Shown one piece after another: positions 1 to 64,000 of a DNA stretch of 64,000 bases (position 1 is its first letter; every line of letters begins with the position of its first letter). Both the position numbers and the translations under genes were made by a program. Source of the DNA: Deltaproteobacteria bacterium (GTDB lineage: Bacteria; Desulfobacterota; Binatia; HRBIN30; JACQVA1); assembly GCA_016178705.1 (NCBI GenBank), contig JACOST010000033.1, forward strand, positions 62,001 to 126,000, given 5' to 3'. The notes under the pieces are model-generated. The model saw nothing but the letters and a program-made list of their open reading frames with translations. It had not been told where the DNA came from and ran no database searches.

Positions 1-473
1 TCGAGCATGCGATCGGCTTCGTCGAGCACGAAGATGCGCAAGTTGCGGAGCATCAACGTGCCGCGCTCGATGTGATCGACCAAGCGGCCGGGAGTGGCCA
101 CGATGATCGATGGCCGATTGCGCAGGTCTCGCAACTGCGGGCCATAGGGGACGCCGCCGACGACGAGCGCCGTGCGCAAACCGCTGCCCAGGCGCTGCGC
201 CCAGCTAAGCGTCTGTTCGGCCAGCTCGCGCGTCGGTGCAAGCACTACGGCGCAGCCGCCGTTGGCGCGCAGGCGCTCGACGATGGGGATGATGAATGCC
301 GCGGTTTTCCCGGTGCCGGTTTGCGCCGAGCCGATGACATCGAGTCCGGCCAGTGCCGGCGCGATGGCGCGTGCCTGAATCGGCGTCGGGGTAGTGTAAC
401 CCGCGGCGCGCAACGCGTTGCGCATGAGCGGGGACAGCGAGAAATCTTCGAACGTTGATGCTTCTGAATTCAC
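1..473 (-). CDS. DEAD-box ATP-dependent RNA helicase, N-terminal part (cut by window edge)
   Basis: The minus strand reads from a GTG at 473-471 without a stop to the window edge, giving about 157 residues of the first RecA-like domain. In order I see a Q motif (TTPTPIQ, ~27-33), Walker A AQTGTGKT (~50-57), PTRELAEQ (~80-87), TPGRL (~127-131) and the Walker B DEAD box (~151-154). These unwind short RNA duplexes using ATP, typically in ribosome assembly or mRNA decay. GTG is chosen because a GAGGAAAGGA Shine-Dalgarno lies about 12 bases upstream and the Q-motif Phe follows at the expected distance. The C-terminal helicase domain lies outside, so the subfamily (RhlE, DbpA, CsdA) cannot be named. 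Confidence 0.9.
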   Translation of the reverse strand, partial: MNSEASTFEDFSLSPLMRNALRAAGYTTPTPIQARAIAPALAGLDVIGSAQTGTGKTAAFIIPIVERLRANGGCAVVLAPTRELAEQTLSWAQRLGSGLRTALVVGGVPYGPQLRDLRNRPSIIVATPGRLVDHIERGTLMLRNLRIFVLDEADRML

Positions 474-700
474 GAGTGGAGTATCCTTTCCTCGTTACAA
501 TGGCGCCGATAGGCAGCCCGGAGGCGCAAATAGCCGGGATCACCGCTGACGCGCTCAGGCGCGTCGCGATCAAATTTATTGCGGCTAGTGCGGTCTACCG
601 AAAGGTTCGGAGGCAGGGCAGGGAAGCGACAATAAACAGGACGCCCTTCTAGCAGCATGCAACGGCGAAGTCGAGGGGGGGCCGATCCGAAGAAAAATGG

Positions 701-832
701 AACCGCCGATGAACGCCGAACAAAGCGGAGGAGAAACATCGAATTCGCGATTTCATCAGCATGAAGCCTATGCGGAGGTCATCAAACGTCCGGGGAATCC
801 GCATCGGCGTTGATCGGCGTACATCGGCGGTT
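701..832. repeat. Intergenic inverted-repeat element
   Basis: The 411 bases between the helicase start and the next gene hold a 19-base inverted repeat with one mismatch: AACCGCCGATGAACGCCGA at 701-719 against the reverse complement of 814-832. Between the arms, 'ATCGGCGT' is partly duplicated. The arms match the style of small non-coding interspersed repeats. The rest of the gap shows no convincing ORF; presumably it also holds divergent promoters for the flanking genes. Confidence 0.6.
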
Positions 833-884
833 TCGTCCTCCGCCTCTTGTCCCAAGCGTGTGGTGGCGTACAGTCGGCGTACTC

Positions 885-1886
885 ATGCCACGGACCCCTC
901 GAATACTCGCACTCGCATTGCTGCTGTCGGCGACCGGGGCGCTGAGCGCTGGCGCGCCGCGTGACGGCGATCGGTTCGTCAATCTCGCCGGCCCGCGAGA
1001 GCGGCCTGGCGTCCTCACGATGTGGCCGTTCCTGCTGCGCAAGGCGTGGACCTCGTTGGTGCCGCGCGACGGTGCGGCGCAGTGGGTTCCGTACGATCAC
1101 GATGCGGTGGCGCACAACCCCAGCCTCACCTGGATCGGCCACTCGACGATGTTGGTGCGCATGGATGGCGCAACGTTCCTGACTGACCCGATGTTCTCGG
1201 AGCGCGCCAGTCCGGTGTCGTTTCTGGGCCCGAAGCGCCGCGCGCCGCCGGGGATTCCGCTCGCCGAACTGCCGCCGATCGATTTCGTCACCTTGTCGCA
1301 CAGTCACTACGATCACACCGATCTGCCGTCGATCGCGGCGCTGGTGCAACGCGGCGCGCTGTTCATCGTGCCGCTGGGAATGGGTGAAGTGGTCCGCGAT
1401 GTCGGCGGGCAAGCGATCGAACTCGACTGGTGGCAGTACGCTGAGATCGGCGCCGTTCGCGTGCATTGCGTACCCGCGCAACATTTCTCCGGCCGCACGC
1501 TGACGGATGCGAACCGTCGCTTGTGGGCGGGCTGGGTGGTGGAAGGGCCGACGCGCCGCTTCTACCACGCCGGCGACACCGGCTACTTCGACGGCTTCGT
1601 GGAGGTCGGCCGGCGTTTCGGAACGATCGATTTGGCGGCGTTGCCGATCGGCGCTTACGAACCTGAGGCGATCATGCGCTTCGTGCACATGAATCCCGAA
1701 GAAGCCGTGCACGCGGCGCTGGACCTGCACGCGGCGCGCGCCGTCGGCATGCACTACGGTACCTTCGATCTCACCGACGAACCGCTCGACGAACCACCCC
1801 GCCGCTTCCATGCCGAAGCAACACGCCTCGGCCTCGCGCCCGATCAGGCGTGGACGCTCAACGTGGGCGAAACCCGCGCGTGGTGA
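885..1886 (+). CDS. Exported metallo-beta-lactamase-fold hydrolase (UlaG/NAPE-PLD-like)
   Basis: A 333-residue protein. The ATG at 885 is preferred over an earlier in-frame ATG at 810 because it starts a clean signal peptide (basic MPRTPR, then a hydrophobic stretch ending near SAG). The metal site is obvious: SHSHYDH (the HxHxDH motif), then a His in PAQHFSGR, an Asp in YHAGDTGYF and a late His in GMHYGTFDL. NPSLTWIGHSTML and DPMFSERASP are typical of the NAPE-PLD/UlaG-like branch, which hydrolyses phosphodiesters or lactones. It probably acts in the periplasm. The substrate is not predictable from sequence, and the neighbours give no hint. Confidence 0.85.
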   Translation: MPRTPRILALALLLSATGALSAGAPRDGDRFVNLAGPRERPGVLTMWPFLLRKAWTSLVPRDGAAQWVPYDHDAVAHNPSLTWIGHSTMLVRMDGATFLTDPMFSERASPVSFLGPKRRAPPGIPLAELPPIDFVTLSHSHYDHTDLPSIAALVQRGALFIVPLGMGEVVRDVGGQAIELDWWQYAEIGAVRVHCVPAQHFSGRTLTDANRRLWAGWVVEGPTRRFYHAGDTGYFDGFVEVGRRFGTIDLAALPIGAYEPEAIMRFVHMNPEEAVHAALDLHAARAVGMHYGTFDLTDEPLDEPPRRFHAEATRLGLAPDQAWTLNVGETRAW

Positions 1887-2069
1887 ACACGACGGCGTCT
1901 TGAAGAAGCTGAGCGGCGCCTTGAAGAGGCCGAGATGGTGCGCCTCGAGGTAATCTTCCACTGCAGGTGGGTGTGCTCGCCGTTGGGGTGAACGCGAAGA
2001 ACCGGTCGCGTCGTCGCCGGCCGCACGGCCAACCGACCTTCTTCGCGGCGGGCAAGCCGTTGGTGTAGC

Positions 2070-2665
2070 GTGCGGGTCGCTGCCGCGCCGGCAATGCGCG
2101 ATCTCGGCGCACTGTTGGTGATGAACGAGGAGATTCACTCGGCGCCTTCGTCTCGAAACGCAACGGCCTCGTGCTGGCCGCGTTCGCGTCACGCGGCGCC
2201 GGCCCACTCGGTCGAGTTTACAACGGCACGCCAATGCTGCACATGCGCCCGGCGACGCGGTGCTGCGTGCTTGCACCACGGCTCGACGAAGCAGTCGCGG
2301 TGGTGCGCGTGTTGAGCGGCGATCAGGTGAGTCTTGCCGAAGCCCTCGCACGGCCGCAGCTGCACGGACTTGTGATCGAAGGATTTGGTAGTGGCCGCAT
2401 CCCGTCCTCATGGTGTGACACTTTGGCCGCAGCGGTGAAGCGGGACCTCGCTGTGGTGCTGACTTCGCGCACTGGCGCTGGCGCCATCGGCGATCCGTAC
2501 GGCTACGACGGCTCAGCGACGAGTCTGCTGCGGCTCGGGCTGATTCCTGCACACGACTTACCTGCTCACAAGGCGCGGCTCCTGTTGATGCTGGCGCTCG
2601 GAAACGGGTTGAGAGGCGAGGAGTTGCGAACGCATTTCGCCGCGGTTGCTTCAGCCTCGGGATAG
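2070..2665 (+). pseudogene. Decayed L-asparaginase-like gene (5' deleted, frameshifted)
   Basis: Two reading frames together give the C-terminal half of an asparaginase-family protein. The first frame reads VRVAAAPAMRDLGALLVMNEEIHSA (2070-2144; given as a segment, key part VMNEEIHSA). A frame change near 2144-2147 leads into FVSKRNG and GPLGRVYNG, then LVIEGFGSGR, VVLTSR, GDPYGYDGS and GLIPAHDL to a stop at 2665. The N-terminal half, which carries the catalytic Thr and TDTME-type motifs, is absent: bases 1887-2069 show nothing asparaginase-like in any frame. The longest intact frame (from GTG 2171, 164 aa) could still be translated but lacks the active site. Confidence 0.75.
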
Positions 2666-2815
2666 CAAGGGAGAGCTACGGCGCGTCACCGCCGCGTCGG
2701 GCGGCGGCAATTTGTGTCCGATCGGCCTCGACAGATCGCACAGCTTCTGTCTTGGCCCGGCGAGCCGCCTGTGGCACCGGCCTTGCACCCTACCGGGCTC
2801 ACCAAGGAGGTACAG

Positions 2816-3553
2816 ATGGCAATGAGCGAACCAGTTGCAGCCACCTGGTTTTCGGGTGGCCTCTCGTCGAGCAGTGGGAGTGCGAAGCAGCGCCATGACA
2901 CGATCGTCCTGGTGCAATGGGCGCTGGCGATCGCTTGCGCCTATCTTGTCCTATTCAGCAGCGGATCACCGGGAGAGGTCGGGCTGGGCGCGTTGGTCAT
3001 CGTGGCCTTTCTCGTTGCCAACCTGGTGGTGGGCCGGTTGCGGCCCGCAGTGGTGACCTCACCGCAGTTCAACCTGGGGGTGGCGGTGCTCGATACGGTG
3101 CTCATCACCATCTCGTTGTATGCGGCGGCACAACTGTCGATCGAGTTGGTGGTGTTGTGTCTCGGCATCTTGATTATGGCGGTCGCCGGGCTGCGATTGG
3201 CAGTGATCGCCGCGGCCAGCGCCGGCATGATGCTGGTGTATGCGGCGATCGTAGCGGTCACAGGCAGTGAATCGCTGTGGGCGTCGAGCACGCTGCTGCG
3301 CGTGCCGTTCCTGTTCACCGCGGCGATTACCTACGCCTGGTTGGTGGAAGTCGGTCGCAACCAAGCCGCCGAGGACCAGCCGGCACCGGCGCGTATCATT
3401 CGGGAACTCACCGGCGACTTGAGCGCGCAACGCGATGCAATCGCGCGCTGCCAGACCGCGGTGGGGAAGGGCGCAAAGACCACGGCGGAGACCGCCCTGC
3501 TCGAGATCGCCGTTCAGAACGAGACGATGCAGGCCAAGCTGGTCAACGTCTAG
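2816..3553 (+). CDS. Membrane protein with cytoplasmic C-terminal helix (unknown function)
   Basis: A 245-residue protein starting at the ATG at 2816, seven bases after a strong AAGGAGG; the ORF stays open upstream but lacks such a site. Five to six hydrophobic segments lie between residues ~30 and 175. A charged, Ala/Gln/Glu-rich tail (~180-245) looks helical and could be a short coiled coil. The layout resembles the membrane sensor half of a two-component kinase that lacks H-box and ATPase domains. No family was recognised. It converges on the FIST-domain gene, which may be chance. Confidence 0.7.
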   Translation: MAMSEPVAATWFSGGLSSSSGSAKQRHDTIVLVQWALAIACAYLVLFSSGSPGEVGLGALVIVAFLVANLVVGRLRPAVVTSPQFNLGVAVLDTVLITISLYAAAQLSIELVVLCLGILIMAVAGLRLAVIAAASAGMMLVYAAIVAVTGSESLWASSTLLRVPFLFTAAITYAWLVEVGRNQAAEDQPAPARIIRELTGDLSAQRDAIARCQTAVGKGAKTTAETALLEIAVQNETMQAKLVNV

Positions 3554-3560
3554 ACCCATC

Positions 3561-3582
3561 GGCCCCGCTCCGCGGCGGGGCC
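3561..3582. terminator. Bidirectional terminator-like hairpin
   Basis: A perfect 8-bp stem (GGCCCCGC / GCGGGGCC) with a 6-base loop sits in the 40 bases between two convergent genes. It has no real T-tract on either strand, so it is an imperfect intrinsic terminator at best. Confidence 0.5.
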
Positions 3583-3593
3583 GCGTCCCTCCC

Positions 3594-4796
3594 TCAGTCA
3601 CTCAGCCGACGGCGAAACACGCCGAACGAACTCGTGTACCCGTGCAGGAATGAGCTGCCGTGCACCGGGCCGATCTCGCCATTGCAGAAAAACCCGCCGA
3701 GCGGAACGTCTCCGATGTGTTGGCGAAAGGCATCGGTGTCGTGGTCTGGACGGCCGTACAAGTGCGCCCCCCGACCGAGGCATGAGAACAGCAGCGCCCC
3801 ACGCGGCCGCGCGGTCGACAGTTGGGTGCGATAGCGGCTGAGGAGCTGACGCAGATCCTCGCTTGAAGTCTTGGCGTCACGCAGGTGAAACTGCACGACC
3901 GAGTTCTCGCGCAGCAGCGCGCCGACGGCGAGCGCAGTGCGCGTCGGATCGGTACCGATCAAGTTGCGAATGAGAAAATCGCCCTGACGGTACTGCTGCT
4001 GGTGCTCGCTCATGACGATGCCGAGGAAGAGCGAGTGCTGGATCAGCGCTTGGTCCTCGGGTTCGAGTTGTTCGTAGAGATCTTGCAGCACCTGCATCGC
4101 CGGCTGGCCGTCCAACTCCCACAACAAGTTCTGCTGACAACGGGTGATGAACATCGGTTGCCCGATCGGCCGGCAGCCTTGGGCGACGATGGTGTCGACC
4201 GCGATGTCGCCGCTCAGGGCCACACCCACGACGCCGGCTCGGTGCAGCGCGCGGCCCAGGAAGAGTGCGTTCGCCCCGGGTTGCTGCGCGCCGCTCGCGA
4301 GTCCGCCGAGCTTGGTGCTGGCCGGATACGCGCGATCAAGGCCGCGCAAAAGCACCTCCGAGTCGATGCTGAACGGATCGGGCAGCAGGAGGAAGTGCGG
4401 CGTCGCATTCGGATCGATTGCGTTCGGTACAGCGAGCGACCGCTCCCACGCGGCAGGTGGATCGTTGGGCGTCGGCATTGCTCCCGCATCGACATGGAAC
4501 GGAGCCACATCAACCCCTGGCAGCGTCGCGGCGGTGAGCGAGACGCCGGGACGTTGCTCGATCTCCTTGCCGCCGCCGATCACACCGCCGGCCGAACAGC
4601 CGAGCAGCAACCCGTTGCCAAATTGAGCGGCGATCAATTCGGGTACGCGCTCGTACTCGCCATGGTGATGCGCCGAAATGAACGCCAGGATCAGATCGGG
4701 CGTGGCACCGCCGAGCTGAAGTCGCAAGGCGGCGCCGGCATCGGCGATGGCGGTGGCGAGTTGCGGAGCATCGGAAACGGTCGAGGCCCATTTCAT
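3594..4796 (-). CDS. FIST N and C domain sensor protein
   Basis: A 400-residue protein. The ATG at 4796 is preferred (GAGGAGAG upstream) over the in-frame 4892. The N-terminal half contains ILAFISAHHHGEY and LLLGCSAGGVIGGGKEIEQ. The C-terminal half contains ALLFSCLGRG, the Asp/Phe-rich stretch FRQHIGDVPLGGFFCNGEIG, and GSSFLHGYTSSFG. This is the FIST_N plus FIST_C architecture, a family proposed to sense small ligands such as amino acids in signalling proteins. No kinase, GGDEF or chemotaxis domain is fused or adjacent, so a signalling partner is not visible here. Confidence 0.85.
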   Translation of the reverse strand: MKWASTVSDAPQLATAIADAGAALRLQLGGATPDLILAFISAHHHGEYERVPELIAAQFGNGLLLGCSAGGVIGGGKEIEQRPGVSLTAATLPGVDVAPFHVDAGAMPTPNDPPAAWERSLAVPNAIDPNATPHFLLLPDPFSIDSEVLLRGLDRAYPASTKLGGLASGAQQPGANALFLGRALHRAGVVGVALSGDIAVDTIVAQGCRPIGQPMFITRCQQNLLWELDGQPAMQVLQDLYEQLEPEDQALIQHSLFLGIVMSEHQQQYRQGDFLIRNLIGTDPTRTALAVGALLRENSVVQFHLRDAKTSSEDLRQLLSRYRTQLSTARPRGALLFSCLGRGAHLYGRPDHDTDAFRQHIGDVPLGGFFCNGEIGPVHGSSFLHGYTSSFGVFRRRLSD

Positions 4797-4953
4797 GGCG
4801 GCGGCTCTCCTCGCGCCCATTCTACACACTCGGCGAGCGCTTGGCAGCGTGCAATCGCCACCCCGTTGAAATAGCGGGCGCCACTGTGGCAAACGACCTT
4901 AGTCGACCGCAGCCCAATCACGGCGGCGAACATCTGGGAAGGAGACGATCACG

Positions 4954-5430
4954 ATGGAACAAATTCGTTTCGATGACATTGAAGGACTGCGCAAGCACGT
5001 CAGTGAGGAATTCGGCGACTGGGGGCCGGACACCGAGGTCACGCAAGACATGATCAACAAGTTTGCGGAGATCACCGGTGACCACCAATGGATTCACGTC
5101 GACGTGGAGCGCTGCAAGCGCGAGAGTCCGTTCAAGACGCCCATTGCGCACGGATTCCTGACGCTCAGCTTGTTGCCGACGCTGCGCTCCGGCGCCAAGT
5201 TCGCCATCAGCGGCTACGGCAACGCCACCAACTACGGCGCCGATAAGCTGCGCTTCGTCAGCCCGGTGCCTGCCGGCAGCAAGATCCACGCGCGTTCGCG
5301 GCTAGTGGCCGTCGATCCCAAACCGAAGGGCACGCAGATCACACAAGAGATCGCCGTCCACGTCGCCGGCAGTGACCGTCCGGCGCTGCTCTACACGATG
5401 CTGGTCCTCTATCACCCGGCGATGAAGTAG
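4954..5430 (+). CDS. MaoC-family (R)-specific enoyl-CoA hydratase-like protein
   Basis: A 158-residue single hot-dog domain, the usual length for the NodN/MaoC subgroup. The catalytic region is FAEITGDHQWIHVD (Asp-His dyad), followed by the family signature PIAHGFLTLSLLP. These enzymes hydrate trans-2-enoyl-CoA to (R)-3-hydroxyacyl-CoA, linking fatty acid metabolism with polyester or lipid synthesis. The start at 4954 has AAGGAGA upstream. No beta-oxidation or PHA genes flank it, so the exact acyl chain cannot be inferred. Confidence 0.88.
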   Translation: MEQIRFDDIEGLRKHVSEEFGDWGPDTEVTQDMINKFAEITGDHQWIHVDVERCKRESPFKTPIAHGFLTLSLLPTLRSGAKFAISGYGNATNYGADKLRFVSPVPAGSKIHARSRLVAVDPKPKGTQITQEIAVHVAGSDRPALLYTMLVLYHPAMK

Positions 5431-5485
5431 GGCGGACGACGCTGCCGCGGTCGGGGCGGGTACGAGGCCCGCTGCGACCAATCCA

Positions 5486-6595
<1,110 letters not shown>

Positions 6596-6701
6596 GGGCG
6601 GAGAATAAATCGCCACTCGCAAAACGTAAAGCGCGTCTGCGTCCGTTTGAATGGCGGCGTCCACCTTTACATCACGCTCCTCGCGTTGTAGCGGGACACG
6701 C

Positions 6702-7550
6702 ATGGCGCAGGTTATTGACGGCAAGGTGGTGGCGGCGGCGGTGCGCGACGAAGTGCGTCAGGCCGTCGAACGGTTGCGCGAGCGCGGGATAGTTCCGGGT
6801 CTGGCCACGGTGCTGGTGGGCGATGATTCGGCATCGGCAACTTACGTGCGCAGCAAACGGAAGGCCTGCGCGGATACCGGCATCAACTCGATCGGTAACG
6901 AGCTGCCAGCGAGCACGTCGCAAGCGGAGTTACTGACGCTGGTCGGCGAACTCAATCGCCGCAACGACGTGCAGGGCATCCTCGTGCAACTGCCGCTGCC
7001 CGATCAGATCGACTCACACGCGATCCTCGACGCCATCGATCCGCGGAAGGACGTCGACGGGCTGCATCCGATCAGTCAGGGGCGCTTGCTAATGGGTTTG
7101 CCCGGACTGCGATCCTGCACGCCGCTGGGCATCATGCGGTTGCTCGATTCGACTGGGGTCGAGTTGAAGGGCAAGCGGGCGGTCGTCGTCGGCCGCAGCA
7201 ATCTGGTTGGCAAGCCGATCGCCGTCATGCTGCTCGAACGCCACGCCACAGTGACGCTCTGCCACTCGCGGACGCGCGACCTCGCCGACGAAGTGGCGCG
7301 CGCCGAAGTACTGGTGGCGGCGATGGGCAAAACGGAGTTCATCCGCGGCGAGTGGATTCGCCCGGGCAGCATCGTCATCGACGTTGGCACTAATCGTAAG
7401 GCCGACGGTAAGCTGGTGGGTGACGTCGAGTTCGCTGTGGCGCGCGAGCGCGCCGCCTTCATCACGCCGGTACCGGGTGGCGTTGGCCCGATGACCATCG
7501 CGATGTTGCTGCGCAATACCGTCACCGCTGCTGAAGGCAGTAAGCAGTAG
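6702..7550 (+). CDS. folD: Bifunctional methylenetetrahydrofolate dehydrogenase/cyclohydrolase
   Basis: A 282-residue protein, standard for FolD, which converts 5,10-methylene-THF to 10-formyl-THF. Visible landmarks are [18 protein letters not shown] (with the catalytic Lys of the YxxxK motif), [19 protein letters not shown], the cofactor loop [14 protein letters not shown] and the C-terminal [15 protein letters not shown]. The ATG at 6702 fits the family N-terminus MAQVIDGK. It lies just upstream of gcvTHPAPB on the same strand, which makes sense because glycine cleavage produces methylene-THF. The last codons run into short repetitive DNA. Confidence 0.95.
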
Positions 7551-7620
7551 GCAGCGAGCAGTCGGCAGGGGGCAGTCGGCAGTGCCAAGAACCACAAACC
7601 ACGAACCACGAACCACAAAC
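7535..7620. repeat. Short direct-repeat tract between folD and gcvT
   Basis: The folD 3' end and the following gap hold two kinds of degenerate tandem repeat: 'GGCAGT(CGGCA)' units (about 7535-7582) and 'AACCACRA' units (about 7590-7620). No glycine-riboswitch-like fold is apparent in this 83-base gap ahead of gcvT. Confidence 0.6.
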
Positions 7621-7633
7621 TAGAGACCCGACA

Positions 7634-8713
7634 ATGCCGCTTCGTACCCCTTTGCACGCCGCGCACGCGGCTCTCGGTGCGCGCTTCGTCGAGTTCGGTG
7701 GCTGGGAGATGCCGGTGCAGTACTCCGGCATCATCGACGAACACGTCGCCGTGCGCACGCGCGCGGGTCTGTTCGACGTCAGCCATATGGGCGAGGTCGA
7801 GGTGTCGGGCGCGGCGGCGTTCGAAACCTGCCAGCGCTTGACGGTGAACGATGTGGCGCGTCTCCGTGATGGGCAGTGCCAGTATTCGCTACTGTGCCTG
7901 CCGACCGGCGGCGTGGTCGACGACGTGATGGTGCACCGCTTGGCGGCGGATCGCTACCTGTTCTGCGTCAACGCCTCGAACACTGAGAAGGACTTCGCGT
8001 GGATGTACGAGCACCGCGGCAACGCGACGGTGATCGACCGCAGCGCCGAGTTCGCCCAGATTGCCGTGCAAGGGCCACGGGCGACGGCGATCCTGACGCG
8101 ACTGACGGCGCTTCCGCTCGAGCAGATTCCACCTTTTGCCTTTGGCGAAGGGCCGGTTGCCGGACACGTCGCGTTGGTGGCACACACCGGCTACACCGGC
8201 GAAGACGGGTGGGAGATCTACTGCGGGCCGGCGGCCGCGCCCGCGATCTGGGCCGCGCTGCTCGACGCCGGCCAGCCCCACGGCCTGCTGCCGTGCGGGC
8301 TCGGTGCGCGCGACACGTTGCGCCTCGAACGCTGCCTACCGCTGTACGGACACGAGCTGACTTCCGAAACCACGCCACTCGAGGCGGGCCTCGCTTGGGT
8401 GGTGCGGTTGAACAAAGGCGAGTTCATCGGCGGCGATGCACTGCGCGAGCAGAAGCGCCGTGGGCTGACGCGCAAGTTGGTCGGCTTCGAGATGGTCATG
8501 CCGGGCATCGCGCGGCAAGGCTATGCGATTCTGCACGACGGTGCGGTGGTCGGCGCGGTGACAAGCGGAACGAAGTCGCCGACCCTTGGCAAAGCAATTG
8601 GACTAGGTTATGTGGCGGCTGCTTGCGCCGATACGGGTTCCAGACTAGCAATTGACATCCGCGGCAAAGCCGTCGCGGCCATCACGGTTACGCTCCCGTT
8701 TTATCGCCGCTAG
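7634..8713 (+). CDS. gcvT: Glycine cleavage system T protein (aminomethyltransferase)
   Basis: A 359-residue protein of normal length. It releases ammonia from the aminomethyl-lipoyl H protein and passes the one-carbon unit to tetrahydrofolate. The opening [26 protein letters not shown] is typical. [38 protein letters not shown] and the C-terminal barrel ([21 protein letters not shown]) are all present. It is followed after ten bases by gcvH, so the gcv genes form an operon. Confidence 0.95.
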
Positions 8714-8723
8714 GAGGGCGGGC

Positions 8724-9113
8724 ATGGAGTTTCCGGAGGAACTAAAATACTCGAAAGAGCACGAATGGGTGTTGGTCGAAGGGACCGTCGCCACCATCGG
8801 CATCACCGACTATGCGCAGGAACAGCTCGGCGACATCGTCTTTGTCGAGTTGCCGGCGATCGGTGACAAGGTCACCAAGGACGATGCGTTCTGCGTGGTC
8901 GAATCGGTGAAGGCCGTCTCCGACGTGTACGCACCTGTGTCGGGTGTCGTGCTCGAAGTGAACGACGATCTGCCCGACAGCCCGGACATGCTCAACGAAG
9001 ATGTCTATGGCGATGGCTGGATGGTCAAGATCGAGATGAGCGATACCACCGACCTCGACGATCTGATGACCGCTGCGGAGTACGAGGAGTTCGTCGCGCG
9101 GGAGAAGGAGTAA
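8724..9113 (+). CDS. gcvH: Glycine cleavage system H protein (lipoyl carrier)
   Basis: A 129-residue lipoyl protein. The lipoylated lysine lies in [17 protein letters not shown], matching the ESVKA signature. YSKEHEWV at the N-terminus and [10 protein letters not shown] near the C-terminus are also diagnostic. The start at 8724 has a perfect AGGAGG that overlaps the gcvT stop region, indicating translational coupling. The protein shuttles the methylamine intermediate between P, T and L proteins; no L protein (lpd) is in the window. Confidence 0.96.
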
Positions 9114-9220
9114 CTCGCGCCGTCTGCCGGCGTGACGGATCGCGCCCGCCGGCCCCGTCCATTCCGGATCGTGGCCGGATTGGACCTGGATCGGGTGCTC
9201 GCTCACCACTGCGAAGTCGT

Positions 9221-10558
9221 ATGCGTTTCATACCCCACACGCCTGAGGACGTGCGCGCGATGCTGGCCACGGTCGGCGTGGCCTCGGTGGCGGAACTATT
9301 CGCCGACGTTCCCGCCGCGCTGCGCGAGCGGGCGCGCCTCGATCTGCCGCCGGGCGCCTCCGAGTCTGCGGTGCGCGCGCGGTTGGAGTCGCTTGCCGCC
9401 CGCAATCCCGGCGCGGCGTGCCTCTCGTTCCTGGGCGCCGGCGCATATCCGCACTTCGTGCCGGCGGTGGTGGATCAGATTCTACAGCGCGCTGAATTCT
9501 ACTCGGCGTACACTCCCTATCAACCCGAGGTTAGCCAAGGCACGCTGCAAGCGATCTTCGAGTTTCAGTCGCTGGTGGCGATGTTGTTCGATTGCGATGT
9601 CGCCAACGCCAGCATGTACGACGGCGCCTCGGCGACGGCCGAAGCAGTGTTGATGGCACTGCGCGTCCGTCCGAAGCGGCGCAAGGTGCTGGTGTCGCGC
9701 GCGTTGCATCCGCAGTATCGCCAAGTGATCACCACCTATCTCGAAGGTGCCGGCGATGTCGAAGTGATCGAGATCAATTTCGACGCCACCGGTGCCACCG
9801 ATCAGGGCGCGCTGGCTGCCGCGCTCGATGACGGGACGGCGGCGGTCGTCGTCGGGTATCCGAATTTCTTTGGCGTGCTCGAACCGCTCGACGCCATCGT
9901 CACCGCCGCGCACGCGCGCGGTGCCGTGGTCGTCTCGGCGACGGCGGAGACGCTGGCTCTCGGAGCAGCGAAGGCGCCCGGCACCAGCGGAGTCGATATT
10001 GTTGTGGGCGAAGGACAGAGCCTCGGCGGCGCGCTCAACTACGGCGGGCCCGGAGTCGGCCTGTTCGCAACGCGCAGCGAGCACGTGCGTCTGATGCCGG
10101 GTCGGCTGGTTGGCGAAACGGTCGATGGCGACGGCCGCCGCGGCTACGTACTGACGCTCGCCACCCGCGAACAACACATCCGGCGCGAGAAGGCGACCTC
10201 GAACATCTGCACCAATCAAGGCCTCATGGCACTCGCGGTCACCGTGCATCTCTCGATGATCGGGCGCCAGGGGCTGCGCACACTAGCGCTCACGAACTTA
10301 CAACGAGCACATGCAGCCGCTACGGCGTTGTGTGCGACCAACCGCTGGACGCGTCGCTTCTCCGGGGCTATCTTTAACGAGTTCGTCATCGCTGGAAGCG
10401 ACGCGCGCGCCGCCGTCGACGCGGCGCGCGGCCGCGGCGTGCTCGCCGGAGTGCCGCTCGGCACGTGGTACCCAGAACTCGACGACAGCGTGTTGGTGTG
10501 CGCGACCGAGATACACGCCGAGTCCGACATCGCCATGCTCGCCGAGGTGCTGCGATGA
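9221..10558 (+). CDS. gcvPA: Glycine dehydrogenase (decarboxylating) subunit 1
   Basis: A 445-residue P-protein alpha half, the usual length when GcvP is split in two. The start FIPHTPEDVRAML is characteristic, as are FLGAGAYPHFVPAVVD, SAYTPYQPEVSQGTLQAIFEFQS, NASMYDGASATAEA and TSNICTNQGLMALAV. With the beta half it decarboxylates glycine and loads the aminomethyl group on GcvH. Its stop overlaps the gcvPB start by ATGA, so the subunits are translationally coupled. The Shine-Dalgarno before 9221 is weak. Confidence 0.95.
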   Translation: MRFIPHTPEDVRAMLATVGVASVAELFADVPAALRERARLDLPPGASESAVRARLESLAARNPGAACLSFLGAGAYPHFVPAVVDQILQRAEFYSAYTPYQPEVSQGTLQAIFEFQSLVAMLFDCDVANASMYDGASATAEAVLMALRVRPKRRKVLVSRALHPQYRQVITTYLEGAGDVEVIEINFDATGATDQGALAAALDDGTAAVVVGYPNFFGVLEPLDAIVTAAHARGAVVVSATAETLALGAAKAPGTSGVDIVVGEGQSLGGALNYGGPGVGLFATRSEHVRLMPGRLVGETVDGDGRRGYVLTLATREQHIRREKATSNICTNQGLMALAVTVHLSMIGRQGLRTLALTNLQRAHAAATALCATNRWTRRFSGAIFNEFVIAGSDARAAVDAARGRGVLAGVPLGTWYPELDDSVLVCATEIHAESDIAMLAEVLR

Positions 10559-12054
10559 CTGAGCCCGTTCGCAAGCAAGCCGGGCTACTGCTCGAAGAGC
10601 CGCTCATCTTCGAACGCAGTCGCCCCGGTCGCGCGGCGTTTGCGCTCGAAGGCGAGGTGGAGTCGGCGGAGCAGTTGTTGCCGACGGAGTTGCGCCGTGC
10701 GTCGATCGACGGTTTCCCCGAAGTCAGCGAGCCCGAAGTGCTGCGGCACTTTCTACGCCTGTCGCAGTGGAATCTGGGGACCGCGACGACCTTCTATCCA
10801 CTCGGCTCGTGTACGATGAAGTACAACCCGGTAGTGAACGAAGCGATCGCGCGGCTGCCGGGTTTTGCGCGGTTGCATCCGTTGACGCCGGACGAGTTGG
10901 CGCAAGGGCAGTTGGAGTTGATGTGGGAGTTGGAGCGCTGCCTCGCCGAAGTGTGCGGCATGGACGCGATCAGTTTGCAGCCCGCGGCTGGTGCGCAGGG
11001 TGAGTTAAGCGGCATGAAGATGGTGCGGGCGTATCATGTCGAGCGCGGGCGCGCGCGGAAGAAAGTGTTGATCCCTGCCAGCGCTCACGGCACCAACCCG
11101 GCAAGCGCGGCGCTAGCGGGTTACAGCGTAGTGCCGGTCGAAGGCAATCGCGTCGGCTTGCTGGAAACCGACGCCGTCCGGCGCGCGATGGACGACGACG
11201 TCGCCGCGTTGATGATCACCAACCCGAACACGCTCGGGCTGTTCGAACGCGAGATCGTCCAGATCGCCGAAGTGGTGCACGCAAAGGGTGGACTTGTCTA
11301 CCTCGACGGCGCGAATCTCAACGCGCTGATGGGGATCGCGAAGCCCGGCCACATGGGCGCCGACGTGTTGCAGTTCAACTTGCACAAGACCTTCTCGACG
11401 CCACACGGCGGTGGTGGCCCCGGCGCCGGTCCGATCGGTGTGCGCGCATCACTCATGCCATATCTGCCGACGCCGCGGCTGGTGCGCGACGGCAACGGGA
11501 TTCGCTGGAGCGAGGCGTTCCCACAATCGATCGGCCGCGTGCGGTCGTTTCACGGCAACGCCGGCATGCACGTGCGCGCGTACGCCTACATCCTCGCGCT
11601 CGGTGGCGATGGTCTCACGCTGGCGACACAAATGGCGGTGCTGGCGGCGAACTACATCCGCCGCTCGCTCGAATCGACGTACCACGTTGCGGTGCCGGCG
11701 GTCTGCATGCACGAGTGCGTGCTGAGTGACAAAGGGATGGAAGCGCACGGGGTGAAGACGCTGGACATCGCCAAGCGATTGCTTGATTTTGGTTTCTACG
11801 CGCCGACGATCTACTTCCCGCTCGTGGTCAGCGGCGCGCTGATGATCGAGCCGACTGAGACCGAGAGCAAGGAGACCCTCGACGAGTTCATCGCCGCGAT
11901 GCAACAGATTGCGCGCGAGGCGCGCGAGTCACCCGACACGGTGCGCAATGCCCCGACGCGCACGCCGGTCACGCGGCTCGACGAAGCGCGCGCTGCGCGG
12001 CGGCCGGTGTTGCGGTGGAGGCGTGAGTCGGGAGTCGTGAGTCGGGAATCGTGA
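10555..12054 (+). CDS. gcvPB: Glycine dehydrogenase (decarboxylating) subunit 2
   Basis: A 499-residue PLP-binding half of the split P-protein. Visible are FYPLGSCTMKYNP, SLQPAAGAQGE, SAHGTNPASAA and the PLP lysine in NLHKTFSTPHGGGGPG. The start ATG overlaps the gcvPA stop. The last roughly twelve codons (RRESGVVSRES) come from a 'GTGAGTCGGGA' direct repeat at 12022-12057 and are unlikely to be conserved protein, so the ancestral stop was probably lost or overrun by repeat DNA. Confidence 0.95.
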   Translation: MTEPVRKQAGLLLEEPLIFERSRPGRAAFALEGEVESAEQLLPTELRRASIDGFPEVSEPEVLRHFLRLSQWNLGTATTFYPLGSCTMKYNPVVNEAIARLPGFARLHPLTPDELAQGQLELMWELERCLAEVCGMDAISLQPAAGAQGELSGMKMVRAYHVERGRARKKVLIPASAHGTNPASAALAGYSVVPVEGNRVGLLETDAVRRAMDDDVAALMITNPNTLGLFEREIVQIAEVVHAKGGLVYLDGANLNALMGIAKPGHMGADVLQFNLHKTFSTPHGGGGPGAGPIGVRASLMPYLPTPRLVRDGNGIRWSEAFPQSIGRVRSFHGNAGMHVRAYAYILALGGDGLTLATQMAVLAANYIRRSLESTYHVAVPAVCMHECVLSDKGMEAHGVKTLDIAKRLLDFGFYAPTIYFPLVVSGALMIEPTETESKETLDEFIAAMQQIAREARESPDTVRNAPTRTPVTRLDEARAARRPVLRWRRESGVVSRES

Positions 12055-12058
12055 GTGG
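12022..12058. repeat. Direct repeat at the gcvPB 3' end
   Basis: Three imperfect copies of GTGAGTCGGGA (variants GTCGTGAGTCGGGA and ATCGTGAGTGGGA) span the end of gcvPB and its stop codon. Confidence 0.7.
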
Positions 12059-12060
12059 GA

Positions 12061-13149
12061 TCAGTTCTTGCCCGGTTCGGTGTCGAGTCCAACGCCGGCC
12101 ATGCCTTGATAGCCGAGGCTTGGGACGCCGGTGCGCTGGTCGACATAGGTTTGCACCATCAAGTCGATCACCAAGATGAAGTGAATGTTGCCGTCGCTGG
12201 CCTCCGCGCCTGGTGGTGGGTTGGAGTCAAAGAAGATGGTTGGTTCGGCGAGGCCGAGCAACTCGCGATAGGCCGCAAGTGAAGTGTTGCTCTCGCGTTC
12301 GAGCACGCGGGCGCTGACGAGCTGCCCCTTCTTGCTCATCACCGCTTCCACCGCCGCGTACTCGCGGCCCGAGCCCGACGCGCCGCTGCGCCGCGACTGC
12401 TTGAGGCGAATCTCGAGATTTTGGAAGACGCGCGCCGCCACCCGTCGCACAAACGGCGCGAAGCGCTCGGCCTTGGTATTGAGGAGCGTCAAATCGCCCT
12501 CGCGAATTGTCGGCAGGTAGTCGCTGATGCCCGGACGCGCTGAGAAGGCACCGCCTTGTCCAGCCGCCAGCAGATTGCGACTCGTCGGCGTCGGCTTTTC
12601 CTCGCTGCTTGACTGCACGCGGCCTTCGCGAATCAGATCGCCAGCGCGCGGCAGCAACTGATCGAGTTTGGGAAGCGAGGCGACTTGCTCGCGCGCCTTT
12701 GCGGCCGGCTTCGGCGGCGGTGGAGGCGCCGGCCGGTCTTGCGGCGGCGCCTCGTGTTGCGCAGCGGCTTCGCCGCTGCCCGGAGCGGCTTGGCCCCGTT
12801 TGAGCATTTCATCTTTCACCGTGTTGTCGCGGTCACTGAGGAGGCGGGTTTTGTCTGGCGGGCGTTCTTCGCCCGCATCAGGCGGTGAGACGATCTGTCG
12901 CTCCGGCAACAACACGGGTGGCGGTGGTGGGGCCGGCGCATCGGGCGCCGCGGGTGCTGGCTTGGCCTGACTGGCCGGAGCCTTGGCCGCGGGCGGGCGC
13001 GGCGCCAGCTGCGTGAGGTCGACGTCGATCGATGGTGGCGTGATGACCGGCAACTCCATCCGACGCAGCAGCGGCAGCAACGCCAGCAACATGAGGTGTA
13101 CGAGCAGCGAGATGCCCAACGCCCACGAGAGCCGCGCCTGATCGCTCAT
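12061..13149 (-). CDS. TonB/TolA-like protein with Pro-rich linker
   Basis: A 362-residue protein with one N-terminal membrane helix (about 10-28, LGISLLVHLMLLALLPLL-like), then a long Pro/Ala/Lys-rich linker with PPPPP runs (~50-160) and a folded C-terminal domain (~210-345). This is the layout of TonB/TolA energy transducers: anchored in the inner membrane and reaching across the periplasm. The C-terminal part (VEAVMSKKGQLVSARVLERES) resembles a TonB C-terminal fold, but no exbB/exbD lies nearby. It may instead be an AgmX/GltJ-type envelope protein. The gene sits next to tatA, divergent from it. Confidence 0.65.
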   Translation of the reverse strand: MSDQARLSWALGISLLVHLMLLALLPLLRRMELPVITPPSIDVDLTQLAPRPPAAKAPASQAKPAPAAPDAPAPPPPPVLLPERQIVSPPDAGEERPPDKTRLLSDRDNTVKDEMLKRGQAAPGSGEAAAQHEAPPQDRPAPPPPPKPAAKAREQVASLPKLDQLLPRAGDLIREGRVQSSSEEKPTPTSRNLLAAGQGGAFSARPGISDYLPTIREGDLTLLNTKAERFAPFVRRVAARVFQNLEIRLKQSRRSGASGSGREYAAVEAVMSKKGQLVSARVLERESNTSLAAYRELLGLAEPTIFFDSNPPPGAEASDGNIHFILVIDLMVQTYVDQRTGVPSLGYQGMAGVGLDTEPGKN

Positions 13150-13264
13150 CGCCGTCCACTAAAGCGCTTCCCGTTCAGTGGTGCAATAAGCGCTGCCGGC
13201 GAGCGACGATCGCCTTGCGCGCGGCCGGACGCTTCGCGTATAAGCCACGCGGAGACTGTGGCGC

Positions 13265-13486
13265 ATGTTCGGACTTGGCATCGGAGAACTCCTCGTCATC
13301 CTCGTGATCGTCCTGATCATCTTTGGCGCCGGACGGCTGCCGGAGATCGGTGAAGGGTTGGGGCGCGGGATCAAAAACTTTCGCAAGGCGGTCAAGACAC
13401 CCGACGAGATCGACGTGACGCCGCCGTCGGCGAGCGCGGCCAAGCCGGAACCACCCAAGCCCGAGAGCGGCGAGCCTCAGGCCTGA
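13265..13486 (+). CDS. tatA: Twin-arginine translocase subunit TatA/TatE
   Basis: A 73-residue protein with one hydrophobic helix ([18 protein letters not shown]), the FGxxRLPEIG hinge and an amphipathic helix ([14 protein letters not shown]), then a charged/Pro tail. These are all the hallmarks of TatA, which forms the pore for folded proteins with cofactor-containing cargo. No tatB or tatC is adjacent. The 3' end overlaps the convergent zinc-ribbon gene by ten bases. Confidence 0.93.
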
Positions 13487-14550
13487 CGCTGCGCGGCCAC
13501 CACTTGGCTGCTGAACTCGGTGACACCGTTGGGCGGTTGCATGAAGACGATCACGAAGATCGATTCCTCTCCGGGCGCGATCCCAAACCGTTTCGGTGGT
13601 TTGAGATCTTCGAGAATCGAAACCTCGCGCTGGGTGAGTGACTTGAGGATCTTCATCGAGATCACGTTGCCGCAGAAAATGCTCTTCTCGTCAAGCTGCG
13701 CATCGTCGCGGCTGTAGAGGCGTCCCACGATTTGCACGTTGCGCACGGTGACGGTGGCGTTGTTGAGAGCGCGGCCGGTGATGACGAACACGGTCTGGCC
13801 GTCCTTGATCCGTTGGTAGCCGCCGGTGACGTCGCTGAGCACGAGCTTGCGATTGAGCAGCCGATCTTCCGTCAGCGAACTGATGAACGGGAGTTTGTGG
13901 AACAGCGAATCGGCCAAGACCACATTGGCCCGCAACGTCCACGCGATCACCGCGTATGCCGCCACCACCAAGCCCAGAAAGATGACGACCGGGCGCACCG
14001 AAATTCCCCGCGGCATGACGCGTTCCTCCTCGAACGGCTCGTCGAACTCGTCGGACACGTCCGCTGCCGCCTGCTCATCCTCTTCCAATTCTTCGCGCGC
14101 GATCCGTGTCGTTGGACGCTCGGGCTCGTTGAAATCGAGGTCGTCGTCGCGCGAAATGTCGAGCGACTCATTCGCGGAGCGCGTGACGGCCGGCGCCTCG
14201 TCTTCTTCCTCTTCGGCGAACGAATGGGAGGTAGGACTTGCGGTCTCACGGTGCCGCGTCGATGGTGCCGCGTCGGTCCCAAGCTCGAACTCCGGCTCGG
14301 GTTCGTCGATAGTCAGATCGCGAGCGGGAGCGCTTGGCTCTTTCGCCGGCTGCTCTGAGAAGGTAAACGAAAGATTCTCCGGTGTGTCCACTACTGATGG
14401 TTTGGGCGGCGGCTGGGGAGGGGTGGTACTGGTCGACGGGCCGGGAAAGATGTGGCGGCAGCGGGAGCACTTGAGCATCGGGTGCGCCGCGGTCAGTTTG
14501 GTATCGTCGAGCTGAAAACGCGTGGCACAATAGGGGCACTGGATAACCAT
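13477..14550 (-). CDS. MJ0042 zinc-ribbon / DUF3426 membrane protein
   Basis: A 357-residue protein. The start at 14550 is set by the N-terminal zinc ribbon: [12 protein letters not shown] and [12 protein letters not shown] form a CxxC-CxxC knuckle of the MJ0042 finger family. A long acidic, low-complexity region follows (~50-185), then a single transmembrane helix ([22 protein letters not shown], ~190-210). A DUF3426-like C-terminal domain is seen as [20 protein letters not shown] and [17 protein letters not shown]. The role is unknown; these proteins are common in delta- and betaproteobacteria. The frame is open upstream, but no start there is plausible. Confidence 0.8.
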
Positions 14551-14580
14551 GGGAGCACGTCCGATCAGGCGGGGGATTGT

Positions 14581-15333
14581 ATGGGGAGTGAGAGCAAAAG
14601 CCAACCCAAGAACCAAGCAATGACGGGAGCCGTCACGGAACTTTCGGTCGTGCTGCCGGCCTACAACGAAGAGCTGAACGTCGACCGCGTCGTGCGCGAG
14701 GTCGCGGCGTATCTCGAATCGCTCGGCCTGGATTACGAGTTGCTGGTTGTCAACGACGGCAGCCGCGACCGCACCGGCGCGATCCTCGACGGTTTGGTGA
14801 AGGAGTTTCCGCGCCTGCGGCCGTTGCACCATCCGCAGAATCGCGGCTACGGCGCCGCGCTGCGCACCGGTTTTGATGCGGCGCAGAAGCGCTTCGTCTT
14901 CTACATGGACGGCGACGGGCAGTTCGACATCAAAGACCTCGCGGTGATTCTGCCGCTAGCGACCGACGACGACAACATCGTCACCGGCTACCGCATCGAA
15001 CGGCGCGATCCATTGGTTCGACGGTTGAACGCCAAACTATTCGGCGGCTTTCTCGTCCGCATCATGCTCGGAGTGAAAGTGCGCGACCTCAACTGCGCCT
15101 TCAAGCTGATTCCGAAGAAAGTGTTCGAGCGGATCACGCTGGAGTCGACCAGCGCGCTGATCAACGCCGAGCTGTACGGCCGCGCGATCCGCAAGGGCTT
15201 CGGCATCAAAGAAGTCGGCGTGCATCACTACCCGCGCGAAGCCGGCGTGCAGACGGGAGCGCACCTGCGCGTGATCCTGCGCGCCTTCTACGACCTCGCG
15301 CGCCTACGCCAGAAGATCGTCGCCGACGGCTGA
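14581..15333 (+). CDS. GT2 glycosyltransferase (polyprenyl-phosphate sugar synthase-like)
   Basis: A 250-residue soluble GT-A enzyme. LSVVLPAYNEELNV, VVNDGSRDRTG, NRGYGAALRTGFD and the metal-binding MDGDGQFD (DxD) are textbook for the DPM1/GtrB-like branch of GT2, which loads a sugar from a nucleotide donor onto polyprenyl phosphate. No C-terminal membrane helices are present. The start at 14581 has a GGGGGA stretch upstream; ATG 14620 is an alternative. It is divergent from the DUF3426 gene with 30 bases between. It opens the glycosyltransferase island and could charge lipid donors for the GT-C enzymes downstream. Confidence 0.88.
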   Translation: MGSESKSQPKNQAMTGAVTELSVVLPAYNEELNVDRVVREVAAYLESLGLDYELLVVNDGSRDRTGAILDGLVKEFPRLRPLHHPQNRGYGAALRTGFDAAQKRFVFYMDGDGQFDIKDLAVILPLATDDDNIVTGYRIERRDPLVRRLNAKLFGGFLVRIMLGVKVRDLNCAFKLIPKKVFERITLESTSALINAELYGRAIRKGFGIKEVGVHHYPREAGVQTGAHLRVILRAFYDLARLRQKIVADG

Positions 15334-15370
15334 CGCGACCGCGGGCCTTTCTCGCACTTGCTCTGCAAGC

Positions 15371-15799
15371 TCAAGCGCGTCGTCGAGTTAGCGTGCCGAG
15401 ATCGTTGGCAGTCAACTTTTGCGGGCGCAGATAGCGGGGGATGCGGCCGAGGAACCTTCGCGCTCGACGGCACTCGGCATCGGCGTCGTCGGTCGAAAAC
15501 GAACTCTCCACGTCGTAGTCGGCAGTCAGGCGATCATCCAGGCTTTCAACCAGAAGCGCGGCCCACTCGCGTTCGATCGCGCCCGGCCGGATCAGGTGCA
15601 GACCGAACAATCGTTTGATGGCGGCGTGGCTGTCGGCGCTTACGTCGTGGACGGCCAATGCCGCTTTGGCCGCGTGAAGGGCGGCATAGTACGCACGCGA
15701 CACCGCGTCCGCTTCGAAGCCTTCTGCGGCCAACAGCTCAGAAGCGTGCAGCGATTCGACGGCGCGACGCCACTCCGCCAGCACCATCGCGCGGTTCAT
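15371..15799 (-). CDS. HEPN-domain protein (toxin of MNT/HEPN pair)
   Basis: A 142-residue helical protein with the HEPN signature SRAYYAALHAAKAAL, where an Arg and a His are six residues apart as in the RxxxxxxH ribonuclease motif. Its start overlaps the upstream nucleotidyltransferase stop by ATGA. HEPN proteins in such pairs are RNA-cutting toxins neutralised by AMPylation from the MNT partner. This one keeps the key residues, so it may be active. Confidence 0.85.
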   Translation of the reverse strand: MNRAMVLAEWRRAVESLHASELLAAEGFEADAVSRAYYAALHAAKAALAVHDVSADSHAAIKRLFGLHLIRPGAIEREWAALLVESLDDRLTADYDVESSFSTDDADAECRRARRFLGRIPRYLRPQKLTANDLGTLTRRRA

Positions 15800-16392
15800 C
15801 GGATCGCAATCGCATCACGTTCCACCGCGCGCCGGAAGAACGAGCCGCTCTGCCTCCGGGCTTCCCACTCTTCTTCTGTGTACACCACGATCGACGGTAG
15901 GACATCCGAAGTTGAAGCCAGCTGGTAGCCGATGCGGCGGAGGTCACGTTTGCGCGCTTTCCAGCGGTTGTCCACGATGAGCACGACATCAAGATCGGAG
16001 TCGCGGGTCGCTTCACCGCGCGCCTTCGAGCCGTAGATGAGGAATTGCTTCACGGCGTCCGTGCATTGGGCAGCGAGCGCAACGCGATAAGCGTCGAGCC
16101 ACGCTTGATCGGTCGACGTGAAGCGCGCGGTTCTGCAGTTCCGTTGCCGCAACAGACTCTTTGCGCGCCTTGGGGAGCCCGCCGCGGCAACACCCGCGAC
16201 GCGCGTTGGCTGCTTGGGTGTCTGCGCACCGCGCAGGCCGTAGTCCTCGGGTACAAACTCGGGCTCAGCGACGATCGGTGGTTTCGATGCCGCCTCCTTG
16301 TAAGCTCCCGGCTGCTTGTCTTGCTTCCTGACGGTCAACCGATACGCTCCGTAAGTCTCGCAAACTCTCTCACGTCCAGAACCCCATCTCAA
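15796..16392 (-). CDS. MNT-type nucleotidyltransferase (antitoxin of MNT/HEPN pair)
   Basis: A 198-residue frame whose nucleotidyltransferase core is at about 105-185: IYGSKARGEATRDSDLDVVLIVD gives the GSxARGxxxxxSDxD active site. The first ~95 residues are basic and low-complexity, unlike the usual 100-110-aa minimal nucleotidyltransferase, so the true start may be internal; no strong Shine-Dalgarno decides it. It is coupled to the HEPN gene by a 4-base overlap. By analogy it would AMPylate its HEPN partner and block it. Confidence 0.8.
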   Translation of the reverse strand: MRWGSGRERVCETYGAYRLTVRKQDKQPGAYKEAASKPPIVAEPEFVPEDYGLRGAQTPKQPTRVAGVAAAGSPRRAKSLLRQRNCRTARFTSTDQAWLDAYRVALAAQCTDAVKQFLIYGSKARGEATRDSDLDVVLIVDNRWKARKRDLRRIGYQLASTSDVLPSIVVYTEEEWEARRQSGSFFRRAVERDAIAIR

Positions 16393-16484
16393 CCGCGGGC
16401 CACAGCGCGCCGGCGGGCACCTTGTCGAGGAGGATGGGCTGGGGCGACGCGTGCGTTGCCTCTACACTCAAGCGGAGAACGCCG

Positions 16485-19154
16485 CTACTGCGGCTTCGCG
16501 AATTTCTGGATGCGGTGGTTCATCGTATCGGAGACGTAGACGTTGCCTTGGGTGTCGACGGCGATGCCGATGGGGCGGTTGAAGTCGCCGCTGCCGGAAC
16601 CGCTCTTGCCCCACGCCCCGTTGAACTCGTGGCCGGCGTAGCGCGTGAAGCGCTGGTTGTTGGAGTCGGTGGCGTACAGGTCCGTGCCCATCACGGCGAG
16701 GTAGGGCTCGGTGTAGAATTCTTCCCAGCCGAAGACCGGGAACTCTTCTTTGAAGGCGCCGGCGGCATCGAAGATCTGCACGCGGTGGTTGCCGGTATCA
16801 GCGACGATCACGCGGCCCTCGGCGTCGACAGCGATACCGACCGGCTCGATCAACTCGCCCGGCTTCGATCCATCCTTGCCCCACACTGCCTTCTGCTTGC
16901 CGTCGGAGGTGTACGCTACCACGCGTTTGTTGCCGGTGTCGGTGACGTAGACGGTGCCGTCGGGTGCGACTGCCACACCGCGTGGCCCCCACAGGCTCGG
17001 ATTCTCTTCGACCCATTGCAGCAGGAATTTTCCGTTGGCGTCGAATTTCTGCACGCGGTGGTTCCAGGTGTCGGCGACGTACACCGAACCGTCGGGGCCG
17101 ATCGCCAGGCCGCACGCGTCTTTGAATTCGCCCGGCCCGTTGCCTTCGTGGCCCCACGCGGTGATCGCATGGCCGTCGGCACCGAGCTTCTGCACGCGGT
17201 TGTTTTTCGTGTCCATCACGAAGACGTTGCCGCCGGCGTCAACCGCGATGCCACGCGGTTCGTTGAACTCGCCCAGACTCGACCCCTGTTTGCCCCAGAT
17301 GGCTTCCGCGGTGATCAACTTCGGCGATTGCGGATAACCTTTCGCTGCTGGCGGTGGATTCACCGCAATCGCCGCGAAGGTCATCCCCGGCTTCACGTCC
17401 TTGGCGATGTATGCGACCGCGTCGCTCGATCCGGTCCCGCTCCAGGCTTCGCGCGTGAAGATCCAGCGCATCAGCTTGGGCAGGTTCATCTGATTCCACG
17501 TCGGCTCCCACCAGCCGCGAATCTGGAACGGCACCTTGTCGTACTTGTCGCCGAGCGGTTGATCGAGGGCGTTGATCACGTCTTTGTTGACGATGAGGAC
17601 GGGCGTATCGACGTTGCGCACGTCGGCCGCCCAGTTGACCGGATAGTGGCGGAGGTACCAGCTGAACGGCCAGGTCGCGTCACCCGAGACAGCGAGGCGC
17701 GTTTGAGTGCCGGTGCCGAGCGTCTTCGCGATGTCGTCGACGCGGCGCATGATCATGTTGATGTCGTAGGTCGATTGCACGTACGCGAGCATCTCGCCGT
17801 GGCGGTGCTCGGCGTTCTCGTCGGGGCGTGGCGCATCGTAAAAGTAATTCGACGCGATCAGAATCCACACGGTCAGCGCGCCCACCGCCGCCAATGGTAG
17901 CGCGGTTGCCGGCCGTTTGATCGCGCCGGTGTCGATCAGCTGTCCGAACCAGATGGCGGCAAGGATCGTCAACGGCATGACCTGCGGCACCAGGAGCCAC
18001 GGCACTTTCTCTTGCGCCCAGCCGTAGAAGCAAAGGGTGCCGAGCGTCCACAGGATGACGAAGCGAGTGAAGCGGTCGGGCAGCCAGACGCGCGCCACGC
18101 CGATCTGCGCCATGCCGAGCGCGGCGATCAGCACAATCGGCGCCGCCGGTGAGCCCTGCACCAGCAGCACGACGAACGCGGCCATGGCGATGCCGGCGCC
18201 GATGCGCATGTAGCGCAAAGCCGGGTCCGGCTTCGCGGGATTGAAGAACGGTCCGAGCACCACGGCCGCGGCACCGAAGAATATCAGTGGATCATAGAAC
18301 GTGAGCTGCGGGACGTAGTACCACCACGGGCCGCCGATGCGTTTGATCGAATGCTGCCCCCACCAGTACGACAGCGCCCGAGTGACGCCGTTCCAGTTTT
18401 TCGGATGGGTGAGGAACGACGTATACAGCACCAGCCAGATGGCGGCGAAGAGCACCGCCGTGGTGATCAACGGCAGCAGCGCGCGGCGCAACAACTCGGT
18501 GCTCTCGGACACGATCGCGCCGACCGTCTTCGAGCCGTGAACGACCTCCCACACCATCATCAGCACCAGCGCGAAGAGGAGGACGGGCGTCACCACGTAC
18601 ATGTCCTCTTTGGTGCAGAAGGCGAGCGCGAGACCGGCGCCACTGATGTAGAGATGCTTGGCCGAACGACTCTCGCCGTAACGGAAGGCGAAGAAGACGG
18701 CGATCAGGTTGCACAGCGCGAGATAGATGTCGTGCCGGATGAAGCGGGTGAAGTAGTTGAACGATGGCGAGAAGGTGGCCAGCACCAGGAACATCAGTGC
18801 GGCGTTGCGTCCCAAGTAGCGGCGCAACGGCCAGGCGAAGCCGAGTATGCCCATGCCGAAGAAGACGGCGCTCAGCCGCCCGGTGAAGTCGCTGTCGCCA
18901 AACAGCCAGAGTACCAGCGCCGTGGAGTAGTACAGCACCGGTCCGTGATAGACCGGGTCGTAGTTGTAGTCGCCGACGCCCTGGTCGGTGATCTTCCAGG
19001 AGAAGAAGGCGTGGATCGATTCGTCGTGGTGATACGGGCGCACGCCGAGGATGTAGAGGCGCAGGAAGGTGGCGATCAGCAGCACGCCAATATAGAGACA
19101 TTGCTCGACGGTCAGCCGGCCGACAAATTTGCGATCGAGCACACTCTCTGTCAT
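16485..19154 (-). CDS. Agl23-type GT-C membrane protein fused to NHL beta-propeller
   Basis: An 889-residue protein. Residues ~20-560 form a polytopic domain with about 12 helices. The first loop carries PYHHDESIHAFFSWKI (GT-C acidic motif), then YDPVYHGPVLYYSTALVLWLFG. This matches the TIGR03663 'flippase activity-associated Agl23' group related to PMT/ArnT transferases that use polyprenyl-phosphate sugars. Residues ~617-889 hold six NHL-type blades (for example GIAVDAGGNVFVMDT, VYVADTWNHRVQKFDANG, VYVSDTMNHRIQKF), a beta-propeller that would lie on the outer face of the membrane. The fusion is a hallmark of this island: two more such proteins lie at 50.6-58.1 kb. Confidence 0.85.
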   Translation of the reverse strand: MTESVLDRKFVGRLTVEQCLYIGVLLIATFLRLYILGVRPYHHDESIHAFFSWKITDQGVGDYNYDPVYHGPVLYYSTALVLWLFGDSDFTGRLSAVFFGMGILGFAWPLRRYLGRNAALMFLVLATFSPSFNYFTRFIRHDIYLALCNLIAVFFAFRYGESRSAKHLYISGAGLALAFCTKEDMYVVTPVLLFALVLMMVWEVVHGSKTVGAIVSESTELLRRALLPLITTAVLFAAIWLVLYTSFLTHPKNWNGVTRALSYWWGQHSIKRIGGPWWYYVPQLTFYDPLIFFGAAAVVLGPFFNPAKPDPALRYMRIGAGIAMAAFVVLLVQGSPAAPIVLIAALGMAQIGVARVWLPDRFTRFVILWTLGTLCFYGWAQEKVPWLLVPQVMPLTILAAIWFGQLIDTGAIKRPATALPLAAVGALTVWILIASNYFYDAPRPDENAEHRHGEMLAYVQSTYDINMIMRRVDDIAKTLGTGTQTRLAVSGDATWPFSWYLRHYPVNWAADVRNVDTPVLIVNKDVINALDQPLGDKYDKVPFQIRGWWEPTWNQMNLPKLMRWIFTREAWSGTGSSDAVAYIAKDVKPGMTFAAIAVNPPPAAKGYPQSPKLITAEAIWGKQGSSLGEFNEPRGIAVDAGGNVFVMDTKNNRVQKLGADGHAITAWGHEGNGPGEFKDACGLAIGPDGSVYVADTWNHRVQKFDANGKFLLQWVEENPSLWGPRGVAVAPDGTVYVTDTGNKRVVAYTSDGKQKAVWGKDGSKPGELIEPVGIAVDAEGRVIVADTGNHRVQIFDAAGAFKEEFPVFGWEEFYTEPYLAVMGTDLYATDSNNQRFTRYAGHEFNGAWGKSGSGSGDFNRPIGIAVDTQGNVYVSDTMNHRIQKFAKPQ

Positions 19155-19254
19155 ACAATGCGCAGTTTGCCGCGCCCGCGATGCGGCACGTACAAAGGCG
19201 ATGGTGTCTATCTAGCGACCTACGGGTTGTCAACCAAGCCCGAGTTCTCCGCAT

Positions 19255-20085
19255 ATGACGACAGCGCCCAGCGCGCCCGAACTTGCTCAGGCTGAATCGC
19301 CGCTTCCTCGCGCCTCACATCTGATGCGAACCGTGGTCTTCCTTTTGCCGGTCTACAACGAGGCGGCCGGTCTCGACGCGCTGCTCGAACGCATTCGCGC
19401 GACCGCGGAACAGGAGTCATGGGCGTGCAAAGTAGTCGCCGTCAATGACGGCAGCAGCGACGATAGCAACGCGATCTTGATCCGCTGGCAAGCGCGCCTG
19501 CCGATCGAGATCGTCACCCACCGCTACAATCGCGGACTGGGTGAAACGTTGCGCGACGGCTTCGAGTGGGTCGGCGATCATTGCGCTGCCGACGATATCA
19601 TCGTGACCATGGACGCCGACGACACTCACGACCCGAGTTACGTCAAGGCGATGTTGGAGAAGATCGATGCCGGCGCCGACGTGGTGATTGCCTCGCGTTT
19701 CGAGCCCGGCGCCGAGGTGCGCGGGGTGCCGCACTATCGCGAACTGTTCAGTACCGGCGCCTACATGGTGTTGCAGAGCGCGTTGCACATTCCCGGTGTG
19801 CGCGACTACGCCTGCGGCTACCGCGCCATGCGCGCGGCGATCATTCAAACGGCGCTGCGGCGCTTCGGCGGCCGGCTAATCGAGTTGCGCGAGTGGGGAT
19901 TCATCTGTACGGCTGAGGTGCTGTGGAAGCTGAGCCGTTGCGGCGCGCGCTGCGCCGAGATCCCGTTCGTGTTGCGCTACGACCTCAAGGCCAGCCCGAG
20001 CAAGATGCGCGCGCTGCGCACGATCGCGGGTTATGGGCTGCTCGCGTGGAAGGGCGTTGGCGCGCGCCTGACGCGGCCGGCGTAG
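19255..20085 (+). CDS. GT2 glycosyltransferase
   Basis: A 276-residue GT-A enzyme with VVFLLPVYNEAAGL, VVAVNDGSSDDSNA, HRYNRGLGETLRDGF and the metal site VTMDADDTHDP. The domain layout is that of a polyprenyl-phosphate sugar synthase without membrane anchor. Two starts are possible (19255 or the internal ATG 19324 just before the Rossmann-like strand); neither has a strong Shine-Dalgarno. It is followed ten bases later by a GT-C protein on the same strand, making a likely donor/transferase pair. Confidence 0.87.
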   Translation: MTTAPSAPELAQAESPLPRASHLMRTVVFLLPVYNEAAGLDALLERIRATAEQESWACKVVAVNDGSSDDSNAILIRWQARLPIEIVTHRYNRGLGETLRDGFEWVGDHCAADDIIVTMDADDTHDPSYVKAMLEKIDAGADVVIASRFEPGAEVRGVPHYRELFSTGAYMVLQSALHIPGVRDYACGYRAMRAAIIQTALRRFGGRLIELREWGFICTAEVLWKLSRCGARCAEIPFVLRYDLKASPSKMRALRTIAGYGLLAWKGVGARLTRPA

Positions 20086-20095
20086 CGGTGCGCGC

Positions 20096-22759
20096 GTGAC
20101 CAAGCGAACCCCCGTCCTCGCGCTGTTGGCGCTGCTCGTCATCCTGGCGTTCGCGGCGGTGCTGCGGATCTATAACCTGCGCGACACGCCGGCGGGCTTG
20201 TTCTGCGACGAGGCCGCGCTCGGCTACAACGCGTTCGCCATCGGCACCACCGGCTACGACGAGAACGGCGAGCACTTCCCGCTATTCATCTGGTCGTTCG
20301 GCGGCTACAAGAATCCCGTCTACATCTATTCGGCGATCTTGCCGATTCGCTTGTTCGGACTCGACGAGTTCAGTTTGCGCCTGACCTCGGCGTTGTTCGG
20401 ACTCGGCACGATCATCGTCGTCTTCTTCCTCTGCCGCGAACTGTTCTCGACCGGCGTCGGGTTGCTCGCGGCGCTCGCGCTGGCGGTCTGTCCGTGGCAC
20501 TTGCACTTCAGTCGCATCGCCTTCGAGCTGATTTCGCTTCCGTTCCTGTTCTCGCTCGGGTTGCTGTTTCTCGTGCGCTATACGAAAGGACGCCGAACCC
20601 TGGCGGTGGCGTTCTTCTTCTTTGGCGCCTGCCTGTACGCTTATGCGATCGCCAAACTGTTCGTGCCGGTGTTCCTGGTCGGGTTCGGGCTGCTCTACAT
20701 CGATCAGTTGTTGAAGCGCTGGCGCGAGACCTTTCTCGCGGCGATCGTGCTCGCCGCCACGGTCGCCCCGGTGGTCCACTTCGATTTGACCCATCAGCAG
20801 GGCGACCAGTACTTCCGCACCACGTCGTTTCTGCGGCCCGGCATGCCGCTAGAAGAAATCGCGCGGCACTTTGCCCGCAACTATGCGCAGTTCTTCTCGC
20901 CGGTGTTTCTATTCCAGCACGGCGATGAAATCTCGCGCCACGCGGTGAAGGGTCACGGCGAACTCTACCCGGCGTTCCTCCCGGTTCTGTTGCTCGGTGG
21001 ATTGGTGGCGCTGGTGCGGCGCGATCGGGCGTCGAAGCTGGTGCTGCTCTGGCTCGCACTCTATCCCGGCGGCGCGAGTCTGATGAACGAGATCCCGAGT
21101 GCGACCCGCGGCTTCATCGGCGTGGTGCCGCTCTGCATCTTGGCCGGACTCGGCGCCGGCAGCGTGCTGTGGGCGATCGCGTGGATCGGCCGCAAACGGC
21201 TCATCATCATCCCGTTGCAAGCCGCTGCGCTCGCCGCCGCCGGCTATGTGCTGGTGCCGCAGGTGTTGCACTACCTCGATCTCTACTTCAACGAGTACCC
21301 GAAGTACTCGGCGCCGACCTACGGCGGCTTTCAGTACGGCTATCGCGACCTCGTGAAGTACATGGAGCCGGAGCGCGGCAATTACCGGCAGCTCATGTGG
21401 ACGGCGACCGAGGTCAATCAGCCTTACATCTTCGCGCTCTTCTATCGCCAGACCGATCCGCTCCAGTTCCGTCACGCGCAGGACCCCGGTTACCTCATCC
21501 TCGAGCCGATGGAGACGACGCGCTACGACCTCTCGACGCCGATCCTCTACGCGCTGCGCGAGTCGGAGCTGCGTTTCTTCAGCGACTACACGGTGAAGCA
21601 ACGCATCGTCGCACCCGGCGGGCAGACCGAGTTCGTGATCGCCGAAGTGCGCGCGCGCCGTACCTATCTGACGCAGTGGCTCAGCCTCGGCTTGTTCGAG
21701 AATATGGAGGGCGCCGGGCTGCGCCGCGATGAGATCCAACCGTCCGACGTCCGCAAAGACCGCTTCACCGGCGTCTTCGGCGATATCTACTGGCGGCGCG
21801 TGCAACAGGCGTATCTGCGCATCGATCTCAATCAGTTCTATCAATCCGCCGACAAACGCCATCCCGGCAATCCCGAATACGTGTGCGCCTACAACTACAC
21901 CTCGGTGCGATCGCCGAAGACGCAGTCGGTGTTCCTCGAATTGATTGGCTCGGACGATTACGCGCGCATCTGGCTCAACGGCACGCTGCTGACCCCGGCG
22001 CCGTTGATGCTCGGCGATAAGCCGAAACGGCGGCCGATCGATTTGGTCGAGGGCGACAACGCGCTGCTGCTCAAAAGTTGCGAGAGCGTCGGCGATTGGT
22101 ACTTTGCCGCTCGCATCACCGACAATGAAGGCCGCGACATCCCCGGTATCGAAGGTCACGCCGACTTCCCGCCCGAGACGGCCGCACACAAGCGGCCGCA
22201 CACTCCGCCACCGCCGGCCGCCGATGTGCAAGTGATCGAAGGCTTCGATGGCATCGAGCACTTTGGCCACACCCAGAATCCCTACATCGACTATCGCGGC
22301 GGCACTGAATCGTGGTGGTCGTACATGGGCGACGCCGACGCTCAGGTTGAATGGCGCACCGCGGTGGTGCCCGCAAAGAAGACGACGGTGGCCGTGTTCA
22401 CCGCGTCGTTGGGTGAGGAGCAAGGCGCCGCCGACTTGTACGTCAATGGCGAGTTGGCGTTGAGCTTCGAAACCGACGATCAAACCGGCCTGCACCTCGC
22501 GGAGCGCAACGGCTACCGCTGGGTGTTCGTGCAGAAAGCCATGGCCGGCGGCAATTCGGGCGTCGTCTATCTCACCGTGCCGGCGTCGGCGGTGACGCCC
22601 GGCAAACCGTTGGACCTCAAGGTGGTGTTTTCGAGCGGACCGCCGCACGCGTGGTTCATGATCAAGGACTACCGTGACACGGCCGCGCACGAAGGTGTGA
22701 CGCCGGCCGCCGCGGCCGCCGTCGGCCGCGAGGATTGGAAGGAAAACGAGGGGACCTGA
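20096..22759 (+). CDS. GT-C (PMT/GT39-like) membrane glycosyltransferase with C-terminal beta domain
   Basis: An 887-residue protein starting with GTG ten bases after the GT2 gene. Residues ~8-400 hold about 11 hydrophobic helices. The first outer loop has GLFCDEAALGYNAFAIGTTG with the Asp-Glu pair expected for GT-C catalysis. PWHLHFSRIAFEL is a conserved PMT-like segment. The C-terminal ~480 residues are soluble, with beta-rich repeats (VFLELIGSDDYARIWLNG; AADLYVNGELALSFE) that look like two carbohydrate-binding sandwiches. It overlaps the next GT2 by one base (TGATG), so three genes 19255-23694 form an operon. Confidence 0.85.
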   Translation: MTKRTPVLALLALLVILAFAAVLRIYNLRDTPAGLFCDEAALGYNAFAIGTTGYDENGEHFPLFIWSFGGYKNPVYIYSAILPIRLFGLDEFSLRLTSALFGLGTIIVVFFLCRELFSTGVGLLAALALAVCPWHLHFSRIAFELISLPFLFSLGLLFLVRYTKGRRTLAVAFFFFGACLYAYAIAKLFVPVFLVGFGLLYIDQLLKRWRETFLAAIVLAATVAPVVHFDLTHQQGDQYFRTTSFLRPGMPLEEIARHFARNYAQFFSPVFLFQHGDEISRHAVKGHGELYPAFLPVLLLGGLVALVRRDRASKLVLLWLALYPGGASLMNEIPSATRGFIGVVPLCILAGLGAGSVLWAIAWIGRKRLIIIPLQAAALAAAGYVLVPQVLHYLDLYFNEYPKYSAPTYGGFQYGYRDLVKYMEPERGNYRQLMWTATEVNQPYIFALFYRQTDPLQFRHAQDPGYLILEPMETTRYDLSTPILYALRESELRFFSDYTVKQRIVAPGGQTEFVIAEVRARRTYLTQWLSLGLFENMEGAGLRRDEIQPSDVRKDRFTGVFGDIYWRRVQQAYLRIDLNQFYQSADKRHPGNPEYVCAYNYTSVRSPKTQSVFLELIGSDDYARIWLNGTLLTPAPLMLGDKPKRRPIDLVEGDNALLLKSCESVGDWYFAARITDNEGRDIPGIEGHADFPPETAAHKRPHTPPPPAADVQVIEGFDGIEHFGHTQNPYIDYRGGTESWWSYMGDADAQVEWRTAVVPAKKTTVAVFTASLGEEQGAADLYVNGELALSFETDDQTGLHLAERNGYRWVFVQKAMAGGNSGVVYLTVPASAVTPGKPLDLKVVFSSGPPHAWFMIKDYRDTAAHEGVTPAAAAAVGREDWKENEGT

Positions 22760-23694
22760 TGTACCAAGGGCGGCGCGTCGCGGCGGTCGTCCCGGCGTAC
22801 AAAGAGGCGCGGCACATCGCGGAAGTCATCCGCCGCATGCCGCAGTGGATCGACGACATTGTCGTGGTCGACGATTGCAGCGACGACGACACCGCGCGCG
22901 TGGCCGTCGACGTTGGCGATGCGCGCGTGCAGGTGATCCGCAATCCGCAACGGCAAGGGGTCGGCGGCGCCACGGTGGCGGGCTGGCGTCAGGCGCTCGC
23001 CGTAAACGCCGACATCGCTGTGAAGGTCGATGGCGATGGGCAGATGGCGCCCGAGCGCATCGGGGAGTTGCTCGCGCCGCTGATCGAGCAGAACTACGAC
23101 TACGCCAAGGGCAATCGCTTTCTCGACACGGTGGCGTTGCGCCAGATGCCGCCGGTGCGCTTGCTCGGCAACTTTCTCCTCACCTTCCTCACCAAGCTGG
23201 CGTCGGGTTACTGGAGCATCTTCGATCCCCAGAACGGCTTCGTCGCCATCACCGCCGACGCGCTACGCCGGCTCGACCTCGATCGGCTGACGCGCGACTT
23301 CTTCTTCGAGAACGACGTGCTCATTCATCTCAACGTCCATAGTTGTCGGGTGAAGGACGTGGCGATCCCGGCGCAGTACGGCAGCGAGGAATCGAAACTC
23401 CGCATCGAGCGCGTGCTGTTCACCTTCCCCTGGTCGTTGTTCAAAGGCTTCTGGTTCCGCGTCTACGAGAAGTATGTCGTGCGCGACTTCTCCGCCATCG
23501 GCGTGTTCTGGTGCGCTGGCGCGCCGCTGCTGACATGGGGCGTGGCCTTCGGCCTCTACACGTGGGCGAAATCGATCGCGACCGGTCACGTGTCGACCAC
23601 CGGCACCGTGATGCTCAGTGTGCTGCCGTTCTTGGTGGGCTTTCAGTTAGTGCTGCAGGCGATCATTTTGGAAATTCGCGAAAGCCCGCGCTGA
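22759..23694 (+). CDS. GT2 glycosyltransferase with C-terminal membrane helices
   Basis: A 311-residue enzyme. The GT-A part (1-230) shows VAAVVPAYKEARHI, VVVDDCSDDDT, PQRQGVGGATVAGW and the metal-binding VKVDGDGQMAPE. Two hydrophobic segments near the C-terminus (~255-305, VFWCAGAPLLTWGVAFG and MLSVLPFLVGFQLVLQAII) are typical of the GtrB/ArnC-like polyprenyl-phosphate sugar synthases. Its start overlaps the upstream GT-C stop as TGATG, showing coupled translation. It likely charges the lipid carrier for its neighbour. Confidence 0.88.
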   Translation: MYQGRRVAAVVPAYKEARHIAEVIRRMPQWIDDIVVVDDCSDDDTARVAVDVGDARVQVIRNPQRQGVGGATVAGWRQALAVNADIAVKVDGDGQMAPERIGELLAPLIEQNYDYAKGNRFLDTVALRQMPPVRLLGNFLLTFLTKLASGYWSIFDPQNGFVAITADALRRLDLDRLTRDFFFENDVLIHLNVHSCRVKDVAIPAQYGSEESKLRIERVLFTFPWSLFKGFWFRVYEKYVVRDFSAIGVFWCAGAPLLTWGVAFGLYTWAKSIATGHVSTTGTVMLSVLPFLVGFQLVLQAIILEIRESPR

Positions 23695-23723
23695 CTGCGG
23701 CAACACGCGATCTTCTTTGAAGC

Positions 23724-23803
23724 GTAGGGGCGATGCATGCATCGCCCTCCGTCTTCTCCACACTGGACACGTCAATTCGCGGGCGACGCATGCGTCGCCC
23801 TAC
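23724..23803. repeat. 80-bp element of two perfect palindromes with inverted ends
   Basis: GGGCGATGCATGCATCGCCC (23728-23747) and GGGCGACGCATGCGTCGCCC (23781-23800) are two perfect 20-base palindromes, framed by GTAG at the left and CTAC at the right. The element resembles a mobile non-autonomous inverted repeat. Confidence 0.75.
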
Positions 23804-24038
23804 AGGAACCGGGACATCTGGTGGGAAGCAGCCTTCGTAGGGTCCGCTGCGCGGACCGTCCTCAGTCACAAACCTCCGACGCCCCTCGATGCGCACCGCC
23901 TCGGTACGATGCCTTCGGCATCTACTCGGTGCCGCTACTCGGGGAAACGGTTTCTTTCTTGCACCACTTCCGCGTTCGCCCGAGTGGATCGCGAGGCGAT
24001 CGTATCGAGGGCTTCACTGTGCAAAGCCGGAGAGTCGC
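23804..24038. other. Hairpin-rich non-coding stretch
   Basis: Between two convergent gene clusters I see no conserved ORF. It holds at least two further hairpins: GGTCCGC-TGC..GCGGACC (23841-23857) and GATGCC-TTC-GGCATC (23908-23922). These may terminate transcription or be decayed repeats of the same kind as the neighbouring palindromic element. Confidence 0.5.
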
Positions 24039-26474
24039 TCACCGCGGTTTGGTGACGCGATAGAACGGCAGCAGCTCCAAATGATTCGCGCCCGGCGCGC
24101 GCCAGCGCGCACGTAGGCCGGGGCTTTCATTGGTCTCCATGTGGGCGGTGATCGTGATCGTGTGCGCGCCGGGCGCGAGATGTAGCGCGTTGCCGGCCGC
24201 ACGAACGCCATCGATGCTCAGCTCCGCGTGCGATTGGCGGAAGTCGAAACGGACGAATGTCTGCAGCTCCTGCTCGACGCCCCACATCGCCTCCCAGGTG
24301 ACGCGGCAGGGCGCCGGGTCGTGACTCTCGGTGATGCGACAGGCGTCGGGCATCAGCGCGTAGTCGATCACCGGCTCGATACGATCAAGGAACGGCTCGG
24401 CCTCTTCGCCGTGATAGTAACGCGCGCGCACCCCGCCTTGACCGATCCATTGAATGTGGGGGTCGGAAGTTCGCGACTCGGCGAGCACGACGTGGCAGCC
24501 GATGAAGTGCACGCCCGCATGATCGGGCGCGTTGATTGCTTCGCACTCGGTGTTGGGAAACTGTTCGGTGAGGAACGCGGCGAGGTCGTTGGACGCGTAC
24601 GGGTCTTCCATCAGGACGTACAAGTTGCGGCCGCGCCACGGCGCGGCTTGGTCGACGAGCAGCGGCTGCAGGTCGGTGGTCATCATGCCCGGGACGCGGC
24701 TACCGCGCAGCCATTCGTAGTCGCTGGGGAGAAAAAAGTTGTCGATGTCCGCTACCAACAACAGATACGCGTCGTTCGGCAGCGCGCGCAGGTATTCCAG
24801 AGCCACGGTGTACTGGTTGTGAAAACCCGCGCGCACTTCCGGCGCGTTGATCATCTTGCGGAAGTACACGTCGATGTTGCGCGCGTAGCCGACCACCAGT
24901 GTAATCCCGAGCAGTCCGAGGAAGACGCGTTGCCCACGCGCGTTGGTGCCGACGACCTCGCGTACGCGCTCGAGCAGGAGCGCGATTAACACGAAGATGA
25001 TCGGAATCACTTGCTGCAGCCGGCGCACGTCGAGGTTGTGCACGAACACCGCGCCGCCCAACATCATCAGCAGGAACACGGCGGCGATGTAGCCCTGCTG
25101 CCGGCGCCGCGGGTAGCCGAGGCAGTAAAACAACGCGACCGTGAACAGCGCGCCGCTGGCCGGATCGAGCATCGGCGCGCGCGGCAGGTTCATCGTCACC
25201 CAATCTTCCCCGACGTGGTGAAAGATCATCGCGCTGTCGCGCAGCCGCACCAGGCGTTGCTTCATCACGTGCGCGAAGGATTGGCTGTAGTAGTCGGAGT
25301 CGGCGAGCGAGCGATTGGCGGCCTCGACATAGTAGGTCAGCCCGCCGGGCGAGCGGTTGACGACGTTGAGCAACGGAATCGCCGGCACCAGATACGCGAG
25401 CGCGACGATGCCGCTGGCTAAGACTTGACGCTGCAGCCACGTGCGCGTCCGCTGTCGTCGCGACGGCGTCAGGGCCGCACGGTACCGTCGCACATCGACG
25501 ATCAGCGACCCCAGCAGGAAAATGCCGACCAGGACCGTCGTGCCGCGGTAACCGGCGTAAGCGAACAGCGTGGAGGCGGCAATGAATCCGATCCACGGGT
25601 AGAACGCTAGCCGGCTGTCGCGCCGCGCCCGCACCAGGAGGTAGAGCACGACCACGACCAGGAAGGTCGTGAAGTAAATGTTGTGGGCATAGCGTGCGTA
25701 GATCAGGTGCCAGTGGCAGACCACGAACAGCAACGCGACGGCGAGCGCGACCGTGCGCGAGACCAGGCAGCGCAATAGAAAATAGAGCGGCACAACTGTG
25801 AGCGCGCTGAAGATGGTGAACGGCACCCGCAACGCCGTGAGGTTGGCACCGCCAATGGCGAGCCCGGCCGCCGCCAGCCAGCGGTCGAACAGAAACTCCC
25901 ACGGCCGCGCGCCGCGGAGAATGTCCCACGCGGCTTGGCCGGTCTGCGGCTCCTCGATCGCGCAGATGCCGCCGGGCGGCGGGAAGTAGCCGTAACGATA
26001 GAAGCGCAACGCGAAGGCGAGCACGACGACTGCGAGCAACGCCCAGCGTTCCCAGCCCGGCATCGCGTCGCGCCCGGTGGTGAACGGCCGCTCGCGCCAA
26101 TCGGCGAGCGCGATGCCGATCGACCACAGCGCAATCCCCAACACTGCGAGCGGTGCCCACCGATCGAAGCTCGCTTCCCAGTGCTCGGCGAGCCGGTTGG
26201 TCGCGGCAGCGGCCACCACCATGCCAGCGAGCGCGACGGCAACCCCGGCGACCCGCCGCCATTGCGATCGAGCGTGCATGATCACGATATCGTCCGACTC
26301 CGCAGGCGGCGCACCGAGCCGTCGCGCCAGTGCGAGCGCGGCGATCACCAACACCGCACTGGCGAGCGGCCACTGACTGTGGGCGTGGATCGATGCTTCA
26401 GCCCACACCAAGGCGATCGCGCCCACGCTCAGCAACACCCGGTGTCGTGTCGTGTCGTGCATCAATCGGGGCAC
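24039..26474 (-). CDS. GT-C-like polytopic membrane protein with C-terminal beta domain
   Basis: An 811-residue protein. It starts at GTG 26474 (GAAGG upstream); the ATG at 26462 is an alternative. About 13-14 hydrophobic segments fill residues 10-520. An acidic loop GGICAIEEPQTGQAAWDIL follows the fifth segment, as in PMT-like enzymes, and CHWHLIYARYAHNIYF is the PMT-like second motif. The soluble C-terminus (~660-811) ends in a beta domain: IDGVRAAGNALHLAPGAHT, then LRARWRAPGANHLELLPFYRV. The same ending is seen in the proteins at 34.2 and 47.1 kb. Function is inferred as glycan transfer outside the membrane; substrate unknown. Confidence 0.78.
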   Translation of the reverse strand: MPRLMHDTTRHRVLLSVGAIALVWAEASIHAHSQWPLASAVLVIAALALARRLGAPPAESDDIVIMHARSQWRRVAGVAVALAGMVVAAAATNRLAEHWEASFDRWAPLAVLGIALWSIGIALADWRERPFTTGRDAMPGWERWALLAVVVLAFALRFYRYGYFPPPGGICAIEEPQTGQAAWDILRGARPWEFLFDRWLAAAGLAIGGANLTALRVPFTIFSALTVVPLYFLLRCLVSRTVALAVALLFVVCHWHLIYARYAHNIYFTTFLVVVVLYLLVRARRDSRLAFYPWIGFIAASTLFAYAGYRGTTVLVGIFLLGSLIVDVRRYRAALTPSRRQRTRTWLQRQVLASGIVALAYLVPAIPLLNVVNRSPGGLTYYVEAANRSLADSDYYSQSFAHVMKQRLVRLRDSAMIFHHVGEDWVTMNLPRAPMLDPASGALFTVALFYCLGYPRRRQQGYIAAVFLLMMLGGAVFVHNLDVRRLQQVIPIIFVLIALLLERVREVVGTNARGQRVFLGLLGITLVVGYARNIDVYFRKMINAPEVRAGFHNQYTVALEYLRALPNDAYLLLVADIDNFFLPSDYEWLRGSRVPGMMTTDLQPLLVDQAAPWRGRNLYVLMEDPYASNDLAAFLTEQFPNTECEAINAPDHAGVHFIGCHVVLAESRTSDPHIQWIGQGGVRARYYHGEEAEPFLDRIEPVIDYALMPDACRITESHDPAPCRVTWEAMWGVEQELQTFVRFDFRQSHAELSIDGVRAAGNALHLAPGAHTITITAHMETNESPGLRARWRAPGANHLELLPFYRVTKPR

Positions 26475-26533
26475 TCGAGCCTTCGATCTCGGGGGTGCGG
26501 GGCTTTTCGCAAGAATGGAGCGACCTCCCTACT

Positions 26534-26604
26534 CGTCATTCCGGCGAAATCCAAGACGACGCCCCATGCTCCGCCTGGATACCGGCTTTCGCCGGTATGA
26601 CGGA
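26534..26604. repeat. Inverted-repeat element, GAAA-loop family (left arm damaged)
   Basis: This 71-base copy shares its ends with the fuller copy at 50502-50580: CGTCATTCCGGCGAAA at the left and CCTGGATACCGGCTTTCGCC at the right. The right arm forms a 6-bp stem with a GAAA loop on the minus strand (26581-26596). The left arm lacks seven bases (GCCGGAA) found in the other copy, so its hairpin is destroyed. Confidence 0.8.
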
Positions 26605-26647
26605 CCCACCTCTGCGGCTTGCTGGGCAAGGCCGGAGTACGGAGCTG

Positions 26648-28354
26648 CTACGCCGGATCACAGGTCACACACTCCAATTGCGCCGTGAGTTGTTCAACGG
26701 GTTTACCCGGACAGAGTTGGGCGAGAGCAGCCTGCACTTGCGCGCCCCACTCCAGACCATCCACGTGGCGCGAGTAGCAGACGACGCGTTCGAAGTCGCC
26801 GCGCTGCGCCGGGATCACGCTGGTGACGATCGTGCGGTCGCGTACGTGGTACAGCTCCTGGACCGGATCGCGATCAGGCCGCGATGGGCCGAAGTCGTTG
26901 TGGAGATCCGGATGCTGCGAAACCAGCAGCAACTGCCCGGGGAGTGTTTGCACGGCGCGGATCATCCCGTCCGGAACGTTGTAGCCGGACTCCAACGTCC
27001 ACAGTGTCGTCAGATTGAGGTACGCGAACGGCAGCAACGCCGCGAGCGTGAGCGCGCCGGTGACCCACGTGCGGCCGATCCGCTCTGCAACCCAGGCCAA
27101 CGGCAGGATCATCAGGAACGTCATATTGGGCAGCATGACGATCGCGCGCTTGACCGAGACCACCGGATAGCCGCTGTTGGCGGCCGACAAACCCGCCACG
27201 TCGCTGGCGAGTAGCACGAGCCAGATCCAGGCGTGACGGAGCACGCGGCCACGCGGCCGCCGCAGCAGTGCGAGCACACCACTGATCGCGGCCAGCCCGA
27301 CGCCGGCCGACCACAGATAGCCGAACGGCGGCCGCAGCCACGGCCCGCTCGCGCCGTAGCCGCCGAGCGTGGAGGTGAACGGCAGCAGGGCAGCCTGCTG
27401 CGCGATGGCCAGGATGTAACTCACGCTGAGACCCGATCCGGGTTGAAACCAGAACAGGACGTGAAGAAAGGTCGAGAACTGCAGCGCGGCGGGAATCAGC
27501 GCGATGGCGACACCGCCGGCCCAGATGAGGAAGACCGATGGTGTGCGCCAGTAGAGCGCGGACAGCACGGTCGCAGCGCTGACAGCCGCGACCGCGGCGA
27601 ACCACAGCGGCAGAAAGTAGCCCGCCAGTCCGCACACGAGACCGAGAGCCGCCCACAGGAAGCCGCTTTCCCACACGGTCCACGCCGCGCCGAACAGCGC
27701 ATAGGCAGCGAAGTAGGGCAGCAGCCCCGACAGGTTTGGGTAGCTGATGAGGGTGAAGTAGTCGAAGACGCTATGCAGCGGCAGAAACAGTGCGAGGAGT
27801 AGCGCGGCGGTTGCGCCGCTGGTTTCGGCGGCGAACGCCGCGGCGGCGAACACGATCAGCGCCGACGTGAGCACGTTGCCGAGCCGGTGCGCGAACAGCG
27901 ACTCGGAGAGGTGCATGAACACGCTCTGCAGCGTTGCCTGCACGACAGTGCACTGCTCGAAGACCCCGCGCACGCTGAGCCAATTGACAGCAGGGTTGCC
28001 GCGCGCGAGGTCTTGGCCGATGACGAAGAAATTCAGCGAGTCGCCAGTGACCGCCCAGCGCCAGTTGTCGTACACGCGACAGAAGGTGAACAGCACCAGT
28101 CCGACGTAGACCACCAGTGCGCCGATCAGCGCGGGTGGGGGTCGCCAGCGCACCCAGCCGCGCGGCACCGGCCACTGCATGAGATACAGTCCCATCGCCG
28201 CGAGCCAACTGAAATACAGCCCGACCTGCCGTTGCTGAGGGTCGAGCCACGCCAGCGGAACGAGCGCCGCGATGCAGCCCGCGCCACACGCGATCCGCAG
28301 CGCGCGTGGCCGCTGGCGAGTTGGGGTCATCGCGCCGGCTTCGGTCGACTGCAT
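26648..28354 (-). CDS. Polytopic membrane protein, probable GT-C glycosyltransferase
   Basis: A protein of about 568 residues from the ATG at 28354 (AGAGAGGGG upstream; the frame also allows 28372). About 11-12 hydrophobic helices span nearly the whole chain. The first big outer loop holds AVTGDSLNFFVIGQDLARGNPAVNWLSVRGVFEQCTV, where an Asp takes the place usually held by the Asp-Glu motif. No strong family signature is seen, so assignment to GT-C rests on size, topology and neighbours. The C-terminal ~100 residues are soluble. Confidence 0.6.
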   Translation of the reverse strand: MQSTEAGAMTPTRQRPRALRIACGAGCIAALVPLAWLDPQQRQVGLYFSWLAAMGLYLMQWPVPRGWVRWRPPPALIGALVVYVGLVLFTFCRVYDNWRWAVTGDSLNFFVIGQDLARGNPAVNWLSVRGVFEQCTVVQATLQSVFMHLSESLFAHRLGNVLTSALIVFAAAAFAAETSGATAALLLALFLPLHSVFDYFTLISYPNLSGLLPYFAAYALFGAAWTVWESGFLWAALGLVCGLAGYFLPLWFAAVAAVSAATVLSALYWRTPSVFLIWAGGVAIALIPAALQFSTFLHVLFWFQPGSGLSVSYILAIAQQAALLPFTSTLGGYGASGPWLRPPFGYLWSAGVGLAAISGVLALLRRPRGRVLRHAWIWLVLLASDVAGLSAANSGYPVVSVKRAIVMLPNMTFLMILPLAWVAERIGRTWVTGALTLAALLPFAYLNLTTLWTLESGYNVPDGMIRAVQTLPGQLLLVSQHPDLHNDFGPSRPDRDPVQELYHVRDRTIVTSVIPAQRGDFERVVCYSRHVDGLEWGAQVQAALAQLCPGKPVEQLTAQLECVTCDPA

Positions 28355-28446
28355 GGCGCCCCTCTCTAGCATCGCCGCGCGCGTCGCGGAACGGCCGCGA
28401 TTGCAACGCGACGATCAACTCACTATGGGGGCACGGTCGGTTAGTG

Positions 28447-29448
28447 GTGAACGTGAGTTCCGCGCAAGCGCCTCTGGTTACGATTTGCATCCCAACCTAC
28501 AACCGAGCCGACCTGCTTGGTTCGGCGATCCGATCCGCGTTGGCGCAGACGTATCAGAACCTGCGCGTCGTCGTCGTCGACAACTGCAGCACTGACGCAA
28601 CCGTCGCGCTGCTGGAAGAGTTTCAGCGCGAGGCGCCCGAGCGATTCCGCTTCGTGGTGAACGACTCGAATGTGGGGATGCAGGGTAACTTCGAACGCTG
28701 TGGCGAACTAGCTGAGGGCAAATATTTCAAGATCGTCTGCTCGGACGACTACGCTTATCCGACGCTGGTGGCGAAGCAGGTTGCCGCGTTGGAGGCCCAC
28801 CCGCGCGTGGCGGTGGCCACCGCGCGGCGGCGCCGGCTGAGCGACAGCGCGCTGTTTCGTTTGTACGATCCGTTGCTCAAAATGCGTGGCGGGCTGTGTC
28901 CCGGCGCCGCCGCCGTGCGGTTCGTTTTCCGTCGATCCAATATGATCGGCGGCAGCGCACAGTTACTGATGCGACTCGAAGCCTATCGTACGGTGGGCAG
29001 AATTCGCAACGATCCGGTGGTGGGCAGCATGTTCGACATCGAACCGATGCTGCGCCTGCTGGCGAGTGGCTGGGACCTTTTCGTGGTGGACGAAGTCTTG
29101 TGCGACTACAACTCTCACTCCTCATCATACACGCGAGCGACGCTCTCTGATCCGCAGGTGCAAGACTTCTTCTTCGCCTTTCGCGAGGAACAAGCGCGTG
29201 ACCCGCTGTACGCGCGCTGTCTGCGTCTGCCCGACGACCTCGTTGCTTCGCGCCGCAATGCCGCCTTGCTGCTCATGATCGCCGGCTTCGCCGCCACCTT
29301 TCCCGGGCGTGACCGGCAGTTGGCAACGCGGCTGTTCGACTACCTGCAGGAAAAATGCAACATCGGAGTGGTGCGGGCGCTGCGTACAGTGCTGGATCTC
29401 GGGCTCCGCTTGCCGGGTGGACGGGCAAGGGACGCGGAGGCGTCATGA
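28447..29448 (+). CDS. GT2 glycosyltransferase (rhamnosyl/galactosyl-transferase-like)
   Basis: A protein of about 333 residues. The GTG at 28447 starts just before LVTICIPTYNRADLL; upstream codons have no family-like residues. VVVDNCSTDATVALL, NDSNVGMQGNFERC and IVCSDDYAYPTL (the DxD-like site) are typical of GT2 enzymes that extend O-antigen or other surface polysaccharides. Its stop overlaps the next gene (rfbF) by ATGA. It is therefore likely to transfer the CDP-sugar-derived residue, or a nearby sugar, onto the glycan. Confidence 0.85.
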   Translation: MNVSSAQAPLVTICIPTYNRADLLGSAIRSALAQTYQNLRVVVVDNCSTDATVALLEEFQREAPERFRFVVNDSNVGMQGNFERCGELAEGKYFKIVCSDDYAYPTLVAKQVAALEAHPRVAVATARRRRLSDSALFRLYDPLLKMRGGLCPGAAAVRFVFRRSNMIGGSAQLLMRLEAYRTVGRIRNDPVVGSMFDIEPMLRLLASGWDLFVVDEVLCDYNSHSSSYTRATLSDPQVQDFFFAFREEQARDPLYARCLRLPDDLVASRRNAALLLMIAGFAATFPGRDRQLATRLFDYLQEKCNIGVVRALRTVLDLGLRLPGGRARDAEAS

Positions 29449-30218
29449 AGGTTGTGATTCTCGCGGGTGGGTTGGGCACGCGTCTGGCCGAGGAGACCGA
29501 GGTGCGCCCGAAACCGATGGTGGAGATCGGTCACCGGCCGATCCTCTGGCACATCATGAAGCACTACGCGCGCTACGGTTTCAAGGAGTTCTACCTGGCG
29601 CTCGGCTACAAGGGCGAGCAGATCAAGCGATTCTTCCTCGACTATCGTTCGCTGAGCACGAATATGACGGTGTCGCTGAAAGACGGCACGCTCAGCCTTC
29701 ACGACGGGAGCCAAATCGACGACTGGGTCGTTCATCTCATCGACACCGGCGTCGATACCAACACCGGCGGGCGCGTGAAGCAGTTGGCGCCGCTGCTCGC
29801 CAATGAAACCTTCATGATGACGTACGGTGACGGCGTGGCGGACGTTGATCTCACCAAGCTGGTAGCGTTCCATCGCAGTCAAGGACGGCTGGCGACACTG
29901 ACCGCCGTACGCCCGGCGGCGCGCTTCGGCGCCCTCACGTTTGACGGCCCGATGGTCACTGAGTTTCGCGAGAAGCCGCAGATGGGTGAGGGGTGGATCA
30001 ACGGCGGCTTCATGGTGCTCGAACCCGGCGTGATGAAGTACATCGAGGGCGACGCGTCGAACTTCGAGTACGAAGCGCTCGAACGGCTCGCGGCGGAGCG
30101 CCAGCTCGTCGCCTACAAGCACGAGCGCTTCTGGCAGTGCATGGACACGATGCGCGATCTGAAATTGCTCCGGCGCCTGTGGGACGAACAAGCAGCGCCA
30201 TGGAAGACGTGGACATGA
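29445..30218 (+). CDS. rfbF: Glucose-1-phosphate cytidylyltransferase
   Basis: A 257-residue enzyme forming CDP-glucose from CTP and glucose 1-phosphate, the first step to CDP-3,6-dideoxyhexoses. [25 protein letters not shown] contains the nucleotide-binding loop, and [23 protein letters not shown] is highly typical of Rfb[14 protein letters not shown] holds the catalytic Asp, and [14 protein letters not shown] and [12 protein letters not shown] near the end are also RfbF hallmarks. ATGA overlaps with both neighbours show one operon. Confidence 0.95.
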
Positions 30219-31192
30219 GTGCCGCCGACTTCTGGCGCGATCGGCCGACCTTCGTCACCGGCGGCACTGGCCTGGTGGGCTCCTGGCTCGTCCGCCGCTT
30301 GACCGAGGCCGGCGCGGACGTCGTGTGCTTGGTGCGCGACCGGGTGCCGCAAAGCGAGCTGTGGCGCAGCGGGCTGATCGATCGGGTCAAGATCGTTCAC
30401 GGCGACGTCACCGATCAGTTGACGCTCGAACGCGCGCTCGGCGAGTACGAGATCGACACGATCTTTCACTTGGCGGCGCAGACCATCGTTGGCGTCGCCA
30501 ATCGCAATCCGATCTCGACGTTCGAGTCGAACATCGCCGGGACGTGGCGATTGCTCGAAGCGTGTCGCCACAGTCCCCTGGCGCGCCAGATCGTCATCGC
30601 CTCGTCGGACAAGGCGTACGGCGAAGCGGAGACACTCCCGTACGATGAGACCACACCGCTGCGCGGACGGCATCCCTACGACGTCAGCAAGTCGTGCGCG
30701 GATCTGATCGCGTTGACCTACGCGACCACCTGGCAGTTGCCGGTCGCGATCACCCGCTGCGGCAACTTTTACGGCGGCGGCGATCTGAACTGGAACCGCA
30801 TCGTTCCGGGCACGATCCGCTCGATCGTGCGCAACCAGCGTCCGATCATTCGATCCGATGGGCAGTTCGTGCGCGATTACTTTTTCGTTGAAGACGGCGC
30901 TGCGGCGTACATGCTGCTCGCCGAGCGACTGGCCGCCGATCCGAGCGTGCGCGGTCAGGCGTGGAACTTTTCGTACGAGCAGCCGCTGACGGTGATCGAG
31001 TTGGTGAACAAAATCCTCGCGGCGATGAACGTGCAGGTCGAGCCCGACATCCGCAACGAAGCGGTCAACGAGATCCGCAATCAATATCTCAGCTCGGCGC
31101 GGGCGCGCACGGAGTTGGGTTGGCGGCCGCGCTTCAGCCTCGAAGATGGGCTGACGCGGACCATCGAGTGGTACCGCGAGTTCCTGCGATGA
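30215..31192 (+). CDS. rfbG: CDP-glucose 4,6-dehydratase-like SDR enzyme
   Basis: A 325-residue extended [21 protein letters not shown] is the NAD-binding loop. SSDKAYG holds the Ser/Asp triad element, and [12 protein letters not shown] the YxxxK pair. Following rfbF, the likely role is CDP-glucose to CDP-4-keto-6-deoxyglucose. [16 protein letters not shown] is a shared dehydratase/epimerase motif. It is somewhat shorter than RfbG (about 355-360), so an epimerase or GDP-mannose-dehydratase-like function is possible. The ATG overlaps the rfbF stop by ATGA; an upstream ATG at 30200 is also in frame. Confidence 0.8.
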
Positions 31193-31635
31193 TCGATGGC
31201 GTTGCGATCCATCCGCTCAAGCGCATCCCCGACGAGCGCGGAACGATCTTCCACATGCTCAAGCGCACCGATGCGCACTTCCGCGAGTTCGGCGAGATCT
31301 ACTTCTCCAGCGTCTACCAAGGCGTGATCAAGGGCTGGCACCTGCACCACCAGATGACGCTCAACTACGCGTGCATCGTCGGGCGGATCAAACTTGTGCT
31401 CTACGACGATCGTGCGCAATCGCCGTCGCGCGGAAAGGTGCAAGAGATCTTCCTCGGCCGCGACAACTACGTGCTGGTGGTCGTGCCGCCGGAGGTGTGG
31501 AACGGGTTCAAGGGATTGGCGCCGGAGTCGATCGTCGCGAACTGCGCAACGTTGCCGCACGATCCGAATGAGATCGTCCGCCTGGATCCCTTCAGCCCGC
31601 AGATTCCGTACGACTGGTCGCTGCGTCAGGGGTGA
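31189..31635 (+). CDS. RmlC-like sugar epimerase (dTDP-4-dehydrorhamnose 3,5-epimerase family)
   Basis: A 148-residue cupin. [31 protein letters not shown] carries the His of the active site, and [17 protein letters not shown] the second conserved part. It is shorter than RmlC (about 180). Next to rfbF/rfbG it could epimerise C-5 (and C-3) of a CDP-4-keto sugar, as in CDP-ascarylose synthesis. The start overlaps the rfbG stop by ATGA. The reaction is an inference from context only. Confidence 0.78.
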
Positions 31636-31642
31636 GAGGTGC

Positions 31643-32593
31643 TTAGTCGGTTGCCCAGGTACGGAGCAGGTCGAGCCGCGTGATCCACGCGGCGTAGTCG
31701 TCCCACACGTGGTCCCACTCAATCGCAGTGCGTTCATCGTCGGGATTGCGAAACGACGAGCCGGCGCTACCGGAAGCCGCTTCCACCTCGCAAGGAGTGA
31801 GATGCAGCCGGCGTTCGATCAGATCCCGCCGCACGATATCAACCCACTCGCGCGCGGTTGCTAGCAGTCCCGCTGGCCGCACGATGCGCCCGCGGCCGTC
31901 GATGAGGTCGCGCGCGACTTGCTCGTAGATGCGCGCGAGGTGAGACCATGGCAGATAGTCCGACACCGCCGCGGGCGTGTTCAGCACGAACTTCGTGCGA
32001 GTCAGCGTGTGTCGGATCAGCGTCGGCACGACCCGCTCGTCGTTTTCGAGCGGACCGATCGGGTTGGGAATCACGATCTTCGACACCAGCACTCCGGCCG
32101 ACGTGGCGAGCCGCGCGAGCGCTTCCCACACCGCGCGCTTGCTGTGTGCGTAGGGTGTCGCCGCTGCCTCGACGGAGTTGCCGCCTTCGCCGGGTTCGAA
32201 GAACGAACCGGAATAGATGACCCCGTGCGCTGCGGATTCCGCGAGCGCGGCGACGAGGTCGGGAAGCGGATCGAGTCCAATTCGGGTGGCGGCTGCTACG
32301 TCGTAGTCCGGCGATCGGAACGCTTCCATCCAGTGATGATGGTGCACCCAGACAGCCGGCCGATGAGAGCGCACCCAGCGCGCAAAGCCACCGTCCTCAG
32401 CCCGCACGTCAAAATGAACCCGCACAGATTCCTGCAGTAGCTGCACGCGCAGGCCCCGCAGGCCGGCGTACTCGTCTGCGGCGCGCGGGCACAACGCGTG
32501 GACTTCCCATCCCCGCGCTTGCAGCTCTCGCGCGATCCACAGGCCGGTGAATGACGATGCGCCGGTGACCGCGGCCACGAGAGGCGCGCTCAT
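31643..32593 (-). CDS. SDR-family CDP-4-keto-3,6-dideoxyhexose reductase/epimerase-like protein
   Basis: A 316-residue extended SDR with the NAD(P) loop VAAVTGASSFTGLWIARELQARG, an YSGSFFEPGE region and the YAHSK pair (YxxxK). Its ATG overlaps the rfbH stop by ATGA, so the two are one transcript. In Salmonella and Yersinia, similar genes (abe/prt/ascF) reduce the 4-keto group after RfbH has removed the C-3 oxygen. The exact sugar (abequose, paratose, ascarylose) cannot be told from sequence alone. It ends only seven bases from the convergent epimerase gene. Confidence 0.75.
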   Translation of the reverse strand: MSAPLVAAVTGASSFTGLWIARELQARGWEVHALCPRAADEYAGLRGLRVQLLQESVRVHFDVRAEDGGFARWVRSHRPAVWVHHHHWMEAFRSPDYDVAAATRIGLDPLPDLVAALAESAAHGVIYSGSFFEPGEGGNSVEAAATPYAHSKRAVWEALARLATSAGVLVSKIVIPNPIGPLENDERVVPTLIRHTLTRTKFVLNTPAAVSDYLPWSHLARIYEQVARDLIDGRGRIVRPAGLLATAREWVDIVRRDLIERRLHLTPCEVEAASGSAGSSFRNPDDERTAIEWDHVWDDYAAWITRLDLLRTWATD

Positions 32594-33972
32594 CGTTGCG
32601 CGCGCACTCCCGCTTCGAGCTGTTCGAGCATGTAGGCGAGACGTGCCTTGTCGAGCGCGGGATGGACGCCGATCCAGAAGGTGCGCTTGAGGATCTCGTC
32701 CGACGCCGTTAGCTCGCCATGAATGCGGAACTCGGCGTCACGGTACGCAGGTTGGCGAGTGAGATTGCTGCCGAACATCAGTCGTGTGCCGACCTTGTGC
32801 TCTTCGAGAAACGTGGTGAGCCGCTCACGATCGATGCCGTCGGCGCAGTGAAGCGGGAATCCAAACCAACTCGGTTCGGTGCCGGCTGTCGGCTCGACCG
32901 GAATCAGACCGGCGCGCAACCGCGGTGAGCTGGTCACTCCGTCGTACAACGTGCGCCAGTTAGCGCGACGCGCCGCGATGAAGCGATCGAGCTTGGCGAG
33001 TTGCGACAGGCCGATTGCAGCCTGCATGTCGGTCATCTTCGCGTTGTAGCCGATGTTCGAATAGACGTACTTGTGATCGTAGCCGCGCGGTAGTCCGGCA
33101 AACTCCCAGGCGAACCGTTTGCCGCAGGTGTTGTCCTTGCCGGTATCGCACCAGCAGTCGCGTCCCCAATCGCGCATACTTTCGGCGACGCGTTTCCAGC
33201 GGCCGTCGGCGGGAATCACCGCACCACCTTCGCCAGTCGTAATGTGATGCGCGGGATAGAAGCTGAGGGTGGCGAAATCGCCGAAGCTGCCAACCGGCGC
33301 CGCGGTCTGGGTGGCGCCGGTTGAGATGGTGGCGCCGAGCGCATCGCAGCAGTCTTCGACGAGGTAGAGTCCTTCGGCTCGGCACCACTCCGCGAGAATG
33401 TCGGCGCGGTACGGATTGCCAAGAGTGTGAGCGAGGACGACCGCGCGCGTCTTCGGCGTGCGCGCCGCCATGATGGTTTCCGGCTGCGCGTCGAGCGTGC
33501 GAAAGTCCACGTCGACGAACACTGGTACCCAGCCGTTTTGAAAGATCGGGTTGACCGTGGTGGGAAAGCCCGCGGCCACCGTGATCACTTCATCGCCCTT
33601 AGCAAGTGGGCGACGATCGATGGTCTTCAACATCGGCGCGCCGAGGCTGCTGATCGCGATCAAGTTGGCGCTCGACCCACTGTTGACGAGCAACGCGTTG
33701 CCTTGGCGGTTCATTCGCGCCGGCAGCGCTTGTTCGAGCTGCGTGCCGTACCGCCCCGAGGTCAGCCACAGATCGAGCGAGGCGTCGATGAGGTGGACGA
33801 GGTCTTCGACATCGAGCACCTTGGCGGTGACCGGGATGTACGTCGTGCCGGCAACGAACGGCGCTGGCGCGTGCGCCACGTCGAAGAATGCACGCGCCGC
33901 TTGCAGCACCTGCGCGCGCGCGTCGTGCTTCGGATCGCGCGCCGGCGCCGGGGTTGGCGTCGATGAACTCAC
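32590..33972 (-). CDS. rfbH: CDP-4-keto-6-deoxy-D-glucose 3-dehydrase (E1)
   Basis: A 460-residue PMP-dependent dehydratase that begins C-3 deoxygenation of CDP-4-keto-6-deoxyglucose. In aminotransferase relatives PLP is held by Lys; here the spot reads SFYPAHHITTGEGG with His, the mark of E1 enzymes. The [2Fe-2S] ligands are seen as DCC and, further on, CWCDTGKDNTC (Cx1Cx7C), with the first about 63 residues away, slightly more than usual because of a small insert (TGATQTAAPVG). RDWGRDCWC and YDHKYVYSNIGYN are strongly conserved. The ferredoxin-type reductase partner (E3/AscD) is not in the window. Confidence 0.95.
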   Translation of the reverse strand: MSSSTPTPAPARDPKHDARAQVLQAARAFFDVAHAPAPFVAGTTYIPVTAKVLDVEDLVHLIDASLDLWLTSGRYGTQLEQALPARMNRQGNALLVNSGSSANLIAISSLGAPMLKTIDRRPLAKGDEVITVAAGFPTTVNPIFQNGWVPVFVDVDFRTLDAQPETIMAARTPKTRAVVLAHTLGNPYRADILAEWCRAEGLYLVEDCCDALGATISTGATQTAAPVGSFGDFATLSFYPAHHITTGEGGAVIPADGRWKRVAESMRDWGRDCWCDTGKDNTCGKRFAWEFAGLPRGYDHKYVYSNIGYNAKMTDMQAAIGLSQLAKLDRFIAARRANWRTLYDGVTSSPRLRAGLIPVEPTAGTEPSWFGFPLHCADGIDRERLTTFLEEHKVGTRLMFGSNLTRQPAYRDAEFRIHGELTASDEILKRTFWIGVHPALDKARLAYMLEQLEAGVRAQR

Positions 33973-34157
33973 GATACTCTCCGCAGTGTCATCGCGTTGG
34001 ACGATATCTTACTTGCGGCGCCTGGCCAAATCTGCGGTCAGTGCTTCCCAACGCCGAATACCGACGGCGTCTTTCCTTGCCCTGCGCGGATCGGAATGGC
34101 AAAGCTGCCGCTGGGATGACGGCGGGGGAGCGGACCACTGAGGATCAAGAACCCGGA

Positions 34158-36662
34158 ATGACGCGCGGCGGAATCGCGCGCGGGCTGGCGTGCGTGGTGA
34201 CGATCGGGCTCGTGACCGCGGCGCAGTGGAAGTTCGCCGATCCCGAGTGGCGCCCGACCGGATGGTGGCTGATGTTGGCGGCGCTGGTGGTCGCGCCGCT
34301 GTGGCAATGGCGGTTGCCGATCACGGACTGGCGGCAAGCGAGTGGACGGCTCTGGGGTTTGCACCCACAAGCGATGCGCCGCGTTGGCGGTGCGGCGATC
34401 GTGCTGCTCGGCGCCGCACTATGGTTCGATGCGTCACGCCGCCTCGCAATCGAGTGGGTGCCGAACTTCGATCGCTCATGCATCACCTGGGTGATAGCTG
34501 CCGCGGTGATGAGCCTCGGCTTTCGCGTGGCACAAACACCGCTGACCACTGCGCGCGATCGCCTGCGGCGTTGGGAATGGATCGCGCTGGTGCTCATCTG
34601 CGCGCTGGCGACGGCCTACAAGCTGGGCAACTTCGAGAACTTTCCGCCGCGCGATGAAGTGTCGCAGGTCGAAGAGCTGCAAGCCGGCATGTTCGGCGCG
34701 CAGTTTGTTGCCGGCGTACGCGAGCGCTGGGAGTTCGCGGCGCAGGCGGCAATATCAGGACTCGGCATCTGGCTCGGCGGTCCAACATTGCAAGCGGTGC
34801 GCGAGGCGTTCGCCGCCATCAATCTGCTCAAAGTGCTGCCCGCCTATTTTTGGTTTCGCGCCCTTGCCGGTCCCGCTGGAGCGATGGTCGGCACCGCGTT
34901 GCTCGCCGTGTCGGGGTGGGACTCTGTCGTGAACCGCATCCCCGGCCATCCCGACGGATTCGTCGCGATGTGTTGCTTCGCGCTGCTGGCAGGTCCGGCG
35001 GCGCGTGGCAATTGGGCGGCGTATCCGTGGATCGGCTTGCTCGCCGGGTACTCGACGCTGACCTACATCGCGTTCCGGCCGCTCGCCGGACTGGCCTTAG
35101 CGGGCGCATTCATTGCCAACCTAGCGCGATCGGAATCGCGGCCAGCATCGCCGACAGAATCTCGGCCAGGATCTCAGCCAGGATCTCAGAAAGGATCGCG
35201 TCAGTGGCCGAGGGCGACGATTGCCACCGCGTTGGTCGCGAGTCTGATGGCGGGGATCTTCCTGACGGTGGTGTTCAAATTGGGGGATCACTTCGCCTTC
35301 GAATATTTCAACGGTTGGAACCGCGCGCACGGCAACACCGAGTACTACACGCCGGGAGAACCGCTGTCGGGGATGTTGCGCAAACGCTGGGTCCGCACCG
35401 CCGAAGCGGTTGCGCTTTTCTATACGGAGGGCGACGCGAACCGCACCCATAGCCCCGACGGCCGTCCGCAGGTCGATCCGCTCACCGGCGGCTTGATGCT
35501 GCTCGGCGTCGCTTACGGCGCGGTGATGTGGTGGCGCGGGTTCTACGGCTTGGTGTTGGCGGGCTTCGCGATTACGTTCTTCGGCACCGCCATCGCCACC
35601 AGCAATCTCGACGTACTCCGCGTGCAGGCGACGATCACTTACGTCTACACGCTCGCGGCCGTGGGCGCGGGTGCGGCCGTCGCCGGCGTGCGACGCAGCT
35701 TTGGGCGCATCGGGTATCTGGTGATTGGGGGACTGCTCGCGATCGGCGTCGCATACGGGGCGTACTGGAACGGCGATCTCTTGTACAAGCTGTGGACCTC
35801 GCCGATCACTCGGCAAGACTACCGCAGCGACCTTGCCTACTTGTCCGATTGGCTCCGCGAGAACGCGCATGGCCGGCGTGTCGTTGGTCTCCTACCCAAC
35901 GGCGGCTTCGTCGTGTTCATGGACAACGATGCCTCATGGCTGCGTGGCCCCGATGTCAGTGGCATCGCGACGTGGGATGTCGGTGAGATGTTCCATCAGT
36001 TGGGCGGGGAGCACGGCGAAGTCATGTTGATCATCTCGACGCCGAAGACCGTCATGGATGTCGCCGGTTATCTTGAATCCATCCTGCCCGGCCTTCGTCT
36101 CGAACCGCGCCTCGGGCCAGAGGGTCATGTGCGCATGGCTTACGGTGCGCTCACCGCACCACCCGCGGCGATGCACTCGCCGGTGTATCGCGCCGTACGC
36201 TGCACCGGCGTGCGGGCGCGTTTCATCTTGCGGGGTGAAAACGGCGCTGTCATCCAGACCATCGAGCAGGTCGTTCCGTTCATCGACACCACGACGTGGC
36301 TGGGCGCGGTGCGCGAAGCCGTGTCGCATCATGAGCAAGACGGCCGTTGGATCGATGCCACGTGGGCCGGCAAGTTCAGCATCGACACAGCCGGCGAGTA
36401 CTGGTTCTTGCCCGAGTCTTATGAAGGGCAGGTCAATGCGGTCATCGATGGCAAGCCGGTGCCAGGTGGCGTGGCGACGCCGCTCGCGTTGAGTGGCGGA
36501 TCGCATTCCATGTCGATGAGCGGCCGATTCAATTCACGCATCCTCGAACCCACCGCGCGGCTGTCGTGGCGGCGCCCCGGACGCGAGGAGTTCGAGTTGG
36601 TCCCGTTCTATCGGCTCGCCATCGTCGATGCGCAATGCCTGGTGCAATTCGACGGCAATTAG
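34158..36662 (+). CDS. GT-C-like polytopic membrane protein with C-terminal beta domain
   Basis: An 834-residue protein, paralogous in design to the one at 24.0-26.5 kb. About 13 helices (10-540) carry the acidic outer loop FPPRDEVSQVEELQAGMFG. A 24-residue Ser/Pro/Gly-rich patch (about 324-348), made by a 12-base tandem repeat, lies in a cytoplasmic-side loop before the next helix. The C-terminal half is soluble and ends GGSHSMSMSGRFNSRILEPTARLS, RRPGREEFELVPFYRL, the same closing motif as its paralogue. ATG 34158 is chosen because upstream frame residues (from 33888) look non-coding. Role: probable surface glycan or lipid glycosylation, inferred. Confidence 0.75.
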   Translation: MTRGGIARGLACVVTIGLVTAAQWKFADPEWRPTGWWLMLAALVVAPLWQWRLPITDWRQASGRLWGLHPQAMRRVGGAAIVLLGAALWFDASRRLAIEWVPNFDRSCITWVIAAAVMSLGFRVAQTPLTTARDRLRRWEWIALVLICALATAYKLGNFENFPPRDEVSQVEELQAGMFGAQFVAGVRERWEFAAQAAISGLGIWLGGPTLQAVREAFAAINLLKVLPAYFWFRALAGPAGAMVGTALLAVSGWDSVVNRIPGHPDGFVAMCCFALLAGPAARGNWAAYPWIGLLAGYSTLTYIAFRPLAGLALAGAFIANLARSESRPASPTESRPGSQPGSQKGSRQWPRATIATALVASLMAGIFLTVVFKLGDHFAFEYFNGWNRAHGNTEYYTPGEPLSGMLRKRWVRTAEAVALFYTEGDANRTHSPDGRPQVDPLTGGLMLLGVAYGAVMWWRGFYGLVLAGFAITFFGTAIATSNLDVLRVQATITYVYTLAAVGAGAAVAGVRRSFGRIGYLVIGGLLAIGVAYGAYWNGDLLYKLWTSPITRQDYRSDLAYLSDWLRENAHGRRVVGLLPNGGFVVFMDNDASWLRGPDVSGIATWDVGEMFHQLGGEHGEVMLIISTPKTVMDVAGYLESILPGLRLEPRLGPEGHVRMAYGALTAPPAAMHSPVYRAVRCTGVRARFILRGENGAVIQTIEQVVPFIDTTTWLGAVREAVSHHEQDGRWIDATWAGKFSIDTAGEYWFLPESYEGQVNAVIDGKPVPGGVATPLALSGGSHSMSMSGRFNSRILEPTARLSWRRPGREEFELVPFYRLAIVDAQCLVQFDGN

Positions 36663-36713
36663 TGATCCACCAATTCGTCGAGGAAGCCCGCACAGCATCC
36701 GGAGTCGAGATTT

Positions 36714-36740
36714 CCTCTCCTGCATTACATGCGGGAGAGG
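36714..36740. repeat. Hairpin of the CCTCTCC...GGAGAGG repeat family
   Basis: An 11-bp stem with one mismatch (CCTCTCCTGCA / TGCGGGAGAGG, 5-base loop) begins about 50 bases after the stop of the preceding gene and is followed by GCGTGGGTGAGTG. It may act as a terminator, but the shape is that of an interspersed repeat common in many proteobacteria. The rest of the 214-base gap shows no ORF. Confidence 0.65.
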
Positions 36741-36876
36741 GCGTGGGTGAGTGTTGCGGGTGGGAGGGCCTACTGCGCTTGGTGGTACCACGAGAGCAGC
36801 AGATTTTGGATTCCAACATTTTTCCTTGTGAGAGAGCCACGATCGGTGATAGCTGAATCCTACAATACTTGACATC

Positions 36877-39800
36877 ATGCGTGCGGCCGGAGGCTTGAGG
36901 AGACCACGAAGTAGCACCACGGCCGCAACCATTTGCGCGCTGACAGTAGTGCTGTTTGTGTCGCCGCCCCCTGCTCGCGGCTGCGATCCTACACAGTGTC
37001 GAGGCGACTTTGGGGCGCGAGTGCTCGACGCCGGCACCGGCGTGGGGACCACCTTCGAGATCCCGATCGCATGGGACGCGGTAGTCGGCGCGACGGGCTA
37101 CGTCCTGGAACGCGACACGATCTGTGATTTTCCGGCCGCGACGAATACTGCCGTTGACGAGGTTGGGGTCAACAACGGCATCTATCAAGGTGGGCTTACA
37201 CAGGGTGTCTCGGGCGGGGTGACCGGCGACGGCAACACGGCGGTACTCTTTGACGGATCGACAGGGTTCGTCGACGGTGGGAACAACCCAAGCATCGACA
37301 TTACTTACAAGGCCACCGGACTGACGCTGGAGGCGTGGGTCAATTCGCGATCGTTTCCCGGATACGCGACCGTCATCGGTAAGCAAACCAACTTCAACGC
37401 CAACTACGCTCTCGACATCGCTGGTGGTGTGCAGATTCGGTACTTCACGGCCAATGGCGGCTATGACACTCAGGTATGGCCGGTCTCCCTTACGACGAAC
37501 ACATGGTACCACGTCGTCCTGACACATGCTCCAGGTGGCACTGTAGAGCTGTGGCTGAACGGGGTCAGCCAAGGAACGCGAGTGAGCCTGACCTTGCCGA
37601 TTCGAAGCCCCGACCCGGTTGGGATTGGAACGAAGAATGGAACTGGCCCGCTCTATCCCTTCGACGGGGCCATTGACGAGGTAGCGATCTATAGTCACGT
37701 GCTGGCTGCGAACCGCATCCAAGCGCATTACAACGGCGCGCAGTCGGCGACGTATCGCGCAGCGATACTGGCGGACTCACCTGCGGCATACTGGCGCCTT
37801 GGCGAGCATGGCCCCACCGAGTACGCACTCTCTCGGTCGATCACTGCATTCGGTGACACTGGAGCACCGCCGGATGATCGGTGCCGGTTCTTTCCTGAAG
37901 ACGCCTGCCCCTTCGGCTCAAGGACCGGTTGGCTGAGGCCTGCAACCACATACTTCTACCGCGTGCGAGCCGCGACCCCGGCCGGGGAGCAATTGTCCAA
38001 CTGTGTGAGTGCTCAGTTGGCCACCGGACCCGTGCGGGGATTGGCAGGCGATTTGTGGGCGGACGTGGTGCTGGGCAAGCCGGACTTCGGGCAAAACTCC
38101 CTCTTGAAGACGACCGGTCAGGGATTGGAGCTGCCGAGTGGCGTGCTGGTCGACAAGCGGCCAACTGGTGCACCCAGTCACATCTTCATCGTCGATTCGA
38201 ACCACAATCGAATTCTCGGTGTTGACCATATCGGTCACTGTGGAACCGGACAGATGTGTACTACCGACGCGGATTGTGGCGGGGCGGCTTGCGCGCTGGA
38301 CTATCCGAATCTCACGCCGACGATCGTGCTCGGTCAGGATGCACTCGTCGATAAGTCCGCCTGCAACGGCGACGGCACCGGGCAGCTCTTTCCCGCTCGC
38401 GCCGCGGCGAGTGCCGCTTCCTTGTGTCTCGTTCCCCCACTCCAGATCAGTATAGCGGAGGTCATCTTCGGCTCGATGATGGACCTCGATGGCAGCGGCG
38501 CCTTGTACGTCCCCGACACGTTCAACAACCGCGTGGTCAAGTATGATGATCCGTTTACCACCGACAACGTGGCGGATACGGTCTGGGGCCAGGACGATTT
38601 TGCCGGCAACCAATGCAACAAGGGGCGCGCTGCTGACTGCACGACGCTGTGTCTGGAGGGGGGCGCCCCGCACGCCGGTGTTGCTATCGATGACGAAGGC
38701 AACCTGTGGATCGCCGATTCGCAGAACGCTCGCGTGCTCCGATTTCCGAAGTGTCCGCGTAGCGGCAGCGCGGTGTGCAGTGGCGTTACCGCTGGACAGC
38801 ATGCCAAGGCGGCAGACGTGGTTCTTGGGCAAGCGAGCTGTACTGCGGCGACGCGCGGCGGTGCCGGGCGTGGGCTCGATCAACTGGCCTTTCCGTTAGA
38901 TGTTGCCTTCGATAAACCTCGGCGCATTCTCTACGTCGCGGACTATGATGAGGACGGGGCCGCGCGAATCGTGGCGTTCACGCCTTCGCAGACGGGGGAC
39001 TTCGCGACCGGCATGGCGGGGACGGCGTTGCCTCTGCTGCGGCCGACGCAGTTTCCCGGAACACCTCCAGAAATCTGCGACAGCCGGCCGGTCGAGATCA
39101 CGATGGACAGCCAGAGCCCGAATCTGTGGGTTCGGTACGGGGGCGATGCATGCCTGGAGTTGCTCGATGTCAGCACTGGGCATCCGCTCAATCGCGTGCT
39201 GAAGACTGCCGGGCCTTTGCGGGGTGTGGACGTTGATGGCGGCGGCAACCTCTTCTTCATCGACATTTACTCGGGCCTGCGACGCATCAGGCGCGCGGGT
39301 CTTCCCGCCCTCCCCACCGTGGTAGCAAGCGACACTGCCCCAGGTGTGTTCACTCAGATCGGCTCGCTTGGCGGCGGGGGCTTTAGTGCGGACGCATTCA
39401 CTTCTGCCCGCGGGGTCGCCTTGTTGAGTGATCCCACCCTGCTCTCGGGCGATCAACTCGTCGTCGCTGACACGTATCGGCTCCTGATCTGGAACGATGC
39501 TGGCGTCAGCACTCTGGGCAACGGGCAGGCGGCGGATGACGTCTTCGGCGCGGCGGCCCTGGATGATGGGAGCAATTTCAATCAGCACTCCTTTACGTTT
39601 CCGCAAGTGTCCGGTGGCGTGTTGTGGGTGACGAAGCAGTCTGGAGGAGTCACCGAGCTGCTGGCGTTTGCCTATCCGTTGTGTGGCTCGCAGAGCGGTG
39701 GCGCTGGAGGACGGTGTGCGCAGCCATCGACGCCGGTGCGAACACTACAGCTCTCTGCCGGGAACGGGTTTTCCGGTTACCCGGTCCGCGGCGTCCCTGG

Positions 39801-41511
39801 GACGACCGTAGCGGCTGCAGCAGGCGACATGATCGACTTCTCGTTTGAGCGATCTGGGAATGCGGTGTGGGTGGCCGATCGATACAATAGCCGCATCTTT
39901 CGCATTGCCAATCTGAATGGACCAGGCGCACCCGAGGTCGACGCGCTCTTGGGGCAAGACGATCCCACCGCAACTCAATGCAATCGTGGTGCTGGTGCAC
40001 CCGATGCGAATACGTTCTGCCTTCCCTATGGCGCGACTGTCGATCCCGATGGGAACTTGTACGTTGCCGACAACGGTGGCGAGGGTGGCACCAACAAACG
40101 CTTGCTCGAATTTGATGCCGCCGTGCTTGCTCCCGCATCGCAGGCGATCCTTGGCCCGAACGCGACGCATGTGTTTGGAACCGGCGGCGCGTTCGACGTG
40201 AACGGTCAATACGCCGCCAGCGATCCGTACATCAGCCCATTCAAGCCGACCATGCATCCGCGCGGCTACATGATCGCGGGGCACAATCCTTACGCCACGT
40301 CACGCTTCCCGATGCTGTGGCTCAGCCCCTTGGAGGATCAAGTCCCACAATTGGCCTTGGGCGACATGACCAGTTATCCGGACGGCAGCTGGTTCTTTGA
40401 CAAGAACGGCAACCTGTACGCCTCAGACCAGAACTGGTCGCGCGTGCTCATCTACAAAGACCCGTTTGGAAACGCCGGGCCCACGCAGCCGCCGACAGCG
40501 ACACCGACTGTGACATCGACGCGTTTGACGCCGACGATTACGCCGACTCGGACGGTGACAGTGACACCGTCCGTGACATCGACGCGTTTGACCCCGACGA
40601 GTACGCTGACTCAGACGGTGACCGCCGTCCCAACCGCCACGCCCACCGCAGTGCCAACCCACGACTCGGTGGTGGTGGCGCGCGGACCGCTGGCGGTAAC
40701 GATTCCGCTAGGGCAAACCTCCCGGGACGTCCTGCTGACCGTGACGGTGCGCAACGCTGATGTGCTCCCGACTACCGAGGTGCGGGGACATGTGATTCAG
40801 CTTAGCGCCGGCGATGGGACGTGTCCGACGGGAACCGTGGCTGGCTTGCCCGACTTCGATGCTGCGGCACCCGGAGGGCAAGATGCAATAGTGGTCGCGG
40901 GTGGGGCGACGAAGGTGGCGCGCGTGCCGGTGCATGTGAGCCAAGGCAGTTTCACCACCTTCAATCACGTGGCGCCGCATCGCTGCACACTGCTCCTGAG
41001 CGCCAGCACTGTGGTGCCGGGTAACGTCGACCCGACGCCGGGTAACAACGTACTGTCGATCGAGCTGAACGTGATCGATAGGAACGATCCGGAGCAGAGC
41101 GTGCAGCACGAGAGCGTGATCAAGAGTGTGCTGCCGATATTGGTGACGATCGCCCGCGGTCGGGCGAGTGCGACCCGTTCCGCGCTGCCGACGGTGGTCA
41201 ATGCGGACATCTTGCCGCGGGATGTGGGGGATGCGATCACGGTGACCGCGAGCGACGGGGACTGTCCAGTCGGTACCGTGGGGCTACCGCGAATGGACGG
41301 GACAACCAATGTCGCAACGCTCGACGGGGGTAGGACGAAGCGCGGGACACTGCCGTTGACGATCACTGCGAGTGGGTTCGCGACGGCGAACGCGAAGTCA
41401 CCAGCGCGCTGCACGGCGACGCTGACAGCGACCGGCCCCGGCGGTGACACCGACGCCTCCAACAACAACACCACGCTGGTGATTGATGTGATCGACCGCA
41501 ACGATTTCTGA
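36877..41511 (+). CDS. Large secreted LamG/NHL-propeller protein with CARDB-like C-terminus
   Basis: A 1544-residue protein with a signal peptide (~1-34). A fibronectin-III-like segment (IAWDAVVGATGYVLERD... FYRVRAATPAGEQLSNC) is interrupted by a LamG/concanavalin-like unit (~91-314). Residues ~385-1190 hold many blades with VLGQ and VADxxNNR motifs, i.e. NHL-type propeller(s), as in HIFIVDSNHNRILGVD and AVWVADRYNSRIFRI. A Thr/Pro linker (~1205-1263) is built from a 63-base DNA repeat. Two CARDB-like modules (~1264-1544) each end in VIDRND. It is probably surface-exposed or released; no anchor is seen. The function is unknown, perhaps glycan binding. Confidence 0.82.
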   Translation: MRAAGGLRRPRSSTTAATICALTVVLFVSPPPARGCDPTQCRGDFGARVLDAGTGVGTTFEIPIAWDAVVGATGYVLERDTICDFPAATNTAVDEVGVNNGIYQGGLTQGVSGGVTGDGNTAVLFDGSTGFVDGGNNPSIDITYKATGLTLEAWVNSRSFPGYATVIGKQTNFNANYALDIAGGVQIRYFTANGGYDTQVWPVSLTTNTWYHVVLTHAPGGTVELWLNGVSQGTRVSLTLPIRSPDPVGIGTKNGTGPLYPFDGAIDEVAIYSHVLAANRIQAHYNGAQSATYRAAILADSPAAYWRLGEHGPTEYALSRSITAFGDTGAPPDDRCRFFPEDACPFGSRTGWLRPATTYFYRVRAATPAGEQLSNCVSAQLATGPVRGLAGDLWADVVLGKPDFGQNSLLKTTGQGLELPSGVLVDKRPTGAPSHIFIVDSNHNRILGVDHIGHCGTGQMCTTDADCGGAACALDYPNLTPTIVLGQDALVDKSACNGDGTGQLFPARAAASAASLCLVPPLQISIAEVIFGSMMDLDGSGALYVPDTFNNRVVKYDDPFTTDNVADTVWGQDDFAGNQCNKGRAADCTTLCLEGGAPHAGVAIDDEGNLWIADSQNARVLRFPKCPRSGSAVCSGVTAGQHAKAADVVLGQASCTAATRGGAGRGLDQLAFPLDVAFDKPRRILYVADYDEDGAARIVAFTPSQTGDFATGMAGTALPLLRPTQFPGTPPEICDSRPVEITMDSQSPNLWVRYGGDACLELLDVSTGHPLNRVLKTAGPLRGVDVDGGGNLFFIDIYSGLRRIRRAGLPALPTVVASDTAPGVFTQIGSLGGGGFSADAFTSARGVALLSDPTLLSGDQLVVADTYRLLIWNDAGVSTLGNGQAADDVFGAAALDDGSNFNQHSFTFPQVSGGVLWVTKQSGGVTELLAFAYPLCGSQSGGAGGRCAQPSTPVRTLQLSAGNGFSGYPVRGVPGTTVAAAAGDMIDFSFERSGNAVWVADRYNSRIFRIANLNGPGAPEVDALLGQDDPTATQCNRGAGAPDANTFCLPYGATVDPDGNLYVADNGGEGGTNKRLLEFDAAVLAPASQAILGPNATHVFGTGGAFDVNGQYAASDPYISPFKPTMHPRGYMIAGHNPYATSRFPMLWLSPLEDQVPQLALGDMTSYPDGSWFFDKNGNLYASDQNWSRVLIYKDPFGNAGPTQPPTATPTVTSTRLTPTITPTRTVTVTPSVTSTRLTPTSTLTQTVTAVPTATPTAVPTHDSVVVARGPLAVTIPLGQTSRDVLLTVTVRNADVLPTTEVRGHVIQLSAGDGTCPTGTVAGLPDFDAAAPGGQDAIVVAGGATKVARVPVHVSQGSFTTFNHVAPHRCTLLLSASTVVPGNVDPTPGNNVLSIELNVIDRNDPEQSVQHESVIKSVLPILVTIARGRASATRSALPTVVNADILPRDVGDAITVTASDGDCPVGTVGLPRMDGTTNVATLDGGRTKRGTLPLTITASGFATANAKSPARCTATLTATGPGGDTDASNNNTTLVIDVIDRNDF
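40511..40636. repeat. 63-bp tandem repeat encoding the Thr/Pro linker
   Basis: Two imperfect copies starting TGACATCGACGCGTTTGAC (at 40511 and 40574) encode TSTRLTPT-type linker peptide within the large secreted protein. Confidence 0.75.
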
Positions 41512-41604
41512 CGGCCGACACATCTCAGCTCCTGCGAGCGGGTTGGTCGGGGCTTGGTGGATCGTGAGGAACCCGTAGAGACAGTGAACTTCAATCCAAG
41601 GAAA

Positions 41605-41836
41605 AGAATTCAACGCAAAGTCGCCAAGGCGCAAGGACGCAAGGGGCTTTGGTCCGACGACTCTGCATGAGCGAACGCCACCGTAACGCCCTTCAGAGAA
41701 ATGGCCTCTCGTCACATACTCGTGTTGCACGTTTGCGCCCTTGTGACTTTGCGTTTGCGTATGTTTTGGATTTCTTCTCTCGTCTCGTTCAGCCCTCCTC
41801 TCTGCGACTCGGCGTCTCTGCGGTGAGATCACCTTT
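41605..41836. repeat. Long imperfect inverted repeat of the CGCAAAGTC family
   Basis: An arm ACGCAAAGTCGCCAAGGCGC (about 41612-41631) pairs with the reverse complement of TGCGCCCTTGTGACTTTGCG near 41734-41754. Beyond it lies CCTCCTCTCTGCGACTCGGC, whose complement reads as 'CTCACCGCAGAGACGCCGAG', a different common repeat, overlapping the 3' end of the gene to the right. The region is otherwise non-coding. Confidence 0.6.
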
Positions 41837-43813
41837 TGTGCGCGGCTGACCGACGAAGATCAGGAATAGTGTTGGCCCGTGCACCGGGTGGCGGCGGTAC
41901 TCCTGCAAGCGCGCGTCCGGAAAGCGCGTGAGCAATGCCTCGCGTGCCGCCTTGTCCTCGGATCGCACGACGAACAGATCGGCTCCCGTCGGCTCCGTCA
42001 GATTGACGTTGGTCAGCGCATCGGGGTTGGGCGGCAACGTGATCGGCAGATCGGCGATGATCATGCGCAGTCCTTCCGGCCCCGGTTGCGGGAAGCTGGG
42101 CAGATGGATGGTGTACTGCGACGCATACTGGCGGGCGACCCAGCCGGCTTCCGATCCGACATCGCCGAATAGCCACCCGCGTCCGTAGCCGACGAAATAG
42201 ATCTGTAGGTTCGCGGCGACGCACAACACGACGACAGCGGCGAGGGTGAGATCACGCGCCCAGCCACACCAGCGCCAACGTCCGGCCCAAAAAGTCGCGG
42301 CGCTTTGCACGACGGCGATCGCCGGCACCACCATCCCCAGCGGCAGCGCTCCGGTCGTGCGATTGAAGCCGGGCGCATATTGCAGCCCAAGGCCGAGCAG
42401 CAGATAGCCGGACGTGAAGACCAGTGCGTTGATGGCGACGAACTCTCGCAACCCGCGCACGACCAACACAGCGCCCGGGATCATGAGTGCGGCCGTGTAG
42501 ACGTCGGCCATTGGCACGTCGATGCCGTACTGCGGCTGCGCGTCGTGTCCGATATGGAAGCCGCGGATCGCGTTCCAGGCTTGATACGCAACGACCGCCG
42601 CAGTCGACTCGGTGTGGTAGACGCCGCTCTTGAGGCCGCCCATCATCGCCGGGCTGAAAATATTGATCTCGCGCGAGCGCGCCATCATCTCATCGCCCTG
42701 TTGCCACAACGCGACGCCGAACGGGGCGGCGGCCGTGATCAAGGTGACGACGAACAAGCTGAGCGGGACGAGCAACGCGCGTCGTCGACTCGGATGCAGC
42801 AGCATCACCAGCCCGAGCGCCGCGAACAGCAACGGCAGCGACATCACCGAGGCGGAGTACGTTTGCACCCCCAGCGCCATCACGATCCCGAGCAGCACGG
42901 CATTGAAGATCGTGGGCGCGGTCCACACGCGGCTCAGCACCGCAAAGGCGAGCGACACCACAAACGCGCTCTGGATGTAGCCCGAGGCGATACGCGAGAA
43001 GGCAACGTGGCAGTGGTTCGCAGCGAGCAGTGTCGCACTCACGGCAGCCACGCGCAGATTGGTGACGCGCCGGACCCCGTCGAAGAGCAAGGCGATCGAC
43101 AAGATGCCCAACACGACATCGGACATGCGGGCGCCGACGAGGTTGAATCCGAGCGGCAGTGTGCCGAGCGCCGCGAGAGAGAAGTGCAGTTGCATCATCG
43201 CGTACGCGCCGGCGCGCGCGGGCGGCGCGAACCAATCAAGGTCGGGCTTCGCCCACAGTGCACGGGCCGTCATGGGGATCGTCCCCTCGTCGCAGTGGAT
43301 GTCGCGCGGAACGGTATCGATCGACCACAACCGGATCGCCGCGGCGAATGTGACGATCACGATGCCAGTAATCCAGACGCCGGCCGTGGCGCGTCGCCCC
43401 GTCGGCACGCCGGCCGAGAGCCACGCGCCTCCGAGCACCCACGCCAATCCGATGAGCCAGACGACGAGGACTAGCCGCGGAGACTGGTGCGTCGCTTTTC
43501 CCGCAGCGGCGCCGGCCATGAGCAACCAGCCAGGCAACAGCCAGCCACAGAATCGCCAGCGGCTGGGCCACGTCAAAGGTGTCGGCGGTTGCGATGTGTC
43601 GGCCCACCACCGGGCGCCAGTGTTGGCGATCGCCGCAGTGATCGCTGTTGCAGCGAGCCAGCGCGGATCGAACAACGTGACGGCGAACTGATACGCACTA
43701 GCCAGGCACGCCAGTGCACTCACGCGTCGGGTGGCATCGAGGAGCCATGCGGTCCATCGCGACGCGTGGCGCCGGCCCGTGCCCGCACTAGCGGGCGCGT
43801 TGGTCACGTTCAT
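41789..43813 (-). CDS. GT-C (PMT/GT39-like) membrane glycosyltransferase
   Basis: A protein of about 674 residues from the ATG at 43813 (the frame is open to 43933 but upstream looks non-coding). About 12-13 helices. The first outer loop after the fifth helix contains VPRDIHCDEGTIPMTARALWAKPDLDW, with the Asp-Glu pair of PMT-like enzymes, and NHCHVAFSRIASGYIQSAFV is the second motif. The last dozen residues (LTAETPSRREEG) derive from a dispersed DNA repeat and are likely an addition. It faces the LamG-glycosidase-like gene divergently with 204 bases between starts. Confidence 0.8.
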   Translation of the reverse strand: MNVTNAPASAGTGRRHASRWTAWLLDATRRVSALACLASAYQFAVTLFDPRWLAATAITAAIANTGARWWADTSQPPTPLTWPSRWRFCGWLLPGWLLMAGAAAGKATHQSPRLVLVVWLIGLAWVLGGAWLSAGVPTGRRATAGVWITGIVIVTFAAAIRLWSIDTVPRDIHCDEGTIPMTARALWAKPDLDWFAPPARAGAYAMMQLHFSLAALGTLPLGFNLVGARMSDVVLGILSIALLFDGVRRVTNLRVAAVSATLLAANHCHVAFSRIASGYIQSAFVVSLAFAVLSRVWTAPTIFNAVLLGIVMALGVQTYSASVMSLPLLFAALGLVMLLHPSRRRALLVPLSLFVVTLITAAAPFGVALWQQGDEMMARSREINIFSPAMMGGLKSGVYHTESTAAVVAYQAWNAIRGFHIGHDAQPQYGIDVPMADVYTAALMIPGAVLVVRGLREFVAINALVFTSGYLLLGLGLQYAPGFNRTTGALPLGMVVPAIAVVQSAATFWAGRWRWCGWARDLTLAAVVVLCVAANLQIYFVGYGRGWLFGDVGSEAGWVARQYASQYTIHLPSFPQPGPEGLRMIIADLPITLPPNPDALTNVNLTEPTGADLFVVRSEDKAAREALLTRFPDARLQEYRRHPVHGPTLFLIFVGQPRTKGDLTAETPSRREEG

Positions 43814-44017
43814 GACTACGGCGCTCTTACACGGCTCACTGGACGTCGGCAACGCAAACTGTGCAGGCGAGAATTGCTTGAGGACGTTTCTTGACAGCAA
43901 CGCAGTGGGTCTGACAGACAGCCGGAGCCGCAACGGGAGTTTAAGTGCAGCATGCCGCGACGTCTAAGGAAGACTTGCCCGGACGTCGCTTCACACCTGG
44001 GTGTGCAACTGAGGAGA

Positions 44018-45447
44018 ATGACGACGCGCCGACTACTGCTCACTGCCTTCGTGCTGACGCTGCTGGTTCTGCCCCGCAGCCTGCTTGCGGCCATCTGTTC
44101 GACGATGCCGAACAATCCTTGGGGTGCCAACACTGGCTGGTGGACCGCCGATTCGATCAGCGCCAGCAACGGCGGCACGATGACAACATGGGCCGACAGC
44201 AGCGGCAGCCTCAACACAGCGACCGTGGTCGGCCGCACGCCTCCGACCTACCAGACCGCCGTTATCAACGGTCTGCCGGTCGTGCGCTTTGATGTCCACG
44301 GTGGTGGCGCCTTTGACCTCGCGCTTCCGCGGTCGACGCAGACCTTTACGTTCATTGCGGTCGTGCGGCCCGCGGACCTGAGCCAGACCATGTCGATCCT
44401 TGCCGACTCCTACGACGGCCGCGACTTCAGCATCGCTCCGGGGGGAACGCAGTTACTGTCTCGAACATTCTTGCAAGGTCTCGGTTCGAGTGCCACGGCG
44501 ATTGCCACCACGGCCTTTCATGTTGTGACCGTGACCTACGACGGAACCACCGTCAGATTCTACCTCGACGGTGCCGCTGACGGGATCAACACCAGCGTCC
44601 GAACCTTTTCGCATACCGAGACCGCTCATCTGGGATACGCCAACATCGCGACCTCGCATTTTTTCAGGGGGGACATTGCGCAAGCTGTCCAGTGGGACAC
44701 GGTGCTATCTGACGCGGATCGGTGCGCGGCGATTGGCTGCCTTGGTTCGGAGTACGGCATCACGATCAACAGGGCTTCTTGCCCCGCGACGCCGACGCCG
44801 ACGAACACCCCAACGGGCACGCTGACACCTTCAAACACGTCAACGCCAACGCCGACTCGAACCCCGACCGCTACTCCCCGGCCAACCTGGACCCAACCGC
44901 TCTACTTCTCTACGTTCAACCACGGCGACCCCAACGATCTCTACATCTACGAAACCACCGATGCGACGAACTTCACGCTGCCCGCGGGATGCTCTGCTCC
45001 AATCGCAAAGTTTCCCGGTCCGGGAGGCGTCGGTACGTCATTGAGTACGATCGCCGACTCGCTCATGCACTACAATGGCAAATACTGGGTCGCGTTCGAG
45101 TACAACTCCTTGCTTGCCTGCGAAAACGTCTTCGGAATTATGAACGCCAGCATCAGTCTGCGGACTGGGCCGGTTGGATCGCAAGTAACAGCGGAGCGGA
45201 GGGACCGGTCCTCTTGCGCGTCAGCCCTTCGAAGTGGCGAATCTTCCTCGACGTGACCTCGGGTCAGTCGTATTCCTATGGCGACAGTACGGATGGCTGG
45301 GCAACCTGGAGCAACAGTGGGGGCTTGACCCTCATTCACACCACTCCATTCATCCGTGCTGGGACCGGTTCGTTCATGGTGATCGCACCGACGACACGGT
45401 CAAGCAGGCATCCGAAACGATCGCTGAGGAACTCACGAAGCGACTAG
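44018..45447 (+). pseudogene. Secreted LamG plus glycosidase-like protein, frameshifted
   Basis: The ATG at 44018 begins a signal peptide (RRLLLTAFVLTLLVLPRSLLA). A LamG/concanavalin-like domain follows (~20-250: WTADSISASNGGTMTTWADSSG..., VTYDGTTVRFYLDG), then a Thr/Pro linker (~255-295) and the start of a GH43-like propeller (STIADSLMHYNGKYWVAFEYN). Near 45155 the match moves to another frame, SADWAGWIASNSG and KWRIFLD, which runs to 45447, while the first frame ends at 45256. Either a real mutation or a sequencing error. If intact it would be a surface glycan-binding enzyme or lectin. The first-frame product of 412 aa lacks the enzyme's latter half. Confidence 0.72.
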
Positions 45448-45544
45448 TACGGGCGGCGGCGATGCATCAGCCGACCACTCTGTCTCCTCGTGGCCCGCGG
45501 TGATGACCAGAGTGGCACCCCGCGTTCTACGCAGATCGCAATCG

Positions 45545-47050
45545 CTAGTCCCACACCTTGTAGATTCGAAAGGTATCGGCCTCGGCCACTAGGCGATTGT
45601 GATTCCAGAACCTCACCACCGGCGGTGGATCGAGGTTCGACAGCACGGTGGTAAACTGATTGGCCTTCAACCAGGGGCCGAGTTCCGCTGGGTTTACATC
45701 CGCGATGCTCCCCCGCATCATCAACCCTCGTCGCCGGGCATAGTAGAGGAAGTCGGCCGACCAATCGCGTCCTTCGACGATCACCCGCTCGTCGGGCGTG
45801 GTTGCTTCCTGCAGAACCTTGCCGATTCGGTAAGCCGGGGCGCCCTCGTAGGTCAGACCGAAGGGCGCCGCCAAGATGCTGCCTTGGCCGTACAAAATCC
45901 GGAGCAACAGCAACGGAATGACCCAGCGGGCGATTTGGTTGTGTACGGACTCGACACACAACGCATAGAGACCGACCCCAACCAGGATTGCGGCCGTCGG
46001 CGAAATCGCCATCTGGTAGTAGGTGTGAAGGAAGTAGAGATTGAAGAAGGTTGCTTGCGTGAGGACCCCGCCGAGCAGCATCGTCAGCACAAAGCTGCGC
46101 CCAGTTCGCCCGCTGGTCATCGCCCAAACCAAGCCGAAGAGGGGAAACACCACGAAATATTCTGGGGCAAAGTTGTCCCACATGCGCAGCCAGACGGTCT
46201 GCCACGCCTCCCATTGCGTTCGCTGCTCCCACGTCCCGTAGGTCCACAACCCAAGGCTGCCCGACACGAGCCAACTGGTTGCCGGCGACGCCGCCTTCAC
46301 GCGGTCAGCGAAGGTGGTCCATGCGTAGACCGCCATGAGTGGAAGAAGACCAGCGACGCCGAGTCCGAGGCCAGACGTCAGCACGCGGCGCAACCGGTCA
46401 CGCGCAGTGGACGCACCGCGCAGGTCATCTCCTAGGCGGCGCACGACAGCCCACCCAATTGCGACGGCGACAATCGGTGTCGTGGTCGGCTTCGTCAATA
46501 GGCTGAGGAATCCAAAACCGGTTGCCGCAATCAGGTAGAGGCGCGCGCCGCGATTTAGCACCCACCCCTCGAGGTAGTAGAGGTACGCCAGCGTGAAGGT
46601 TACCGACGCATAGTCGATCATCGCGGTGCGGCTCCAGAAGATGGTGAAGGGCATCCATACATAGGCCATCAGGATGCAGGCGCTGGCGGCCCACTCTTCG
46701 AAGTGGCGCCGGCACAATGCGTACAGAAAACCGGCGGAGAGATAGAAGAAGAACAAGTTCGTCGCCCGGCACGCGGCGTCGATGCTCTCGGCGCCCGCCT
46801 TCACCAACAGTGCGGCGGCGGCTTGAAAGATGGGGAACTCGAATGGTACCTGCCACGGCGGACCGAAGATGGGGGTCTCGTAGTTGAACAGGCGGATGCC
46901 GTTGTCGACCATCGCCCACACTGTGATGGCGGTCTGTGCCTGTCGAAACGGGTGTTCCTCCACCAACGGCGTGGCGAGATGGCGGGCGCGCACGGCCAGC
47001 GAGGCGACTAGGAGGGCGCCCAGCAGAGCGCGGCTGGTCCAAAACGTCAT
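45545..47050 (-). CDS. GT-C (PMT/ArnT-like) membrane glycosyltransferase
   Basis: A protein of about 501 residues from ATG 47050 (GAGAGAGGG upstream); ATG 47098 is an alternative. About 11 helices. The first outer loop reads ATPLVEEHPFRQAQTAITVWAMVDNGI, where Glu-Glu replaces the Asp-Glu of other PMT proteins. ETPIFGPPWQVPFEFPIFQA matches a family common near polysaccharide loci, and FSLLTKP-type and FWSRTAMIDYASVTFTLAYLYYL segments fit GT39-like enzymes. The C-terminal ~120 residues are soluble. Substrate not inferable. Confidence 0.8.
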   Translation of the reverse strand: MTFWTSRALLGALLVASLAVRARHLATPLVEEHPFRQAQTAITVWAMVDNGIRLFNYETPIFGPPWQVPFEFPIFQAAAALLVKAGAESIDAACRATNLFFFYLSAGFLYALCRRHFEEWAASACILMAYVWMPFTIFWSRTAMIDYASVTFTLAYLYYLEGWVLNRGARLYLIAATGFGFLSLLTKPTTTPIVAVAIGWAVVRRLGDDLRGASTARDRLRRVLTSGLGLGVAGLLPLMAVYAWTTFADRVKAASPATSWLVSGSLGLWTYGTWEQRTQWEAWQTVWLRMWDNFAPEYFVVFPLFGLVWAMTSGRTGRSFVLTMLLGGVLTQATFFNLYFLHTYYQMAISPTAAILVGVGLYALCVESVHNQIARWVIPLLLLRILYGQGSILAAPFGLTYEGAPAYRIGKVLQEATTPDERVIVEGRDWSADFLYYARRRGLMMRGSIADVNPAELGPWLKANQFTTVLSNLDPPPVVRFWNHNRLVAEADTFRIYKVWD

Positions 47051-47132
47051 TGGCCGCCCTCTCTCACGGTCGTTGGCTTGTCCCATCAGGTCTGGCATCG
47101 CTACCTAGACACTCGCGTTCGCGCTACCAGGC

Positions 47133-49280
47133 TCATCCTTGCGGCGTCGGTCGCAATGCTTCGCAAGGAATGGGGCGTTCCGTCTGGTCGGCACCACGCC
47201 ACGACAGTACCAGCGTCGCGGGTGGCCCTTTGCGGATCTCCGCGCTGATGCCGATGGCGTGCGGACCAGGCACTACGCGCAGCGGCGAACCGACTGCCGC
47301 GCCGTCGATCGTTAGCGATGCCGTCGTGAACGCCTGAGCGAGCTGAACTTCGGTGGGCACACCGTCCGGGACTATGAGCGTGCCGTGCCACTCGATGCGC
47401 TGTGGGGGGTGCGGATCGCAGAGCGAGTTGAGATCGAAGAAGGCAAGGTAGGCGTCAATCACGGCTTCGGCGCCTGCGCACCCGGTGCGACGGAGACCGC
47501 AGGCCGCACTCGTTCGATCCGCATGTTGCGAACTCGTGGGAGCGTCGACGGCGAGACTCCAGCCTTTCACTGACCCGCTGGGCTCGGTGAGAGGATGTGG
47601 CACGCCTGCAGGATACACGCGCTGCACATGCGCGACGCTGTATTCTTGCGACCAGTACGGAATAACGAAGACCGCCGGTCGATTCACGTCCACCACTCGC
47701 GGAACCTGATCGACGAGGTTGGGTATGTTGACGACGCTGTGTGTGTGGGTCAGTGCCTGAAACGTATGATTGCCGACGATCGCCGGCCCGCTCTCGACAT
47801 AGTACACCGGCGTGGTCGGACCCGCGGCGATCGTGCGCGCGATCGTGTCGACCTCGTGCGCGTGGTTCATGTCGGTCAAGTAGTGCAGCGTGCGGGCGCC
47901 GCCGATCCACGCGTCGTAGCCGAAGAAGCCGAGTGTGCAGACTGCGGTCAGCGCGAATCCGACGGCGCGCGGCAGTCGGCGGCGTAGCCAGTTGAGGGGA
48001 GTGCCCACTCCCAGTCCGATCAGGATCGCCAACGCCGGCAGCGCGACGGCGAGACGATACGAGGCCTCGGGCACCGAAGAGAGTGCCACCGCGACCAGTG
48101 TCAACACTAGCCACAGCGGCGCGATCGTGAAGCGCCAATCGCGTGCGTGTGCGGCGCACACCAACACTCCCAACGCTGCGGCGATCAGCTCGCAGGTGTC
48201 CACCAATGGTTCTGTGTCGTTGTGGTTCGCGGCCATTTCGGCACCACCGATCACGATGCGCGCGAGCTGCTCAAGCTGATGGAGCAATGCTTGTTGGAGC
48301 GAGCCGTAGCGGGCGACTAGCGCGGCACGGAACGCGGGACCAAGTGCGGTGATCTCCTGCGCACGGTCTAGATACCCGAGGCCACTGTCCGTTCGGAGCA
48401 TCGGTATCAACACCATGCTGGCCACCGCGCCCGAGACCACGATCATGAGCGTCGTACGTCGTGCAAACCCGCGGGTCACCGTCGCGTGCCACAGCCACCA
48501 CACCAGAACGGTCACCAAGACGACCTTGATCGGGTCGTAGAGTTGCAAGGCCAGCCCCGCCGCGATGCCGGCAATGATCGCGTCGGAAATCCGTCCACTG
48601 TCGCATGCGCGCACCAGCAGCCACCAGATCAGCGACGCGCCGAACGCCGCGCTGAGCGATTGGCTGAAGCGCGACGCAACCAGATGCCAATGCGAGACCG
48701 TCAGCGCCAAACTTGTCGCGATGGCGATGGCCGGGCCGCTCAGTCGACGCCCCAGCGCGTAGGTTGTGGCGATCGACAACACGCCCCAGGCCGCACAACT
48801 GTAGCGCGTCGCGCTGAACCAGTTGGGCGACACGAAGCCGAGCAACCACTGCAGCGCGACGGCGAGGCCGGGGTTGCCGGTCGAGTAGCGATCGATGCGG
48901 CTGAAAATGTTCTCAGCGGTGCCGGTGCGCATCGCTTCGAGAGCGGGGAAGGCGTTGTTCTCGTCGAAGTGGATCGCATAGGGAATGTCGGTGACGCGAT
49001 AGAATCGCGGGATCGCTGCGACGATCAGAATGGCGAGAGCGATCCACCCGGTCGCCGTCATGTGGAGCCGGCGCCATTGCGGTGGTGGTGCCCACGCTGC
49101 GAGCAATACGATGAAACTGACGGCCCACGCCCAGAAGCCGATGCCGTATGGAGTCGGTAGACGTGGCCAATTCGCGACGCCCCACCACCACAGCGAGACG
49201 CCGATCCCACTCAGAATGAGGCGCACGCCTAGCAACGACTGCGTGTCGTCACTCGGTGTCGTGGCGGACACGGGGTCCAT
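47133..49280 (-). CDS. GT-C-like polytopic membrane protein with C-terminal beta domain
   Basis: A protein of about 715 residues, starting at ATG 49280, eighteen bases after the stop of a GT2 gene on the same strand, so they form an operon. About 12 helices. The acidic loop IPYAIHFDENNAFPALEAM holds the Asp-Glu pair, and SHWHLVASRFSQSLSAAF is the PMT-like second motif. The end (TASLTIDGAAVGSPLRVVPGPHAIGISAE, LVLSWRGADQ) is the same kind of beta-sandwich as in the proteins at 24.0 and 34.2 kb. Likely acts with the GT2 product as a polyprenyl-phosphate-sugar-dependent transferase. Confidence 0.8.
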   Translation of the reverse strand: MDPVSATTPSDDTQSLLGVRLILSGIGVSLWWWGVANWPRLPTPYGIGFWAWAVSFIVLLAAWAPPPQWRRLHMTATGWIALAILIVAAIPRFYRVTDIPYAIHFDENNAFPALEAMRTGTAENIFSRIDRYSTGNPGLAVALQWLLGFVSPNWFSATRYSCAAWGVLSIATTYALGRRLSGPAIAIATSLALTVSHWHLVASRFSQSLSAAFGASLIWWLLVRACDSGRISDAIIAGIAAGLALQLYDPIKVVLVTVLVWWLWHATVTRGFARRTTLMIVVSGAVASMVLIPMLRTDSGLGYLDRAQEITALGPAFRAALVARYGSLQQALLHQLEQLARIVIGGAEMAANHNDTEPLVDTCELIAAALGVLVCAAHARDWRFTIAPLWLVLTLVAVALSSVPEASYRLAVALPALAILIGLGVGTPLNWLRRRLPRAVGFALTAVCTLGFFGYDAWIGGARTLHYLTDMNHAHEVDTIARTIAAGPTTPVYYVESGPAIVGNHTFQALTHTHSVVNIPNLVDQVPRVVDVNRPAVFVIPYWSQEYSVAHVQRVYPAGVPHPLTEPSGSVKGWSLAVDAPTSSQHADRTSAACGLRRTGCAGAEAVIDAYLAFFDLNSLCDPHPPQRIEWHGTLIVPDGVPTEVQLAQAFTTASLTIDGAAVGSPLRVVPGPHAIGISAEIRKGPPATLVLSWRGADQTERPIPCEALRPTPQG

Positions 49281-49297
49281 ATCGACTCGCGGCAGAC

Positions 49298-50476
49298 TCA
49301 ATCGATCCGGCGATCGATCGCCAGCATGCTGAGGAAGAATGACGAGAAGATGATCTCCACGCCGAGACCCATCAGCGTCGACGCCAGCAGCGCCGGCCGT
49401 ACGGCGTTGAGCTCGCCCATGCCGCTGCGCAGCCAATCGACCAAGATCGTTGCGTTGATGATCAACCCGAGCAGCAGCACGACCGCCCCCACGATCAAGC
49501 CGCGTTCGAGGTTGAAGTAGCGGCTGATCCAATTCAGCGTGCGATCGGGTGCGTAGAGTCGCGCCGCGTGCGAGTACGCCTTGGCGAAGAAGCCGGTGGC
49601 GATGGTTTGAAAGCCGAGTAGCGTGAGCAAGCTGCCCACGACCATGTAGTGCACGTCGAACCGCAAGCCCAAGAGCGATTGCGGCCCGCGCACCAAAGCC
49701 AGCTGCGTCAGCAATCCGATGAGCATCGCGGCCAGCCCGGGAACGAGAAACAGATAGGTTGGCGAGAACAGCAACATGAAACGCAAATGCCGCCAGCCGT
49801 CGCGGAACGAGCGCAAGTGCGGCGGCCGATCGCGCTGGTCGCGATGCAACGTGATCGGAATCTCGGTCATGCGCAGCCCGGCGAATGCCGCCTTGATCAC
49901 CATCTCGGACGCGAACTCCATTCCCGTCGTGCGCAACTGCATGCGGCGATAGCCGTCTTTGCTGAAGCCGCGCATGCCGCAGTGCGCGTCGGAGACGCCG
50001 GGGCGAAACAGCAGGCCGAGCAGTCCCGACAGTAGCGGGTTACCAATCCAGCGATGCAGCCACGGCATCGCACCCGGTTCAATCCGTCCGCGCAGGCGAT
50101 TGCCCATCACCAGATCGTAGCCCTCGCGCAACTTCAGCACGAAGCGTTCGAGATCGCCGAGATCGTACGACTGGTCGGCGTCGGCCATGATGATGTAGCG
50201 GCCACGTGCGGCCTCGATGCCGCCCATCAACGCGCTGCCGTAGCCGGGCCGCGTCTCATGCACGACCCGCGCGCCTTCGCGTTCCGCGATCGCGACCGAG
50301 TCGTCGGTGGAGCCATTGTCCGCTACCACCACTTCGCCCGCGATGCCGAGCCTGCGGATCGTCTCGACGGCGAGGCGCACGCACGGCCCGACCGTCAGCG
50401 CCTCGTTGAGGCACGGCAGCACGACGGAGAGTTCGAGTTCGTTCGGCATCGCTGCGGTTTGCTCGGCCCCACTCAT
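49298..50476 (-). CDS. GT2 polyprenyl-phosphate sugar synthase with four C-terminal helices
   Basis: A 392-residue enzyme. The GT-A part (1-235) has LSVVLPCLNEALTVGPCV, VVADNGSTDDSVAIA, RPGYGSALMGGIEAARGRYIIMADADQSYDLGD (DxD) and DAHCGMRGF. Residues ~240-385 give four membrane helices. This is the layout of the dolichyl-phosphate-glucose/mannose synthase-like family. The ATG at 50476 starts close to a dispersed repeat. Its stop lies 18 bases from the downstream GT-C start, so it probably supplies that transferase's lipid-linked sugar. Confidence 0.9.
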   Translation of the reverse strand: MSGAEQTAAMPNELELSVVLPCLNEALTVGPCVRLAVETIRRLGIAGEVVVADNGSTDDSVAIAEREGARVVHETRPGYGSALMGGIEAARGRYIIMADADQSYDLGDLERFVLKLREGYDLVMGNRLRGRIEPGAMPWLHRWIGNPLLSGLLGLLFRPGVSDAHCGMRGFSKDGYRRMQLRTTGMEFASEMVIKAAFAGLRMTEIPITLHRDQRDRPPHLRSFRDGWRHLRFMLLFSPTYLFLVPGLAAMLIGLLTQLALVRGPQSLLGLRFDVHYMVVGSLLTLLGFQTIATGFFAKAYSHAARLYAPDRTLNWISRYFNLERGLIVGAVVLLLGLIINATILVDWLRSGMGELNAVRPALLASTLMGLGVEIIFSSFFLSMLAIDRRID

Positions 50477-50501
50477 TGCGTCACTCGCTTCACCCGAAAA
50501 T

Positions 50502-50580
50502 CGTCATTCCGGCGAAAGCCGGAATCCATCCGCGAACCCCGCGCCCCGCCTGGATACCGGCTTTCGCCGGTATGACGGAC
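50502..50580. repeat. Inverted-repeat element, GAAA-loop family (complete copy)
   Basis: Two arms, each a hairpin: ATTCCGGC-GAAA-GCCGGAAT (50506-50525) and its inverted counterpart with TTTC (GAAA on the minus strand) near 50557-50572. The ends GTCATTCCGGCG and CGCCGGTATGACGG are inverted copies. The partner copy is at 26534-26604. This looks like a small mobile element without coding capacity. Confidence 0.82.
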
Positions 50581-50607
50581 CTGCCGGGAGTTCCTGTGCA
50601 ACTCCCA

Positions 50608-53190
50608 TCATCCCTTCTTGCGCGGTATGCGCGTCACCGCGTCGCGGCCGCGTTCGGTGATGTACAGCGTCGTCTTGTCCGACGCGATGCCCGACGGTCC
50701 CATCAAGTTGTCGGTGGGAATCTCGCTCAGCGCGTCGCCGTGCACGCGGAACAAGCGGTTGCCAACCGGATCGGCGAGTATGAGTCCATCGTCCGTCAAT
50801 GCGAGGTAGCCTTCCTTCACGCCATCGCCTTCCCAACCCGGCACGGCGATGGTGCGTGCTGACGTACCGTCGGCGTGGAACGCTTGCAAGCGATTGTTGC
50901 CGCTGTCCACCACCCAGATGAGCCCGTCGCGATCGACGGCGATCCCCACCGGCTGGAAGAGATCGCCGGCGCCGCTGCCGTGCTGGCCGAACTCGCTGAG
51001 GAATGTTCCGTCGAGATCGAACACCGCCACGTGGTTGTTGCCACCATCGGTGACGTAGACGCGATCCTTGGTGATGGCGATGCCACGCGGGCCGAAGAAG
51101 CCTTTGGGTGGCGCGTAGATCTTGATGAGATTGCCGTCGGGCGCGATTTTCTGCACGCGATGGTTCCAGGTGTCGACGACGTGGACGTTGCCGGCGCGAT
51201 CGATGGCGATCGCGTGCGGTTCATTGAAGGAGACAGGGGTGCTGCCGAACTGACCCCAGACGGCGATCAGCACACCTTTCGCGTCGAACTTTTGTATTCG
51301 ATGGTTGCCGGTGTCGACAACGTAGAACTCGCCCTTGTCGCTGCGAGCGATTCCTTTCGGTGTGTTGAACTTGCCCGGCTCGGTGCCGCGGCCACCGCTC
51401 CACATGTTCGCGCCTTTGGCGACTTCGGCGAGATTGTCCGGTGCCGTGCGCGGCGCGGCGTCGGGTGGCAACAGCAACGCGCGCGCGACGATCGGACCGT
51501 CGTCGGGGTAGCGCAGGTCGACGACCTCCGCTTGCGGGAAGCGCTGCTGGAGTTTGCCGAATACGCCGGGCGACGCGTCGATGTTGGCGAGGATCAGCGC
51601 CAGCCCTTGCCCCGGCGGCGCTTGCGGCAGCTCGCGCAGCAGCACGGTCACATCGTCGATCCAGGTGTAGTCGCGTTGAAACGGATCGTCACCGCCGGCG
51701 TAGGTCAGGTAGGTGAGCGTGTCGCGCGGCCAATTCGCCCCGCCGGCCGCAATCGCATACTTGCCGCGCAGCGTGCGCATGAAGCGGCCGACCACTGTGG
51801 CGTCGGGATAGAAGCCCCAGATGCGCCGCCGCGACTGACTGAGATACTCGTGGTAGGTCGCTGTCGCTTGCGCGGCGCCGGCGATGGCGATCACGACGCA
51901 CGCGGCGACCCCACCGGCGCGGCCGAGGCGGCGGGCTTGGCGAACGAAGTACAGCAACCCCAAGCCGACGAAACAAAAGACGAACGGCATCGTGCCGACG
52001 CCGCGGTTGGCGTTCGGTCGGGTGACGAGGCCGGGGAGCAGATTGACGAGTAATCCTAAGAGCAGAAACATCGCGCGCGGATCGCTGGCGCGCAGCACGC
52101 ACCACAAGAGTCCGAAGACGAACAAGACGGCGGCCGGCACTTCCAACAGGGGCGTGGTGACGAAGAAGTCATCGCTGTTGCCCCAGTAGTTGTACAGCAA
52201 CGCCGCGGCGCGCGGACCGGTCCAGGCCAGCATCTCTGGCGTCTGATTGGCGAGCAGCGAGTTGGCGCGACCCCAGAACTCAATCCAGTGAAAGGCCGCG
52301 TACCAGGCCATCGGCGCGATGACGATGGCGAAGGCGAGCAGCATGACGCCGACGCCGGCCGCGTAGCGCCGCAGCACGGCGGCGAACGGCCGGTTGCGCA
52401 GCACATAGAATAGCGCGAACAGCGGGAACAGCAGCGGGAACGCCCGCGCCGCGTTGTAGGTGTTGAGCGTGAGCGCGAGGGCGATGCCGCTCAGCATGAA
52501 GTCGCGCCAGCGCGCGTGCACCATGCCGCGCCAGAAGAACATGCAGGTCATCGTCGTGAACAACGGCTGGAGGGCGGAGCGCCACCCGACGCGGGCGGAA
52601 AGCAGGGGCCAGCCGGCGGTGGCGAACAGGAGCGTGGCGACCAACGCGGCGCGTGCGCCGAACTGACTGCGCACGAAGCCGTAGAAGAACGGCAGTGTCA
52701 GTAACATCGCTACTAACGCCGGCAGCGTCAGCGCGAAGAGATCCATCCCGAACAGCTTGATGGCGAGCGCGTCGAAGTAGAACATCAACGTCTCGCGTCC
52801 CCACGCCGACGCGACGTACGGGGTGTACGCAATGCCGCGCAGGATGCTGGCGGAGTACAAACCTTCCCAGGCAATGTCGTGATTCAATCCTGACGGCAAC
52901 TCGGAGAGCCGGAAGGTGAAGAAGAACGCGCCGACCGCGAGTACGGCCAGCAGCAGCGGCCACTCGCTCGTCGCCGGTAGCGATTCGCTCGCCGCCGGCA
53001 ACTCGCGCCCGCGCGCATCGAGTGCGTAGAGCAACACGAAGACGGCGGCAGCGACTGCCCAGCCGATGGCGGCGAGGCGCGCGTTGAATTGAACGGCGAG
53101 CGAGTATTGTCCGGCGACCGCCGCGGCGAGTGCGATCAACGCCAGGAGGGAACGAACGACGGCGTATTCACCGACCTTCGCCATACGCAA
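50608..53190 (-). CDS. GT39-like membrane glycosyltransferase fused to NHL beta-propeller
   Basis: An 860-residue protein. About 12 helices (10-480) include the acidic loop LPSGLNHDIAWEGLYSASI and the motif ATAGWPLLSARVGWRSALQPLF, PMT-like. Residues ~595-860 form an NHL propeller: GIARSDKGEFYVVDTGNHRIQKFD, AGNVHVVDTWNHRVQKI, VYVTDGGNNHVAVF, LIWVVDSGNNRLQAF. Its start overlaps the stop of the upstream 1657-aa gene by 23 bases, so the two propeller proteins are co-transcribed and possibly coupled. The start could also be ATG 53184, two codons later. Confidence 0.85.
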   Translation of the reverse strand: MRMAKVGEYAVVRSLLALIALAAAVAGQYSLAVQFNARLAAIGWAVAAAVFVLLYALDARGRELPAASESLPATSEWPLLLAVLAVGAFFFTFRLSELPSGLNHDIAWEGLYSASILRGIAYTPYVASAWGRETLMFYFDALAIKLFGMDLFALTLPALVAMLLTLPFFYGFVRSQFGARAALVATLLFATAGWPLLSARVGWRSALQPLFTTMTCMFFWRGMVHARWRDFMLSGIALALTLNTYNAARAFPLLFPLFALFYVLRNRPFAAVLRRYAAGVGVMLLAFAIVIAPMAWYAAFHWIEFWGRANSLLANQTPEMLAWTGPRAAALLYNYWGNSDDFFVTTPLLEVPAAVLFVFGLLWCVLRASDPRAMFLLLGLLVNLLPGLVTRPNANRGVGTMPFVFCFVGLGLLYFVRQARRLGRAGGVAACVVIAIAGAAQATATYHEYLSQSRRRIWGFYPDATVVGRFMRTLRGKYAIAAGGANWPRDTLTYLTYAGGDDPFQRDYTWIDDVTVLLRELPQAPPGQGLALILANIDASPGVFGKLQQRFPQAEVVDLRYPDDGPIVARALLLPPDAAPRTAPDNLAEVAKGANMWSGGRGTEPGKFNTPKGIARSDKGEFYVVDTGNHRIQKFDAKGVLIAVWGQFGSTPVSFNEPHAIAIDRAGNVHVVDTWNHRVQKIAPDGNLIKIYAPPKGFFGPRGIAITKDRVYVTDGGNNHVAVFDLDGTFLSEFGQHGSGAGDLFQPVGIAVDRDGLIWVVDSGNNRLQAFHADGTSARTIAVPGWEGDGVKEGYLALTDDGLILADPVGNRLFRVHGDALSEIPTDNLMGPSGIASDKTTLYITERGRDAVTRIPRKKG

Positions 53191-56100
53191 AGCGGACGAG
53201 CTTGTGTTCGAGATCGGAGACCACCATTTCCTTCGTCACCGGATTGAACGCGATGCCCATCGGGGTTTCGAACTGCGCGGTCGGAATCGTCTTGCCGGTG
53301 ATCGTCCGCAGCAGTTTGCCGCTGGTGTCGTAGGCGCGCACTTCTTTCGCGCCCGACACGGTGACCCAGATCGCACCCTTGGAGTCGATCGCGACGTAGG
53401 GCTCGGCGTAAACCTGGCTCAGCCAACCGGGCACGGGGAAGCTGCTGACGAACGCGCCGTCGCGGCTGAAGATCTGCAAGCGTCCGTTGCCGTTGTCGCA
53501 GACGTAGACCTTGCCCTTGCCGTCGACGGCAATACCGGTCGGTTCGAAGAACTTGCCGTCCTCGCTGCCGTGCGCGCCCCAGGTCGCTTCCAACTCGCCG
53601 GTCGGCGAGAAGCGCATGATGCGGTTGTTGCCGGTATCGGCGACGAACACTGCTCCGCTGCCGTCGATGGCGATGCCGCGCGGGCCGTAGAATCCCGAGC
53701 CCCACTCGCGCACGTACTGCCCCTTGTCGGTGAACACCTGCACGCGATGGTTCCAAGTGTCGGCGACGAAGACATTGTTCTTCGGACCGACGGCGATACC
53801 GCAGGGATCTTTGAACTGACTCGGCAACTCGCCGTGCTCGCCCCAGGCGAGATCGAATTTGAGATCCTTGTTGAACTTCTGAATCCGCGCGTTGCCGAAG
53901 TCGCAGGCGTACACGGCACCGGTGCTATCGACGGCGACGCCGCGCGGCTGATGTAGTTGGCCTTCTGGTTCGGGGGCAGGGGCCGGGGCTTCATCGGCGG
54001 TGACGCGCGGAACTTCTTCGACCGTGGTCACCGGAATCGCCCCGGTGAAGTTGCCGCTCACCGCGTAGATGCTGACAGCCGAGTTCTCGTAGACCGGAGT
54101 CAGCAGGTTGCTCCACGTTTTGAACTGCTCGGTGTTGGCGCCGTTATACGTGCGGCGTTCGAGCGGCCCGACGTACACCATCGCGACGTGGTAGCGTTCG
54201 AGCGCGGCGCGCACCTGGTCTTTGTTGTCGCTGGTGTAGATGAGCTTGATGTCGTTCTTGCGGCGGTTGACGTCCGGCTGCGTCGCCGCGCGCTGGATCA
54301 CATGGTACTCCCAGCCCAGAACAGTCGGCAGGCCGGTGTTCATCGAGACGCGCGAGAATTCTTGGTACGACGGTCCGAAGGCTTCGACGATGACGGGGAT
54401 GCCGCTGATGCGCTCGTTGAGCCACTTGTACGAGGCGACTTCGTACGGGTCGTGCTCGTCGAGATAGAGCGTGCCGTTGAGCGTCGGCTTCGGCGTCTTC
54501 ACGCGATTGGTGGTGAGCACGCCGTAGGTGCCGGACACGCTGGTGAACACCGCGACCGCTACTAACACGACCAGTCCAGCCTGCCAGACGCGCCGCGCCA
54601 CGCCGCTCAGCACCCGGCCACTCCACAACTCGGCCACCGCCGCCGCCGCGGCGCCCGAGAAAATGAGCCACGAGTCGAGATAGAATTTGAAGATCGTGTT
54701 CATGCGGTCCCACACGAACACGATCTCGCAGCCGGCGGTGATGAAGCACGCGAACGCGGCCAGCGCGATCGGTACACGATGGTGTGCGTCAGTGCGCGGG
54801 TGCAGCGCCAAGTGCAGGCCGAGCATCGCGATGATCAGCTCGAAGGCGCGCGTCGAGATGAACAAGCTGGCAATCGCGCCGACGATCACCAATCCGATCA
54901 CTGCAATGCGAAACCATCCCAGACGTAGCTCCGTGCCCAAGCGCGGCGCCGCTGGGGGCAGCGGCGGAATGACGATGGGCACAACTTCCGGTGGCGATTC
55001 GATCCATGCGTTCTCGGCGACCGCCATCGCACCGGGTGCGTTCGCTTCATCGTCCGCAGTCTCAGCGGCGGGCGCCGGATCGATTTCGACAGCCATCGGT
55101 GGTGGTTGCGTTGCTGCAACGGGCCGCGGCTGCGGCATCAGCACGCGGCGCCAGTTGGCGAAGAAGAACGGAATCAGGATGTAGAGGAACAATCCGAAAA
55201 TCTGCAGGAAGTCGCGTGGCCGCGCGTATGGACCGACCTCCCAGCCGATGTTGCGCTCCGGCGGTGTGAAGTGAAACCAGAAGGGGAGATAGAAGGCGTA
55301 CGCGACGATGACGACGAGCACCGCCGGCGTCAGCACGCGCGTGAAGAACTGTCCGATGAAGGTGAAGAAACGCCGCCCGCTGCTGGCCCCGATCCAGTGG
55401 CAGGCGAGTAGGAACGGAAACACCAGCACGTACGTCGGTGAGCTCCATCCGTTCGAGACCATCACGGTGCCGAGCGCGAGCCCGAGCAACAGCGTGAGCG
55501 CCGTGCGCGACGACGGCGCGCCGTCGGGCTCGCCAAATCGCCGCCGCACCCACGCCACCACCAAACACAGGAAGGTGAGCGAGAACGGCATCACCATCAC
55601 GTGGGCGTGCAGATCGGCGAACAGGAAGCTCCACAGCGGGAACTCGTTGATGGTATCTTTGATCACGCGCGAGGTGGCCCAGAAGTAGTCGAAGTTCATC
55701 ACGCCGCGCGTGTAGTACTCGCGCGGCCCGGAGAGATTGCCGAGCAGGACGGTCAAGATGCCGGCCAGCACGCCGGTCTGCCAACGCTTGGTGATGGCGT
55801 GGCCGAGGGCGAACGCGGCGACCGCGGTGAGTCCACCGAAGAAAGCGATGGCGAGGTTGAACGTGATCGCCGGATCGATGTGACAGACCTTGCCGAGCGC
55901 GGCGCTGATGAAGTGGCCGAAGTAGGAGTAGTTGAGATCGTGGCCGGCGAACCACGGCTCCGGCGGCGGCAGCGTGGTGGCGCGCGTCAGCGCGTTGAGG
56001 AACGAGAAGTCCATCGGCTTCTCGCCCCAGAAAATCTCCGGGTTGAACGATCGCACGATCAGGAAGAACAGGAACGTGCCCCAAAACAGCGCTTCCACTG

Positions 56101-58141
56101 CGATCCATTGGCTGGCGTTGTCGCGATCGATGTCATCGCTTGGCGTCGCGGTGCGCCGCGCGCGCAACCAGCTCATCAGACCGAGCCCACCCATGAGTAG
56201 CGCGGTGGTCGCTAGCGTACTGCGGGTGAAGTCGGCCTGCCCCAAACTCACCAGCAGCCACGGGACGTAGGCGAACACCAACACGCCGAGCACTTTGGCA
56301 AGCGCGTACGGACTCGCGCCCGCCAGCCAGCGGCGGGTGAGCGGATAGGTGGCGAGGGCGAGCGCTTCGATCAGCAACGCGAAGGTGAACAGCGCGGGCA
56401 AGCTCGAATGAATCGGTTCGCTGGCGACGCCCGCCGTGGCTTCACCGGGACGGGCCAGCAGCAGTTCGTTGCGCGTCATCTGCCGCGACGGCAGGCCGTG
56501 CAGAATTTTGTCGAGGATCGCGTCGGCCGAGAGGTGGCCCTCATTGCGGAAGATGAGTACCTTCGGGTGATCGTAGACGGTGAACGATTCGTCGACGATC
56601 TCATCGGGGAACTCGAGCCCGAACAGGTTCGGGCGCGCCGCTTCCTCGTAGGTCAGCGTGTAGCCGAGATCACCGGCGAACAGCAGGTAGAAGTAGTTGC
56701 TGGTGAGCGGAAACTTCTGCGCCGCCTGAGTGGTCGCGCCGTACAGCCGTTTGGTTTGGAACGCGATGTACTCGGCGTCGGCCAGCTCCTTCGCCAGCTT
56801 GGCCATCTTCGCCGGATTGTCCGGCTCGTAGTATCCGAAGTTGACGATCTTGTAGCGCTCCGGATTGAAGCCGCCGGGCAGCGGCATCGGGAAGCCTTCG
56901 TCCCAATCTTGGCTGAGAATTCTGCTGCCGGCGGGAATGAATTTGTAAACCCATTCGGAGCCCGCAACGACGGTATGCGGCCGCGAGTAGATCGCCAGAA
57001 ATGCCAGCAGCGCAGCTGTGGTGCCGACGACCACTGTGGGCAGCGCCACTCGCCCAATACCGCCGCGACGATAGACCCGCAGCAGCCATTCGGCCGCCCA
57101 TAGGATCATGAGCGGATAGATCGGCAGCAGGTAGCGGATGAACTTGACCTCGAACCAACCGGTGACGAGGAAGAACGGCACCACCCACGCAAGCAGCACG
57201 ATCTCTTCCGCGCGCTCGCGCCAGACGCCGGCCACGTGGCGGCCGCTCGCCCAGATCGCCGCCAGCGCCAGCGGTGGCGCCATGCCGCAGAGGATCATCT
57301 GGATGAGTTCGTAGCCGTACTTCGGCGTGCCGACGTACTGATTGGTGTACGGGAACTGGCCGGCGTTGCGCACCATGCCGCTTTGTTCGAGCAGGTCGTG
57401 AGTGAAGTCCTTGAAATCGAGGATGGCGTAAGGCTGGCCGATGGCGAAGGCGACGCCGACCAAGATCGTGGCGCCAACGACGCGCAGCAGCACCGGCACC
57501 AGTCGATCGCCCTTCATGATGCGCGACACGGCGGCGATGCCGAGCGGCAGCATGATCGGGAACGCGCTGGCTTTGGTGGCGCCGGCGAAGCCGATGATCA
57601 ACCCGGCGATGAGGTAGTCGCGCGTCCACCCGCGTTGCACCACATGCGTGAGCCGGTAGAGCGCGAGCAGGACGAGGAAGGTCAGCGTGATGTCGACGGT
57701 GCCGTAGTGCGAGTTCTGCACGTGCAGCACGCAGGCGGCGAGCAGGAATCCCGCCAGCAGGCCGGTTGGACGGTCGTAAAGCCGGAAGCCGAGCAAGATG
57801 ACGAGCAACACGGTGAGCGTGCCCATCACGCCGGAGACAGCGCGCGAGGTGTGGATGGCGCTGTCGTAACCCAGCCAGCGCTGGTCGATCAGGCCGAGCA
57901 GGCTATTGGCGGCCTTGTCGATGTAGATCGGGAACGACCCGTAGGCGAAGAACTTGGGGTTGAGTTGCAGCGGCTGAAACGAAAGGTCGCCGATGGCATA
58001 GGCGATGCGGCGCTCATCGGGATGGAAAAAATGGTGTTGATCGAAATCGATGTTGGTCAGCCGGACCAGCGCCGCGAACAACGTGATCGCGAAGATCCAA
58101 ACCGACGGCTTCCGCAGCCAACGCGCTCCCGCCCCGTCCAT
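53168..58141 (-). CDS. Giant GT39 + DUF2298 (YYY) + NHL-propeller membrane protein
   Basis: A 1657-residue chain. Residues 1-~580 are a GT39-like unit with HHFFHPDERRIAYAIG (the Asp-Glu loop) and about 10-12 helices. Residues ~600-1215 are a DUF2298/TIGR03662 'YYY' unit: IFWGEKPMDFSFLNALTR, EPWFAGHDLNYSYFGHF and FPLWSFLFADLHAHVMVMPFS, plus about 12 more helices and a Pro-rich cytoplasmic loop (~1000-1065). Residues ~1220-1370 are soluble, and ~1395-1657 are an NHL propeller (FVADTWNHRVQVF, VFVADTGNNRIMRFSP, VYVCDNGNGRLQIF). YYY proteins are known mainly from Chloroflexi and archaea. Probable role: polyprenyl-linked sugar transfer outside the membrane. Confidence 0.87.
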   Translation of the reverse strand: MDGAGARWLRKPSVWIFAITLFAALVRLTNIDFDQHHFFHPDERRIAYAIGDLSFQPLQLNPKFFAYGSFPIYIDKAANSLLGLIDQRWLGYDSAIHTSRAVSGVMGTLTVLLVILLGFRLYDRPTGLLAGFLLAACVLHVQNSHYGTVDITLTFLVLLALYRLTHVVQRGWTRDYLIAGLIIGFAGATKASAFPIMLPLGIAAVSRIMKGDRLVPVLLRVVGATILVGVAFAIGQPYAILDFKDFTHDLLEQSGMVRNAGQFPYTNQYVGTPKYGYELIQMILCGMAPPLALAAIWASGRHVAGVWRERAEEIVLLAWVVPFFLVTGWFEVKFIRYLLPIYPLMILWAAEWLLRVYRRGGIGRVALPTVVVGTTAALLAFLAIYSRPHTVVAGSEWVYKFIPAGSRILSQDWDEGFPMPLPGGFNPERYKIVNFGYYEPDNPAKMAKLAKELADAEYIAFQTKRLYGATTQAAQKFPLTSNYFYLLFAGDLGYTLTYEEAARPNLFGLEFPDEIVDESFTVYDHPKVLIFRNEGHLSADAILDKILHGLPSRQMTRNELLLARPGEATAGVASEPIHSSLPALFTFALLIEALALATYPLTRRWLAGASPYALAKVLGVLVFAYVPWLLVSLGQADFTRSTLATTALLMGGLGLMSWLRARRTATPSDDIDRDNASQWIAVEALFWGTFLFFLIVRSFNPEIFWGEKPMDFSFLNALTRATTLPPPEPWFAGHDLNYSYFGHFISAALGKVCHIDPAITFNLAIAFFGGLTAVAAFALGHAITKRWQTGVLAGILTVLLGNLSGPREYYTRGVMNFDYFWATSRVIKDTINEFPLWSFLFADLHAHVMVMPFSLTFLCLVVAWVRRRFGEPDGAPSSRTALTLLLGLALGTVMVSNGWSSPTYVLVFPFLLACHWIGASSGRRFFTFIGQFFTRVLTPAVLVVIVAYAFYLPFWFHFTPPERNIGWEVGPYARPRDFLQIFGLFLYILIPFFFANWRRVLMPQPRPVAATQPPPMAVEIDPAPAAETADDEANAPGAMAVAENAWIESPPEVVPIVIPPLPPAAPRLGTELRLGWFRIAVIGLVIVGAIASLFISTRAFELIIAMLGLHLALHPRTDAHHRVPIALAAFACFITAGCEIVFVWDRMNTIFKFYLDSWLIFSGAAAAAVAELWSGRVLSGVARRVWQAGLVVLVAVAVFTSVSGTYGVLTTNRVKTPKPTLNGTLYLDEHDPYEVASYKWLNERISGIPVIVEAFGPSYQEFSRVSMNTGLPTVLGWEYHVIQRAATQPDVNRRKNDIKLIYTSDNKDQVRAALERYHVAMVYVGPLERRTYNGANTEQFKTWSNLLTPVYENSAVSIYAVSGNFTGAIPVTTVEEVPRVTADEAPAPAPEPEGQLHQPRGVAVDSTGAVYACDFGNARIQKFNKDLKFDLAWGEHGELPSQFKDPCGIAVGPKNNVFVADTWNHRVQVFTDKGQYVREWGSGFYGPRGIAIDGSGAVFVADTGNNRIMRFSPTGELEATWGAHGSEDGKFFEPTGIAVDGKGKVYVCDNGNGRLQIFSRDGAFVSSFPVPGWLSQVYAEPYVAIDSKGAIWVTVSGAKEVRAYDTSGKLLRTITGKTIPTAQFETPMGIAFNPVTKEMVVSDLEHKLVRFAYGEGR

Positions 58142-58334
58142 GCCCGCATGCGGCTACCCGGAATCGGTGCGCTTTGCAACGGAGAGGTATGAGCCAGAGC
58201 TCAGAACGGCTGCGCCCGACGCAGGGTTTTCCGTTGTCGTTCGGTGGACAGTGTAGACCTGTCTGAAGTATAGCGCCGATGGAAGAATGCGCGCTTACGA
58301 AGCGATGCGCTGGTCGTCGCAGGAGGTCGGACGA

Positions 58335-59285
58335 ATGGGAAAGCACTGTGAGCAGAGGTTGATCTCGTTGGGGTGGGTGTGCGCGTTAATACTGGCACTC
58401 GCGGTGCCAGCCTACGCCGTCGACGGCGTGATCGAGATCAACCAGGCGCGTGCGTTGGCCGGCGGTGTGACGCTGGGCGATACAACACCGGGCTTCCCAG
58501 TGACCATCAGCCAGCCGGGGAGCTACCGGTTGACTGGCAACCTCACGGTGCCGAACGAGAACACTACGGCGATTCAGATAACGGCGGAGAACGTTACCAT
58601 CGATCTCAACGGCTTTGCGATCCTTGGTCCAACCGTGTGCACGTATACGGGCGTCGGCGCCATTCCGGTTACGTGCATGCCGGCGGGAACGGGACGCGGA
58701 ATAGATGGCACCGCCGCGGGCCTCGCGGTGCTGAACGGGACGGTGCGCGGAATGGGCGCGGCAGGCATCTTCTTTCAAGGCGGTTCGCGGGCCGAGGGTG
58801 TCCATGTGGTGAGCAACGGGTCCAGCGGGATCGGCGGAAACTACGGCAGTTCCAATCTCATCACTCACAACATCGCGGAGCTGAATGGTGAGGCAGGTAT
58901 CCAGGCCGGCGGCGGCGCAACGGTCAGCCAGAATGTTGCGGCCTATAACGGCATTAGGGGCATCGACGCGGGCGGAGGGGAGTGTACGATCATTGGCAAC
59001 ACGGCGACCCTCAATGGCTCCGAAGGGATATACAGCAACAATCTAAGCACCATCACGAACAACACGACGGTGGCGAATAAGGGTGATGGCATCTTCACCG
59101 GCGGAGGTTCGCTGGTGCAAGGAAACCAGTCGTCGGCAAATGGGGGGCGGGGACTCGCGTTTTCCTTCGGTGGCGGCGCTGCTGGCTACACGCACAATGT
59201 CTTCGCCAGCAACACCGGAGGTTCAGTCGGCGGCGGGGCCCCGGTTTCGTTGGGCCAGAACCTCTGTAACGGCGTTGTCTGCTGA
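58335..59285 (+). CDS. Secreted right-handed parallel beta-helix protein
   Basis: A protein of about 316 residues from ATG 58335, eight bases after AGGAGG. A signal peptide (LISLGWVCALILALAVPAYA) is followed by FPVTISQPGSYRLTGNLTVP and ITAENVTIDLNGFAILGP, the opening of NosD/pectate-lyase-like beta-helix folds, then Asn/Gly-rich coils such as ITHNIAELNGEAGIQA, VSQNVAAYNGIRGID, IIGNTATLNGSEGIYS and ITNNTTVANKGDGIF. Such proteins bind or cleave polysaccharides; no catalytic site can be pointed to. The end lacks an obvious anchor. It precedes a sorting-signal protein by 22 bases, so the two may be co-expressed. Confidence 0.85.
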   Translation: MGKHCEQRLISLGWVCALILALAVPAYAVDGVIEINQARALAGGVTLGDTTPGFPVTISQPGSYRLTGNLTVPNENTTAIQITAENVTIDLNGFAILGPTVCTYTGVGAIPVTCMPAGTGRGIDGTAAGLAVLNGTVRGMGAAGIFFQGGSRAEGVHVVSNGSSGIGGNYGSSNLITHNIAELNGEAGIQAGGGATVSQNVAAYNGIRGIDAGGGECTIIGNTATLNGSEGIYSNNLSTITNNTTVANKGDGIFTGGGSLVQGNQSSANGGRGLAFSFGGGAAGYTHNVFASNTGGSVGGGAPVSLGQNLCNGVVC

Positions 59286-59307
59286 GTGTGGTTGAAGTCG
59301 GCCTGAC

Positions 59308-60507
59308 GTGCGCCTCACATCGGTAACCTTGGCGGTGCTCATATTGACGGGCACTGCTGTTGACGCGGCTACACCGCTCAAAGCCATCCGCTACACCCCC
59401 GACATCACCGTCGTGCTCGGCGGAATCACGGTCACACCGCAGAACATCGCCGAAGACAACCTCGCCGGCGCCGTCACGCTGGTCACCGCCGGCACCTATC
59501 CCAACGGCACCGACATCATCGCCTACGATCATCTCGCCACCGGCGATCAGCTTCTGACCTTCGACACCGACCTCACCCTGCCCGGCGGCCTCACCGTGCG
59601 CCCCGGCGATGTCGTGCGCTTCAACGGCATCACCTACACGTTGGAGTTCGACGCCACGGCCAACGGCATTCCTCTGGGCGTGATGACCGATGCGGTGAGC
59701 GAGATCGGCCCCAACGACCTGCTGCTCTCCTTTGACGTGACCGTGACCCTCGGCAGCATCACCGCCGATGACGAGGATCTGGTGCGTTTTCACAGCGGCA
59801 TGTTCAGCCTCTTCTTCGACGGCTCGGCTGCCGGCATCGACCCGAGCCTCGATCTCGATGCGGCGCACATCCTCACGAGCGACGGCCGCCTGCTGCTCGC
59901 CTTCGACGGCAGCGGCACGGTGGGCGCCGTGAACTTCACCGCCGAAGATATGCTGGAGTTCACGCCCACGACCACCGGCTGGGAGCTGAGCTACGACGGG
60001 CTGGCCGAGCACAGCGGCTGGTTCGGGGCGCAGCTGCATGGGCTCAGTGCGGTCACCAAGCCGCCGCCGAAGCCGGTGGTACCGGGATTCGACCCGAACA
60101 GTGGCGGCGGGAGGGCAGGCTCGGGCGTATTTCCGGGATCGACGCGGGTATTCGGGATGGGGACGCCGAACGCGGTACCGGGCAACTCGTGTATCTTGAT
60201 CTACGCGGTCGGTCCGAACGGCGTGCCCGACAGTCCGCCGGGCAGCGTCGATGATCCGTTGCTCGGCACCGGCGGCACCAACGCGAGCGGCCTCTTCGTC
60301 GACGCGATGGGCAACCCAGGCATCGCGGTGTCGCCCCGGCTGCGGCAAGGCGAGCGCATTTTCGCGGTCGATGTCTGCCAGGGCCGGGTGGGGCAGGTCG
60401 TAACCGTCTCAACCACCCCGGTACCGGCAGCGTCGACCCTCGGCCTAGCGCTTATGATCGGGGTGCTTGCACTCATGGGACTGCGGGCGCGGCGCGTGAA
60501 GTCGTAA
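59308..60507 (+). CDS. Secreted tandem-repeat protein with PEP/IPTL-CTERM-like sorting tail
   Basis: A 399-residue protein starting with GTG; a signal peptide (~1-21) ends VDA-AT. Residues ~30-245 contain four copies of a ~55-residue unit with the pattern LLxFDxxxTLGxxxxxxxDLVRFxxxxxxLxFDGxAxGI (compare LLLSFDVTVTLGSITADDED and LLLAFDGSGTVGAVNFTAED). A Gly/Pro-rich middle follows, then a PxPAASTLGLALMIGVLALMGLRARRVKS-like end: Pro-containing motif, hydrophobic helix, basic tail, as in proteins sorted by exosortase or rhombosortase. No sortase-like enzyme lies in the window. Confidence 0.75.
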   Translation: MRLTSVTLAVLILTGTAVDAATPLKAIRYTPDITVVLGGITVTPQNIAEDNLAGAVTLVTAGTYPNGTDIIAYDHLATGDQLLTFDTDLTLPGGLTVRPGDVVRFNGITYTLEFDATANGIPLGVMTDAVSEIGPNDLLLSFDVTVTLGSITADDEDLVRFHSGMFSLFFDGSAAGIDPSLDLDAAHILTSDGRLLLAFDGSGTVGAVNFTAEDMLEFTPTTTGWELSYDGLAEHSGWFGAQLHGLSAVTKPPPKPVVPGFDPNSGGGRAGSGVFPGSTRVFGMGTPNAVPGNSCILIYAVGPNGVPDSPPGSVDDPLLGTGGTNASGLFVDAMGNPGIAVSPRLRQGERIFAVDVCQGRVGQVVTVSTTPVPAASTLGLALMIGVLALMGLRARRVKS

Positions 60508-60685
60508 CTCCTCCTGCGATAGAGGGTCCGACGGGGAAGCGAATTTTTTCTCGCACCATTTCACGCCCTGCGGCCAGCAAGCTCAGGATCAGCTCCACGG
60601 AAATCCGCATGCCGCGGATGATCGGTTTCCCACCGAAGATCTCCGGCGTCGCCGTGATGCGCTTGAGGAGTATCGGATCAGTCAT
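60473..60685 (-). pseudogene. DUF433 antitoxin remnant
   Basis: A 70-residue frame from ATG 60685. The first ~40 residues (ILLKRITATPEIFGGKPIIRG, then MRISVELILSLLAAG) are a clear DUF433 antitoxin start. After LLAAG the sequence departs from the family (usual continuation of the SVEEILxDYPxL type is missing) and runs into REMVREKIRFPVG. No PIN-type toxin gene follows. It overlaps the convergent sorting-tail gene by 35 bases. A frame open upstream to 60856 adds nothing family-like. Confidence 0.6.
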
Positions 60686-60993
60686 CGGAACCAACCTTCT
60701 GTTTCCGTCGCGAATGACGGGTATCACCGCACCAATATTGGGTCGAGTGTTGAACATGTGAAACGCGCCGGCACTCCTTGGACAGGACGAGAGATTCTTC
60801 GCCTTCGTCTCAGAATGACATGATGGGTTTGTTGGGTCGTTCTCAAAACGACCCACTACCGACGCGAGCGATGGGTTGACCTACAGCAGCGACATCGCTT
60901 AGACGGAGCCACAGGGCAGCCGTCGACGTTGGCATAGGAGGGTTGAGGTGAGGTGACGAGCTACTCTGCGATTCTCTGAAGCAAGACACGAGC
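60686..60993. other. Non-coding gap with decayed repeat traces
   Basis: No conserved ORF is seen. Fragments such as GATTCTTCGCC..CTCAGAATGACA (about 60791-60821) resemble the interspersed-repeat style elsewhere in the window, but I found no second arm. A promoter for the downstream membrane protein probably lies here. Confidence 0.4.
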
Positions 60994-62592
60994 ATGAACC
61001 CGCGATCGCGATTGGGGCAGTCCAGGGCTAGCGACGACACCGTGTTGTGGTTGCTCGCCGGAGCCACGCTCGCCCTCCATTTTCTCTTCAACGGGCGCTA
61101 CGGCTACTGGATCGACGAGCTGTACTTCATGGCCTGCGGCGACCATCTCGCGTGGGGATACGTCGATCAGCCTCCGCTCATCGCGGTCGTCGCCAAGGTT
61201 ACACGATGGTTGCTCGGCGATTCGCTGTTTGCCATTCGGTTTTTTCCCGCGGTTGCGGGAGCGCTGCTGGTGTATCTCACGGGACGGATCGCTCGTCAGC
61301 TCGGCGGCGGGCGGTTTGCTCAGGTCCTGGCAGCCATCGCGGTCATCGTCGTTCCTGTGTTCCTCGCCTTCAATAATCTCCTGACGATGAACGCGTTCGA
61401 GCCGCTCTTGTGGACGCTGTGTACGTACACCGTCATCGTGATCATCAAGACCGACCGGCGACCGCTATGGCTGGTAGTCGGCGCGATCGCCGGCGTCGCG
61501 CTACTGAACAAGTACTCGGTCGCGTTCTTCGGAGCCTGCCTCATCGCCGGTCTGCTGTTAACGCCGGAGCGCCGGCTGCTGCGCAGTCGATGGTCACTGC
61601 TCGGCGCGCTCGTGGCTGGGGTCATCTTGCTGCCGAATCTTTTGTGGGAGATGGCGTGGGGTTGGCCGACCGTCGAGCTGATGCGCAATGCCAAGCTTTA
61701 CCAGTATCAGCCCGTCACCCCCGGGGAATTTCTACTCGGCCAATTGCAGACAATGCACCCGTTCACCCTGCCGTTGTGGCTGGCGGGCTTGGGCTTCTAC
61801 CTGTTCGCCGCCGCTGGACGAAGGTTTCGAGCGCTCGGATGGACGTTCGTGATCTTTTTCAGCGTGTCGCTCCTCGGCCAGGCGAAGACCTACTACCTCG
61901 CGCCGATCTATCCTATGCTGTTCGCGGCCGGGTCGGTTGCCACCGAGCGATTCAGTCAACGGCGCGGGTGGAACTGGCTCAGACCAGCGACGGTGGCGTT
62001 CCTCTTGATCGGCGGATCCATCACTGTCCCGTTCGTCTTGCCCGTGCTGCCGATCGAGACGCTGCCGAGGTACTTGGCGCTCCTGAAGACGAAGGAGGTC
62101 CGGCCCGAGACCCGCAAGCAGGGAGAGATCCCGCAGCTCTTTGCCGACATGTTCGCGTGGCCGGAGACCGTGGCGGCAGTGGCGAAGGCGTACGAAGGCC
62201 TAACCCCGGACGAGAAGTCTCGGTGCGCAATCTGGGGCGGCAGCTATGGCGACGCCAGCGCCGTCGACCTCCTCGGCCGCACCTTCGGCCTCCCCAAGGC
62301 GATCAGCGGGCATCAAAACTACTACCTGTGGGGACCGCACGATTACTCCGGCGACGTGATGATCACGATAAACATTCCTGGCGAGTCGTTGAAACCATGG
62401 TTCGAGCACGTCGATCTCGCCGCCATAGTGAGCTGCGAGTACTGCATGCCCGATCGGGCGCGCATCCCGATTCACGTCTGCCGCGGCTTGAAGCAGCCGC
62501 TGAAGGAGTTCTGGCCCGAGGTGAAGTGTTGGACCTGCGATGCGCCTGCCTTTGCGCGTCACCCGCCCGATGCAAGCGACTCCATAAGATGA
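60994..62592 (+). CDS. ArnT-like GT39 membrane glycosyltransferase
   Basis: A 532-residue protein with about 11-12 helices in the first 350 residues. The acidic loop YGYWIDELYFMACGDHLAWGYVDQPPLIAVVA is the clear PMT/ArnT signature, including DELYF and the YVDQPPL that follows. ALLNKYSVAFFGACLIAGLL, QAKTYYLAPIYPMLFAAG and the soluble C-terminus (~380-532, with WGGSYGDASAVDLLGRTFGLP) match a conserved bacterial GT39 subfamily. No GT2 is adjacent. This is the most canonical of the eleven GT-C proteins. Confidence 0.9.
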   Translation: MNPRSRLGQSRASDDTVLWLLAGATLALHFLFNGRYGYWIDELYFMACGDHLAWGYVDQPPLIAVVAKVTRWLLGDSLFAIRFFPAVAGALLVYLTGRIARQLGGGRFAQVLAAIAVIVVPVFLAFNNLLTMNAFEPLLWTLCTYTVIVIIKTDRRPLWLVVGAIAGVALLNKYSVAFFGACLIAGLLLTPERRLLRSRWSLLGALVAGVILLPNLLWEMAWGWPTVELMRNAKLYQYQPVTPGEFLLGQLQTMHPFTLPLWLAGLGFYLFAAAGRRFRALGWTFVIFFSVSLLGQAKTYYLAPIYPMLFAAGSVATERFSQRRGWNWLRPATVAFLLIGGSITVPFVLPVLPIETLPRYLALLKTKEVRPETRKQGEIPQLFADMFAWPETVAAVAKAYEGLTPDEKSRCAIWGGSYGDASAVDLLGRTFGLPKAISGHQNYYLWGPHDYSGDVMITINIPGESLKPWFEHVDLAAIVSCEYCMPDRARIPIHVCRGLKQPLKEFWPEVKCWTCDAPAFARHPPDASDSIR

Positions 62593-62617
62593 TGGCGTGC
62601 GTTTGATCCGCTCTGCC

Positions 62618-63298
62618 TCACCCCGCGAGCAGCCACGAGTAGCCCTGGCGCAGCGCTTCGCGGCCGCCGCTCTGCAACACATCACCGTGGGCGACGACGA
62701 CGCGATCGAAATCCCAGGCGAGAATTTTTTCGAGGCTCTGTCGTGCGGCGTGACGATCCCGGATCAGCCACGGATCGAGCTTGGAGGGGCCGAAGTGGCC
62801 ATAGCTGCGCAGCAGTCGCATCAGCCAGCGAGTCGGCGCCGCCACCCGCGGCCCGAAGTTGAAGGCGAGATCGCACATGATGAGCGTACGGCTGGCGCGG
62901 TGAAAAAAGACGACTTCGTTCTCGTATGGGCGCCCGCGGAAGAAGACCTGATCCACCTGACCCCGCCACTCTAAGGGCGCTTCGTCATCGAGCACGGCGA
63001 CGAACACGAGGTCGGGGCGCTTGCGATCGAGTCCCGGCGCCACCCACAGTCGCGCCTCGGGATACGCTTCGGCGACCTTGCCGGCGTACAGATGATGGAC
63101 TCGATTCGGGGCGACGACGTAGCGAATGCGACCGATCGCGTCGAGCGCGCTCCGCAGTTCGGGTTTCAACGCAACCGGAGAGTGCAGCAAGAGGCTCCCG
63201 TCGGCGAGACGGATCACCGTCATGCTTGTCCCCACTTCGAGCCCATAGAAGCTCTGCCGCCGCTCGGCGATCCAGATGTCCTTGTCCAGCTCGTACAT
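62618..63298 (-). CDS. DUF4336 protein (metallo-hydrolase-like fold)
   Basis: A protein of about 226 residues. ATG 63298 (MYELDKDIWIAERRQSFYGLEVGTSM) is the likely family start; 63328 is also in frame. VVAPNRVHHLYAGKVAEAYPEARLWVAPGL and FDRVVVAHGDVLQSGG carry His residues where metallo-beta-lactamase relatives bind metal, but the full HxHxDH is absent. The family is uncharacterised. It diverges from the cyclic-nucleotide-binding protein. Confidence 0.8.
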   Translation of the reverse strand: MYELDKDIWIAERRQSFYGLEVGTSMTVIRLADGSLLLHSPVALKPELRSALDAIGRIRYVVAPNRVHHLYAGKVAEAYPEARLWVAPGLDRKRPDLVFVAVLDDEAPLEWRGQVDQVFFRGRPYENEVVFFHRASRTLIMCDLAFNFGPRVAAPTRWLMRLLRSYGHFGPSKLDPWLIRDRHAARQSLEKILAWDFDRVVVAHGDVLQSGGREALRQGYSWLLAG

Positions 63299-63409
63299 TG
63301 GGGGCCTATGTTGCTGCATGATTGCCATTGGCGCCGTGATACCTCGGGACTCGGCGCGTCTTCAAGTCGCGCGCTTGACCCCCATCCGGGCGGTCCCTAT
63401 GAAGGACGC

Positions 63410-63871
63410 GTGGATGTGCAATCGCTCAAGCGGGCCGGGTTGCTCGCGGATTTGACGGATGACGAGCTGCGAATCTTTGCGTCGTGCGCGCGCCTGATCC
63501 CGTTCAAGAAGGACGAGGAGGTTTTGCACCAAGGACAGCGTAACGCGTCGCTATTCATCGTCGAGACCGGGCTGCTGCACGTGCGTGCGCGTGGCAAAGG
63601 GCACGATGTATTACTCGGCCGCATGGAGCCCGGCAGCTTCTTCGGCGAGATCAGCTTGCTCGACCCCGGTCCGACCACGGCGGCGGTGTGCGCAGTGACC
63701 GATGGGCAGCTCTTGGAAGTTGGTCGAGCCGCGCTCGATCAGTTCATCACGCGCTGCCCGCCAGCCGGCGCGCGCCTGCTGCTCCACATCCTCGAAGGCA
63801 TGGCCAGTCGCCTGCGCCACACCGACGAGCATCTGGTCGATGCCATCATGTGGGGCGGGTTGCTGAAGTAA
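63410..63871 (+). CDS. Stand-alone cyclic-nucleotide-binding (CAP-like) domain protein
   Basis: A protein of about 153 residues starting at GTG 63410, with AAGGA five bases upstream. FKKDEEVLHQGQRNASLFIVETGLLHV and the phosphate-binding cassette FFGEISLLDPGPTTAAVCA (normally FGE..L....R.A, here Thr at the Arg position) form one cNMP-binding domain. There is no DNA-binding helix-turn-helix and no effector domain. The lost Arg could mean cAMP is not the ligand. Confidence 0.85.
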   Translation: MDVQSLKRAGLLADLTDDELRIFASCARLIPFKKDEEVLHQGQRNASLFIVETGLLHVRARGKGHDVLLGRMEPGSFFGEISLLDPGPTTAAVCAVTDGQLLEVGRAALDQFITRCPPAGARLLLHILEGMASRLRHTDEHLVDAIMWGGLLK

Positions 63872-64000
63872 CGAAGCGCGGGTCGGACGGCCCGTTGAAG
63901 GATCCATACGTGCTTCGAGACGCGCCTGTCGGCGCTCCTCAGCATCAGAGGTTCTCCCCCCTTCCTGTCACAACACTTTCCCGCTCGCCCTGACGCGCAG

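Follow-up and report, generated by a model that had tools for sequence, protein, structure and literature searches.

Locus and domain architecture

The window, that is, the whole stretch of 64,000 nucleotides that was analysed, carries a triple-fusion gene for a protein of 1657 aa, in which two predicted GT-C units stand in tandem before an NHL beta-propeller. The gene, its parts and its candidate sites are as follows.

53168..58141 (-): triple-fusion gene, uninterrupted ORF from ATG, 1657 aa; predicted tandem GT-C units plus NHL propeller
56462..58141 (-): GT39/PMT-like half, residues 1-560; GT-C membrane domain and outer C-terminal domain
58010..58018 (-): D42-E43-R44, acid motif in the first outer loop of the GT39 half, recognised by conservation
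54062..56389 (-): YYY/DUF2298 half, residues 585-1360; TIGR03662; predicted GT-C fold
56009..56023 (-): E707-K-P-M-D711, first-loop acid in the YYY half, predicted from conservation to act in metal binding or catalysis
55601..55615 (-): D843-L-H845-A-H847, predicted second metal motif, from the D-x-H pattern
54056..54454 (-): globular domain ending the YYY half, residues 1230-1362; resembles the OST C-terminal domain
53171..54016 (-): NHL beta-propeller, residues 1376-1657; four NHL stretches; predicted on the outer face

The preliminary description proposed a chain of a PMT-like unit, a DUF2298 unit and a propeller. Searches with the GT39, DUF2298 and NHL models match both halves and the propeller, all above curated cut-offs. 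In Pfam, PMT_2 (41.4 bits, cut-off 26.1) and PMT (35.4 bits, cut-off 22.7) match residues 99-225 and 98-209. DUF2298 scores 326.5 bits (cut-off 27.8) at residues 621-1160 and is covered from end to end (profile 1-488 of 488). The NCBIfam model TIGR03662 scores 477.4 bits (cut-off 300.25) at residues 585-1360 (model 7-726 of 727). Pfam NHL scores 109.8 bits (cut-off 20) over four tandem stretches, the best at 1442-1469, and 127.1 bits when the C-terminal part is searched alone. The YYY motifs pointed out earlier, HDLNYSYFGHF and FADLHAHVMV, are both in the translation. A simple hydropathy scan found no hydrophobic segment beyond residue 1199, and the C-terminal propeller is predicted to be on the outer face.

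Four further genes of the island are relevant.

50608..53190 (-): PMT_2 protein with its own NHL propeller, 860 aa; frame shares 23 nt with the end of the fusion
49298..50476 (-): GT2 protein of the AglJ/polyprenyl-phosphate sugar synthase type; Glycos_transf_2, 89.5 bits
47133..49532 (-): PMT_2 membrane protein, 799 aa; 32.7 bits, cut-off 26.1
16485..19154 (-): Agl23-type TIGR03663 protein, putative lipid-sugar flippase; 318 bits, cut-off 126.25

The best NCBIfam match of the GT2 protein is AglJ, at 142.6 bits and under the cut-off of 325; donor supply is a possible role. The Agl23-type protein has five NHL stretches (NHL, 165.1 bits) and lies ~34 kb from the fusion; it is the propeller protein that had been placed in the same island. 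A separate YYY gene is found ~2.0 kb beyond the window end.

Recurrence of the fusion and its neighbours

The two halves had been described as known from separate chains, and this has to be revised. They are in one frame at 58 of the 80 fetched loci. In Chloroflexota, the GT39 half lies in a frame of at least 1250 aa in 126 of 147 genomes, among the matches listed. Such a wide and ancient distribution means that the fusion is no peculiarity of the source genome, and these two surveys rule out that it is unique there. Within the window's class, 16 genomes exceed the YYY cut-off, the window's own included, and each of them has the triple form with the propeller. Contig ends remove part of the N-terminus in G358 and part of the propeller in G363 and G368. 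The propeller end is the sole restricted element of the fusion. In the Roseiflexus MAG L115, TPR repeats stand where the propeller would be.

Where the halves are unfused, they adjoin in eight of the 11 Chloroflexota regions inspected and at seven further loci, with gaps of 1.6-7.7 kb. Six of these seven belong to candidate-phylum bacteria, and the seventh groups with them. Both halves match their models and are neighbours in other genomes, the two points on which the preliminary description had made its reading depend. In a published table, DUF2298 and PMT2/PA14 are listed for adjacent accessions of a Chloroflexi genome (PMC8756737).

The co-occurrence of the GT39 half and YYY is not strict. 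The GT39 half is found at 1e-50 without YYY over the cut-off in G471, G545 and G686, the latter two having no YYY whatever, and YYY is found without a GT39 half at 1e-50 in G444 and G484. Fifteen of the 80 loci are GT39-only; the stretch downstream is shorter than 300 bases in four and than 5 kb in three more, so that a missing YYY at such loci is weak evidence. YYY is absent within ~10 kb downstream of the GT39 half in L066, L068, L069, L084, L086 and L088. Trees were built with FastTree (110 rows) and with IQ-TREE in quick mode under LG+G4 (93 rows, after removal of 22 near-duplicate or long-branch rows and addition of five unfused rows). They cover bacterial proteins, and are unrooted, with long branches and no bootstrap.

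The Agl23-type (TIGR03663) protein of the island is also matched by PMT_2, and a gene over the TIGR03663 cut-off is present in seven of the eight genomes searched. Such a gene comes third, following the separate GT39/YYY pair, in all three sets scanned, and a TIGR03663 gene follows the fusion in G290. A role of Agl23 as a constant neighbour is not supported: a home-made profile found it within the fetched stretch, often short, at 8 of the 58 fused and 0 of the 7 separate loci. Among the 14 other genomes of the class that were read, seven have a relative of the 860-aa PMT_2 gene after the fusion, as does G056.

Predicted folds and candidate sites

The AF2 model of the GT39 half resembles AglB (Z 30.4, rmsd 7.7 over 434) and Pmt4 (Z 28.5, rmsd 3.5 over 381 residues). 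AglB, Pmt and ArnT all fit its fold well, so that it could belong to GT39 or to another GT-C family. The PDB sequence search with the 56-row GT39 profile hit STT3A (8e-06) and ArnT (5.7e-05), and the search with a 5-sequence profile had no match at E up to 1. The DER motif previously suggested at about 42-44 is present at these residues; D42 and E43 are found in 56 of 56 aligned relatives, and R44 in 52. This half combines a GT-C fold in the predicted model with a conserved acidic pair in the first outer loop. It does not belong to Agl23 (TIGR03663), scoring 21.9 bits in G000 and 43.4 in G056 against a cut-off of 126.25. We infer a sugar transferase using a polyprenyl-phosphate sugar; its activity, donor and acceptor are putative.

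The AF2 model of the YYY half has a pLDDT of 89.9 and a pTM of 0.90. In VIA, it matches STT3 (Z 21.0, 462 residues, rmsd 6.6), AglB (Z 19.2), ArnT (Z 18.1), ALG12 (Z 18.1, 326 residues, rmsd 3.9) and Pmt4 (Z 17.4). All 44 VIA matches listed at Z of at least 8 are GT-C-type glycosylation proteins or OST C-terminal domains, many of them aligned with rmsd of 6-8 A, and the next row is an unrelated design at Z 4.5. The seven Foldseek matches at E of at most 0.001 are DPY19, AglB, AftA and PglB entries, with modest TM-scores (0.33-0.42 by query length), rmsd of 14-24 A and gapped alignments. The closing domain, residues 1230-1362, fits the C-terminal domain of AfAglB-S2 (3vu0) with Z 11.1 and rmsd 2.2 over 113 residues. 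Neither Pfam nor a PDB profile search gave a sequence match of this half to a known GT-C family. The best PDB match of the YYY profile was an OST C-terminal domain (E 0.25), the others being triosephosphate isomerase and potassium-channel chains, with no GT-C enzyme. The assignment therefore rests on the predicted fold. With high confidence, the DUF2298/YYY half is predicted to have the GT-C glycosyltransferase fold, like STT3/AglB, ArnT and Pmt. A common fold alone proves no function; the U chains of GPI transamidase are also among the fold matches of the halves.

The YYY half, too, has a conserved acid in its first loop. E707, just past helix 673-699 of the model and presumably on the outer side, is found in 66 of 66 aligned sequences, and position 711 is D in 48, E in 17 and N in one. 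D843 is found in 65 of the 66 (X in the remaining one), and H845 and H847 in all. The metal ligands of AglB include D161-H-H163, of the same D-x-H pattern (PMC8342417). E707, D843 and H845 are candidate counterparts of the AglB ligands, a correspondence drawn from motif and place in the loops rather than from an atomic superposition.

Membership of the YYY half in the STT3/AglB/PglB group was rejected on both motif and profile. WWDYG, the motif of these oligosaccharyltransferases (PMC3703281), is absent from the YYY consensus and from the invariant columns of the 66 sequences. STT3 (PF02516) is absent among the matches of the fusion protein at E up to 0.1; the STT3 match of the window's own genome sits on another contig, C1. 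In the fusion frame of G356, STT3 scores 23.3 bits (cut-off 24.5) upstream of the YYY unit, that is, within the GT39 half.

The last two membrane helices and the outer domain are common to the two halves, with a profile-comparison probability of 95.8, against at most 1.0 for one reversed and five block-shuffled controls. With membrane parts only, hhalign gave weak probabilities of 54 and 65 and covered the last part alone, so homology of the first helices of the halves is not shown by sequence. The model of the two halves together has a pTM of 0.72.

Proposed function and comparison with known systems

The fold of the YYY half, together with the invariant acid and the D-x-H pattern, makes a tandem GT-C enzyme the most likely reading of the protein. 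If DUF2298 is GT-C as predicted, the fusion joins a transferase with a transferase-like unit, not an enzyme with an unknown partner. The tandem chain probably acts on polyprenyl-linked sugars at the outer face and docks through its propeller, with catalysis, donor and acceptor presumed. In both halves, the donor would be a sugar borne on polyprenyl phosphate in the outer leaflet, and the acceptor would lie outside the cell membrane. For transfer, the GT39 half would rely on its PMT-like D-E pair, and the YYY half on E707, D843 and H845, which would coordinate a divalent metal in the way that D47, D161 and H163 do in AglB. With the three linking helices (580-602, 611-632 and 640-664), both active sites could lie on the outside. 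The propeller is of a type common to two other GT-C-type proteins of the island, and might bind the acceptor or link these proteins to one another. The two sites might work one after another on one glycan. More tentatively, with the chances somewhat against it, DUF2298/YYY could be a metal-dependent GT-C family, the two sites adding two sugars sequentially from two polyprenyl-linked donors to one propeller-held acceptor. The separate neighbouring YYY gene could then code for a paralogue that takes on an additional step in making the same surface glycan.

The main alternative, which we regard as unlikely, gives the YYY half the role of a flippase or lipid-sugar presenter, which would bring a polyprenyl-linked sugar to the outer leaflet and hand it to the GT39 half as the sole transferase. 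Such a hand-over would account for the fusion. Haloarcula Agl23 flips lipid-linked glycans in vitro (PMC11182771), and as its family is PMT-like, a relationship with PMT does not by itself imply transfer; the positions of TIGR03663 genes after the three unfused pairs and in G290 point the same way. On the other hand, the window and most genomes searched already have an Agl23-type gene, which would make a second flippase redundant, and few fused loci have one nearby. The YYY half also retains the invariant acid and D-x-H, as metal-using transferases do, and an outer domain like that of OST. Slightly less likely still is a single active half, with the other serving, without catalysis, as a GT-C scaffold in assembly or in binding the acceptor. 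PIG-U of GPI transamidase is a non-catalytic member of the GT-C superfamily, and GT-C complexes can hold such members, in line with the U chains among the fold matches; the loop acids are, however, invariant in both halves. An assembly error or read-through of two genes has no support specific to the window; in L038, L097 and L108, the YYY part continues in a second frame. This reading is refuted by the recurrence of the architecture in all 16 class genomes over the cut-off and of the GT39-YYY frame at the 58 loci, these three included.

For the tandem GT-C reading, two such units in one chain across phyla, and separate neighbours elsewhere, can be argued to work together. If so, they would reveal the way in which poorly known bacteria make a surface glycan or glycoprotein. 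A GT-C fold with a candidate metal site makes DUF2298 testable as a glycosyltransferase family, which reaches at least Chloroflexota, Acidobacteria, candidate-phylum bacteria and the window's phylum. The archaeon Haloferax volcanii also has a TIGR03662 match. In the literature searched, two papers name the DUF2298 domain; our search found neither an activity of any DUF2298 protein nor a paper using the model names. In the passages of PMC9943897 examined, the Agl22/Agl23 work is cited solely among the references.

Residues 585-1360 are a full-length member of TIGR03662 (Chlor_Arch_YYY)/DUF2298. The note of the TIGR03662 model describes a class of proteins that carry two YYY copies, TPR repeats and an additional N-terminal region, which L115 fits. 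The fusion here differs in having one YYY copy and an NHL propeller; its N-terminal region is recognised here as a GT-C unit of the PMT/GT39-like type, and YYY itself is predicted to be GT-C. Agl23, the putative hexose-P-dolichol flippase of Haloarcula hispanica, is likewise PMT_2-related, has an NHL end in the island and neighbours the GT39/YYY pair in some lineages, but by its sub-cut-off score the GT39 half is a separate family.

STT3/AglB/PglB, the top VIA matches of both halves, share the GT-C membrane domain with an outer globular domain, as well as the first-loop acid and D-x-H motif (PMC8342417). The fusion differs from them in lacking the STT3 Pfam match and WWDYG, and in having two units and a propeller. 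The protein O-mannosyltransferases Pmt1-Pmt2 and Pmt4 are matched by the GT39 half in sequence and fold. The pairing of Pmt enzymes and their outer MIR domains offer a parallel to the two units and outer docking domain here. The difference is that here two GT-C families are in covalent tandem, with the propeller in place of MIR. The GT39-YYY fusion itself is old and common; what is new is the predicted GT-C fold of the YYY half.

The fusion gene and its surroundings

The fusion gene is a single open ATG ORF encoding 1657 aa, and residue numbers below refer to this protein. In Pfam searches, PMT_2 and PMT match residues 98–225, the whole DUF2298 profile matches residues 621–1160, and NHL repeats are found toward the C-terminus, all above cut-off. 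The NCBIfam model TIGR03662 (YYY) scores 477.4 bits on residues 585–1360, against a cut-off of 300.25. The GT39, DUF2298 and NHL parts proposed in the preliminary description are thus all recovered over cut-off, the DER motif is located at residues 42–44 as it had stated, and the Agl23-type propeller protein that it had placed in the same island is present.

Genes in the island and beyond the window
53168-58141 (-): fusion, 1657 aa
50608-53190: PMT_2 + NHL protein, 860 aa, next gene to the fusion, frames overlapping by 23 nt
49298-50476: GT2 protein of AglJ / polyprenyl-phosphate synthase type, 142.6 bits, below the cut-off of 325
After the GT2 gene: further PMT_2 protein (Pfam)
20096, 24039 and 60994: other PMT_2 proteins, all above cut-off
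41789: near-threshold PMT_2 match, 25.9 bits, just below the cut-off of 26.1
16485-19154 (-): Agl23-type protein, TIGR03663 at 318 bits, five NHL stretches
36877-41511 (+): Laminin_G_3 + NHL-repeat protein, 1544 aa, same island
43952-45256 (+): Laminin_G_3 protein, 434 aa, same island
59308-60507 (+): 399-aa protein whose end, by eye, resembles a PEP-CTERM sorting tail, with small residues, a hydrophobic stretch and arginines
33888-36662 (+), 924 aa, and 26648-28372 (-), 574 aa: no Pfam match at E 0.001
L003 (fetched locus) 3004-5169: separate YYY gene, 721 aa, same contig, 2.0 kb beyond the window end, followed on its strand by GT4 and methyltransferase genes

Three of these proteins, namely the fusion, the 860-aa protein and the Agl23 protein, have propellers that are 37–41% identical in pairs; mutual matches of the membrane parts are short and weak. 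This indicates that one propeller type is common to three different membrane proteins. The two Laminin_G_3 proteins are possible secreted acceptors or adhesins.

Predicted folds and candidate sites of the two halves

The fusion almost certainly contains two GT-C folds, the fold of STT3/AglB, ArnT and Pmt. The AlphaFold2 model of residues 575–1375, made with 65 relatives, has a mean pLDDT of 89.9 and a pTM of 0.90. Seven Foldseek hits of this YYY model reach E 0.001 or better; they are C-mannosyltransferase DPY19, AglB, AftA and PglB entries (TM-scores 0.33–0.42 by query length). A second structure comparison listed 44 rows with Z of at least 8 (49 chains, one row per entry), each of them a GT-C-type glycosylation protein or an OST C-terminal domain; the next match is an unrelated design with Z 4.5. 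The Z-scores are 21.0 for STT3, 19.2 for AglB, 18.1 for both ArnT and ALG12 (rmsd 3.9 over 326 residues for ALG12), and 17.4 for Pmt4. The YYY-closing domain aligns with an AglB C-terminal domain at Z 11.1, with an rmsd of 2.2 over 113 residues.

In the model of residues 1–1200 (pLDDT 87.5, pTM 0.72), the structural matches of the GT39 half, from rows restricted to that part, include AglB at Z 30.4 and Pmt4 at Z 28.5. At the sequence level, the GT39-half profile recovers STT3A and ArnT. When the profiles of the two halves are compared, the last two membrane helices and the outer domain are common to both with a probability of 95.8 (1.0 or less for one reversed and five shuffled controls), and the earlier helices give no such match.

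Residues invariant in 66 YYY units include E707, E833, H845, H847, R1146, E1253, H1280, R1294 and E1328. D843 is kept in 65 of the 66, the remaining one having X. D42 and E43 are invariant in 56 GT39 halves. The metal ligands of AglB come from two motifs on its first and second external loops: D47 belongs to the first DXD motif, whereas D161 and H163 belong to the second, Asp-His-His (PMC8342417). In YYY, the invariant acid E707 comes shortly after the first core helix (673–699), and D-L-H directly precedes helix 846–870. By position and pattern, these could be equivalent to the AglB metal ligands and constitute a candidate site.

Three helices (580–602, 611–632 and 640–664) are located ahead of the YYY core. 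With this odd number of linking helices and the GT39 outer domain outside, the YYY core would have the correct orientation and the propeller would be on the outer side. The first loop between the linking helices has two arginines (RRWLAGAS) and the second has none; the loop before the YYY core helix has three acids and no arginine, and arginines (RARR) are seen at the end of helix 640–664. The charge pattern therefore fits only in part.

Fused and separate halves in other genomes

The GT39-half alignment, scanned against 84,980 species genomes, found 223 relatives, and the best 80 of these were used. GT39 half and YYY are in one frame at 58 of the 80 loci; YYY continues in a second frame in L038, L097 and L108, and several frames end at contig ends. 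Of these 58 loci, 7 have an NHL propeller after the two halves. At 7 further loci among the best 80, the two halves are separate genes 1.6–7.7 kb apart (on opposite strands in L103); six are from candidate-phylum bacteria, and the other, L114, groups with these in trees. Only the GT39 half is seen at 15 of the 80, many with short flanks. L115 1987-10035, from a Roseiflexus sp. MAG (phylum taken as Chloroflexota), is a 2683-aa single frame of a GT39 half, two YYY units and TPR repeats. The TPR repeats thus occupy the place of the window protein's propeller.

Among 301 sampled Chloroflexota genomes, YYY is over cut-off in 193 and the GT39 half is found at 1e-50 in 190, with incomplete overlap. 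Frame lengths were judged for 147 of the 190, those among the matches listed. The GT39 half is in a frame of at least 1250 aa in 126 (by length alone, YYY content not being checked individually), only in frames of up to 750 aa in 15, and intermediate in 6. Eleven of the 15 were inspected, leaving out G457, G464, G566 and G678. Eight (G492, G501, G510, G550, G574, G590, G622 and G721) have adjacent same-strand GT39-half and YYY genes with 121–338 nt between open frames. The contig ends downstream of the GT39 half in G471, which has no YYY over cut-off, and G606; no YYY is seen within the 15 kb read at the G458 GT39-half region. In G457, G464 and G566 the halves are on different contigs. An Agl23 gene follows the unfused pair in all three Chloroflexota sets scanned (269, 260 and 271 bits). 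The survey for the halves as adjacent genes, suggested in the preliminary description, is therefore positive.

In the window's class, 20 of 148 genomes have a TIGR03662 match at E 0.001 or better, and 16 of these pass the cut-off. All 16, the window's own genome included, have GT39 half, YYY and NHL in one frame; three of the frames are truncated by contig ends, that of G358 in the N-terminus and those of G363 and G368 in the propeller. In 13 of the 16, a second, separate YYY shares the fusion's contig. G367 and G358 have theirs on a different contig (a 454-aa piece under cut-off in G358), and the TIGR03662 search found no second YYY in G368. A common gene order is YYY, GT4, methyltransferase, fusion, PMT_2+NHL. 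TIGR03662 is rare in the wider phylum sample of 297 genomes: 10 have it at E 0.001 or better, and 7 of them pass the cut-off. Six of the seven (G000, G056, G042, G290, G078 and G005) have the GT39-YYY frame, that of G005 being interrupted by a contig end and counted from DNA likeness to G042. G015 has YYY without this frame; at L028 12021-16384 of this genome, a TIGR03663 (Agl23) match directly follows the YYY match, forming a YYY-Agl23 pair.

In a tree of 110 YYY units, fused copies cluster strongly apart from separate ones (4 label changes for fused and 3 for separate copies, vs about 35 in shuffles). A second, 93-row tree again places the separate copies, including five unfused neighbours, in nearly one group, with two separate copies (L059 and L063) among fused ones. 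The pairing of a fused YYY with a free paralogue, both of them old, occurs in many genomes, and the window genome is no exception. Both are quick, unrooted trees, in which a single fusion may or may not lie at the base.

L067 3008-7501 (G042) is from a MAG submitted as Deltaproteobacteria, and in both trees its fused YYY falls with Ardenticatenia (Chloroflexota), by either gene transfer or mis-binning. L098 46-3909, on a contig deposited as 'Euryarchaeota archaeon RS352', encodes a fused protein in a 1288-aa frame, equal in length to that of L092 (SAR202 Chloroflexi), also its nearest in the tree; the name is doubtful.

Possible function and known systems

DUF2298 is named by only two papers in the literature searched, and TIGR03662, TIGR03663 and PF10060 were not found there. 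The authors of the TIGR03662 model reportedly noted an extended class of YYY proteins, and DUF2298 may already sit among GT-C families in Pfam.

Both the GT39 and YYY sites are probably active, and it can tentatively be speculated that they act sequentially on one glycan. Most likely, lipid-linked sugars would be made in the cytoplasm, perhaps via the GT2 protein (49298-50476), and flipped across the membrane. The two sites of one chain would use the flipped sugars outside, where the propeller would hold the acceptor or partner proteins. Agl23 is the candidate for the flippase: Agl23 of Haloarcula hispanica is a putative hexose-P-dolichol flippase that moves lipid-linked glycan in liposomes (PMC11182771).
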